Virus record (IMG/VR): IMGVR_UViG_3300005613_000204
Location: 1 to 36,376 of that record
DNA length: 36,376 nt
From: a virus
Strand: one strand, 5' to 3'
Made by a program: the position numbers and the translations under genes. The notes under the pieces were generated by a model. The model saw nothing but the letters and a program-made list of their open reading frames with translations. It searched no databases and was not told where the DNA came from. This document shows, in pieces, positions 1 to 36,376 of the stretch (position 1 is the first letter of the stretch; each line of letters begins with the position of its first letter).

Positions 1-55
1 AATAGTGAAACGTCCGAGAATCCGGTATACCTATTTCCCCGGTTGGGTGACGTTC

Positions 56-195
56 TGAGACGCTGTCTCAATACGCGAAAAGTGCCCAATTGAGACTGAG
101 TCTCAATACGCGAAAAATGCCGGGATTCGGCCAATTGAGACTGAGTCTCAATACGCGAAAAGTGCCGGTTTTCGGCCAATTGAGACTGAGTCTCA
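56..195. repeat. Four tandem 15-17 bp palindromes in 45-bp repeat units
   Basis: Four inverted repeats TGAGAC-N3-GTCTCA lie at 56-70, 91-105, 136-150 and 181-195. Copies two and three extend to the 17-mer TTGAGACTGAGTCTCAA. The last three are spaced exactly 45 bp apart and the first is 35 bp from the second, lacking about 10 bp of the linker. The linker is also conserved (ATACGCGAAAARTGCC followed by a small GCCG/CGGC hairpin). Tandem perfect palindromes in a gene-free stretch suggest multiple binding sites for a dimeric DNA-binding protein: an operator array, a centromere-like site, or an origin iteron set. The sequence does not say which. The phage encodes a ParB-domain protein and a ribbon-helix-helix protein that could be ligands; this is inference. 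Confidence 0.8.
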
Positions 196-256
196 GTGTC
201 AGAGGGGGTGGCCTTCGGTTAGGCGATGAGGCTCAGGGGGGCCTATTTGCTACCCT

Positions 257-291
257 CACACAATTCTGCCCAATTTTCGGTAGTCTGTTTT
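257..291 (-). repeat. Dispersed leader repeat, copy C
   Basis: Third copy of a roughly 37-bp element also found at 738-774 and 1311-1347. On the plus strand it begins CACACAATTCTGCCCAATTT and continues with TTCGG. The other two copies sit just upstream of leftward start codons. This one is followed leftwards by no convincing start codon or gene, so it may be the leader of a lost gene. Between it and the palindromes (196-256) I see nothing codable. Confidence 0.6.
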
Positions 292-320
292 TTGCCCTGT
301 GTAGCATTATGCAACACTGC

Positions 321-725
321 TCACTTCTCAAAGTGATTGCGTATTGCTCTTGCATCGTACAGGGCGTTGTGTGGCAATTCTGATTCTGTGTCGACTCTCA
401 GTATCTCTGCCGTCAGGGGAGGGGTGCTGAGCCGTTCTCCTGGGCCTGTTATCAGGGTGTTCATGAAGTGGGCGATGTCTTCAGGCCAGTCTGCTACGAC
501 GTGTACGCTTTCGAACTGGTGCAGAAAATCTTCAAGCATCGTCTGCAGGATCACCTTGGGTACAGGGTCCTTGTCGAGTACAGGGATGACGTTTTCTGCC
601 ACCCACGGGTGCGGATCATTGCAGTGCAGGACTTCGTAGAATTCCAGCCCGCACTCGGAGCAGATCGCCATGGAGATGAGTTCTCCGCCGAACGAGTTCC
701 ATTCGCAGTCAATGTAGAGATTCAC
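321..725 (-). CDS. DnaQ-fold 3'-5' exoribonuclease-like protein (DEDDh)
   Basis: Predicted 134-aa exonuclease of the RNase T / Rv2179c-like group. Such enzymes remove nucleotides from 3' ends using two metal ions. All four acidic positions and the histidine of a DEDDh site are visible: D6 and E8 in YIDCEW, D79 in VVADWPED, and H119 with D124 in HNALYDARA. The length is short but usual for the stand-alone Rv2179c-like type. The GTG start at 725 is chosen over the longer frame from 740 because GGAGGAG (731-737) is a near-perfect ribosome-binding site six bases upstream of it. A dispersed leader repeat lies directly upstream. It is the last recognisable gene of the leftward operon. Whether the substrate is RNA or DNA cannot be told from sequence. 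Confidence 0.75.
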   Translation of the reverse strand: MNLYIDCEWNSFGGELISMAICSECGLEFYEVLHCNDPHPWVAENVIPVLDKDPVPKVILQTMLEDFLHQFESVHVVADWPEDIAHFMNTLITGPGERLSTPPLTAEILRVDTESELPHNALYDARAIRNHFEK

Positions 726-737
726 GCTTTCTCCTCC

Positions 738-774
738 CACACAATTCTGCCCATTTTTCGGGTATCTCGATTTT
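738..774 (-). repeat. Dispersed leader repeat, copy B
   Basis: Copy of the repeat shared with 1311-1347 and 257-291. On the minus strand it ends GAATTGTGTG and is followed at once by the Shine-Dalgarno sequence of the exonuclease gene (start 725). It fills the gap between two genes, so it probably acts in the mRNA leader or as a promoter/operator. Copies A and B share the extra segment ATCTCGATTTT. Confidence 0.65.
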
Positions 775-789
775 CAGGCCTCTGCATCT

Positions 790-1209
790 TTACATAACGT
801 CTTCTGTTCGGAACCCCGCATTGACTCGCAGTGGTCCTGCGTGGTGCACGGCTAGGTTTGTCCTTTTGAGAGGAAGTCGCACTCCGACCACGTGTTCGTC
901 TTCCTGGGACCGGTAGAGGCAAACATCTCCTCCTTCTCCGGGGATCCATTCGGCGCGTGTATCGATGCTTGTGTCCATGATGAGTTCGACGGACTTCGCG
1001 TCTTCATCTACGGACAGGCACATGCACGACTGGTATTTGGATTGATCGATGAGATCTTTGAGGATTTCTGACAGGTCTTTTTCTTCGGGAACGACTTCGA
1101 TCAGCTCTCCGTCGCATACGTCGCATGGCTTTGGGGATTCTCCTGCTGGGCGGACACAGAATGATCCGCACTGGCATTTGTAGGTTGCTGCCTGGAAATT
1201 GCTCTTCAT
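790..1209 (-). CDS. Hypothetical protein with N-terminal zinc ribbon
   Basis: 139-aa protein of unknown function. Residues about 12-33 contain the four cysteines of a zinc ribbon (CQCGSFC then CDVC), suggesting metal binding and perhaps nucleic-acid or protein contact. The rest is acidic with no motif I recognise. The ATG at 1209 is preceded by AGGAAAAACC, a good ribosome-binding site. The mini-ORF remnant at 1228-1293 lies directly upstream in the same reading frame, separated by one TAG. The gene belongs to the leftward operon. Confidence 0.7.
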   Translation of the reverse strand: MKSNFQAATYKCQCGSFCVRPAGESPKPCDVCDGELIEVVPEEKDLSEILKDLIDQSKYQSCMCLSVDEDAKSVELIMDTSIDTRAEWIPGEGGDVCLYRSQEDEHVVGVRLPLKRTNLAVHHAGPLRVNAGFRTEDVM

Positions 1210-1227
1210 GAAGGTTTTTCCTGTCTG

Positions 1228-1293
1228 CTATGGGCCGAGTAACTTCAGGTACTCTTCCGGCGTTTCCCGGCTACCGATTCCGGCGTATTTCAT
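1228..1293 (-). pseudogene. 21-codon remnant of a SLOG/DprA-like nucleotide-binding gene
   Basis: The ATG at 1293 opens a 21-codon frame whose peptide begins KYAGIGSRETPEEYLKLLG. That is the typical N-terminus of phage-encoded SLOG (DprA/LOG-related Rossmann-like) proteins, which normally run to well over 100 residues. Here it stops at a TAG after the first beta-alpha unit and nothing downstream resembles the rest of the fold, so it is most simply a truncated remnant. It is preceded by leader repeat A and a weak ribosome-binding site. The TAG is in frame with the zinc-ribbon gene at 1209, so readthrough would make a fusion. Alternatively it is a translated leader peptide. Confidence 0.6.
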
Positions 1294-1310
1294 CTCTTTG
1301 GAGTCCCTCT

Positions 1311-1347
1311 CACACAATTCTGGCAAATTTTCAGCAATCTCGATTTT
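1311..1347 (-). repeat. Dispersed leader repeat, copy A
   Basis: Copy of the element at 738-774 and 257-291, 18 bases upstream of the mini-ORF start at 1293. The plus strand reads CACACAATTCTGGCAAATTT and continues to ATCTCGATTTT. Conservation at non-coding positions next to start codons suggests a regulatory role. Confidence 0.65.
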
Positions 1348-1369
1348 GCATCCTCTTGCCTCTACTCTC

Positions 1370-1389
1370 AAGCGCCAAGCTTGGCGCTT
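1370..1389. repeat. Perfect 20-bp palindrome, copy 1
   Basis: AAGCGCCAAGCTTGGCGCTT is a perfect inverted repeat just downstream of the leftward gene ending at 1427. The same 18-bp core recurs at 5177-5194, again directly after a stop codon. There is no T-run on the transcribed strand, so it is not a classical terminator. RNA stabilising/processing hairpin or protein-binding site are both possible. Confidence 0.8.
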
Positions 1390-1426
1390 TGCAATCGGGT
1401 TGCAGTATGCTGTCGCCAGATTTCTG

Positions 1427-1669
1427 CTATCGCTCATTCCAATGGACCCTGAAGGGCTCTTCCGGTGGATCGGGGCATCCATCGTCGATCCACGCATCGC
1501 ATGAGCTGTAGTATCCGTTCTCCGGCGTCACGTGCGAGTACTCCCCTTTGGGAGGAATCAATACTCTTTCGATTGGAATACTCGTCCCGAAAAGCGGGAG
1601 CGTCTCGTCGTATTGGTCAATGTGGTTGATGTTAAACGCGTCAGTTTCTGCAAGGTACCATTTCGTCAT
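1427..1669 (-). CDS. Small hypothetical protein
   Basis: 80-aa acidic, aromatic-rich protein with no family I recognise. The ATG at 1669 follows GAGGACAAGACG, a strong ribosome-binding site at normal spacing. There is no signal peptide or membrane segment. It is followed at 1370-1389 by the perfect palindrome and leader repeat A, so it may end a transcription or processing unit within the leftward operon. Confidence 0.6.
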   Translation of the reverse strand: MTKWYLAETDAFNINHIDQYDETLPLFGTSIPIERVLIPPKGEYSHVTPENGYYSSCDAWIDDGCPDPPEEPFRVHWNER

Positions 1670-1701
1670 CGTCTTGTCCTCTTTTCGGATTCGTCACATC
1701 A

Positions 1702-2082
1702 TTACTCAGGCTCGTGTTTGGATTTTTCATGCAATCCACTCCACATGCCTTTAGCAGCTTCCTTTAGAGATCTGCCAGCTGCGGCGCCAGCAATCCGGGA
1801 CACGTTGTAATCAACTACGCGTTGCTTCGTTATCTCGTTGGAAGCGATCGCAATATTCTGTGTTGTCCCTCGCAGGAAAACACACTCTGTCCTGTGCCCC
1901 CGAACCTCCACTGTCATGTCTCGCTGCTGCGCAAGGCACATTCTCGCGGCAGATTTCGTCGCCTTGACAGTCATTCTGTTCTGAGCATCGCAGTACAGAA
2001 CGAACGCGACAAAACATGCCCCTGCGATACCTATAATAGTCAGGGATACTGCAGACACATTCGATTTCAGCTCGCTACTCAT
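1702..2082 (-). CDS. Single-pass membrane protein, unknown function
   Basis: 126-aa protein with one hydrophobic segment at about residues 11-31 (AVSLTIIGIAGACFVAFVLY) and a basic, Ala-rich cytoplasmic-type tail. The start at 2082 is preferred over the ATG two codons upstream, because AAGGA abuts the first ATG but is six bases from the second. It probably anchors in the host inner membrane. It is one of several small membrane proteins in this operon. Role unknown. Confidence 0.65.
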   Translation of the reverse strand: MSSELKSNVSAVSLTIIGIAGACFVAFVLYCDAQNRMTVKATKSAARMCLAQQRDMTVEVRGHRTECVFLRGTTQNIAIASNEITKQRVVDYNVSRIAGAAAGRSLKEAAKGMWSGLHEKSKHEPE

Positions 2083-2091
2083 TTGCATTCC

Positions 2092-2472
2092 TTAGAAGGG
2101 CGTTTGCATACCTGCTGTGCCAGAGGCCTCTTTCTGCATTAGAATATTACAAGCAGCGATGATGTGCCTGTCGTATTCCTGCTTTGTAACCTCAACAACT
2201 TCAGGCCTTAACGTAGACGCGATATCCGCCTCTTCCGAAGAGCCAAAAAACACCATTGGCCCTTTGTCGCTGCGTTGTATCTCAAGAATAGTCACAGATA
2301 ACAACTCTGGATCCTCTGGTGATTCTCCGTTGACATGCACTATTGTGTCGACGCAACCTGCATTTTCACGGAAGTATCGGCCAGTCAGTCTTCGGGCCGT
2401 TTCGCTTGCCTTCTTTCGCCGCTCCAGCTCTTTCTGAAGCTCCTGCTCTGAGAATTCGCTCAGCTCGCTCAT
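2092..2472 (-). CDS. Hypothetical protein with N-terminal coiled coil
   Basis: 126-aa protein. The first 30 residues are a charged helix (ELQKELERRKKASETARR); the remainder looks like a compact alpha/beta domain. No family recognised. The ATG at 2472 has an AAAGG ribosome-binding site slightly far upstream. Its stop is 9 bases upstream of the membrane-protein start at 2082, consistent with one operon. Confidence 0.6.
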   Translation of the reverse strand: MSELSEFSEQELQKELERRKKASETARRLTGRYFRENAGCVDTIVHVNGESPEDPELLSVTILEIQRSDKGPMVFFGSSEEADIASTLRPEVVEVTKQEYDRHIIAACNILMQKEASGTAGMQTPF

Positions 2473-2495
2473 TTCTAATTACGCCTTTCTGAAGC

Positions 2496-2591
2496 CTACC
2501 GACACGCCAGTAGAGGAATGAGAATAAATAGAATGACAGCCAGCAGTGGAATGCCAATTGTCAATGCGATTGCGTCTGTCCTTTTACTCAT
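2496..2591 (-). CDS. 31-aa transmembrane miniprotein
   Basis: A 31-codon frame encodes a short polar head (MSKRTDA) followed by an almost entirely hydrophobic helix (about residues 8-29). Its ATG overlaps the upstream stop as ATGA (2588-2591), and GAGGCAGGAAA gives a strong ribosome-binding site, which together make it convincing as a real gene despite its size. Likely inserted in the inner membrane. Function unknown; a small regulator of a host membrane protein or a lysis accessory are possibilities only. Confidence 0.6.
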   Translation of the reverse strand: MSKRTDAIALTIGIPLLAVILFILIPLLACR

Positions 2592-2911
2592 TTTCCTGCC
2601 TCATGAAAAAGGCCGTAAGAAAGGACAGATTCCAGCTCATGCAGATGCCACCACCCATATTTTTCTCCAGTGCTGCCTCGAAACTCGATTGCGTATCTTG
2701 GCATACAAACCTCATCAGGGCCTGGCCTGGCTGAGACGCCGTCCTCTGAGAGAGGAAACTGGTGCCATAGCTTATCTACCCCGTTTACAGCAGTACAGGA
2801 TGCTACTACGACTCCGATATTTCCCTGTGGAGTGAGTACGAAGTCTCCCGGGAGAAGTGCGGGCCTCTCGCCCGGCTTGTCGACTGGCATCTCTTTGCTC
2901 CATGGAGCCAT
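2588..2911 (-). CDS. Hypothetical protein, small beta-barrel-like
   Basis: 107-aa protein with a segment LLPGDFVLTPQGNIGVVV that resembles the start of SH3-like or KOW-like beta barrels, and a Trp-rich stretch near the C-terminus (KYGWWHLHELE). No defined family. The ATG at 2911 follows AGGTGACGCA. Its TGA overlaps the ATG of the downstream miniprotein, indicating translational coupling. Confidence 0.6.
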   Translation of the reverse strand: MAPWSKEMPVDKPGERPALLPGDFVLTPQGNIGVVVASCTAVNGVDKLWHQFPLSEDGVSARPGPDEVCMPRYAIEFRGSTGEKYGWWHLHELESVLSYGLFHEAGK

Positions 2912-2919
2912 TGCGTCAC

Positions 2920-3096
2920 CTATTCGTTGTCGTAGGGAGTACTGGCACCGTAGGGAAGGTTGTTTCGTTTCCGGTACCGGTGCCGTTTCTTACGCATCCG
3001 TCGATTATCCTGAATAGATCCGTCCGAGTCGTATCCAGTGCAGAGCCCGATGGCACCAAGTGCAATCAGCACCGCAAAGAAAGCTGCAATCTCCAT
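2920..3096 (-). CDS. 58-aa membrane protein with basic tail
   Basis: A 58-codon frame with an N-terminal hydrophobic segment (about residues 2-20, EIAAFFAVLIALGAIGLC) followed by a strongly basic tail (RRMRKKRHRYRKRNN). The ATG at 3096 has GGAG eight bases upstream and starts two bases after the upstream gene's stop. The topology predicts the basic tail in the cytoplasm, where it could contact nucleic acid. Function unknown. Confidence 0.6.
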   Translation of the reverse strand: MEIAAFFAVLIALGAIGLCTGYDSDGSIQDNRRMRKKRHRYRKRNNLPYGASTPYDNE

Positions 3097-3098
3097 TG

Positions 3099-3545
3099 TC
3101 AGGCTCCATTCCTTTCCGGATTGAGCTTATCAGACAGCTCTGCCATCTGATCAAGAGTGTGTTGGATCTCTTCTCGCATCAAATGGCACTTCCGCTCTTT
3201 GATCATCTTCACCATTGCGATAGACGTCTCTGCAATACGCTGCTCGATAATGTTGCTTTTCTGGCTCCACGTGCAGGACTCTCCAACAGTAGCCAGCTCT
3301 TCCGTCACTCCGGCGATCTTACCGAGCTGCTCGACAGTCATTGTTTTCTTAGTGTCTGCTGACGCTTTCGCGATCGTTTCGAACAGGGCTTTCGTCTCCA
3401 GATACTGCCAGTCATCGTCAGTAAAGTCCGATGCCAGTACTGGGTTCTGGATAATGCGCCCAATATTGATCAGCTCCAGACAGTAAGAGGGGTCAGGACG
3501 ACTGCGAGGGACTCCCGGAATCTCACTTTCCTGCTTCGGCGTCAC
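3099..3545 (-). CDS. Hypothetical protein, mostly helical
   Basis: 148-aa soluble protein predicted to be largely alpha-helical, with charged heptad-like stretches in the last 60 residues. No family recognised. The start is GTG at 3545, overlapping the upstream TGA as GTGA (3542-3545), so it is translationally coupled to the short frame upstream. Confidence 0.6.
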   Translation of the reverse strand: MTPKQESEIPGVPRSRPDPSYCLELINIGRIIQNPVLASDFTDDDWQYLETKALFETIAKASADTKKTMTVEQLGKIAGVTEELATVGESCTWSQKSNIIEQRIAETSIAMVKMIKERKCHLMREEIQHTLDQMAELSDKLNPERNGA

Positions 3546-3709
3546 CCCTTAGCCCTTTCTTTCAATGTATTGGAAAATTGCGGGAGCTGGCTGGGTCCCG
3601 CACCACGGCACACCTCACGATAGTACTCAACTCTACCGCTGCCGCTTTCCAGGTCTACTCGCTGACAGGCACATGCAACCTGAGGGCTCTCGTATTCGGG
3701 CCTGGCTCC
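3542..3709 (-). CDS. Short coding frame with no standard start codon
   Basis: A 55-codon open stretch between an in-frame TAG (3710-3712) and a TGA that overlaps the next gene's GTG start. Its translation looks coding (for example VACACQRVDLESGSGRVEYY), and the 4-base stop/start overlap is typical of this operon. Yet no ATG, GTG or TTG occurs in frame before an internal GTG late in the peptide; a CTG lies at codon 20. Either a rare start is used, or the 5' end was lost by a frameshift or deletion, or the sequence has an error. The coordinates cover the open stretch, not a proven start. Confidence 0.4.
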   Translation of the reverse strand, partial: GARPEYESPQVACACQRVDLESGSGRVEYYREVCRGAGPSQLPQFSNTLKERAKG

Positions 3710-3712
3710 CTA

Positions 3713-3729
3713 GCCGACGAGTCATCGGC
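3713..3729. repeat. Small stem-loop between two short frames
   Basis: GCCGA-N7-TCGGC inverted repeat lying just upstream of the start-less frame at 3542-3709 and 20 bases after the stop of the 52-aa gene. It has no T-run. It may be an RNA hairpin affecting translation of the following frame. Confidence 0.45.
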
Positions 3730-3749
3730 GTACTTCGTCTGAGGATGAG

Positions 3750-3908
3750 TTATTCCTCAGATTCATGTCTCTCCGCAGCGAAGCCCATCTTTTTCTCAGG
3801 CTCTTCCTGCTCTCCTATGTGCATCTCGTGCCCGTCGATCTTCACTACCGCAGACACAACCTGCTCTGCTGTTATTTCGACACCGGCAATTGTGATTGAG
3901 CGACTCAA
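3750..3908 (-). CDS. 52-aa hypothetical protein
   Basis: 52-codon frame starting with TTG at 3908, preceded by AAGGAT, with a beta-rich N-terminus (SITIAGVEITAEQVVSAVVK) and a very acidic tail. It begins 12 bases after the stop of the 180-aa gene. No family recognised. The TTG is chosen because the only upstream ATG is followed by a stop two codons later. Confidence 0.5.
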   Translation of the reverse strand: MSRSITIAGVEITAEQVVSAVVKIDGHEMHIGEQEEPEKKMGFAAERHESEE

Positions 3909-3920
3909 TGCAACATATCC

Positions 3921-4463
3921 TTAGCACGAACAAGTGAATCCGTATTCATCCCAATTGATCTGGATGCCGAGGTAGTTTTCCGCATGCATCTTCAGATCGT
4001 CAGCTTCTTCCAGCTCATACAGTCCATGAAGATCGGACCCGTAGGCATACAAGTCCTTGCTTTTAAGGCCGTCAATTAGTCTCTTAAATGCCTCATCAGG
4101 AGTGTCGTAGCAGTTCATCTCAGCAGCACATACTCTCAGCCACTGCTCAGACTCTTCTTTTGAACACATGACTGAAGATTGTGTCTCGAATCCTGCAAAC
4201 ATGGGGTGCTGCCACTCGTGCCGCATGCCTGTAACAGTGTTTGGGAACAGGCACAACCAGAAGCTGTCACCCTTCATGACAGGCTTCGTCAGAAATGGGT
4301 CAACAATACCCACAGCTGAGGCATTCAGCACAGCTGTATTGTTATCAATACCGACTTGCTGGCCCGGCAGAAGTGATTCTCCGGCAAGCACTGGAATGAC
4401 AGCGAGATGGATTGCATCTCTGTGTTTCGATTGCGGGGTTTTCCCAAGTTCAACCTGACTCAT
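3921..4463 (-). CDS. Conserved phage hypothetical protein
   Basis: 180-aa protein. Its N-terminal half (RDAIHLAVIPVLAGESLLPG, then VGIVDPFL and KGDSFWLCLFPNT) resembles a hypothetical protein I have seen in environmental phages, in which a small beta domain precedes a helical C-terminal region. Function is not known. The start at 4463 overlaps the stop of the 16-codon minigene as ATGA. The second half is rich in acidic and aromatic residues. It might be virion-associated, but it lies among non-structural genes. Confidence 0.65.
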   Translation of the reverse strand: MSQVELGKTPQSKHRDAIHLAVIPVLAGESLLPGQQVGIDNNTAVLNASAVGIVDPFLTKPVMKGDSFWLCLFPNTVTGMRHEWQHPMFAGFETQSSVMCSKEESEQWLRVCAAEMNCYDTPDEAFKRLIDGLKSKDLYAYGSDLHGLYELEEADDLKMHAENYLGIQINWDEYGFTCSC

Positions 4464-4510
4464 TTGTCTTCTTTCTTTACAGGCGGCATTGGCGGCGTTT
4501 CAGATGTCAT
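4460..4510 (-). CDS. 16-codon minigene coupled at both ends
   Basis: ATG at 4510 overlaps the TGA of the upstream gene (4507-4509), and its own TGA (4460-4462) overlaps the ATG of the downstream gene (4461-4463). The peptide is MTSETPPMPPVKKEDK. The two ATGA junctions make it likely that ribosomes translate it. It may be a coupling relay or a tiny functional peptide. The ribosome-binding site is weak, as expected for re-initiation. Confidence 0.5.
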   Translation of the reverse strand: MTSETPPMPPVKKEDK

Positions 4511-4794
4511 CTTACGACCACTTTCCCATCTTCGATGGAGTATTCTGGCATTTCGCCCTGTTTTTGAAGGTAGATGGCCCGCTCCAGTACGACTTCATCT
4601 TCCAGAGACCTGAAACTCTTCTTTTCACTGCTCTCTGCGGGTGATGAGGCCTGAGATTGGGCCGAAAAGGCCCCGAAATCGGCCCATTTTTGCCCGAAAA
4701 TACGCATTTTGAGAGCAAAAAGTGCCACTTTCAGCCGAAAAAACGTCTGTTTGGTGACCCGTTTCGTCTCTAAACAAAGCCTAGACAGCGACAT
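4507..4794 (-). CDS. Hypothetical protein with doubtful N-terminus
   Basis: 95-codon frame. The C-terminal half (about residues 50-95, including RSLEDEVVLERAIYLQKQGE) looks like a normal small protein. Codons 15-50 coincide with a low-complexity repeat region (4659-4745) resembling the non-coding repeats at 56-195, and translate to an unusual Phe/Lys/Leu-rich string. ATG 4794 has GGGGT eight bases upstream but lies inside the overlapping membrane miniprotein. No internal ATG other than one at MRIFGQK fits, so the true start is unresolved. Confidence 0.45.
   Translation of the reverse strand: MSLSRLCLETKRVTKQTFFRLKVALFALKMRIFGQKWADFGAFSAQSQASSPAESSEKKSFRSLEDEVVLERAIYLQKQGEMPEYSIEDGKVVVR
4659..4745. 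repeat. Degenerate relative of the palindrome-array linker
   Basis: A run of short imperfect repeats built on CCGAAAA and GCCC, including GCAAAAAGTGCC and CCCGAAAATACGCA. These match the conserved linker ACGCGAAAARTGCC of the array at 56-195 with a few changes. It lies within an open frame, but the translation looks unnatural there. It probably derives from the same repeat family. Confidence 0.4.
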
Positions 4795-4859
4795 ATTTCG
4801 TACCCCGCAACGCCCAAAATGACGGAAATTGCCATCCCGACAAGCACATTGTCGACCAT
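4770..4859 (-). CDS. 29-aa transmembrane miniprotein
   Basis: 29-codon frame encoding one hydrophobic helix (NVLVGMAISVILGVAGYEIC). The ATG at 4859 follows GGTGA and lies 10 bases after the stop of the upstream 92-aa gene. Its last 25 bases overlap the nominal start of the next frame. It resembles the miniproteins at 2496-2591 and 2920-3096 in size and topology. Function unknown. Confidence 0.5.
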   Translation of the reverse strand: MVDNVLVGMAISVILGVAGYEICRCLGFV

Positions 4860-4869
4860 TTCACCGTAG

Positions 4870-5148
4870 TCACGGCCACTCTTCATCAAATTCCTCCGGT
4901 GGACTCTCATCAACTGCTTCAAATTCAGTACCGCAGTTGTTGCAGGCTACCTGTTCTGGAATGCACATATACTCGCTGCAGTCCCAGTGGTCGGGAAGCT
5001 CGGAGAATTCGTCCAGCAGGTGCTCCTGACGAAAGGCATCTTCTCTCTCATCCTTCGTCAGCTCTGCTTTTTGCGGAAGACAGAAGTTCAACTCAGAACA
5101 CTCTTCGTAGTACCACGCAAACGCCAGTTTCATCTCTACCTGGTCCAT
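4870..5148 (-). CDS. Small acidic Cys-containing protein
   Basis: 92-aa protein with a probable zinc-binding pair near the C-terminus (CIPEQVACNNCGTEFEAV) and a very acidic tail. No family recognised. The ATG at 5148 follows GGGAGCGGATAA, a good ribosome-binding site. The palindrome at 5177-5194 lies in the gap upstream. Confidence 0.6.
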   Translation of the reverse strand: MDQVEMKLAFAWYYEECSELNFCLPQKAELTKDEREDAFRQEHLLDEFSELPDHWDCSEYMCIPEQVACNNCGTEFEAVDESPPEEFDEEWP

Positions 5149-5176
5149 TTATCCGCTCCCACATGCTCCAAAGTCC

Positions 5177-5194
5177 AGCGCCAAGCTTGGCGCT
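5177..5194. repeat. Perfect 18-bp palindrome, copy 2
   Basis: AGCGCCAAGCTTGGCGCT, identical to the core of the palindrome at 1370-1389. Its last base overlaps the TGA (5194-5196) of the leftward gene that ends here. It is followed by no T-run. The repeated placement immediately after a gene argues for an RNA or DNA function. Confidence 0.8.
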
Positions 5195-5544
5195 CAATTG
5201 TATTTGTACGCCTCTGAGAACCGTTTCCAGTCTTCGAGCATGCTATCACCGTGGTCTCGATACGTCGACAGGAACAGGATGATATCTTTTGCATCTTCTC
5301 CGTCCGCTACTGCCACGATAACTGTCGCGATCTCCTCATCAGTCGGCTTGAAGTCAGTTCGGAGCGACTCGTAGAGAACGTCACCTTTTTCTGTCATCTC
5401 ATACTCCCCGCCCTCCAGTATTCCGTGACATTTGAGGAGATTGAGGGTGCCGACACACCACATAACGCAGCACATGGAATGCTCGTTATCTGTTCCGATC
5501 GAGTCAGCGATCGCCTGAATCTTTTCTTTCCAGTCTTCGGACAT
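5194..5544 (-). CDS. Hypothetical protein
   Basis: 116-aa soluble, mostly helical protein. A middle section resembling a winged-helix region (LLKCHGILEGGEYEMTEKGD) hints at a DNA-binding fold, but this is weak. The ATG at 5544 follows the upstream stop with no gap (TGA-ATG). The perfect palindrome follows its stop codon. Confidence 0.6.
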   Translation of the reverse strand: MSEDWKEKIQAIADSIGTDNEHSMCCVMWCVGTLNLLKCHGILEGGEYEMTEKGDVLYESLRTDFKPTDEEIATVIVAVADGEDAKDIILFLSTYRDHGDSMLEDWKRFSEAYKYN

Positions 5545-6156
5545 TCAGATCACCTTTGCTGTGAGAAATTGCTGTTCCAACATCTGGTCCTCTTTGAGCT
5601 TCAGTCCAACCTTCACCATGTTGTTGAATGAAACACAGAAGGAGCGTTTCAGGTCCTGATCCAGCCCTTTGTCAACAGGCAGCCCCGCCTGTGTTTCAAT
5701 CGGGCAGTTGGTCTTTTCCCATACGACGTCGCCTACCGAATTCACCATCGCTCTGTCTTCAGGGAAGTAGCCCATCAGTCGCCTCAGATAAACCACAGCG
5801 CCTGTGTCGCCATCCACTGGCATCACTTTGCGAAACTCATCTGACGACCAGATGGAGTCGTCCCCGCCACTTCGAGCAATCTGCTGACCTTTGCACTGCT
5901 TCCTCAGTCCACAGTGTAGATTAGCCGCTGTACACAGTCGAGGAGTTCCTGACTTCAGCAACATCTGCTCAAGAATCAACGGCCTCATTGCCAGATACGG
6001 CTCCTCCTTCGAGAAGGGGCAGACAGAGCACGGAGCACTCATGTCTGGCACCGAAGCGTTCTGCTCCTGCTCTTCCACATAAAGCTTCCAGCATTTCTGG
6101 CTACAGGTGACGCCGCTTGTCATTTCATAGCACGATCGCCTGATACACCTATTCAT
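5545..6156 (-). CDS. Cys-rich protein with DUF6283-like segment
   Basis: 203-aa protein with many cysteines in its first half. CSVCPFSKEEPYLAMR resembles the start of DUF6283 proteins (C-x2-CPF/W motif followed by more Cys), and further cysteines follow (LCTAANLHC, LRKQC). This suggests one or two zinc or iron-sulfur sites. Function unknown. The ATG at 6156 overlaps the upstream stop by a few bases (AATGAATAG). The C-terminal half is helical and lacks cysteines except two. Confidence 0.55.
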   Translation of the reverse strand: MNRCIRRSCYEMTSGVTCSQKCWKLYVEEQEQNASVPDMSAPCSVCPFSKEEPYLAMRPLILEQMLLKSGTPRLCTAANLHCGLRKQCKGQQIARSGGDDSIWSSDEFRKVMPVDGDTGAVVYLRRLMGYFPEDRAMVNSVGDVVWEKTNCPIETQAGLPVDKGLDQDLKRSFCVSFNNMVKVGLKLKEDQMLEQQFLTAKVI

Positions 6157-6295
6157 TGACTTTCACCTCGCTCCACACTCCGTAATCGTAGTCTCCGCAT
6201 TCTTTGCATCGACGCCACGCGTCATCCGGATACTCTGGAGGATCGTCGAGAAGTGACCCGCAATCCCCACAGGCGTAGCTGCCCTTCAGATTCAT
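6149..6295 (-). CDS. 48-aa rubredoxin-like zinc ribbon protein
   Basis: 48-residue protein with two CxxC knuckles (CGDCG at about 9-13 and CKECG at about 30-34), typical of small zinc ribbons. The ATG at 6295 is chosen because it overlaps the upstream TGA as ATGA (6292-6295); the longer frame upstream to 6448 lies within the preceding gene. Probably a metal-stabilised binding module. Confidence 0.65.
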   Translation of the reverse strand: MNLKGSYACGDCGSLLDDPPEYPDDAWRRCKECGDYDYGVWSEVKVNE

Positions 6296-6486
6296 TCTGT
6301 CGCATTGCTGTCGTCTTGCCCTAGCTCTTCCTTCGGACATCTTATAAACCCCGGGCACATCTCGGTGTCCTTGAAATCGGCTATTGCTATCGGGAGCCCA
6401 CATTTGAACGATGCTCCTTTGAGTCCTTCTGTCAGTCTTCGACTGCACTCTTCATTGCAGCAGTTCGTCGCACTACAAAACGTCAT
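6292..6486 (-). CDS. Small conserved phage Cys-rich protein
   Basis: 64-aa protein of a type common in phages. It has closely spaced cysteines near the N-terminus (FCSATNCCNEECSRRLT) followed by IADF and a final Cys region. Metal binding is likely; the function is not known. The start at 6486 is chosen because its ATG overlaps the upstream TGA (ATGA, 6483-6486) and the peptide then begins MTFCSATNC, as related proteins do. Confidence 0.65.
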   Translation of the reverse strand: MTFCSATNCCNEECSRRLTEGLKGASFKCGLPIAIADFKDTEMCPGFIRCPKEELGQDDSNATE

Positions 6487-6650
6487 GTCTCTAAAGCAGA
6501 GCATTCTGTATCCCCAAGAAGATCAATTTGTAACCCGCCCTGCCTGCTCATCCATCTGGCCAGATTCCGCAGAGGCTGGCCGATGAACCTCTTTACGACT
6601 GGAGCAGAATCAGTGATGGTTTCATTTTCGGTTTTCACCCAGACTGTCAT
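6483..6650 (-). CDS. 55-aa hypothetical protein
   Basis: Small protein beginning MTVWVKTENETITDS with a basic middle (VVKRFIGQPLRNLARWM). The ATG at 6650 lies inside the end of the upstream gene (29-base overlap), and the stop overlaps the next ATG. A longer frame from 6701 exists but would overlap more. No family recognised. Confidence 0.55.
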   Translation of the reverse strand: MTVWVKTENETITDSAPVVKRFIGQPLRNLARWMSRQGGLQIDLLGDTECSALET

Positions 6651-6888
6651 TTTCAGGCTCGATACCCGATATTCCACGCAATGCTTTGATATGTTCGTCA
6701 CTTATGCCGCCTGAAGCTGCAGATTTCTCCACCAGTATTGTCATCACGGTCATGTTGTTTTGAAATGACTCAAGAGCACCCAAAGCCCCGCCTGCCTGGG
6801 CGATAAGTTCTGAATCGACGGTGTTATTGTCTCCCCGGTCGGCAGCATTGACTATTGCCATCTTCAGGTCATCAATCAAGCTTTTCAT
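6622..6888 (-). CDS. Hypothetical helical protein
   Basis: 88-aa helical, acidic protein (MKSLIDDLKMAIVNAADRGD at the start). No family recognised. The ATG at 6888 overlaps the glycosyltransferase stop by one base (TAATG), so it is coupled to the upstream gene. Cytoplasmic, as far as can be seen. Confidence 0.6.
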   Translation of the reverse strand: MKSLIDDLKMAIVNAADRGDNNTVDSELIAQAGGALGALESFQNNMTVMTILVEKSAASGGISDEHIKALRGISGIEPENDSLGENRK

Positions 6889-7820
6889 TACTTCATCCGG
6901 TAAGTGAATGGTTCAGGAGTGACTCCTGAGATAAGCTTCTCGAACAGATCGTAGAACAGCTTCGCCCGATCTTCCCATGCCCATTGCTGTATCTCAGCCT
7001 CGCCGAACCGGCGAAATGTTTGTTCTCCGGCGATGGCCCGATCAATCCCACGACTGAAGTCTTCTACGGTACGATTTACGTAAACGCAAGCGCTTTGATT
7101 GCGGAATTCCAGCATATTTCCAACACGAGTTGTGATGGGCACGCAGCCGCACGCCATTGCCTCCAACAGATAGTTGGGAGTGGCGTCAGTCTCTGAACAG
7201 CAGATGACAAATCTGGACAGGTTGTACAGTTCCAGCATCTGGTCGTCGTTCAGTACCATTTCCGGATCAGGCAAATGGGTTACAGGATCCCATTCCTTCC
7301 CTGTCTTGACCCGGAGTTCGAATTCGACGTCAGGTCTCGCCTTCTGTAGAGGCTCCAGTATGTCGTGCAGGCCCTTCCCTGCCGGACCAACCCAGATTGC
7401 TTTCATCTTACGATTGATCGGATTTCCAATAACCTCGAAGTGCTTGAGATCGACGCCATTGGAGATATTGCAGCTCTTTGGCCTCTTGCCGAAGTGCTCC
7501 CACGCTTTGTAATTGTTACAGATGACGTAGTCGCAGTGTTGCATACTGCGCTCAAACTCTGCATGCGCACGCTGATGATCCGCATTGTGGGAATTTACCA
7601 GTTTGGCTTTTGCCGACTGGTTGCGTAGCCTTTGCTTAATATGCTCGGTGAAGGAGTAGTCGATGTTGTACACAAGGTCGTAGGAAGTGAGATCCTTCGG
7701 AACTTCGTGCACGTAGGTAATATCGACTTCGAAGTTTTCCGGCGCATACTTCTTCAGTGCATGAGCCCGTTTGTCGTACGCCCATCCTCGAACATCAGCG
7801 ATTATCAGGACCTTGCGCAT
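6888..7820 (-). CDS. GT-B glycosyltransferase (family 1/4-like)
   Basis: 310-aa glycosyltransferase that would move a sugar from a nucleotide-sugar donor to an unknown acceptor. The N-terminal domain begins with a Rossmann strand (KVLIIADVRGWAYDKRA). The C-terminal domain holds the GT4-type donor site: WVGPAGKGLHDIL and, about residues 210-235, CCSETDATPNYLLEAMACGC, ending in the E-x7-E-like acidic region. The start at 7820 overlaps the upstream stop by one base (TAATG). It is paired with a GT-A enzyme directly upstream and lies four genes after a cytosine-methyltransferase-like gene. The acceptor could be DNA bases, a virion protein or host surface glycan; context does not decide. Confidence 0.85.
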   Translation of the reverse strand: MRKVLIIADVRGWAYDKRAHALKKYAPENFEVDITYVHEVPKDLTSYDLVYNIDYSFTEHIKQRLRNQSAKAKLVNSHNADHQRAHAEFERSMQHCDYVICNNYKAWEHFGKRPKSCNISNGVDLKHFEVIGNPINRKMKAIWVGPAGKGLHDILEPLQKARPDVEFELRVKTGKEWDPVTHLPDPEMVLNDDQMLELYNLSRFVICCSETDATPNYLLEAMACGCVPITTRVGNMLEFRNQSACVYVNRTVEDFSRGIDRAIAGEQTFRRFGEAEIQQWAWEDRAKLFYDLFEKLISGVTPEPFTYRMK

Positions 7821-8443
7821 TACGTCTCGCCCCACAGGCTCGTGCAGTGTGTTCCCAGATGAAACGCCTTTGCCTGTTTCAGGTATCCCACTCTTAGCTG
7901 GTAGTTCTCCCAGAGTGATCTACAGAAGTGTCCGTCGTAACCTTCTACGCGAATCTCCGGCATCTCGATGGGAAAATCCTGCTTTCTGCAGAATCGAAAT
8001 CCACCACAGGAGTAGTGCTCCATCACCAGGTCATTGTTGTAAGGAATTCTACCCGGAAGTTCTTTCAGCGGAATGATCGTGTGCGGAGAAGGCCACGCAC
8101 TCAGAATGGCAAAGTCTTTTCTCTCAGAAAGTACATTGACGCCACTCTTCACGTGCCCTGAGTTGTAGGGCAGCATGTCATTGTCTGTCAGGATAAAGAC
8201 TTCCGTTGTCGCGGTGTCGAACGCTTCTTTCCGGGCACGGACAGTGAAGTCCAGACCCGTTTCATATTCGTCGTTCTCGATCGTACGGATATTCAGTCTC
8301 AGGCCATCCGCGAGGCATGCGTCTTTCGTTGCGTCCAGCCAGTTCTTAGCAACATTATGGATCTGCCCTCGATTCAGCCATTTCGTGCCAAGCTGCTTCC
8401 CAGCCGGGAAGTAGTCCATCACAAATAGATCAACATCCTGCAT
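7820..8443 (-). CDS. GT-A glycosyltransferase (family 2-like)
   Basis: 207-aa protein with the core of a GT-A nucleotide-sugar binding fold. The metal-binding DxD motif is visible as DND (residues 87-89) in VFILTDNDMLP, after a strand of the type that precedes it in family 2 enzymes. The C-terminal part (GYDGHFCRSLWENYQLRVGY) resembles the acceptor side of these proteins. Smaller than most family 2 enzymes, so it may be minimal. The ATG at 8443 follows GGAAATAAACG. Translationally coupled to the GT-B gene, suggesting that both act in one sugar-transfer pathway. Confidence 0.75.
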   Translation of the reverse strand: MQDVDLFVMDYFPAGKQLGTKWLNRGQIHNVAKNWLDATKDACLADGLRLNIRTIENDEYETGLDFTVRARKEAFDTATTEVFILTDNDMLPYNSGHVKSGVNVLSERKDFAILSAWPSPHTIIPLKELPGRIPYNNDLVMEHYSCGGFRFCRKQDFPIEMPEIRVEGYDGHFCRSLWENYQLRVGYLKQAKAFHLGTHCTSLWGET

Positions 8444-8446
8444 CGT

Positions 8447-8683
8447 TTATTTCCGATCTCGGTTTTGCCTGATCCTGGACCGAACCAGTTCTTCAGTAAG
8501 AGGCTGACGATGGTCCACCGACCACGCTTCCTGAACCTCACTCCACCAGTCTTTAACCCCATCCCGTAACCCTAGCCACACTGCCACAGCTAGATGCAGC
8601 GGCAAGCCAATTACAATCACAAGAAGCAAAAGTACTATTCTCGGCAGGGATCGGAATGCCGGTCGAAGATTGTCGCGAGGCAT
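8447..8683 (-). CDS. Single-pass membrane protein
   Basis: 78-aa protein with one hydrophobic segment at about residues 16-36 (IVLLLLVIVIGLPLHLAVAV), a basic N-terminus and a charged C-terminal tail rich in Arg. The stop is three bases from the glycosyltransferase start, so they are co-transcribed. It might anchor the glycosyltransferases at the membrane, but nothing in the sequence shows an interaction. Confidence 0.6.
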   Translation of the reverse strand: MPRDNLRPAFRSLPRIVLLLLVIVIGLPLHLAVAVWLGLRDGVKDWWSEVQEAWSVDHRQPLTEELVRSRIRQNRDRK

Positions 8684-8752
8684 GTCAGATGGCTTTTCTT
8701 CTGTTCGCTGGGGCGATCAACCGTCACGCTCCAACATGATTGTGCACTATCG

Positions 8753-8766
8753 CACATAGCTATGTG
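8753..8766. repeat. 14-bp perfect palindrome in a 109-bp gap
   Basis: CACATAGCTATGTG lies in the gene-poor interval 8684-8792. The only frame there is a 40-codon one from an ATG at about 8757 that overlaps the next gene and looks weak. The palindrome may be an operator or a chance match. Confidence 0.35.
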
Positions 8767-8792
8767 TTCGCCGAAGAATTCAGAGTTATCTG

Positions 8793-9005
8793 CTACGCAC
8801 TTCTCGAAACTGACGATTTCGACCCTGCGACAAACAGTGACACAAACAGCATCAGCCAGAATGCCACCCAGTACCCAATCGGCTTCGTCACGGTCACGGC
8901 TGACACCACCGCGTAATTCCAAATCCACATAAAAGGCCACGCCATTAACAGGCACATCGCTACAGACAGCACAATCATGCTGCCGATGATTCCAGCAATC
9001 TTCAT
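8793..9005 (-). CDS. Two-helix membrane protein
   Basis: 70-aa protein with two hydrophobic segments (IIGSMIVLSVAMCLLMAWPF and YWVAFWLMLFVSLFVAG). The ATG at 9005 is preferred because AAAGGATTCGAGG precedes it; a GTG at 9044 gives a 13-residue extension but has no ribosome-binding site. It lacks a catalytic motif. A holin-like role is possible, given size and topology, but no endolysin is nearby. Confidence 0.6.
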   Translation of the reverse strand: MKIAGIIGSMIVLSVAMCLLMAWPFMWIWNYAVVSAVTVTKPIGYWVAFWLMLFVSLFVAGSKSSVSRSA

Positions 9006-9058
9006 AGCCTCGAATCCTTTCTGCAAAAAGTCGATCGCGCTCACATGGGCCGGAGCGT

Positions 9059-9071
9059 CCCGAAATTCGGG
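9059..9071. repeat. Short perfect hairpin after the methyltransferase gene
   Basis: CCCGAAATTCGGG is a 13-base inverted repeat directly downstream of the methyltransferase stop (9075-9077). There is no T-run on the transcribed strand. Probably an mRNA stem-loop between genes, similar in placement to the palindromes at 1370 and 5177. Confidence 0.45.
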
Positions 9072-9074
9072 CTG

Positions 9075-9701
9075 TTAGCCCCATTGAGAAGACATCTGCT
9101 GCGCAACAGACATATATGTACGGCTTCTATTCTTCGAACGCTCTGGGCCGGGCGACATTTCGTGACACTCGGCTTTGATGTACTTCTTGTCGATGTAGTG
9201 AGTACGCCTCAGTGGTGGTAGCCCCTTCAGCCACAGGCATGTAGATTTCGTGAAAGGGTCGCCGAACCAGTGAGGATGGACGCACTGGCTGTACTTTCCA
9301 ACAACACGAGTCAGCCGACTGGACGGAATTGGATTCTCAATGCAGATCTTTGGGATCGGAAGCTCCCACAACCTCTTGAAGAAGATAACAGCCTCGTAAT
9401 GATTGGCCCACCGATCTGGATACTGTGGGTGAGCACGCCTAAGGTTTTCAGGCTTGTGTGTATCATCAGGATGATAAAACCACCTGGCTCCAGCATTTGT
9501 AATGTAGGTGCATTCCGGGTGTGCAATCATCAAGTCGAAAGATTGAGGCGACTCTTTCTGCAGGAATTCGAATATGTCACCCTGGTAATGCGGTCCTGGG
9601 CTTTCCGTAGGCAGCAGATCTACCGATATGGCTTCGTGTCCACGCCTAAGGAAGGAATCACGAACGCGACCGGACGCCTCGCATGCACAAAGTACTCGCA
9701 T
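9075..9701 (-). CDS. DNA cytosine-methyltransferase-like protein
   Basis: 208-aa class I SAM-dependent methyltransferase of a phage group related to C5-cytosine methylases. The start MRVLCACEASGRVRDSF is the SAM-binding loop of this group, VDLLPTESPGPHYQGDIFEF continues the Rossmann core, and MIAHPECTYITNAGARWF carries the catalytic-type cysteine (C64; usually PPCT, here PECT). It lacks the large target-recognition domain of full restriction-type enzymes. It could methylate C5 of cytosine in DNA. The ATG at 9701 follows GAGAGTC. Its neighbours include two glycosyltransferases and a PD-(D/E)XK-like protein. The PE substitution in the motif is a small oddity. Confidence 0.75.
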   Translation of the reverse strand: MRVLCACEASGRVRDSFLRRGHEAISVDLLPTESPGPHYQGDIFEFLQKESPQSFDLMIAHPECTYITNAGARWFYHPDDTHKPENLRRAHPQYPDRWANHYEAVIFFKRLWELPIPKICIENPIPSSRLTRVVGKYSQCVHPHWFGDPFTKSTCLWLKGLPPLRRTHYIDKKYIKAECHEMSPGPERSKNRSRTYMSVAQQMSSQWG

Positions 9702-9718
9702 TAAAAGACTCTCATTTC

Positions 9719-10183
9719 TCAGTGTGTGCTGAAATACCTGCCTGTTTCGCTCGCCTGTTTAAGCAGTTCTTCAGCGCCAATCTGGAGCCGTCTTTCTGCG
9801 GCTCTCCCAGGACAGAGTATTTCAATTACCTCATCCAGATTCGCTTCTGGATCATTCATGTCAATGTACGCTAAAGGTACGCGTGCTCCAGCACATGCGA
9901 TGGCGCATCTTCCGATATTCAGCTGTTCTTTCTCTTTATCCTCAATCAGTAGCAGGACAGCAGGCTTTCGACCGAGCACGCTGGCGTAATACCACGCCTG
10001 CCCGATGGCTTCCTGCCACTTCCCTGCCCGTTCAACCTCGACCGCGTACACGTCTGTGACAATATCGCATCGAGAGCCGTAGAGGGTCCGCTCCTCAGCT
10101 CGGGCATTCATTTCCTTCGCTAAAGCTTCGGACCACTCTGGCTCTCGACTGCCCGGAGTCAGCTCACTCAACGTCTTCATCAT
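9719..10183 (-). CDS. PD-(D/E)XK nuclease-like protein
   Basis: 154-aa protein. The stretch SRCDIVTDVYAVEVERAGKW followed by QEAIGQAWYYA matches the pattern of small phage proteins with a PD-(D/E)XK-type core: an Asp on one strand (CDIVT), then E-V-E on the next (AVEVE), then a helix with conserved Gln (EAIGQ). This suggests a metal-dependent DNase or an inactive relative. The usual Lys is not obvious, so activity is uncertain. The start at 10183 (a second ATG follows immediately) overlaps the end of recA by 20 bases. Confidence 0.6.
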   Translation of the reverse strand: MMKTLSELTPGSREPEWSEALAKEMNARAEERTLYGSRCDIVTDVYAVEVERAGKWQEAIGQAWYYASVLGRKPAVLLLIEDKEKEQLNIGRCAIACAGARVPLAYIDMNDPEANLDEVIEILCPGRAAERRLQIGAEELLKQASETGRYFSTH

Positions 10184-12458
10184 GATTCTTTGCGTAAGAG
10201 ATATTGCACGCCTTCAAGACTCGACTCTGAATTTCAGTACGCAGATCATTGTCATTCTCGATTGTCTCACGAGTCTTAGGTTTTCCCTGACCGATATTGA
10301 CTCCCTCGAATGAATACCACGCACCGCTCCTCTTGAGGATCTTCTTATCTACGGCGATATCAATCATTTCATTGAGAGGATTGATGCCGCCTTCGGGTAT
10401 CAGATCAAATTCAGCACGGCGAAATGGCGGCGCAATCTTGTTCTTCACCACCTTTGCCCGGACACGAATCCCTGCCGCTTCATCACCATCCTTGAGGGTG
10501 GATATCTTTGCCAGTTCGACCCGGCACGATGAGAAGAACTTCAGTGCTCGTCCTCCCGGGGTGGTATTGGGCGACCCAAACATCACCCCAACCTTCTCTC
10601 GAATCTGATTAATGAACACTACAGTTGCCTTGGTATTGGAGACAGCGCCAGCCAGCTTCCGCATGGCTTGGCCCATCATGCGAGCCTGAAGACCGACATG
10701 AGAATCACCGATCTCGCCATGCAACTCGGCTTTCGGAGTCAGGGCGGCCACTGAGTCAACGACGATGAGATCTGTACCGCCTCCTGCAACGAGCTGATCA
10801 ACAATCTGCAGCCCTTCTTCACCATATGTGGGCTGCGACAGATACAGTTCGTCCAGATTAACACCTAGCTTCTGTGCCCATTCGGGATCAAGAGCATGCT
10901 CTGCATCGACAAATGCGACATTTCCACCCAGATTCTGTACCCCTGCAATCATATGCAGACATAGAGTCGTGTTGTGCGTCACGAAGCCGTTCGCAATGAA
11001 AGAGTGAGTTGCCGACATTTCAAAGTCGAACGTCGGCACCTCGCCGCCATCGCCAATATCTTCGATCCTGTCGAAGAAGAAGTTCTCGTGTTCGAGCGAC
11101 TCCAGATGTCGCGTCAGATGGTTATTCGGCAGGCCTTTCAGTGAAAGAATCTTACCGAGGCGATCGTATGTCAGCTTGGCTTTCGGGTTGTCGCCGATAA
11201 CATCTTTGAACAGGGTGTGCTCGCTCTGATACGTTTCCATGGCGTCATACAGATCCTGAAGGACAAGTCCCATGTGAGGTATGGAGTCAAAGTTCGTCGA
11301 GCCAGAAGATTCAGACAGCTGCTGCAGGGCCGAATCTCTACAGGAAGACTGAGTTCCGATCAGGTCGCGATACCGCAATGCCTCACACCCGCCAATCTCA
11401 ATGGTCCAGTAGTCGTTATCTGGGTATTTACTGACGGTCTTCTTTCGCAGGATCGACACAATGCCAAACTGCAAAAGCATCAGCCTGACTTCCTTCAGCA
11501 GTCGTTTACTGGCAGATGTTACAGTTATTGTACCGCGAGGCACATTCACGTGACATTCACAGTCAAAGTATCCTTGTAGAAAGCTTTGGGCGCACCTCCT
11601 GTCGCCAGTCAGTACTGCAGTTGGCACATACTTGTCTTTTGCATTTCCCACAGACAATCCATGGTCGTCATAGAACGCCTGCACAGAATCTTTGCATGGC
11701 CAGTGGAAGTTGATACTTCCCGCGTCATTATTGGGGTACTTATTCGCATCCTTTGCCAGAGCCCGGTTAACCTCTGGCACGCAGATCCCAATTACATCCT
11801 TATCGTCATTCGTGAACTGAATCCTACTGCCTTCAAATCTTCCATCGGCCACCAATGCTCCAAGAGCGTAGGCAGTCTCGAAGGGCAATGAGTTTGCACC
11901 GAAGGGACATCCTCTGCGAGAAACGAGGTAGTCTCCGAGTATCAAATCGCCAGTTTTTCTCCAAACGAGATTTCCCCTCTCGCTCATAACCAAGTGTGGG
12001 TGATTGATAGTGGACGATATCTCCGATCCCGACTGTGTCGTGATGCGGCATACCCGCCTGCGTCCATTGTGAGTAAATGTCTTTGTTGACTCCAGTTGCC
12101 CGTGTCGATTCACGAGCCGGCACTTCTTCGGAGTGTTACGGGAAACACACACTGCATCCAGGCCATTGCGATCGAACACATCAGATATCGTCTCAATGCC
12201 ATTTTCCGTAAAGAGATACGTGTCGGCAGGAAGGCATTTCCCGCTCGATTCTCCGCCGAATAGCTCAATAAGACGACCACGGGGGATTCCCTTCCCGCCC
12301 AAGGCAATGTCCAGAGCAAGCGATCCTGAGTGAAAACCCTCAACATTGAGAGAGGTTTTTTCATTCAGCTTCATAATCGACGATTTGCCGAAACTCTTTT
12401 GGATGCCTGCAATTGTGTTCTGGAACGCTTCATCTTTGGAATGGTCGCGACTGCTCAT
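10164..12458 (-). CDS. recA: RecA recombinase precursor with intein
   Basis: 764-aa precursor. Residues 1-74 and 497-764 form a 342-aa RecA, close to the usual length. RecA coats single-stranded DNA and drives homologous pairing and strand exchange with ATP. The Walker A motif GESSGK/TT is split by the intein between K74 and the +1 Thr, so no active RecA can exist before splicing. Walker B (DLIVVDSVAAL), loop L1 (EIGDSHVGLQARMM) and loop L2 (QIREKVGVMFGSPNTTPGG) are intact. The ATG at 12458 follows AGAAGG. The gene heads the leftward operon, so recA would be among its first products. Confidence 0.97.
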   Translation of the reverse strand: MSSRDHSKDEAFQNTIAGIQKSFGKSSIMKLNEKTSLNVEGFHSGSLALDIALGGKGIPRGRLIELFGGESSGKCLPADTYLFTENGIETISDVFDRNGLDAVCVSRNTPKKCRLVNRHGQLESTKTFTHNGRRRVCRITTQSGSEISSTINHPHLVMSERGNLVWRKTGDLILGDYLVSRRGCPFGANSLPFETAYALGALVADGRFEGSRIQFTNDDKDVIGICVPEVNRALAKDANKYPNNDAGSINFHWPCKDSVQAFYDDHGLSVGNAKDKYVPTAVLTGDRRCAQSFLQGYFDCECHVNVPRGTITVTSASKRLLKEVRLMLLQFGIVSILRKKTVSKYPDNDYWTIEIGGCEALRYRDLIGTQSSCRDSALQQLSESSGSTNFDSIPHMGLVLQDLYDAMETYQSEHTLFKDVIGDNPKAKLTYDRLGKILSLKGLPNNHLTRHLESLEHENFFFDRIEDIGDGGEVPTFDFEMSATHSFIANGFVTHNTTLCLHMIAGVQNLGGNVAFVDAEHALDPEWAQKLGVNLDELYLSQPTYGEEGLQIVDQLVAGGGTDLIVVDSVAALTPKAELHGEIGDSHVGLQARMMGQAMRKLAGAVSNTKATVVFINQIREKVGVMFGSPNTTPGGRALKFFSSCRVELAKISTLKDGDEAAGIRVRAKVVKNKIAPPFRRAEFDLIPEGGINPLNEMIDIAVDKKILKRSGAWYSFEGVNIGQGKPKTRETIENDNDLRTEIQSRVLKACNISYAKNHDEDVE
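10971..12236 (-). mobile_element. LAGLIDADG intein in the RecA P-loop
   Basis: 422-aa intein (precursor residues 75-496). It starts with the nucleophile Cys in CLPADTYLFTENGIETISD (block A), has TINHPH (block B, T150 and H153), and ends FVTHN with the His-Asn pair before Thr +1 (block G), so all splicing residues are present. Between them are two LAGLIDADG-type dodecapeptides, ALGALVADG (about 199-207) and FLQGYFDCEC (about 293-302), with the acidic catalytic positions kept. The homing endonuclease is therefore probably active. Insertion in the most conserved ATP-binding motif is typical of inteins, since this site resists deletion. Confidence 0.95.
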
Positions 12459-12508
12459 TCGAACCTTCTTCTGAGAAAAGACATGGACTAACGCTGCAAA
12501 TCTGCTAC

Positions 12509-12537
12509 ATTGTATTCGTCAGCGTCAACGTCGTCGA
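12509..12537 (-). promoter_or_regulatory. Candidate leftward promoter for the recA operon
   Basis: In the 91-base gap between the divergent starts at 12458 and 12550, the minus strand shows TACAAT (12509-12514) with TCGACG (12532-12537) 17 bases upstream. The -10 match is good, the -35 weak. No rightward promoter stood out in the gap. Confidence 0.35.
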
Positions 12538-12549
12538 CAGGGAAGATTC

Positions 12550-12810
12550 GTGAAAATCAGAATTCGCGGCAAATTCTGGCAGTTCAAGCGAGAGATTCTC
12601 TCCGATGCCCGGGGGACGTGCGATCCGCCCAATGCGCCCGGGAAGTCCATCGTTGTCGACGCTAATCTGGTCGGAGAAGAGGAACTTGAGGTAGTGCTGC
12701 ATGAAATGGCACATGCGGCCTTCTGGGACCTTGACGAAGAGGCAGTGACGGAAGCTGCCCACGATATCGCACGCGTTCTCTGGAAACTCGGATACAGAAG
12801 GGTTGGCTGA
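12550..12810 (+). CDS. HExxH putative metalloprotease-like protein
   Basis: 86-aa protein whose second half has the zinc-metallopeptidase signature HEMAH (H51, E52, H55) in VVLHEMAHAAFWDLDEEAVT, with acidic residues E64 and E68 as possible third ligands. Small phage proteins of this type resemble the catalytic helix of SprT- or IrrE-like peptidases, but there is no other domain. The GTG start at 12550 follows AGGGAAG. Its stop abuts the ATG of the metallophosphoesterase gene, forming a short rightward operon opposite recA. Confidence 0.6.
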   Translation: MKIRIRGKFWQFKREILSDARGTCDPPNAPGKSIVVDANLVGEEELEVVLHEMAHAAFWDLDEEAVTEAAHDIARVLWKLGYRRVG

Positions 12811-13632
12811 ATGTCGATTTCTAAGATCGTTGTTGTCAGTGACCTCCACTGTGGATCGACAGTGGGTCTTCTTCCTCCCAAGTTCATGACACTGGAAGGC
12901 AATGAAGTCGGCCAGAACAAGATCCAGAAGAGGCTCTGGGATGCATGGTACGATTTGTGGAACGATTGGGTTCCGTGGGCTGTAGATGGACACGAGTTTG
13001 CTGTCGTTATCAACGGAGATCTCGTCGAAGGCCTGCATCACAAGACGACTGAAATTGTTTCTCCGGAATTCGGTGATCATGTCCGTGCTGCTCAGCAGGC
13101 ATTGGTCCCGATGACCAAGCTGGCTCCCAGCAAGATCTTCCTGACTGAAGGCACTGAGTGCCACACAAAGAACACAGAGCACGATCTTGGCAATGCTGTC
13201 GGTGCCGTGCAGGACGAAGAGACCGGGAAGTTCTGCTTTCCGAGATTGGACCTGGATGTAAGCGGTGCCCGCTGCTCTTTCTTCCATCATGTTGTCGCTA
13301 CTTCCCGCTCTTACCTTGAAGGAAGCGGTCTTTCAATTACATTAGGTAATGAGAGGGCGGAAGCCGCTCGTGCTGGCCTGCCAATCCCTGTTGTTCTGGG
13401 AATGGCTCATCGGCACCGACATGGTATTTTCAATGACGGGCAGGGAATTGCATTTACTACAGGTGCATTTCAGGCTTTGACTCGGCACGGCAGAAAAGTC
13501 GTACCTTCAGCAGTGCCTTCTCCATCCTGCGTTGTACTCGACTGGTCGGAGACCGGATTCGATCACATTCCTCAGGTTTACGAAAAGGTGTATACGCCGG
13601 GTAAGTCCCAGCGAGTTGTCGTTTCAATATGA
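12811..13632 (+). CDS. Calcineurin-like metallophosphoesterase
   Basis: 273-aa phosphoesterase with the full set of metal ligands: D11-x-H13 in VVVSDLHCGS, D70 in VVINGDLVEG, H118 in GTECHTKN, H159/H160 in FFHHVV, and H200-x-H202 in GMAHRHRHG. The family hydrolyses phosphodiesters, from nucleic acids to cyclic nucleotides. No SbcD-type capping domain is visible. Starts directly after the HExxH gene stop. Its place next to recA suggests a role in DNA processing, by inference. Confidence 0.85.
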   Translation: MSISKIVVVSDLHCGSTVGLLPPKFMTLEGNEVGQNKIQKRLWDAWYDLWNDWVPWAVDGHEFAVVINGDLVEGLHHKTTEIVSPEFGDHVRAAQQALVPMTKLAPSKIFLTEGTECHTKNTEHDLGNAVGAVQDEETGKFCFPRLDLDVSGARCSFFHHVVATSRSYLEGSGLSITLGNERAEAARAGLPIPVVLGMAHRHRHGIFNDGQGIAFTTGAFQALTRHGRKVVPSAVPSPSCVVLDWSETGFDHIPQVYEKVYTPGKSQRVVVSI

Positions 13633-13645
13633 AAAGGGAAATGGA

Positions 13646-13939
13646 ATGAATCAGCACGGCGCCCCAAAGTCTAAAGTGGATTTCGGAACAACCGACGAGT
13701 GGGTAGAAGACCTTCAGGACATCTTCGATTACGAGGATGGCTCTGAAGGCTTCCTGTCCACGAGAGAGATTTGCAGGAAGACCGGCTTCTGCAAAGACAA
13801 AGTGCTTGGCATTCTGCATACAGCTGAAAAAGAAGGCCGTCTTGAGATTAAGCAGCGAGTCAGTCAGAACATTGCCCAGCGTCGTCAGGTGATTCCTGTG
13901 TATCGGATTCAGAAGTCGAAGCCGAAGCATTCCTCATAA
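13646..13939 (+). CDS. Winged-helix putative DNA-binding protein
   Basis: 97-aa protein. Residues about 36-87 (FLSTREICRKTGFCKDKVLG, then EKEGRLEIKQ and VIPVYRI) have the helix-helix-wing pattern of small winged-helix transcription regulators, with STREICRKTG as the first helix-turn. The ATG at 13646 is chosen over an upstream extension inside the phosphoesterase gene. It ends in a convergent 80-base overlap with the leftward DUF6378 gene. It could repress either operon. Confidence 0.6.
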   Translation: MNQHGAPKSKVDFGTTDEWVEDLQDIFDYEDGSEGFLSTREICRKTGFCKDKVLGILHTAEKEGRLEIKQRVSQNIAQRRQVIPVYRIQKSKPKHSS

Positions 13940-14225
13940 CGATGCCGCCTCCGCAGACCGCATATCCGGCCAGGTCGATCCATGAATCCATGTATTGGTG
14001 ATTGGTGGCGATCCTGGCCATTTTTATGCACGCGCTGAATAGCGCCACATCTTCTGGAGCGAGTGGCTCTTTCAGTTTGCTCTGAAGTACGACATTTGCC
14101 AGCTTGGCAATATCGTCGAAGTTCTGCTCAGCATCTCCATACTGTTCCTGTCGGTTCCGGCAAACGCACGATTCTACTTCCTTCAGCAGTTGTCGCCTAA
14201 TCTCTGTTCCAGTCATCTCAGACAC
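13860..14225 (-). CDS. DUF6378 protein (MazG-like pattern)
   Basis: 121-aa protein. The core RQEQYGDAEQNFDDIAKLAN followed by PEDVALFSACIKMARIA and DSWIDLAGYAVCGGG is the hallmark of DUF6378, an all-helical family found in many phages and reminiscent of MazG-like NTP pyrophosphohydrolases. If so, it may hydrolyse or bind a nucleotide; this is inference. The last 25 residues are Ser/Asp-rich and overlap the 3' end of the convergent winged-helix gene by 80 bases. Last gene of the second leftward block. Confidence 0.8.
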   Translation of the reverse strand: MSEMTGTEIRRQLLKEVESCVCRNRQEQYGDAEQNFDDIAKLANVVLQSKLKEPLAPEDVALFSACIKMARIATNHQYMDSWIDLAGYAVCGGGIVMRNASASTSESDTQESPDDAGQCSD

Positions 14226-14596
14226 GGCAGCACCTCTTGGAGTTTCTCTTCTGGTATTGGATACATTGTTTCTGCATCGAGAATGTCCATGCCAAGGAAA
14301 TGGGCTAGAGCAATTTCAACCCGCGTGCCGGCAGAATGTTCCCATCCCTCCAGTAAGGCAATTGTATCGCACTCTGCAAGAGCATGAGCATCTCGCAGAA
14401 TGCATTCTTTAAGCGTCTCTTTATCCAGTGATTCACCATCTACGGGCGGAGACAGGCCAGCGGCTCGATCAAGATCGGCAGGTGACACTACCGACCATCC
14501 TGCTTTACGAAGCCTCTCCGAGGCAATGTCGAATGCTGGGAACCCCATAAGAGGTTGCCCCCGCATGGGCCCGCATAAGTACAGCATGTCTGCCAT
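14213..14596 (-). CDS. DUF4406 / nucleoside deoxyribosyltransferase-like enzyme
   Basis: 127-aa protein beginning MADMLYLCGPMRGQPLMGFP, the signature of DUF4406, with FDIASERLRKAGWSVVSPAD and, near the end, LLEGWEHSAGTRVEIALAH carrying the conserved Glu/Ser of the nucleoside 2-deoxyribosyltransferase fold. It may bind or hydrolyse nucleotides. The ATG at 14596 is chosen (AAAGGA nine bases upstream) over a TTG at 14617. The end overlaps the DUF6378 start, which supports a joint role in nucleotide handling. Confidence 0.8.
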   Translation of the reverse strand: MADMLYLCGPMRGQPLMGFPAFDIASERLRKAGWSVVSPADLDRAAGLSPPVDGESLDKETLKECILRDAHALAECDTIALLEGWEHSAGTRVEIALAHFLGMDILDAETMYPIPEEKLQEVLPCLR

Positions 14597-14609
14597 GGAC
14601 TTACTTCCT

Positions 14610-14897
14610 TTAGACAATGTCAGGATGCTTTGAGTCTCTACTCTTCATAGAGGAAGGGCATTTGAGCCTCAGGACTTCATACGGCAGAGTGTATGTCGTT
14701 GTCTGTCCGCCACGCTGCCCCGGTTTTAACTGTCTCTTACTCTGAACGACATTCATGTTGTCACGAATGTGCCGACTGACTTGGTTACGCCTGTAACCAG
14801 TCATGGCTTCAAGTTCATTCAGCGTCTTTGGGATTCCGTCCATCAGCGCCACCACAACGGCACGATGCAGTTCTCGGTCAATCTTCTCTGTCGGCAT
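14610..14897 (-). CDS. Winged-helix / HTH DNA-binding protein
   Basis: 95-aa basic protein. TLNELEAMTGYRRNQVSRHI is a helix-turn-helix of the winged-helix type, followed by a wing-like basic beta segment (LKPGQRGGQTTTYTL). Likely a small transcription regulator or a DNA-binding accessory protein. The ATG at 14897 overlaps the end of the upstream gene by 20 bases. Confidence 0.6.
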   Translation of the reverse strand: MPTEKIDRELHRAVVVALMDGIPKTLNELEAMTGYRRNQVSRHIRDNMNVVQSKRQLKPGQRGGQTTTYTLPYEVLRLKCPSSMKSRDSKHPDIV

Positions 14898-15105
14898 CCA
14901 ATTGTTCCAATATTGTAATAGCTGCGGATATTCCCTTGAGATACTCCGTACCTATGTTCGATCCGATACGGGCAAAATCAGGCACTCTAAGCTCAAGGAG
15001 CATTTCATTCTTTTCAAGCTCCAGCCGCCTTTGTTCGCTCCGGCGGAACCTCTCCAGTGCCTTGATCGACTTTCTGTACTCGCTCGATTCCGATTCCTGA
15101 GACAA
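14878..15105 (-). CDS. Small helical protein, start uncertain
   Basis: 75-codon frame with a charged helix (RFRRSEQRRLELEKNEMLLE) and a C-terminal helical half. The TTG at 15105 has GGGAG at ideal spacing, but using it creates a 92-base overlap with the upstream gene. An ATG at 15003 would give 41 residues and no overlap but a poor ribosome-binding site. No family recognised. Confidence 0.5.
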   Translation of the reverse strand: MSQESESSEYRKSIKALERFRRSEQRRLELEKNEMLLELRVPDFARIGSNIGTEYLKGISAAITILEQLDADRED

Positions 15106-15250
15106 GCGTAACTCCCTGATTTCCCAGATTCATCAGTGTTGCATGATTGCCGCTCTCAAACATGTCCTGCACCGTCAACCACCCAGTGAACGTGCCCCAT
15201 GTGAGTTCCAGATCTTCCACAAAAACCTTATCGCCCGGTTGAATCGTCAC
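15014..15250 (-). CDS. Small beta-rich hypothetical protein
   Basis: 78-aa protein (TIQPGDKVFVEDLELTWGTF at the start) with beta-strand patterning like small SH3- or KOW-type barrels. No family assigned. The start is GTG at 15250, overlapping the upstream TGA as GTGA (15247-15250). Its tail shares 92 bases with the next frame if that one starts at 15105. Confidence 0.55.
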   Translation of the reverse strand: MTIQPGDKVFVEDLELTWGTFTGWLTVQDMFESGNHATLMNLGNQGVTLVSGIGIERVQKVDQGTGEVPPERTKAAGA

Positions 15251-15507
15251 GCGTCCTTGACCTCGATTGATTTGAGCCACTGTTGTGCGATAACTGCCGG
15301 TGGCCCTTCCATTCCGGCAATCAGGTTGATCACGTCTCTGTCGCTGCACGCATTCCCGAGGCCGTCCAGTTTGACATACGTCTGCTTGGGAGCCATTCCT
15401 TCTGCAGACACCTTCGTCAGGCAGATCATATCGCTGACGATTCGAATCTTAACTGGCAGGCGAGGCCCGCCTTTGATTGTCAGCAGCCCATCGTAATCAC
15501 CCTGCAT
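15247..15507 (-). CDS. Hypothetical protein
   Basis: 86-aa protein (MQGDYDGLLTIKGGPRLPVK at the start), mixed alpha/beta, no family. The ATG at 15507 is chosen because GGAG lies seven bases upstream; it overlaps the preceding gene by 11 bases. Confidence 0.55.
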   Translation of the reverse strand: MQGDYDGLLTIKGGPRLPVKIRIVSDMICLTKVSAEGMAPKQTYVKLDGLGNACSDRDVINLIAGMEGPPAVIAQQWLKSIEVKDA

Positions 15508-16219
15508 TCTTGTGCTCCAGTGCAAGTTTGGCCAAATCTGCTGCTTTTTCTGGATTATCGATAATCATCTTTAGTGCTCCAGTCAAAACAGACTCTGTCT
15601 GCAGCATGCTCTGTACTGTCAGATGCGCCGCACGCAACTGATTATCACTGACAAGGATGACGCCGCCCAATTCCGCTCTAATTGAATTGACGTCGACCTT
15701 TCCATCAATCTTCCTGCAGGTAACTGAGCATCCAAATGGATGTTCCCCATATCCTGTATCAACTCTCCAGTTCAGAGAATCTCCTGCATCCAGATCAAGG
15801 TGAGCCAGATGCTTTACCAGAGGAAGCTCTTGACTATCTCCAGATAGCTCCCCTGCGTGCCATCCGGCCTCACCCGAATCGGCGATGCCTCCCCGGCCCA
15901 TCTGTCGAGGGCCTCCAGTCGTTGCAGGCGGCACAGCAGCCACAGGCATCGCAGTAGTGGTTGTCGGACTTGACGTGGTAGGCGCACTATCCAATTCGGA
16001 ACCGCAGCGAAGCACCACCGGCTGTGGCGGCAAGGTCGAACGCGTCCGCTTCTTCAAATCATCGATAAGGATTTTCTTCTTTTCTTCCGTGAGAGGATAT
16101 ACGAAACCGCCTACGTGTTTGTCCAGATCGTCTCTGTCCTTTTTCCCTTTGTCTTCGCCGACGAGCTGCTGGCTGTCGTCTCCTTGGAATAGCTTTTGAA
16201 GCCATGTTGTGATGCCCAT
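15497..16219 (-). CDS. Hypothetical protein with Thr/Pro linker
   Basis: 240-aa protein. A charged N-terminal part (residues 1-70) is joined by a Ser/Thr/Pro/Ala linker (TTSSPTTTTAMPVAAVPPAT) to a C-terminal domain of about 110 residues ending in helices. No family recognised. Its first 109 bases overlap the Dam gene in another frame; both translations look genuine there. Ribosome-binding site weak, so translation may be coupled to Dam. Confidence 0.5.
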   Translation of the reverse strand: MGITTWLQKLFQGDDSQQLVGEDKGKKDRDDLDKHVGGFVYPLTEEKKKILIDDLKKRTRSTLPPQPVVLRCGSELDSAPTTSSPTTTTAMPVAAVPPATTGGPRQMGRGGIADSGEAGWHAGELSGDSQELPLVKHLAHLDLDAGDSLNWRVDTGYGEHPFGCSVTCRKIDGKVDVNSIRAELGGVILVSDNQLRAAHLTVQSMLQTESVLTGALKMIIDNPEKAADLAKLALEHKNAG

Positions 16220-16941
16220 TGCTTATACATCTCGCTTTCATATCCACACAGAACGAACTTCCCCTCTACAACAGAGAGAAGGTCCAGCATTTCCTGATGA
16301 TCCTGTTCCGTCATTTCGTGTTCGTATTCGCCGGCCACCCTTGTTTCTGGTAGATATGGCGGGTCGAGGAAGAAGAAGCTGTCAGGTCCATCGTTCTTAA
16401 TGATTGTGTCTCGGAAGTCCTGATTAAGGATTACAACCCTCTTCAGTCTTTCAGCGAACGCTTCCAGATCATTGATCGCTGAGAGCCATGCCGAAGCCTG
16501 CTCGTTCATTCCTCGCCGAGTTCTGGTGCGACTCAGGGTATTGAAGTCTTTGCCGAGTCCCTGCCTTGACTGCCGATTAACAACAAAGAAGTCAATCGCT
16601 CGCCGCAATCGCAATTCTGGACTGAGCGTGACTGGCCCTCTCAGGCCATCTAAAGCTGATTGGAACTCCGATTCTGAGACAGGCATGAATTGTAGCCGCT
16701 GCAGCATTCTGCCTCGAAGCTCTTCATCCTGAAGAACACGAAAGAAATTAACGACATTCCCATCCAGATCGTTGATCACTTCGGAATGGCCGTCAATCAG
16801 GCTCTCTGGCTTGGAAAAGAGAACGCTTCCCCCGCCAAAGAATGGCTCCACATAGTGCACATGCTCGGGGAAGTGTTGGATCAGCCAGTCAGCCATGCTG
16901 GATTTGCCTCCGTGGTACTTCAGGGGGCTTCGACTTGCCAT
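16111..16941 (-). CDS. dam: Dam-type DNA adenine N6-methyltransferase
   Basis: 276-aa D12-class methylase that transfers methyl from SAM to adenine N6, in Dam itself within GATC. SPLKYHGGKSSMADWL (residues 5-20) and VEPFFGGGSVLF (31-42, SAM site) are followed by the catalytic DPPY at 193-196 in FFFLDPPYLPE. Length and motif order match the family. Starts at ATG 16941, directly after the RuvC-like gene's stop. Probably protects phage DNA or marks strands. Target site cannot be read from sequence. Confidence 0.92.
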   Translation of the reverse strand: MASRSPLKYHGGKSSMADWLIQHFPEHVHYVEPFFGGGSVLFSKPESLIDGHSEVINDLDGNVVNFFRVLQDEELRGRMLQRLQFMPVSESEFQSALDGLRGPVTLSPELRLRRAIDFFVVNRQSRQGLGKDFNTLSRTRTRRGMNEQASAWLSAINDLEAFAERLKRVVILNQDFRDTIIKNDGPDSFFFLDPPYLPETRVAGEYEHEMTEQDHQEMLDLLSVVEGKFVLCGYESEMYKQWASQHGFKSYSKETTASSSSAKTKGKRTETIWTNT

Positions 16942-17430
16942 TTAGTCCTGCGTTTCCAAATACGTGATTGCGATAGCCAATGCACTCCAGACGTCTCCGC
17001 CTGAGATTCCGTATAACGGGCCTGGCTGCTTTGCCGTTCCTTTATACGGGTCTTTCCCTCCACCTGTTGGAGGAAATCTCCCCTTTGCTGCGGCAGTCAC
17101 ATTCGGATCTTTGGCCCTGGCCTGCCCGCACAGATGAAGCTTGATATCTCTGCGAAACATTCTTCGGGCAGAGATTCCGCGAGACTCGACAGCCTCGATG
17201 AAGCGACCAGCCCACAACTGTGTATCAAACGTAGACTGGGCTACAGCCATGCCCATCGACTGCATGACCTCGATCGCAACCTCAATATCAGTTTCCAGAC
17301 GGAGACGTCTCAGGAGGTCCTCATTGTCCTCGGCTTCAGCACAATAGATGTCCATTGTCTGCGGATTGATCTCAACGACTCCGCTATGCTGCGGCCCGGG
17401 ATCAATCGCCAACAGTCTCGTCGTCATCAT
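16942..17430 (-). CDS. RuvC-like Holliday-junction nuclease
   Basis: 162-aa protein with the RNase H-like fold of phage RuvC proteins: D10 in LLAIDPGPQHSG, E54 in AIEVMQSMG, and D146 in SGGDVWSALAIA near the C-terminus. It would cleave branched DNA from recombination or replication. The ATG at 17430 (another ATG follows) overlaps the ParB-domain gene end by 29 bases. Adjacent to Dam and the ParB-domain gene and near recA, so part of the DNA-processing set. Confidence 0.75.
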   Translation of the reverse strand: MMTTRLLAIDPGPQHSGVVEINPQTMDIYCAEAEDNEDLLRRLRLETDIEVAIEVMQSMGMAVAQSTFDTQLWAGRFIEAVESRGISARRMFRRDIKLHLCGQARAKDPNVTAAAKGRFPPTGGGKDPYKGTAKQPGPLYGISGGDVWSALAIAITYLETQD

Positions 17431-18322
17431 TGCTCTTTTCGTGCTGATCCCGGATCGTTTCCACAATCTTGATTGCTGTCCGAACGCGAGGATCGTTCTG
17501 ATCCTGAAGCAGATTGATCAGCGTCTGGAGCGCCAGCAGACAGTTATCGCATTGAGAGGCGACAGTCTTTTTGCGAACGATTGTCCGGTTTGGCTTCTTC
17601 TCTGCGCCCTCGCCTAAGGCAACCTTCGCAGATCGCTCTGCTGCCGAGAGGTTCTTCAGCGCCAGCTCTTTGAGAGCCTGTGCCTCTTCCGGCTTTCCAC
17701 CGGCATTCAGCTTATCAACAGCCTCGTTGACCTTCTTGGCCTTAGCATACTGTTTCTTTTCCTGACCGCCCATCTGAAGCGCAATGTGATATGTTGCACT
17801 CTTCTGTCGGTCAGATTTGATCTCTTTCTTTGCCTCTTCAATAGCCTCGTCCAGCTTTTCAGCTGCTTCCGGGGCCATGCCAGAGACCTTTGACAGGTCG
17901 ACTTTGCCCAGTTTGACCTGATGGTCAATCTGAATATCGCCAGTCAGCTGACGTCGAGCCTTGATGATTTCCATCAGTTCGGCAACTTCCCTCTGCTTCT
18001 GCAGGGCATCACGTTCCCGCTGATGTCGATTGTCCTCAATCAGAGTGAACAAGATGGAATGGTCGTCTTCCAGATCAGCTCTGATGCGGCACGGGACCGT
18101 CTCTAATCCCAAATGTTTTGCACATTGGAGTCGACGGTGGCCTTTCACCACGGTAAAGTCCTTGGTAATCTCCAATGGAGTGTCAATTCCAATTTTCTGA
18201 ATCGACTCACACAACGCCTCGTCTACAGGCTCAATCCCGTAGATCTTCTCATTCCGTGGATGCGGCCTCAGCACATCCAGCTTCACGTCAATGACCTTAT
18301 ACTCTTCGGTTCGCTCAGACAT
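17402..18322 (-). CDS. ParB N-terminal-domain protein
   Basis: 306-aa protein with an N-terminal ParB/Srx domain: RPHPRNEKIYG (19-29), a helix with SIQKIGIDTPLEI, and VVKGHRRLQCAKHLG (58-72) carrying the nucleotide-binding GHRR. ParB domains bind CTP or act as nucleases. The rest is helical and highly charged, with no HTH that I can see, and it ends in an acidic tail (SNDDDETVGD). The start at 18322 follows TGGAGATCAA. First gene of the second leftward block. May regulate, segregate, or nick DNA. Confidence 0.8.
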   Translation of the reverse strand: MSERTEEYKVIDVKLDVLRPHPRNEKIYGIEPVDEALCESIQKIGIDTPLEITKDFTVVKGHRRLQCAKHLGLETVPCRIRADLEDDHSILFTLIEDNRHQRERDALQKQREVAELMEIIKARRQLTGDIQIDHQVKLGKVDLSKVSGMAPEAAEKLDEAIEEAKKEIKSDRQKSATYHIALQMGGQEKKQYAKAKKVNEAVDKLNAGGKPEEAQALKELALKNLSAAERSAKVALGEGAEKKPNRTIVRKKTVASQCDNCLLALQTLINLLQDQNDPRVRTAIKIVETIRDQHEKSNDDDETVGD

Positions 18323-18403
18323 TTGATCTCCAGTGTCAGGGTCCATTTGGCGTCAGTTTGCTGACAAAGCCGGTCGCATTCAAGACCCGATCAGGACAAT
18401 TCC

Positions 18404-18886
18404 GTGGATTTCTTCAGATCTCTCGTCCGCAGGCCATTTGCCTTTGTATGCCGATTGTTCGTTGCTGCACAAGCCGCAGAGCACCAGAAGCTCAAAGAGA
18501 GCATCAGAAAGCTAAGGGCAGAAATCCGCCAGAAGAACCAGCGGGAAAAGGCCGACGAAGCCCATATCCAGCAACTGGTAAATGAAGCACGGGGCCAGTC
18601 AAACACAATTGACAGCCTGCATGAGTGTATCCTCGAACTGGAGGGAGAGAAAGACGCTCTTGAAGTAGAAGTGGAAAAACTGGAGAATACAAAGGTTATC
18701 AATGAGCTTGATATTACCGCTCTTACGGAGAAGGTGCAGAAGCACATTGAAATCAATCGGATGGAACGCATTTCGGCTCAGCTAGAGTCAAACTTCCTCG
18801 CCCAGCAGGGAAAACAGCATGGCATTGACCAGCCTGAGCAACATCGTAGAGAACGTCCGGCGCCAACCTCAGTGGAGGCCCGTTGA
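18404..18886 (+). CDS. Coiled-coil protein upstream of portal
   Basis: 160-aa protein. After a hydrophobic/basic N-terminus (residues 1-24) comes a long coiled coil (about 27-125), with heptads such as LRAEIRQKNQREKADEAHIQ. The GTG start at 18404 follows AGGACAATTCC. The last 68 bases overlap the portal gene. First gene of the rightward structural module; a structural or scaffold-like role is possible. Confidence 0.6.
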   Translation: MDFFRSLVRRPFAFVCRLFVAAQAAEHQKLKESIRKLRAEIRQKNQREKADEAHIQQLVNEARGQSNTIDSLHECILELEGEKDALEVEVEKLENTKVINELDITALTEKVQKHIEINRMERISAQLESNFLAQQGKQHGIDQPEQHRRERPAPTSVEAR

Positions 18887-21302
18887 TTACACAATCTCTC
18901 GACCTGGGCAGAATGTTGTTGACCTGCCTGCTACTGAGCAATTTCCCTACATGGCTACATCCTTTCGGGATGGTCCAGCTTCGTGGGTTGACAATCGAGA
19001 CCGATACGTTGAGCAGTACACTGGCTCAGCTTACATCGCTATCGGTGCGATCGCCCGTATGGCAGCCATGCAGAAGGCGAAAGTCCTGCGACGCACAGAG
19101 AAGAAATCGGGAATCCGTTTCGAGGAAGTCAGTCCAACGCATCCCCTGGTCGAACTGTTCGAAGAGGTAAACCCGATTGACACGCCGTGGGACCTCTGGT
19201 TCTACACTATCGGGTGGTCTCTCATTGCGGGCAACTCGTATCTCTACAAAGCCAAGAACGGATTTGGCACTCCGAAACAGCTCTGGCCGATGCCCCCTCA
19301 ATGGGTGAAGGTCATCCCGGATCCTGTCAACTTTATTGCCGGATACGAGATCAACTCCAACTACGGTTCTGCTTTTCATGTTCCAAAGAGCTACATGATT
19401 GACATTAAGCAGCCTGCTCTGGACTGGTCCGATAACGGTCGATACTACGGCCAGCCGTCTATCAAGGCTGCATCGACCACACTGGACCTGGAAAACGAGA
19501 TGCTGAAGCGTCTCTACTACCAGTTCAAGAACTTTGCACCTCCCGGCATGGTTTTCGAGACAGACCAGAGGCTCCAGCAGAATCAGGTCCAGCAGATCTG
19601 GGCTCAGATGGCAGCACAGCACAGCATGTCTGCCCAGACTGGCCGGCCCATGGTTCTGCACAGTGGGATGAAACTGTCTGGATCGTGGAACTCCAACTCA
19701 GATCGAGAACTGTCTTACACAGACAGTCTGGATAAGACACTGGAGATGACGTTCGCTACTCTCGGCGTACCAAAGAATGTGGTGGGCCTTTCTCAGGATC
19801 AGAATCGCTGTCTGGACGAGCAGACAGAGTGCCTGACTGCGTCAGGGTGGGTTCGATACGACCAGCTGACTGAGTCAACTGAGATTGCGTGTTTTGATCC
19901 CGATTCTGGTAGCCTTCATTATGACGTCCCGAGCGACATCAATATCCAGGACTACGACGGCCCCATGGAGCGGTGGCGAAACGCCGACTCTGCTGACATT
20001 CTGATGACGCCGAATCACCGTGTTTTGGGTCGGTCGGGCGACGGACACCGACACGGTCCACTGCAGTGCAAACACGCGTCAGAGTGGTCGAAAGGCGGGC
20101 GTATGCAGATCCTGGGGGCACCTCCGAATGGTGCTGCTTGTACTGTCCCATCGCCGGTGGCCATTCCTCCCGCCGTTCACTCTAAAAGAGGGGCATACCG
20201 AGACGACGCCACTGTTCGGCCAGAGGATTTTCTTGAGTTTACCGGATGGTTTGTATCTGAAGGTCACACTTCGGCCCGGAAGTACATGCAGAGACATAAG
20301 AACGGCAGGGCATACCCATCGGTTCAGTATTCCACGGTTCTCTCGCAGAAGAAGCCTCAGTACGTTGCTGAAATCGACAAATTGCTTGATCGCATGCCTT
20401 TCAAATGGCATCGACAGGTTGTCGCTGGAGTAGTGAGATGGACCTGCAGCGACAAGGGACTGCATGATTACCTAGTGTCCAACTGCGGAAAACTGGCTGC
20501 CAACAAAAAGGCCCCCAGCTTCATTAAGTCTTGGCCTGCCAGTAGCCTGAAGGTATTCCTCACATCGGCCCTGAAGGGAGATGGGAACTTCCAAGAGTCA
20601 CAGAACTCCTGGCGAGCCTCATATACGACTATCAGTCCGCAGCTCGCAGACGATATTCAGGAAATTGCCATTAAGTGCGGCTACCGGTCCCGAATAGGCA
20701 GCCCCACTCGCCTGACCAAGAACGGATGCGCTGTCTTTACAGTCAGCGTGCTTCCGAGAACTCCGTATGCGTCAATTTCCAGGAAGAGTCGCTCCATCGA
20801 GCATTATCAGGGTAAGGTTTGGTGCGTCACTGTTCCGACGTCATATTTTGTTGTTCGACGAAACGGCTGCGTTCACATCACCGGCAACAGCAACGCAGAG
20901 GCGTCCCTTCTGACCTTCGCAAAGATGACGGTCGATCCGCTTCTGGAGCAGCTTTCTCAGCATCTGACGCAGGATCTGGCTCGTGATTTTGAGCCAGACA
21001 GGTCTCTTATTATCCAGATCGGCCCATGTGAAGTCGATAAGGGTGAAGCTCTGCGACAGGCCATCGAGACAATGGTGCGGGCTGGCGCCATTACTCCGAA
21101 CGAAGTTCGCCATATGATGCTGGAGTTGCCACCTCTCGAAAGCGAGCACGGTGACAACCCGATTATGGTGTCCGGCTTCCAGCAGACTGGTCCTGAAGGG
21201 GATCAAGAATCATCTGACTCAGGGAACCCAAAGGGTCAGGTGGTGGAGGTGGATCGTTCGACGCGGTCCGGACAGAATCAATTTGACACGGCGGAGGATT
21301 GA
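18819..21302 (+). CDS. HK97-type portal protein precursor with intein
   Basis: 827-aa precursor. Residues 1-330 and 691-827 make a 467-aa portal, a normal size. The portal forms the dodecameric ring through which DNA enters the head. Typical features: AYIAIGAIARMAAM, a Trp-rich segment WFYTIGWSLIAGNSYLYKAK, and the crown-proximal NR/SNAEASLLTF, where the intein sits. The C-terminal tail is acidic and low complexity. The ATG at 18819 follows AGGGAAAACAGC. The 3' end overlaps the antisense gene at 21163-21861 by 140 bases. Confidence 0.93.
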   Translation: MALTSLSNIVENVRRQPQWRPVDYTISRPGQNVVDLPATEQFPYMATSFRDGPASWVDNRDRYVEQYTGSAYIAIGAIARMAAMQKAKVLRRTEKKSGIRFEEVSPTHPLVELFEEVNPIDTPWDLWFYTIGWSLIAGNSYLYKAKNGFGTPKQLWPMPPQWVKVIPDPVNFIAGYEINSNYGSAFHVPKSYMIDIKQPALDWSDNGRYYGQPSIKAASTTLDLENEMLKRLYYQFKNFAPPGMVFETDQRLQQNQVQQIWAQMAAQHSMSAQTGRPMVLHSGMKLSGSWNSNSDRELSYTDSLDKTLEMTFATLGVPKNVVGLSQDQNRCLDEQTECLTASGWVRYDQLTESTEIACFDPDSGSLHYDVPSDINIQDYDGPMERWRNADSADILMTPNHRVLGRSGDGHRHGPLQCKHASEWSKGGRMQILGAPPNGAACTVPSPVAIPPAVHSKRGAYRDDATVRPEDFLEFTGWFVSEGHTSARKYMQRHKNGRAYPSVQYSTVLSQKKPQYVAEIDKLLDRMPFKWHRQVVAGVVRWTCSDKGLHDYLVSNCGKLAANKKAPSFIKSWPASSLKVFLTSALKGDGNFQESQNSWRASYTTISPQLADDIQEIAIKCGYRSRIGSPTRLTKNGCAVFTVSVLPRTPYASISRKSRSIEHYQGKVWCVTVPTSYFVVRRNGCVHITGNSNAEASLLTFAKMTVDPLLEQLSQHLTQDLARDFEPDRSLIIQIGPCEVDKGEALRQAIETMVRAGAITPNEVRHMMLELPPLESEHGDNPIMVSGFQQTGPEGDQESSDSGNPKGQVVEVDRSTRSGQNQFDTAED
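19809..20888 (+). mobile_element. LAGLIDADG intein in the portal gene
   Basis: 360-aa intein (precursor residues 331-690). It begins with Cys in CLDEQTECLTASGWVRYDQL (block A), has TPNH (about 397-400, block B), and ends VVRRNGCVHITGN before Ser +1 (block G). The penultimate residue is Gly rather than the common His, a variation known among phage inteins. Two LAGLIDADG-like motifs, FTGWFVSEG (474-482) and FLTSALKGDGN (580-590), mark a homing endonuclease. All essential splice residues other than the penultimate His are present. Confidence 0.95.
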
Positions 21303-21861
21303 TCCTGACATACCAGTCAATAGACCGGTCGTTCAGGGGAACGCAATTCAATTCGTTCGCATATTCATAGCTCAGCTCTCCATCCCGGATCACCATGAAG
21401 TGGCCCGGGGTAGAGGGTGGCCCTTCCATCCAGATACGATCATTCTCCTGTGACAGCTGAGTGGCTTTGGATGCCACAAACATGGCTGTCTCATCGATCA
21501 GCTTTGCAGCTCTCCGTCCCGGCTGCTTATGCCCATACGCCAATCGAATCGTACGGAGATAATTCTCTGCCATGGCAATGAGATTACTCTCCGCCATATC
21601 GTGAATCACATAGCAGAGTTCCTTCCATCCTGTAGAGATTCCATTCTGAATCTTGTAGATGGCAATCTCAGCCTGTCGTTTGTACTTCCTCACTGTTTTG
21701 TCAGAAGTTGTCCTGGTGTTCGCCAGATCCCGCCTTCCGACATACTCAGCCATCAACTCCCTCATGGTCTGTGAGAGCGTCTTCGATCTGGACTTCTTGT
21801 CCACCAGATTGTACAACTCGATCGGGCATGTGAAGTGACATTGTTTATTCAGTTCAGGCAT
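21163..21861 (-). CDS. Antisense ribbon-helix-helix-like protein in the head module
   Basis: 232-aa protein encoded opposite to the surrounding structural genes. The first 45 residues (CHFTCPIELYNLVDKKSRSK, then TLSQTMRELMAEYV) fit a ribbon-helix-helix DNA-binding domain: a beta strand followed by two helices. The rest is helical and ends in a Pro-rich tail overlapping the portal 3' end by 140 bases. The ATG at 21861 follows a perfect GGAGGAATA. Only 20 bases separate it from the protease start, so the two mRNAs would be complementary at their 5' ends. It is likely a regulator. Confidence 0.6.
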   Translation of the reverse strand: MPELNKQCHFTCPIELYNLVDKKSRSKTLSQTMRELMAEYVGRRDLANTRTTSDKTVRKYKRQAEIAIYKIQNGISTGWKELCYVIHDMAESNLIAMAENYLRTIRLAYGHKQPGRRAAKLIDETAMFVASKATQLSQENDRIWMEGPPSTPGHFMVIRDGELSYEYANELNCVPLNDRSIDWYVRINPPPCQIDSVRTASNDPPPPPDPLGSLSQMILDPLQDQSAGSRTP

Positions 21862-21881
21862 TATTCCTCCAGGAGATAATC
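21862..21881. promoter_or_regulatory. Head-to-head overlapping ribosome-binding sites
   Basis: The 20 bases between divergent start codons contain CTCC-A-GGAG, giving GGAGG for the leftward gene and AGGAG for the rightward protease gene in one imperfect palindrome. No promoter fits in this gap, so transcripts must start inside the opposite genes. Complementary leaders could pair and block translation. Confidence 0.6.
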
Positions 21882-22634
21882 ATGTCAGATGTCGAGACCC
21901 TCGAAAAAGAGGAGTCATTCAAGCCCAGTGCGTCAATGCGTGCAGCAGCCCGTCGAGGTCTGGAACTTCGCCGAAAGCACGGTAAGGGTGGGACATCTGT
22001 TGGCGTGGCACGTGCTCGCGATATTGCGAACGGAAAAGGGCTTTCACTCTCTACAGTCAAACGAATGCGTTCCTTTTTTGCCCGTCATGATGGTAATCAG
22101 AAGGGCGGGGAAGATGACGCTGGATATATCGCATGGCTCTTGTGGGGTTCAAATTCTGGACGCTCCTGGGCCAACAACATTCTCCGCCAGAAGGGCTTGC
22201 TGGACAAGGAAGATAACATGAGCGTCATTGATGTGCATGATACAGATTTTCGATCCCAGGTCGACATCCTGGAGAAAAGCGAGCTGAATGATGGCCCGCT
22301 GTATGTATACGGTGCTGTTCTGGTGCCTGATAAGTTTGATCGACAGGGTGATATTGTTGATGAGGATACTATCCGGAAGTCAGCCCGCAATTACATGATG
22401 AAGGCCCAGAACGCCGGTCTTCAGCATAAGTGGCTACTGTCGAAGGAAGGCATCCAGCTCACACAGAGCTTCCTGGCTCCTGCGGATATGAAAATCGGTG
22501 AGAAAGACATACCGAAGGGGTCCTGGGTGGTTGAATTCCAGGTAACAGACGATACATTGAAGAAGTCCATCGCGGATGGTGAATACCGTGCATTCTCCAT
22601 TGGTGGCCGTGCACGACGAACTCCTGTTGAGTAG
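21882..22634 (+). CDS. Prohead protease (XkdF-like), truncated C-terminus
   Basis: 250-aa protein. The N-terminal domain (about 12-100, including KGGTSVGVARARDIANGKGL and GYIAWLLWGSNSGRSW) is one often joined to phage proteases. Residues about 130-250 are the XkdF-type putative serine protease: VYGAVLVPDKFDRQGDIVDE, GLQHKWLLS, and a final FSIGGRARRTPVE. Relatives continue after this point with a segment like VTEISLVKAGA, which here begins the separate gene at 22996. The ATG at 21882 follows AGGAG. It would cleave capsid and scaffold proteins during head maturation. Confidence 0.75.
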   Translation: MSDVETLEKEESFKPSASMRAAARRGLELRRKHGKGGTSVGVARARDIANGKGLSLSTVKRMRSFFARHDGNQKGGEDDAGYIAWLLWGSNSGRSWANNILRQKGLLDKEDNMSVIDVHDTDFRSQVDILEKSELNDGPLYVYGAVLVPDKFDRQGDIVDEDTIRKSARNYMMKAQNAGLQHKWLLSKEGIQLTQSFLAPADMKIGEKDIPKGSWVVEFQVTDDTLKKSIADGEYRAFSIGGRARRTPVE

Positions 22635-22656
22635 GTTTACAATTCACTCTCATATT
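22627..22656 (+). promoter_or_regulatory. Possible promoter of the inserted cassette
   Basis: TTGAGT (22627-22632) and CATATT (22651-22656) are separated by 18 bases, a weak sigma70-like pair just before the small ORF at 22672. A perfect TTGACA also occurs at 22672-22677, but its -10 is poor and it would fall inside the ORF. Confidence 0.25.
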
Positions 22657-22671
22657 TTTTGAGATTTCGAC

Positions 22672-22887
22672 TTGACACACAACAGCAGAACATTCACATT
22701 TACGCGACCCGAGGGGATCTCTCAAGAAGACTTTGAGAGATTAACGGCTGCGATGGAGGGCATTGCCAAAACGATGTCCCACATGATCAAAGCCAACCTC
22801 ACTGGGAGCTGCGGAGTACGACTCAGTCGCTCCCGCAAGAACAAGAGATTTGGCCCAGTTCGCCATATCGTCGAGTTCGACGAGTAG
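22672..22887 (+). CDS. Small ORF in a moron-like cassette
   Basis: 71-aa protein of unknown function (RTFTFTRPEGISQEDFERLT at the start; basic second half). The TTG at 22672 has only GAG as ribosome-binding site; an ATG at 22753 would give 44 residues. It lies between the two halves of the apparent protease domain and is followed by a strong terminator, so it looks like an inserted expression unit. Confidence 0.5.
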   Translation: MTHNSRTFTFTRPEGISQEDFERLTAAMEGIAKTMSHMIKANLTGSCGVRLSRSRKNKRFGPVRHIVEFDE

Positions 22888-22931
22888 TTCATACTTCTCG
22901 ACAATATAGATTCCGGTTACCGGCCCGATAG

Positions 22932-22981
22932 CCCGCACTTAGCGACTCCTCTCAGGAGTAACGCAGAGTGCGGGTTTTTTT
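22932..22981 (+). terminator. Strong rho-independent terminator
   Basis: CCCGCACT (22932-22939) pairs with AGTGCGGG (22967-22974), followed by seven T. Inside, GCG/CGC and ACTCCT-CTC-AGGAGT (22945-22959) extend the stem, making a long hairpin. It separates the small ORF from the scaffold-like gene, whose ribosome-binding region follows directly. It can also act as an attenuator for the capsid genes. Confidence 0.85.
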
Positions 22982-22995
22982 ATTGGAACAAAGCC

Positions 22996-23685
22996 ATGGC
23001 AGACAAAAAGACTGAAGTCACACCGAAGAATCGGCTTGAAGAAGCTGACGTTACGGAGATCAGTCTTGTCAAAGCCGGAGCAGTGGAGGACGCAGATTAT
23101 GTCGTGCTCCAGAAAGAGGCTCCAGAATCTGCCGACGAACCAGAAGCATCTGACGACCTCGAAAAATCCATCGACCAACTCATCTCAGATCGAGAGTACC
23201 TCTCTGAGGACCAGCTCGCCAAGCTCCGCGAAGTTTTCTCTTCTGTCGAAAAAGAAGACACGATGGAGGAAGAGGGGACGGAAGATAAGGTGGAAGCTGA
23301 AGGCGAGGACGAATCAGAGGAAGAAGAAGTCGCAGAGAAGGGATGCAAAGACGAGGTCCGCAAGTCAGTGGATGATCGCCTTTCGGCACTGGAAGATGGC
23401 CTTGCGAGCATCCTTGAGAAGCTTGACAAGTCAGCTGAGGAGCCTGCTGAAGAAGTGCAGGAGCCGGAAGCCCTTGAAAAAGAAGAGCCAGAAGCTCAGA
23501 AGCTGAACACCTATCAGGAAGTGGCTCGAATCCTGAGCGAGAGACAACTGGCCAAAGACGAAGACACGTCTGAAGCCAGATTTGCTGCCGCCGTCCAGAA
23601 CTTGAACGGCAAGCTTGAGGCGGTCACTGCTGTGGTGACTGAGACTAAGCGTCAGTTGGCACGTGAGTGCGGTCGAGACGCATAA
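22996..23685 (+). CDS. Acidic scaffold-like protein carrying protease-end motif
   Basis: 229-aa, very acidic, coiled-coil protein (about 50-190 rich in Glu/Lys), as expected for a scaffolding protein upstream of the capsid gene. Residues 13-41 (RLEEADVTEISLVKAGAVED then ADYVVLQKEA) match the strand pair that normally ends XkdF-type proteases (EISLV..GA..DA). So this gene may be the other half of a once continuous protease-scaffold fusion. The ATG at 22996 follows GGAACAAAGCC. Would direct procapsid assembly and be removed by the protease. Confidence 0.6.
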   Translation: MADKKTEVTPKNRLEEADVTEISLVKAGAVEDADYVVLQKEAPESADEPEASDDLEKSIDQLISDREYLSEDQLAKLREVFSSVEKEDTMEEEGTEDKVEAEGEDESEEEEVAEKGCKDEVRKSVDDRLSALEDGLASILEKLDKSAEEPAEEVQEPEALEKEEPEAQKLNTYQEVARILSERQLAKDEDTSEARFAAAVQNLNGKLEAVTAVVTETKRQLARECGRDA

Positions 23686-23709
23686 ACCCGTTAAGAAAGG
23701 CATTAGCTA

Positions 23710-25092
23710 ATGTCTGACCAGACTCCTGAGAAAAAGGACGACGCTGCTCAGCTTGCTGACACCATCGAAAAGGCTGTCGGTGGCGTTGAAGCGCTGACAA
23801 GAGAAGTCGCCGATATCAAAAAGACGATCGAAGAGAAGGGCGAAGTCACAGGTCCGTTTGGCGGCAAGGCTCCTGCCTTTGTTGTCGGCGAGCTGTCGAA
23901 TTCCCGCCCGTTCTCGTTCGGCAACCTCATGAAGGCTCAGGTGGCTATGTCTCGGGGCGAAAACCCGGACGAGCACGCCAAGGCCGAATTGGAATTCTGC
24001 CGTAAGGCTGGTAAAGCCTTTGGCATGACGATGGCCGTTCCGGTCAGTGCTGACTATCTGAGTCGGTCTGGAGATTCAGACCTCGCCAAAGAGTGGGCTG
24101 AGATGCAGTCTGCTCGTCCTGACGTCGACTACGACGAAATGGCGAAGATCTACACGTCTCTGGGCAAAGACCTGACGTTCCGTACGGCTACGACCGGCGG
24201 TACGATGGTTTCGATGCCACGACAGGGCGAACTGATCGACCTGCTGCGTGCACAGACCTGGCATGACCGTGCCGGTTTCCAGGAAGTTCCGCTTCCGTCG
24301 AACGGCTCGATTCGGTACCCGCGCGTTACCGGCGGTGTGACGATCAGCTCTTACGCTGAATCGGAAGCTGCGACTGAGTCGACTCCGACAACCAGCGAAG
24401 TCCTGATGGAAGCCAAGGGCTACACCGGGCTCGTTGAAGTTACGGAGCAGTTCCTGAAGTTTGCTGATACTGTTGCTGGTGACGCTTTCGTCCGAAACGA
24501 AATGACGAAAGACATTGGCCTGCAGATTGACAGCGATATTATCGACGGCCCAGGCGGCAAGTCGATTCAGGGCCTGATCAACTACAGCGGCATTACGACT
24601 CACACTGCCTCAACGGTTGGTGCGAACGGTAACACGCTGGAGCCGAAAGACGTTGACCTTCTGATCGCTACGATGGCTGACGCCAACGTGCCAGTCGATC
24701 GCGGCGTCACGGTTGTTCTTCGCAATAAGATGTGGAGTGCCCTGAAGTTCCGCGAAGACGACAACGGTCGTCCGAAGTTCAACATCTCTGCCGAAGCGTA
24801 CGGCGGTGGTGCGGCCCGTCCGATGATGAGCGGCTACCCGGTCGTCGCGACAAGCCAGATCCCGAACACCCGCGTCAAGGCATCTTCGGGTGCAACTCTG
24901 ACGATGGTGCTCGCAGTGGTTGGCTCTGAAATCCTGTTCGGTCGCTCTGGTGCGATTGAAATCAAGATGACAGACAGCCATGGATCGAACTTCAGTTCGG
25001 GCATAATGTCGCTGCGAGGGACACATTATTGCGATGTGGCAGCTAAGCACGAGTCCGCAGTAGGTTTGATCGATGTTTTGGTAGAGGGTTAA
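23710..25092 (+). CDS. HK97-fold major capsid protein
   Basis: 460-aa capsid subunit. Residues about 1-60 are a charged coiled coil like the HK97 delta domain, cleaved off in maturation; 60-160 form a linker. About 165-460 have the HK97 core: TFRTATTGGTMVSMPRQGEL, E-loop (QEVPLPSNGSIRYPRVTGGV), spine helix region and P/A domains (VLRNKMWSALKFRED, GYPVVATSQIPN). Codon use (many CGT, ACG, GTT) is more biased than in neighbours, fitting high expression. Starts at ATG 23710, 25 bases after the scaffold-like gene. Confidence 0.92.
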   Translation: MSDQTPEKKDDAAQLADTIEKAVGGVEALTREVADIKKTIEEKGEVTGPFGGKAPAFVVGELSNSRPFSFGNLMKAQVAMSRGENPDEHAKAELEFCRKAGKAFGMTMAVPVSADYLSRSGDSDLAKEWAEMQSARPDVDYDEMAKIYTSLGKDLTFRTATTGGTMVSMPRQGELIDLLRAQTWHDRAGFQEVPLPSNGSIRYPRVTGGVTISSYAESEAATESTPTTSEVLMEAKGYTGLVEVTEQFLKFADTVAGDAFVRNEMTKDIGLQIDSDIIDGPGGKSIQGLINYSGITTHTASTVGANGNTLEPKDVDLLIATMADANVPVDRGVTVVLRNKMWSALKFREDDNGRPKFNISAEAYGGGAARPMMSGYPVVATSQIPNTRVKASSGATLTMVLAVVGSEILFGRSGAIEIKMTDSHGSNFSSGIMSLRGTHYCDVAAKHESAVGLIDVLVEG

Positions 25093-25113
25093 TCCTGACC
25101 AGCGTAAGGTTCC

Positions 25114-25132
25114 CCGGCCTTAGGCCGGTTTT
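25114..25132 (+). terminator. Terminator hairpin after the capsid gene
   Basis: CCGGCC-TTA-GGCCGG followed by TTTT. Six G/C pairs with a three-base loop and a short T-run. It would partly stop transcription after the highly expressed capsid gene. Confidence 0.7.
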
Positions 25133-25137
25133 AAATA

Positions 25138-25163
25138 GTGGGGCTGGGAATGCCCGGCCCCAC
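25138..25163 (+). repeat. Second GC-rich hairpin before the next gene
   Basis: GTGGGGC (25138-25144) pairs with GCCCCAC (25157-25163), with an inner GGG/CCC. It follows the terminator by a few bases and precedes the ribosome-binding site of the gene at 25190. It has no T-run; an mRNA stabilising or processing element is likely. Confidence 0.6.
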
Positions 25164-25189
25164 ATTTCTTACTTCAAACTGAGGGTATG

Positions 25190-25663
25190 ATGGCCAAGCA
25201 AGCTTCCATTCCAACGCCGATCGCCGCAGATGACGCTGAGCGTCTTGACTATGTGGAGGATGGCAAGAACTACTACGTAACCCTGCAGATGGGCGGCAAC
25301 GCCTCCTGGGACAAGTACACCGGAAAGAAGCGTTTTCGACAAGCGCTTCCAAACGGGATGTCAGTTGTTCCTGACTACGAGCCTACTCTGCATCACCGGG
25401 TTGGCCCCTACTCTGGATCGATCGTGAACGGACTCATCAGTACCCACAATGAGTGGGTGGCTGACTACAACCGTAAGCAGGGTCGCAACGGAGAGAAATG
25501 GGCCGGCCATGTTGATCGACAGTTTCTGGTGCTTGCCACAGAAGAAACAAACGATCTTCCGGAATCAGCACGTCGTTCTACCAATTCCCTCAATGCATTT
25601 CAGAGCATGATCGAGGGTATTGTCCAAAAGCAAGTTTCCGACGTTCTTGGCACAGGAGCCTAA
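25190..25663 (+). CDS. Putative head-associated protein
   Basis: 157-aa protein with a Trp/Tyr/Gly-rich middle (YYVTLQMGGNASWDKYTGKK) and a helical C-terminus. No family recognised. Its place after the capsid gene suggests a head-related role. The second of two adjacent ATGs (25190) is preferred for spacing from GAGGG. Confidence 0.5.
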   Translation: MAKQASIPTPIAADDAERLDYVEDGKNYYVTLQMGGNASWDKYTGKKRFRQALPNGMSVVPDYEPTLHHRVGPYSGSIVNGLISTHNEWVADYNRKQGRNGEKWAGHVDRQFLVLATEETNDLPESARRSTNSLNAFQSMIEGIVQKQVSDVLGTGA

Positions 25664-25666
25664 CAG

Positions 25667-26077
25667 ATGACTGGTATCACTCCAGATCTTATCAACCAGT
25701 ACAATATCAGTCAGGCTCGCAATCCTGCTGCCCTGACTGCAGATGGACAGACCAGTGGTATCGACCTTCGAGACTGTGGTCCAACAGTAACGGTCCTTCT
25801 CCATGTTGGAGCCGTCACTGGAACGACCCCGACTCTGACGGTCACCGCTCAGTCGTCCCTCAACGACAACACGGCAAGTGCGGAAGCAGCAGCTGATGCA
25901 TACACAGATATCACTGGAGCCAGCACTTCACTGACAGACAGTGATGCAAACTCGGTCGTGTCGTTCACGTTCCATAACCGGAACGAGCGATACGTCCGGC
26001 TCGATCTTGATGTTGGCGGCACGAACCCGAGCTTTACGCTTGGCGCAACTGTCCTCAGTAAAAAGACCAGCTACTAA
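25667..26077 (+). CDS. Capsid decoration-like beta protein
   Basis: 136-aa Thr/Ser/Asp-rich, beta-strand-dominated protein (TVTVLLHVGAVTGTTPTLTV, ERYVRLDLDVGG). Similar small beta proteins that sit behind capsid genes often stabilise or decorate the head. No precise family. The ATG follows GGAGCCTAACAG, three bases after the preceding stop. Confidence 0.55.
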   Translation: MTGITPDLINQYNISQARNPAALTADGQTSGIDLRDCGPTVTVLLHVGAVTGTTPTLTVTAQSSLNDNTASAEAAADAYTDITGASTSLTDSDANSVVSFTFHNRNERYVRLDLDVGGTNPSFTLGATVLSKKTSY

Positions 26078-26082
26078 GATTC

Positions 26083-26100
26083 GGCACCACTCGGGGTGCC
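26083..26100 (+). repeat. Hairpin after the decoration-like gene
   Basis: GGCACC-ACTCGG-GGTGCC directly downstream of the stop at 26075-26077. No T-run follows, so it is probably an mRNA 3' hairpin preceding the terminator at 26137. Confidence 0.5.
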
Positions 26101-26136
26101 TATGTGAGGAATGGGAGCGGCGTTAGTCGTATCCTG

Positions 26137-26169
26137 GAGCCGGGTGGTGTGTACTGCCCGGCTCTTTTT
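26137..26169 (+). terminator. Rho-independent terminator before the connector genes
   Basis: GAGCCGGG and CCCGGCTC form an eight-pair stem with a 12-base loop, followed by five T. It separates the head genes from the connector and tail genes, 18 bases before the next start. Like the terminator at 22932, it is within a same-strand gene series, so it probably lets part of the transcription through. Confidence 0.8.
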
Positions 26170-26186
26170 CGTCGTGGAGGTCTTAC

Positions 26187-26879
26187 ATGGCTCTCACCGC
26201 TATCGTCAGTGATGCCGAGATCCTGCTTGAGATTGGCGAGACTCTGACCGGCGATGACCTGGCTCGTATTCAGGGAACTCGTAATCGGGTAGAGGCTCTG
26301 GCGAGGAAGTATTGCCGCTGGAGTATTACCTCCGATACATACACGCACTTCCTGCCTGGAATCGCGCCTACTGGCTATCAGCTGACGCTCCCAGAGCCGT
26401 ATGTCACTTCAGTCACCTCAGTGTACGAGGACTGGAATGCGACTGGCGGACAAGGGGCAAGCGACTTCTCCAGCGATACGCTTCTGACTGCTGGGACTGA
26501 TTACTACCTCGACTACGATGACTCAACGATGTCCACGACGGGCGTGCTGATTCGTAAGTATCGGGAATGGCCTCCGTACTCACGCACGGTAAAGGTGACG
26601 TACGTGGCAGGTCTTGATTCAACTGCTCTCGCCAATGAGTATGTCTTTGTGAAAGAGGCACTGCTCCGCGAAATCATTGATCGTTACCAGTACAACAAAG
26701 AGCGTGCTGGAAATGTGGGGTCTGTCGGCCCCATTGAGATGGAGCGACTGAAGGACTACACGGTCAAGTATGCTTCCGACACCAGCACAGTTACTCGTAT
26801 GTCGCAGGGAACCAGTGGCCTGTTTCAGGAGACTGAATCTATGCTGGATCCTCTGGTCTATTACGGAACCTTCATGTAG
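26187..26879 (+). CDS. Head-tail connector (adaptor) protein
   Basis: 230-aa protein of the gp6/gp15-like adaptor type. The N-terminal helical pair (DAEILLEIGETLTGDDLARI) and a later helical region (VFVKEALLREIIDRYQYNKE) flank a beta insert, as in adaptors that bind under the portal. The position after head genes and before a stopper-like gene fits. The ATG follows GGAGGTCTTAC. Confidence 0.7.
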   Translation: MALTAIVSDAEILLEIGETLTGDDLARIQGTRNRVEALARKYCRWSITSDTYTHFLPGIAPTGYQLTLPEPYVTSVTSVYEDWNATGGQGASDFSSDTLLTAGTDYYLDYDDSTMSTTGVLIRKYREWPPYSRTVKVTYVAGLDSTALANEYVFVKEALLREIIDRYQYNKERAGNVGSVGPIEMERLKDYTVKYASDTSTVTRMSQGTSGLFQETESMLDPLVYYGTFM

Positions 26880-26887
26880 GGCTGGAA

Positions 26888-27256
26888 ATGAGCATTGCAT
26901 CTCTTTGTGATCGCTTCACGGCGACACTCACACGGAAGAGCAGTTCTCAAACTGCATCTGGCGGCGTAACTTTTGTGTACTCCACAGGCAACCGTGGAGC
27001 AAGCCCCACTTCAGTTCGTGCCGACTTTCAAACCATGACTTCAGAGGAGAAGACGGAATACGGATTGACCGGAGAACGAAAACTCTGGTGTATGTATACC
27101 GCTTCTGACCCTTTGCTTGAAACAGAGGACCGTGTCTCATGGACAGACAACAGCAGCCTGAGCCGCGTATGCGACGTAACCAGTCCATCATTCGCAATGG
27201 CCGGAAGAGCAAAGATCTGGAAGACAATAGTGGAGGAGCAGGAAAGCGAGACGTAA
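26888..27256 (+). CDS. Head closure (stopper)-like protein
   Basis: 122-aa beta-rich protein in the usual place of a head-tail stopper. FTATLTRKSSSQTASGGVTF at the start and a segment ending LLETEDRVSW then VTSPSFAMAGRAKIW match the small beta-barrel form of these proteins. Function by position and pattern. Its last 118 bases overlap the next gene in another frame. Confidence 0.6.
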   Translation: MSIASLCDRFTATLTRKSSSQTASGGVTFVYSTGNRGASPTSVRADFQTMTSEEKTEYGLTGERKLWCMYTASDPLLETEDRVSWTDNSSLSRVCDVTSPSFAMAGRAKIWKTIVEEQESET

Positions 27257-27480
27257 AAGACGTTATTGTTGATCTTCCGAAGTATCCGAAGATTCCCTCA
27301 CGAGTCCTCGCTGACCTTGCCAAGGCCGGTCGTGGCTGTGTTATCAAGATCAAGGCGAAAGCAGATTACGACGCTGTGATTTCTCAGTACGGTGAAGACA
27401 ATCCGATGGGCTGGAAGATCATCCACGAGCCCAGCCTCGGGCACCACACAATGGTTTACTACAACAAAGAGTGCTGTTAG
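27139..27480 (+). CDS. Hypothetical protein overlapping the stopper gene
   Basis: 113-aa protein. The C-terminal 75 residues (VIVDLPKYPKIPSRVLADLA then CVIKIKAKADYDAVI) look like a folded alpha/beta domain. The first 38 residues are read in a shifted frame over the stopper's 3' end; no start exists after the overlap, so ATG 27139 (GAGGA upstream) or 27169 must be used. The overlap of over 100 bases is long for a phage. Confidence 0.6.
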   Translation: MDRQQQPEPRMRRNQSIIRNGRKSKDLEDNSGGAGKRDVKDVIVDLPKYPKIPSRVLADLAKAGRGCVIKIKAKADYDAVISQYGEDNPMGWKIIHEPSLGHHTMVYYNKECC

Positions 27481-27819
27481 ATGAAAATCACCTTCACTGA
27501 CTACCAGGAATGGCTCGACGAACTGAAGTATATCTGCGAGAACGATGCGGATATACGTCCAGACCTGGTGCGCCTGTCGAAGGAGAAGGTTCCATCAGAA
27601 GACGGCAATGGGCACAAACTGAATGAAATCATTCTCTGTGGCTCGTTCGTATACGACGGACTGCCATACGAAGTTTTTGTTGAGTGCGGCGAGCAGTATA
27701 TCAGTATCAATGCAGGCAGCGGCGACAAAGTCTACTCGGATATAGAATCTGAGGTTCGAGAATACTGCTCTGGTCTCGACATGCCAGTCCGTAAGGGAAG
27801 GCTGGTACTTGAGCTATGA
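27481..27819 (+). CDS. Hypothetical protein in the neck gene cluster
   Basis: 112-aa acidic mixed protein (MKITFTDYQEWLDELKYICE at the start). No family recognised. It starts immediately after the preceding stop and its TGA overlaps the next ATG (ATGA, 27816-27819). Confidence 0.55.
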   Translation: MKITFTDYQEWLDELKYICENDADIRPDLVRLSKEKVPSEDGNGHKLNEIILCGSFVYDGLPYEVFVECGEQYISINAGSGDKVYSDIESEVREYCSGLDMPVRKGRLVLEL

Positions 27820-28442
27820 AGTTTCGTGCAGAATCTCAAGTTGATCAGTATGTCAATCACATCTCTGGCCGATTGGGCAAGAGGCTGGACAAGGCACGTC
27901 CATGGCTTGAGAAGCGTATCAAGCAGAAGTTTGCCCGCGATGCCCGAATGGGAACGTCCAATCCGGGAACCTACCCGAAGCGTCTTGTCGGCCACCTCCA
28001 CAAAGGAATTGTTGTCAACGTCACAAAAGGACTTCTGCGGCTGCGACGCACAGGCCTCAGTGTGAATATCGAAGGCGACAAGGCCAGAACGCGATACTTC
28101 CGTCTGGAGAAGGGCTACACAATTACGCCCCAGAAGGGAAAAAGGCTTGCCATGCCAGTATCTCTGCTGGCACGCCGGATGGCATCCAACGGCCTGGGTC
28201 CCCGGAAGTTCCCGCACAAGCTCGTATTGAAGCGAGCAAATGTGCGTGGAAGGAAGATGTCAGTCCTGATGACACAGACTTCATCCGTCACTCGCAAGAT
28301 CAAAGGAACAGACTCTCCTCAGGGCACTATTCACTACATCCTGATCAGAAGCGCAAAGGTTGCCCGTCGTAGAAATCTGGGTGACGCTCTGAACGCGGAG
28401 ATGCACGCTCTCAGTGAATTCCTTCTGAAGAAGATTGATTAG
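27816..28442 (+). CDS. HK97 gp10-like neck/tail component
   Basis: 208-aa basic protein in the slot of the HK97 gp10 / minor tail Z-type proteins that act at the tail-head junction. Basic helical N-terminus (RLDKARPWLEKRIKQKFARD) and beta strands with LRLRRTGLSVNIEGD. The assignment rests mainly on position between stopper and tail terminator and on composition. Translationally coupled to the upstream gene. Confidence 0.55.
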   Translation: MKFRAESQVDQYVNHISGRLGKRLDKARPWLEKRIKQKFARDARMGTSNPGTYPKRLVGHLHKGIVVNVTKGLLRLRRTGLSVNIEGDKARTRYFRLEKGYTITPQKGKRLAMPVSLLARRMASNGLGPRKFPHKLVLKRANVRGRKMSVLMTQTSSVTRKIKGTDSPQGTIHYILIRSAKVARRRNLGDALNAEMHALSEFLLKKID

Positions 28443-28450
28443 GAGGAAGC

Positions 28451-28906
28451 ATGTCACTCGCAGCAGCCGTAGTAACTCGCTGGAACAACGCCGCACTTAA
28501 CAGCTCAATCGCTGTTCTGTACCGGGCCAATCCTGGTCTGGACGAGTTTGGGGCTATGCCGGAAGATCTTGGAACAAAAGACCTTCCACGTGCAGAATTC
28601 TTCCTTGAAGAGGATACGCCGAATTCACATACCGTCGCGTACAGAATTCGCCGTGCATTTCTAACATTCAGAGTGTATCATTCAAACGATCACACTCTGG
28701 AGTCTCTACTGACGTCTATCGAAGACAACTTTGATAACGCAGAGAATGCTGGTTCGAACCCGTTCTCTTTGAGTTCGTCGTTCGGAGAGGTGGTCTGTGT
28801 TCAATACCGAGGTCCCAGGGAAATACACCCCGTTGACGAGGGTATCTTCCTTGGCACAGTTACTTTTTCAGTCGACTGGCAGAAGGCCAGAGTCACTCCA
28901 GATTAA
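28451..28906 (+). CDS. Tail terminator-like protein
   Basis: 151-aa protein. RAEFFLEEDTPNSHTVAYRI and a late strand GIFLGTVTFSVDWQ fit the alpha/beta fold of tail terminators (gpU-like), which cap the tail tube before joining the head. The position directly before the tail-tube-like gene supports it. The start follows GGAGGAAGC, a strong ribosome-binding site. Confidence 0.6.
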   Translation: MSLAAAVVTRWNNAALNSSIAVLYRANPGLDEFGAMPEDLGTKDLPRAEFFLEEDTPNSHTVAYRIRRAFLTFRVYHSNDHTLESLLTSIEDNFDNAENAGSNPFSLSSSFGEVVCVQYRGPREIHPVDEGIFLGTVTFSVDWQKARVTPD

Positions 28907-28917
28907 AGGGACGGCAG

Positions 28918-29340
28918 ATGGCTGCTTTGTGTGGAAAAACATCATACATCATGGTTGGGTCCTGCACGCCAGTTACCACGACTGACTGGACCCTCACTTA
29001 CGGTTCGGAAGCCCAGGAATACACGCCTGTTGGCGGCAACGGTGCTGCACTGACTTGTGCAGGCGTTGAGCGAGGATCAGGAACGATTAACGTCGTGACT
29101 GATCCTGATGCCATCATGGCCTCTGTGGCATCTTCCGGAGCCCTGGTCAACATCACCTGTGTCGCCGAAAACGGTGGCGATATTGCCAACGGATTTGCCC
29201 GTATCGGTCAGATCGAATCAAGTGGTGAGATTGGTGGTGGAGTCCAGACCCAGACTTACCCGTTTACGTGCCACGGCCTGTGGGGCGGAAGTCTTCTGGG
29301 CGTCTCTACGACGCTTGATCCTTCAGCTTACACGTCGTAA
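28918..29340 (+). CDS. Major tail tube-like protein
   Basis: 140-aa beta-rich protein, Gly/Thr/Ser-rich (SEAQEYTPVGGNGAALTC, SGEIGGGVQTQTYPFTC), in the tail-tube position. Small tube proteins of this kind stack as hexamers to form the siphovirus tail. It has four to five cysteines, unusual for a tube protein. Confidence 0.6.
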   Translation: MAALCGKTSYIMVGSCTPVTTTDWTLTYGSEAQEYTPVGGNGAALTCAGVERGSGTINVVTDPDAIMASVASSGALVNITCVAENGGDIANGFARIGQIESSGEIGGGVQTQTYPFTCHGLWGGSLLGVSTTLDPSAYTS

Positions 29341-29366
29341 TGCACTGAGTCTGGAAGGCAGTCCAG

Positions 29367-30134
29367 ATGCCATCCCTGAATATCGCATGTGCCACCGGAC
29401 CCGTTATCGAGTTCGGTGGCCGCTTGCTGCGCGTATCCCCAAGGACAATTGGGCATATCGCCGAGATACAGGCTCAGATTCTGTACCTGAGAGGAGACCC
29501 TACGCACCTCGCGAGAATCCTCGTTTCGGTTGTTCCGGATGAGCAGAAAGAGGATGTAGCCACAGCCTGCCTCAAGACTATTCGGCATAAGTGGACCGGA
29601 GTCTCGTCTCTTGAGATGGGAAGGTTTCTGTCTTCCCCTGAAGGAATGCTTTTAACGGTATGTCAGGCTTTTGACGGCAATGGCCTGTCGCGAGAATGGA
29701 TCTACAAAACAGCAATCGAGCAGTTCGACGAAGGAGACTCCTGGTTCTACGATCTTCTGTGGGCAATGCAGGTTGCATCTGGAGACTCGGACCTGTTCGA
29801 GCTGTGCTCAATCCGCAATATCCAGAAAGTCCAGGTCGACGAAGATTACGATCGGTACGGCGGAGACAATGGCATCATCGCTGCCATGTGCTCAAATCGC
29901 TTGAAATTCACTCCTGAGGAAGTTCGCAACATGACGTTCCGGCAGGCAAAGATGGTTCTTGCCGGGACCCAGTACTCTACAGAGGATGACCGACAGACTG
30001 AGGTAACTGAGACAAAGAATCCTGCCAACAAGACGCACAGAAGACTTGTGGAAAGGGATTGGAAAAAGAGATACACTCCCCTCATCGAAAATATCGTTCA
30101 GGGAAAACCCCTGTTTGACAATCTACAGCACTAA
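29367..30134 (+). CDS. Tail assembly chaperone-like protein
   Basis: 255-aa protein between tail tube and tape measure, the usual place of a tail assembly chaperone. FGGRLLRVSPRTIGHIAEIQ near the start and a helical body, with a charged C-terminus. No -1 frameshift to the next ORF is possible, because a TGA intervenes after the nearby GGGAAAA. Function by position. Confidence 0.5.
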   Translation: MPSLNIACATGPVIEFGGRLLRVSPRTIGHIAEIQAQILYLRGDPTHLARILVSVVPDEQKEDVATACLKTIRHKWTGVSSLEMGRFLSSPEGMLLTVCQAFDGNGLSREWIYKTAIEQFDEGDSWFYDLLWAMQVASGDSDLFELCSIRNIQKVQVDEDYDRYGGDNGIIAAMCSNRLKFTPEEVRNMTFRQAKMVLAGTQYSTEDDRQTEVTETKNPANKTHRRLVERDWKKRYTPLIENIVQGKPLFDNLQH

Positions 30135-30145
30135 GGAAATGCGAA

Positions 30146-30586
30146 ATGAAGATCGATCCACTTACGATCACAATCGACGAGGAAGAGGTTACGTTTGGCA
30201 CAATCGGCTTCCGGGTATATGTCGATGCGACATTGCAGATCCGGCAAGCCAAGGAGAAGGCATTCTCACGGGTTGTTGCTCACATCACACAGGATCCCCT
30301 GTCTGCTGCCACCACCGCATCTTCAGCGATTGATGGGTACATGGCAGGCATGATTGTCAGCGACTTTGAAGTGCGACAGTGGCTGTTCTCTCCGGAAGGC
30401 GAGTACTTCCTGTTTGGGTACTCTTTGAAGCGAGCCAACCCTGATGCGGAAGAGTCGAAGATCGAAGATCTGTTTGACTCCATGTCTCTTGAGAACAAGC
30501 AGTCCCTGCAGGAGTTCTTCGTTTCCTGCATTACCAAGACGCTTCCTGAGCCTCCGAAGACTGAAGATCCGGAATCTGATGCGTAA
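30146..30586 (+). CDS. Second tail assembly chaperone-like protein
   Basis: 146-aa protein (PLTITIDEEEVTFGTIGFRV at the start) with helical body and acidic, Pro-rich tail. It lies immediately before the tape measure gene and probably helps fold or load the tape measure protein. Same-strand, 11 bases after the preceding stop. Confidence 0.5.
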   Translation: MKIDPLTITIDEEEVTFGTIGFRVYVDATLQIRQAKEKAFSRVVAHITQDPLSAATTASSAIDGYMAGMIVSDFEVRQWLFSPEGEYFLFGYSLKRANPDAEESKIEDLFDSMSLENKQSLQEFFVSCITKTLPEPPKTEDPESDA

Positions 30587-30596
30587 GGGCTGAGTT

Positions 30597-33221
30597 ATGG
30601 CACGCACAATCTCGACCGGCGTTATTGATGTCCAGTTGATTGGCCTTCCAGATGTGAAGCGTCAATTGGATGACATTCCGCGCTTGATGGATGGTGTTGC
30701 CAATGCCACGCAGAACTTCGATCGCAAAATGAATCGGGCTATGCGATCTGCAACCCGTGCCATGCGAGAACATCGGCAGGAAGCAACTCGATTCGCATTG
30801 ACCACGACACCAATGGGAGGTGAGGCTCCGTCCATCTTCCATATGCAGGCGAAAGCCAAGGCGTCGAGATTAGCCAGTGAGGCCCGCGATCGTGCCAGCG
30901 CTGAGAGATCAGGCCAGTTTAATCTCAGTGCGGTAGCTGGGCTGGGCCAATTCCGGGAAGCCACTCTGGGCACAAAGGCTCTTGCGGCACTAGAGGGCGA
31001 ACAGAGAGCGCTGGGAGAGCTGGCTAACAAGCTGGACCTGACCGACAGGGCGAACCGTAAGTTCATTGCAAGCGAAATGGAGCGGATTCGCGTTTCGCGA
31101 CAAGCCATTGAACTGGAACAGCAGAGAGTTATGGATCCTGCTGCGTTTGCTGCCGGACGACGCCAGGAGACAGCACGTCAGGATGTAGCCGCTGGTCTTT
31201 CTGGATTCGAAGAAGCGACCACTCATGGCGAGGCGCTCAAGGCAATCGACGATCGCCGGAAGGCTGTTGACGAGCTTGAGGTATCCACAAAGAAGTTGGG
31301 GTCTACTAACAGGGTCCAGAGAGAGATCCAGCAGGCCTACATTGACAAAACCAGGTCCGAGCTGGACACAGAAGAAAAACTCCTCAAGAGGAAAGCAGCA
31401 ACTGGGACAGTCCTCAATTCAGCCAGAGTTCTTCGGCAAAGACTAAACGAAACAGTTGCCAAAGGTGGCAAAGAAGCAGAACATGCTGCCAGAAGACTAA
31501 GTAAACTGAATCGCCATATACGTGACTTGGAGAAGGCTGATAGACATGCAAGTCGCGCGCTTTCAGGATTCAATAAGAATCTACACAACTTTGGCAGGGC
31601 CAGCCGCATGTCCAACTTCGCCATGCAGCAGTTATCGTTTGGTGCTCAGGACTTCGTGCAGGTCTACGGACAGACTGGCGTTGCCGGCGCACTGCATGCC
31701 TCTGCCAACAACCTGTCCGCGTTCGTGCAAACGCTTAATGTGGGAAACCCAATGATCCTGGCACTTACATCGTTTGGTGTTACTGCTGGAATGATTGGCA
31801 TTAGCGAGTGGTTCAAATCCACGGAAAAGAACGCACAGAAAACCAACAAGGCCCTGGAGCGGTTCATTAAGCTTCGCGAGAGAATGTTTAGGCTGGAGGA
31901 TAAGGCACGAGAACTGACGCCTGAAACAGCCGGGGGGCAGATTGCGTCTGCAGAACGAGCGGCTGCGCGTGAGCGAGAGAAATTTCAGATTGAGTCTTCT
32001 TCTGTCATGGAAAAACTGTCACAGCAGCTCGCCGGACAGAAAGGCTCCGAAGCGATTCTGACCAAGGGCCGAATAGCGTCTGTGAGTGGCGACTTTGACA
32101 CACTCAAGGCACTTGCTCGCGAGTATGGTAGGGAGGTTATGAAGGAACTGCAGGAGACACGTGCCGGACAACGCATGACTTCTGCACAGCTTATGTCTGC
32201 TGGTGAGTTTGAGATGCAGCAGTTCTTTAACAAGGCGACCATTGGTCAAGCTCTGACTCAGGCATTCGGGAGGCCCGATGATGCTCAGGAGAAGAGCCTG
32301 AGAGACCAGCGAGATGCGGTCCAGAAAGCAGAAGCGGAACTGAAACGACTGAATGAGGCTGCCAAGAGCCTTTCAATTACCTTCCGAAAGACGGCTGCCC
32401 AGGACTTCGCTAAGGCTATCAGTGACCTTCCGAAGTCGGCTGATGGGCGACGATTAGGGGTCGGTGCAGCTGTTGGCAAAGTCAAGTTTGACCCTACTCG
32501 ACAGGGAGAGACAGCTGAGCAAGCTCGTGAGCGTATCCGGACATCTTTTCGTGAGATTACAGACGGACTGGACGATATTGGCTCGGCAACTGACAAAAAT
32601 ATCGACCAGGTCTACAGCGAGTACCTCAAGACTCTTGAAAAGATCAATTCCGGGGAAAGCCAGCACCAGAAGACTATTCAGCGACTCTTGAAGACGTTCG
32701 AACAGGCAGATCCTCTGGCTGATCAGCTTATGCGTATTGATCAGGCTCTGTCTGAGTTGATGAAAACAACAGGCGACCCCACCATCTTTGCCAGAGCTGC
32801 TCAGGCCCGAGCCAGAATCACGCGTGAACATGCAGTGAAGGAAGCACGCGAGCAGCGCACGGGAATCGAATCGGTTATCAATTCTTTGTCTGCCTCTCTG
32901 CCTGACGCAACGAAGAAGCAGATGAGCGAGATGTTCTCTCACGCACAGCGAATGAGACAGATTGAAGGCCTTGACGTGCCGGGCCCAATGCGAGCCAGGC
33001 TCCAGGGTCTGTCCGTTGCGCAGATGCAGGAAAATATCAAAAGTGCTGGAGAGAAAAAAATTGGGTTTGCAGACGCTAAGAGCCTGCATAAACAGATCCA
33101 ATCTTCCCTGAAGAACAACAAGCAGACAAAGTTGGATGAAGACAGAAATATCATCCTGAACGATCTACTGAATCTATGGAAAGAGCGGTCGAAGGAAGAA
33201 GGCTTCACTATCGTCGATTAG
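30597..33221 (+). CDS. Tape measure protein
   Basis: 874-aa largely alpha-helical protein that sets tail length and exits ahead of DNA. Long coiled-coil stretches (about 100-330 and 430-850), an ATRAMREHRQEATRF-type basic region early, and one hydrophobic segment at about 380-400 (PMILALTSFGVTAGMIGISE), which fits the membrane-active part of such proteins. At about 1.5 angstrom per residue this predicts a tail of roughly 130 nm. The longest complete ORF in the rightward module. Confidence 0.85.
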   Translation: MARTISTGVIDVQLIGLPDVKRQLDDIPRLMDGVANATQNFDRKMNRAMRSATRAMREHRQEATRFALTTTPMGGEAPSIFHMQAKAKASRLASEARDRASAERSGQFNLSAVAGLGQFREATLGTKALAALEGEQRALGELANKLDLTDRANRKFIASEMERIRVSRQAIELEQQRVMDPAAFAAGRRQETARQDVAAGLSGFEEATTHGEALKAIDDRRKAVDELEVSTKKLGSTNRVQREIQQAYIDKTRSELDTEEKLLKRKAATGTVLNSARVLRQRLNETVAKGGKEAEHAARRLSKLNRHIRDLEKADRHASRALSGFNKNLHNFGRASRMSNFAMQQLSFGAQDFVQVYGQTGVAGALHASANNLSAFVQTLNVGNPMILALTSFGVTAGMIGISEWFKSTEKNAQKTNKALERFIKLRERMFRLEDKARELTPETAGGQIASAERAAAREREKFQIESSSVMEKLSQQLAGQKGSEAILTKGRIASVSGDFDTLKALAREYGREVMKELQETRAGQRMTSAQLMSAGEFEMQQFFNKATIGQALTQAFGRPDDAQEKSLRDQRDAVQKAEAELKRLNEAAKSLSITFRKTAAQDFAKAISDLPKSADGRRLGVGAAVGKVKFDPTRQGETAEQARERIRTSFREITDGLDDIGSATDKNIDQVYSEYLKTLEKINSGESQHQKTIQRLLKTFEQADPLADQLMRIDQALSELMKTTGDPTIFARAAQARARITREHAVKEAREQRTGIESVINSLSASLPDATKKQMSEMFSHAQRMRQIEGLDVPGPMRARLQGLSVAQMQENIKSAGEKKIGFADAKSLHKQIQSSLKNNKQTKLDEDRNIILNDLLNLWKERSKEEGFTIVD

Positions 33222-33236
33222 TAATAAGGTCTACTC

Positions 33237-34244
33237 ATGCCTGTTTCACGTGACATCGAAACTAATATCTCAGGTCAGGTTACTGCCACTACGGCCAATG
33301 TCCGTATTCAGGAAACCATTGACTGGGGAGATGTCCCAGCACGCCTGTCTGAGATCTTCGGGCCGACCACAAGCTCTGGGGTTGTGGCAACTGAGCTGGA
33401 TCCACTCTTCGGCTTGTGGAGGGCCCAGTCTGTAGACTTCAAACCGAAGTCGAAGAAGATGACCGACACGGTTGCCGGTGCGTCTGCCGGTGACCCGACA
33501 ATGCCTCTGTTTGAGTATGCTGATCTCACGATTACATACTCCACTCTTGAGCAAGAGTCTCCTACGTCCCAGTCTGATGCCGATCAGGATGGAGAGGGTG
33601 ATCCTGTTCCGTTCCTTACTCACAACTGGTCCATTGGTGGTGACTTCATCACAATGGATGATACGGAGATGTTCTGGAGTCAGGGAGGGTCTGCAAAAGG
33701 CACTGGCATTGCGGCCAATAAGATCATCCCGTCGATCGAGCATTCCATTAACTGGAAGCGGGTACTGAATCCTCCGTTTGCTCAGATTCGCAATTGCATG
33801 GGGAAGATCAACAGCAAGAAGATGACCTTCTCCACGGGCATCATCTGGCCGGAAACTCTTCTGTTCAACGGTGCAGAGATGTCTCGCGATATCATGTCTG
33901 ACGGGACCCGTGCATGGGATGTAACATACCGCTTCAGTGAGCGGAGAATTGATTGCACCCTAAATGACTATGTCATTACACCGGACACTGGATCTGGCGT
34001 AACAGTCAGTAGCTACGACGGGGCTGGCCCAAACGGCATAGACACTACATCCCTGGACTCTGGCATCATTGCAAAGCTTGGAGGAAGATATGGAGGGTGG
34101 AATCACTTCTACAAGAAGGACAGTCCGCCCGGCATGTTTCGCCTTCACCAAAGCCGACCTGCCAACAACGTGCACCTCTACCATGAAGACAAGGCAATCT
34201 ACAAGAAGTACGACCTCCTGAAACTGTTTGAGCAGGACTCATAA
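33237..34244 (+). CDS. Tail-tip / distal tail-like protein
   Basis: 335-aa beta-rich protein with repeated Asp/Thr/Ser segments (ATTANVRIQETIDWGDVPAR at the N-terminus). The position just after the tape measure fits a distal tail or baseplate hub protein. No family-specific motif that I can name. Its TAA overlaps the next ATG by one base (TAATG). Confidence 0.5.
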   Translation: MPVSRDIETNISGQVTATTANVRIQETIDWGDVPARLSEIFGPTTSSGVVATELDPLFGLWRAQSVDFKPKSKKMTDTVAGASAGDPTMPLFEYADLTITYSTLEQESPTSQSDADQDGEGDPVPFLTHNWSIGGDFITMDDTEMFWSQGGSAKGTGIAANKIIPSIEHSINWKRVLNPPFAQIRNCMGKINSKKMTFSTGIIWPETLLFNGAEMSRDIMSDGTRAWDVTYRFSERRIDCTLNDYVITPDTGSGVTVSSYDGAGPNGIDTTSLDSGIIAKLGGRYGGWNHFYKKDSPPGMFRLHQSRPANNVHLYHEDKAIYKKYDLLKLFEQDS

Positions 34245-36376
34245 TGCCCGGACCACGGGACCTCAGGAAATTCGTCCCGGGACAGCCTTTGCAGGACTAC
34301 CTGTCTGCAAGCCATCTCAATGCTGTTCTGGAGGCAATGTCTCATCTGAATGCACGCAATTCAGACTGGTCTGCCGGTGTAGACTCGGCAATTGGACATC
34401 TCAAAGCGGCGGCGCCGGAGATTCTCGACCGAGATATTATCATCTACCGGAACACTTCGGTCCTGCCATCATTTTCCGGAGGCAGCCATGCTTACGACAA
34501 GCCTGTTGACTACCTGAAATTCGAACTGGTGCCTCTCGGCCCGCCTGAGATGGACCCGTTTGACGAAACAGACGGGGAGAAAATTACCTCTGGACACATT
34601 GTGTATTCTGCATTCGGAGAGCAGCAGGCCGAACCAGAGAACGTCATTGGATATGCCATTGCGCTGCACGACACACCATCGTGCACGATTGGGCTGGGAT
34701 TGATCGCTGGCAATGGGACCTTCCTGATGGACCAGGGAGCCAACAGCGCTCTTGACGCGTTCGATGAGGTCAGGCAGCAGCCAGTTAATGAGTACGACGC
34801 CAGCTTTGCATCATTTGACTTCGATAATTCCTTCGATGCCAGATTGAAGCACAAGACGTTTGCTACGGAAATCCTCGACTCTCCTGCAGGAGAAACGGCA
34901 GGTCCATGTTCAGGAAACTGTACCTACGTTTGCGGAACTGACCCTCAATCTCCTGGCGCAGGTCTCCGATGGGTCCCCTCTATGGGAGATTGTGGGCCCA
35001 ACTGCTATTGCCAGCCACTCGGATCATGTTCATCTGCAAACGAAACCACATCGCAACCGTGTGTTGCCAGCGACTATTTTCAAAGGAATCCTGGTGTAGC
35101 TCACATGGAGTCTGCGGAGATCAGCCAATTCGTATTTGACGGACTGTCTCACTGCAGTAATCAGTACACTGGAGAATGGGAGTGGATCTACATCGGAGAA
35201 CAGTGCACAAAATCAGGATGCACAGTCAATGTGAATTATCTTCCAGACTGCACTGAAGATCTTTGCGGTAAATTCCGAAAGATCTGGTGCTCTTGTCCGG
35301 AGACAACCACCCCTCCCCCGACCACATCAACCACATCTACCACGACAACATCATCAACTACCACTACTCAGTGTCCGGTAGATCCCAACTCTGGACGCTG
35401 CGGGTGTGCGTCGTATGAGTGTGTGGCAGATGCGACTGGCGGCACATCCTGGAAACGGTCAGGCAACATCGGCACTTCAGGGTCATATGGATGTTGCTGC
35501 AAAGACAGCTATCCTGGGCCATGTACAGCAGGTGACACCCAGACTCTTTCGTGTTACGACATGAACTCGGGAGGATGTGGAGGATCGACCTGCGAATATG
35601 CATTCAATAGAGGCTGTAGAAGAACGAGCATCTACGCACCTCCTGTCAATGAGAACGCATGGCCGACTCAGCCGTGCGGGATGGTCCCGGTAAACACCTG
35701 CTGTAACGGCCAGTGCTCGGGCGGCGGCAACGTCTATACGGCAAATCGTGTCCGCCCACTGTCGGGATGCCTGGGCCCTTATTACTCCTCTACGGGATGT
35801 GGCAGCTCGACGGACCTGGGCGCTCCTGTTCCCGATTACGAAACCAAATCATGCTACGGAATCTATGAGCAGCTTTATGGCCAGAGAGATGATGGGTGCA
35901 CCAATCCATGCGGCGCAGGTGCAGACATTTTTATGCCCAGTGCACTGTCAGGAGGGGCATTCGGACAGAGCATGAAATTTTCTTCCGGATGGCCCTGGTC
36001 TCAGTGCATTTACTACTGGAAGGATGGAGGATGGCAACTCAAGCCTATGCTCTGGCGACCTCTCGGAGAGCGTGTGTGGAGATTCGGAGACCTATGCGGC
36101 GACCATATTGAGGGTGCCAGCTGCAAGCCTCCTCCGGATCCAGACCATCCTCCGGCTAACGGGACTATCAATTGGGGAATCTGCTGTCGACCTACCACAT
36201 CGACAACTCCTCCGCCAACCACCACGACCACTACAACTACAACCACTACCAGCACGACTCCTCCGCCTCCGACCACAACATCGACAACCACTACCAGTAC
36301 CACTACTACCACCAGTACCACGGTTCCCCCGTCAACCACCACAACAACAACTGAGCCTCCTGACACAACATCGACA
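34244..36376 (+). CDS. Large Cys-rich tail protein with Thr/Pro linkers (partial)
   Basis: Open frame of 711 codons from ATG 34244 to the window end, with no stop, so the 3' end is missing. Residues 1-210 are a tail-type domain with few Cys (PGPRDLRKFVPGQPLQDYL at the start). About 218-353 form a Cys-rich domain (CSGNCTYVC, CGPNCYCQ). Residues 354-375 are a Thr/Ser/Pro linker (TTTPPPTTSTTSTTTTSS). About 376-650 form a second Cys-rich region (GRCGCASYEC, YGCCCKDSY, NTCCNGQC). From 651 to the end is another linker made of T, S and P. Many Cys imply disulfides or metal sites in a protein exposed outside the cell. Probably a receptor-binding or tail-fibre protein. Confidence 0.8.
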   Translation, partial: MPGPRDLRKFVPGQPLQDYLSASHLNAVLEAMSHLNARNSDWSAGVDSAIGHLKAAAPEILDRDIIIYRNTSVLPSFSGGSHAYDKPVDYLKFELVPLGPPEMDPFDETDGEKITSGHIVYSAFGEQQAEPENVIGYAIALHDTPSCTIGLGLIAGNGTFLMDQGANSALDAFDEVRQQPVNEYDASFASFDFDNSFDARLKHKTFATEILDSPAGETAGPCSGNCTYVCGTDPQSPGAGLRWVPSMGDCGPNCYCQPLGSCSSANETTSQPCVASDYFQRNPGVAHMESAEISQFVFDGLSHCSNQYTGEWEWIYIGEQCTKSGCTVNVNYLPDCTEDLCGKFRKIWCSCPETTTPPPTTSTTSTTTTSSTTTTQCPVDPNSGRCGCASYECVADATGGTSWKRSGNIGTSGSYGCCCKDSYPGPCTAGDTQTLSCYDMNSGGCGGSTCEYAFNRGCRRTSIYAPPVNENAWPTQPCGMVPVNTCCNGQCSGGGNVYTANRVRPLSGCLGPYYSSTGCGSSTDLGAPVPDYETKSCYGIYEQLYGQRDDGCTNPCGAGADIFMPSALSGGAFGQSMKFSSGWPWSQCIYYWKDGGWQLKPMLWRPLGERVWRFGDLCGDHIEGASCKPPPDPDHPPANGTINWGICCRPTTSTTPPPTTTTTTTTTTTSTTPPPPTTTSTTTTSTTTTTSTTVPPSTTTTTTEPPDTTST

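Follow-up and report, generated by a model that had tools for sequence, protein, structure and literature searches.

A mucin-like modular tail protein in a phage probably infecting a planctomycete, and the GalNAc-transferase-like enzyme linked to its relatives

Mucin-type O-glycosylation, in which D-x-H transferases add the first sugar, is considered a trait of eukaryotes. Fungal cellulases carry CBM1 modules, which are small, Cys-rich and cellulose-binding, on Thr/Ser/Pro linkers that are glycosylated. In Toxoplasma, the Thr-rich mucin-like domain of CST1 is glycosylated by GalNAc-T2 and GalNAc-T3, leading to rigidity of the cyst wall (PMC5225312). Among phages, the mycobacteriophages Che8, Corndog and Myrna are described in PMC12363180 and PMC12619734, following Freeman et al. 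2023, as glycosylating their own capsid and tail tube. We found no paper in the open-access literature on a system that combines a Thr/Pro-tract tail protein with a glycosyltransferase (GT). Here, a viral tail locus is compared with these systems. It lies in an IMG/VR record that was analysed over its entire 36,376 bases (the window), and its features are as follows.

30597..33221, plus strand: tape measure protein (PHROG 9228, E 4e-6)
33237..34244, plus strand: 335-aa conserved tail gene, directly upstream of the gene below, its stop overlapping the next start
34244..36376, plus strand: putative mucin-like modular tail protein gene, assigned from ORF, composition and synteny; 5' 711 codons, open at the contig end
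34244..34771, plus strand: N-terminal domain (residues 1-176), common to planctomycete prophage tail proteins; probable virion anchor
34907..35062, plus strand: Cys/Trp module 1 (residues 222-273); 30.6 bits, alignment A6, model pLDDT 88
35063..35296, plus strand: rest of Cys region 1 (residues 274-351); possible degenerate second module, 8 bits only
35303..35368, plus strand: Thr/Pro/Ser linker 1 (residues 354-375), from composition
35372..36187, plus strand: diverged modules of Cys region 2 (residues 377-648), with 26 Cys in total
36191..36376, plus strand: Thr/Pro linker 2 (residues 650-711 and beyond); the contig stops here

The ORF at 34244..36376 runs for 711 codons without a stop, starting within the stop codon of the upstream gene (TAATG). 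Its product contains 42 Cys, 41 of them within residues 222-648, with CCC at residues 417-419 and CC at 486-487 and 647-648. Cys makes up 5.9% of this product compared with 1.7% across the other window genes; a few small genes match it in Cys content, and none of these adds long tracts. The first Thr/Pro/Ser tract is 22 aa long (residues 354-375), and the second spans 62 aa up to the contig end (residues 650-711). A recount confirmed the preliminary description of this DNA, which had listed more than 711 residues, two Cys-dense regions, CCC and CC runs and T/S/P linkers of 22 and over 60 residues. Searches of Pfam, PHROGs and NCBIfam with the protein gave no family match, and no relatives were returned by peptide-pattern scans of viral contigs or by tblastn against GenBank phages with the window protein or the upstream gene as query. 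A second, shorter Thr/Ser/Pro tract (PTTSSPTTTT) is present in an unrelated 240-aa protein encoded at 15497-16219 on the minus strand.

The contig ends within a low-complexity linker, which is a typical place for an assembly to break, and the Thr/Pro and Cys-rich architecture might thus be a product of drifting composition or of faulty assembly of low-complexity DNA. We give this explanation scarcely any chance. All four Thr codons are mixed in the tracts (ACC 21, ACA 15, ACT 12, ACG 4), so that the tracts look kept at the protein level as opposed to arising by microsatellite slippage.

The N-terminal domain provides a link to known genomes. When compared by hhalign, window residues 1-176 matched an alignment of relatives (A5, from loci L147, L166, L148, L116 and L257) with P 1.1e-6, and a 67-sequence profile with P 7.4e-8 (prob 94.5%). 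With HMMER, the domain scored best of the 53 window genes and of 1,000 shuffles, and the protein has the PG..-N..-(I)V.N domain by which the family is defined. The family was found in 38/392 Planctomycetota, 0/296 Bacteroidota and 1/297 Acidobacteriota genomes. This strong concentration suggests that a planctomycete is the likely host of the window phage, as judged from its relatives, and bears out the planctomycete flavour remarked on earlier. Eight copies of the domain are present in a single Planctomycetota genome (G358, loci L296 and L317), which suggests several prophages or tail-derived elements there.

A profile was also built from the genes directly preceding members of the N-terminal family. 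The 33237..34244 gene came top of the 53 window genes against this profile, with a weak match (E 0.0065) that covers MGKIN..LLFNGA..AWDVTYRF. The order of tape measure, ~270-335 aa gene and N-terminal-family gene is therefore seen in the window, with a weak match for the middle gene, and the genomic setting, with portal, major capsid protein and tape measure, is that of an HK97-type siphovirus. Both the N-terminal homology and the tail gene order speak for the modular tail protein proposed in the preliminary description, and the gene order would place the product in the virion. Elsewhere in the window, the portal protein (18819-21302, plus strand) is split by an intein-like insertion, with intein-containing families matching between two portal stretches. 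The RecA gene (10164-12458, minus strand) contains an in-frame intein; N- and C-terminal splicing models match, and from residue 496 the product again matches RecA. At the left contig end (51-195), a ~45-bp repeat with the palindrome TTGAGACTGAGTCTCAA is present three times, and is possibly an origin, an operator or an end-related site.

The Cys regions were analysed with a profile built from 56 independent modules. Under the default bias correction of HMMER this profile gave no matches, because Cys-rich composition is penalised; the search was rerun without the correction and judged against shuffles. Residues 222-273 scored 30.6 bits, while the best of 4,000 composition-preserving shuffles reached 19.7, a result that also argues against an artefact. 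All invariant Cys and Trp residues of the module family are retained in this segment (alignment A6), which is the only part of the protein with the family pattern C-x3-C-x-[WY]-x-[WC] ... W ... C-x(0-4)-C-x-C ... P ... C. By sequence comparison, this segment is thus a true member of the recurrent family of C/W modules of ~50 residues. Residues 274-351 did not rise above shuffles (8 bits), and neither did any part of Cys region 2, which is too diverged for assignment. Module score and architecture agree with the earlier proposal of small Cys modules on flexible Thr/Pro linkers. Structure prediction of the Cys regions, also proposed in the preliminary description, was run on module 1; this yielded a confident model of a small beta domain (pLDDT 88), and a fold search of the PDB gave nothing below E 3.

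The modules are assumed here to be disulfide-bonded. As the tail protein is made in the reducing cytoplasm, disulfides would have to form after lysis. The cytoplasmic synthesis, together with the lack of a PDB fold match for the module, would fit an alternative in which the modules bind a metal such as zinc and the protein is a structural spacer, as opposed to a receptor-binding protein. However, the invariant Trp, the Thr/Pro linkers and the variation in repeat number from phage to phage resemble secreted adhesive modules, and the gene sits in the tail-tip slot. We allow the metal-binding alternative only a small chance.

Relatives were collected with two patterns applied to DNA, one with C.CP ahead of a Thr run and the other with C.G.C.W.[WYF] behind such a run. 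In the proteins of the 43 loci obtained, Cys/Trp modules of ~50 residues take turns with Thr/Pro linkers. When 84,980 species genomes were scanned, the pattern occurred twice in Gemmata sp. IIL30 and in one Planctomycetota MAG; five other genome matches lacked a module ORF and were discarded as chance. The architecture had been thought unusual for a phage, a view not supported by the dozens of related phage contigs that have it. An origin by drift or misassembly is already largely refuted, as dozens of independent contigs show the same layout and so do named Planctomycetota genomes. In the relatives, the tape measure is followed by a ~270-290 aa gene and then by the Cys/Thr protein; a glycosyltransferase comes last, often after another protein of the Cys/Thr type. 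This cassette was seen both in viral contigs and in one planctomycete genome (L257), where it is complete and lies entirely on the minus strand.

8653-10947, minus strand: L257 tape measure
7846-8649, minus strand: L257 268 aa gene
6724-7842, minus strand: L257 N-terminal domain protein with Thr tracts
6094-6720, minus strand: L257 Cys/Thr protein
3877-5667, minus strand: L257 GT

A profile of the linked GT matched in 30/31 module loci whose downstream DNA extends for 1 kb or more, and in 1/126 other loci; about 26 of the module-linked GTs are distinct. The association was also tested in reverse, by scanning viral contigs with the GT alone and with no selection on tracts, and at least 551 of the 600 stretches retrieved were relatives. 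The gene directly upstream of the GT had a Thr/Ser/Pro tract in 18/47 distinct loci, versus 8/584 for the remaining genes of these loci (Fisher p 1.6e-16, which is only indicative as the loci are not phylogenetically independent). Tract neighbours are spread over the whole GT tree (50/69 tips). Many of the phages in the GT-only set have no Cys module, for example L190, where a protein of 43% Thr is encoded upstream of the GT. One large GT clade lies beside terminase-like genes and has no tract neighbours. At L178, L199-L201, L222 and L239, members of a GT clade directly follow a conserved gene of 506 aa similar to the C-terminus of a terminase, and no Thr tract is found in the vicinity. Within the N-terminal family, the GT was found in 3/3 loci picked for Thr tracts and in 0/28 loci without them, some of which have Ser/Gly-rich linkers (L257 was left out of this comparison, having been reached through its GT).

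These data bear on a second alternative, in which the protein is a modular tail adhesin with unglycosylated linkers while the GT modifies host surface glycans or phage DNA, in serotype conversion or superinfection exclusion, the operon being shared only because both concern the host surface. Phage GTs that modify DNA and host O-antigen are known, as cited for background in PMC12619734, tail and serotype-conversion genes can be neighbours, and some members of the GT family adjoin genes without tracts, such as those of terminase type. However, the GT tracks the Thr/Pro tracts and not the tail locus, as the tractless loci of the N-terminal family demonstrate, Ser/Gly-linker ones included, and it adjoins Thr/Ser/Pro-tract genes even in phages that lack the Cys module. 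We therefore consider a GT acting on the host or on DNA unlikely, with a modest chance of being correct.

In the window itself, a profile search detected no member of the linked GT family, and the ORF ends before the expected place. The GT of the window phage is a prediction: the contig stops while still in the preceding gene, within the second linker, and the enzyme would be expected just beyond position 36376. The preliminary description had instead pointed to two glycosyltransferases of the window as potentially relevant. These are two overlapping genes (6888-8443, minus strand). One encodes a glycosyltransferase of group 1 (GT-B), the other a 207-aa protein that has a DND motif and matched no family. 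They lie in a divergent operon and belong to families different from, and unrelated to, the GT that accompanies such tail proteins; on these grounds they were rejected as linker-modifying partners. They may provide a second layer of glycan extension.

The linked GTs belong to Pfam family Glycos_transf_2. Across 25 of them, the D-x-H motif (D88, H90), the E-E of GGEE (E183/E184) and a late His (H208) are invariant, the last of which we take to be the third metal ligand. An AlphaFold2 model (pLDDT 88.8) was compared with 350,542 PDB chains using Foldseek, and the best 50 matches were all polypeptide GalNAc-transferases (E about 1e-13 to 1e-10). That the nearest folds are enzymes acting on polypeptides further argues against host glycans or DNA as the target. 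The sequence match is weak, with GALNT4 at E 0.0024 (nearly full length) and GALNT7 at 0.019. For the N-terminal half, bacterial GT2 enzymes score better than GalNAc-transferases, while for the C-terminal half GALNT7 is the only plausible PDB match. In this half, EPFEIPAQGLGLFAVRREAW..FRGFGGEE..GGK..P..H of the phage GT corresponds to EPYRSPAMAGGLFAIEREFF..QIWGGEN..GGK..P..H of GALNT7, such that the WGGEN and GH motifs align with the invariant E183/E184 and H208. As modelled, the GT-A catalytic fold is closest to GT27; the predicted resemblance to GalNAc-transferases is one of anatomy, and we do not claim membership of GT27. Pfam detected no ricin-B lectin domain in the linked GTs, which end at ~280 aa or have other extensions. 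In some long ones, a methyltransferase-like part or another GT-like domain was recognised by eye (L129:2087-4730, L139 and L125), a hint that the glycan decoration may go further than a single sugar. Two GTs of the family gave no match at E 1e-5 when compared by tblastn with 50,697 GenBank phages, so that no close relation to Che8 gp110 or Corndog gp38 exists at this threshold. BFVD contains one member of the family, a protein from an uncultured phage.

Our preferred reading, which we hold to be fairly probable, is that the window encodes a tail-tip adhesin of a siphovirus, probably of a planctomycete, with Cys modules and with Thr/Pro stalks that are O-glycosylated by a downstream phage GT. 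The N-terminal domain would fix the protein to the tail tip, the Cys/Trp modules would contact and bind the host surface, and the Thr/Pro tracts would form mucin-like stalks. As a GT lies downstream of nearly all relatives and its closest structures are mucin-initiating enzymes, we infer that these phages O-glycosylate their own tail linkers. The linker glycosylation suggested in the preliminary description thus gains support through the GT linked in relatives, if not through the enzymes it named. The Thr tracts would be modified in the host cytoplasm before assembly, and glycosylation would render the linkers stiff, extended and protease-resistant, and possibly mask the virion.

The gene pair of mucin-like tail protein and GalNAc-transferase-like enzyme recurs in hundreds of contigs. 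More tentatively, at somewhat short of an even chance, planctomycete phages and many uncultured aquatic phages possess a prokaryotic counterpart of mucin-type O-glycosylation, composed of Thr/Ser/Pro-tract tail proteins and a dedicated D-x-H GT27-like transferase, which could have arisen independently of eukaryotes or even be related to the ancestor of the eukaryotic enzymes. If true, this would represent a new way to build tail adhesins that are both long and stiff. It would also supply glycoengineering with simple single-domain protein O-glycosyltransferases and allow the origin of the GT27-like catalytic signature to be tested directly. The cassette can also serve as a marker for the phages of planctomycetes, of which only a few have been cultured.

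The combination of a small Cys/aromatic module and a Thr/Pro linker is shared with the CBM1 layout of fungal cellulases by analogy only, as the module matches CBM1 neither in sequence (Pfam) nor in fold (PDB). Planctomycete prophage tail proteins (e.g. G104:C35 and L257) have the N-terminal domain, the upstream gene and the tape measure in the same order as the window, and L257 has Thr tracts and a GT in addition. In contrast, most prophage members of the N-terminal family have other C-terminal payloads, either Ser/Gly linkers or unrelated domains, and no GT. In L291, L292 and L294, Ser/Gly-rich linkers (SSSGSSSG) replace Thr/Pro and the linked GT is absent. The mycobacteriophages share phage-encoded glycosyltransferases that act on the phage's own structural proteins; their targets, in the accounts cited above, are capsid and tail-tube C-termini, and those accounts, in the parts consulted, describe no Thr/Pro mucin-like linkers or Cys modules. 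In relation to the polypeptide GalNAc-transferases (CAZy GT27), a comparison that rests on the GTs of relatives as the enzyme itself is not on the window contig, the phage GTs differ in having no detected lectin domain, ~12-18% identity, a prokaryotic virus as their source and a cytoplasmic setting. They resemble GT27 in their predicted fold, the D-x-H metal motif, the GGE(N/E) motif and the late His. The likeness extends to the presumed substrate, a Thr-rich tract being encoded next to the phage GT as it is the target in CST1, which, like the phage tail proteins, has a Cys-rich domain too (PMC5225312).
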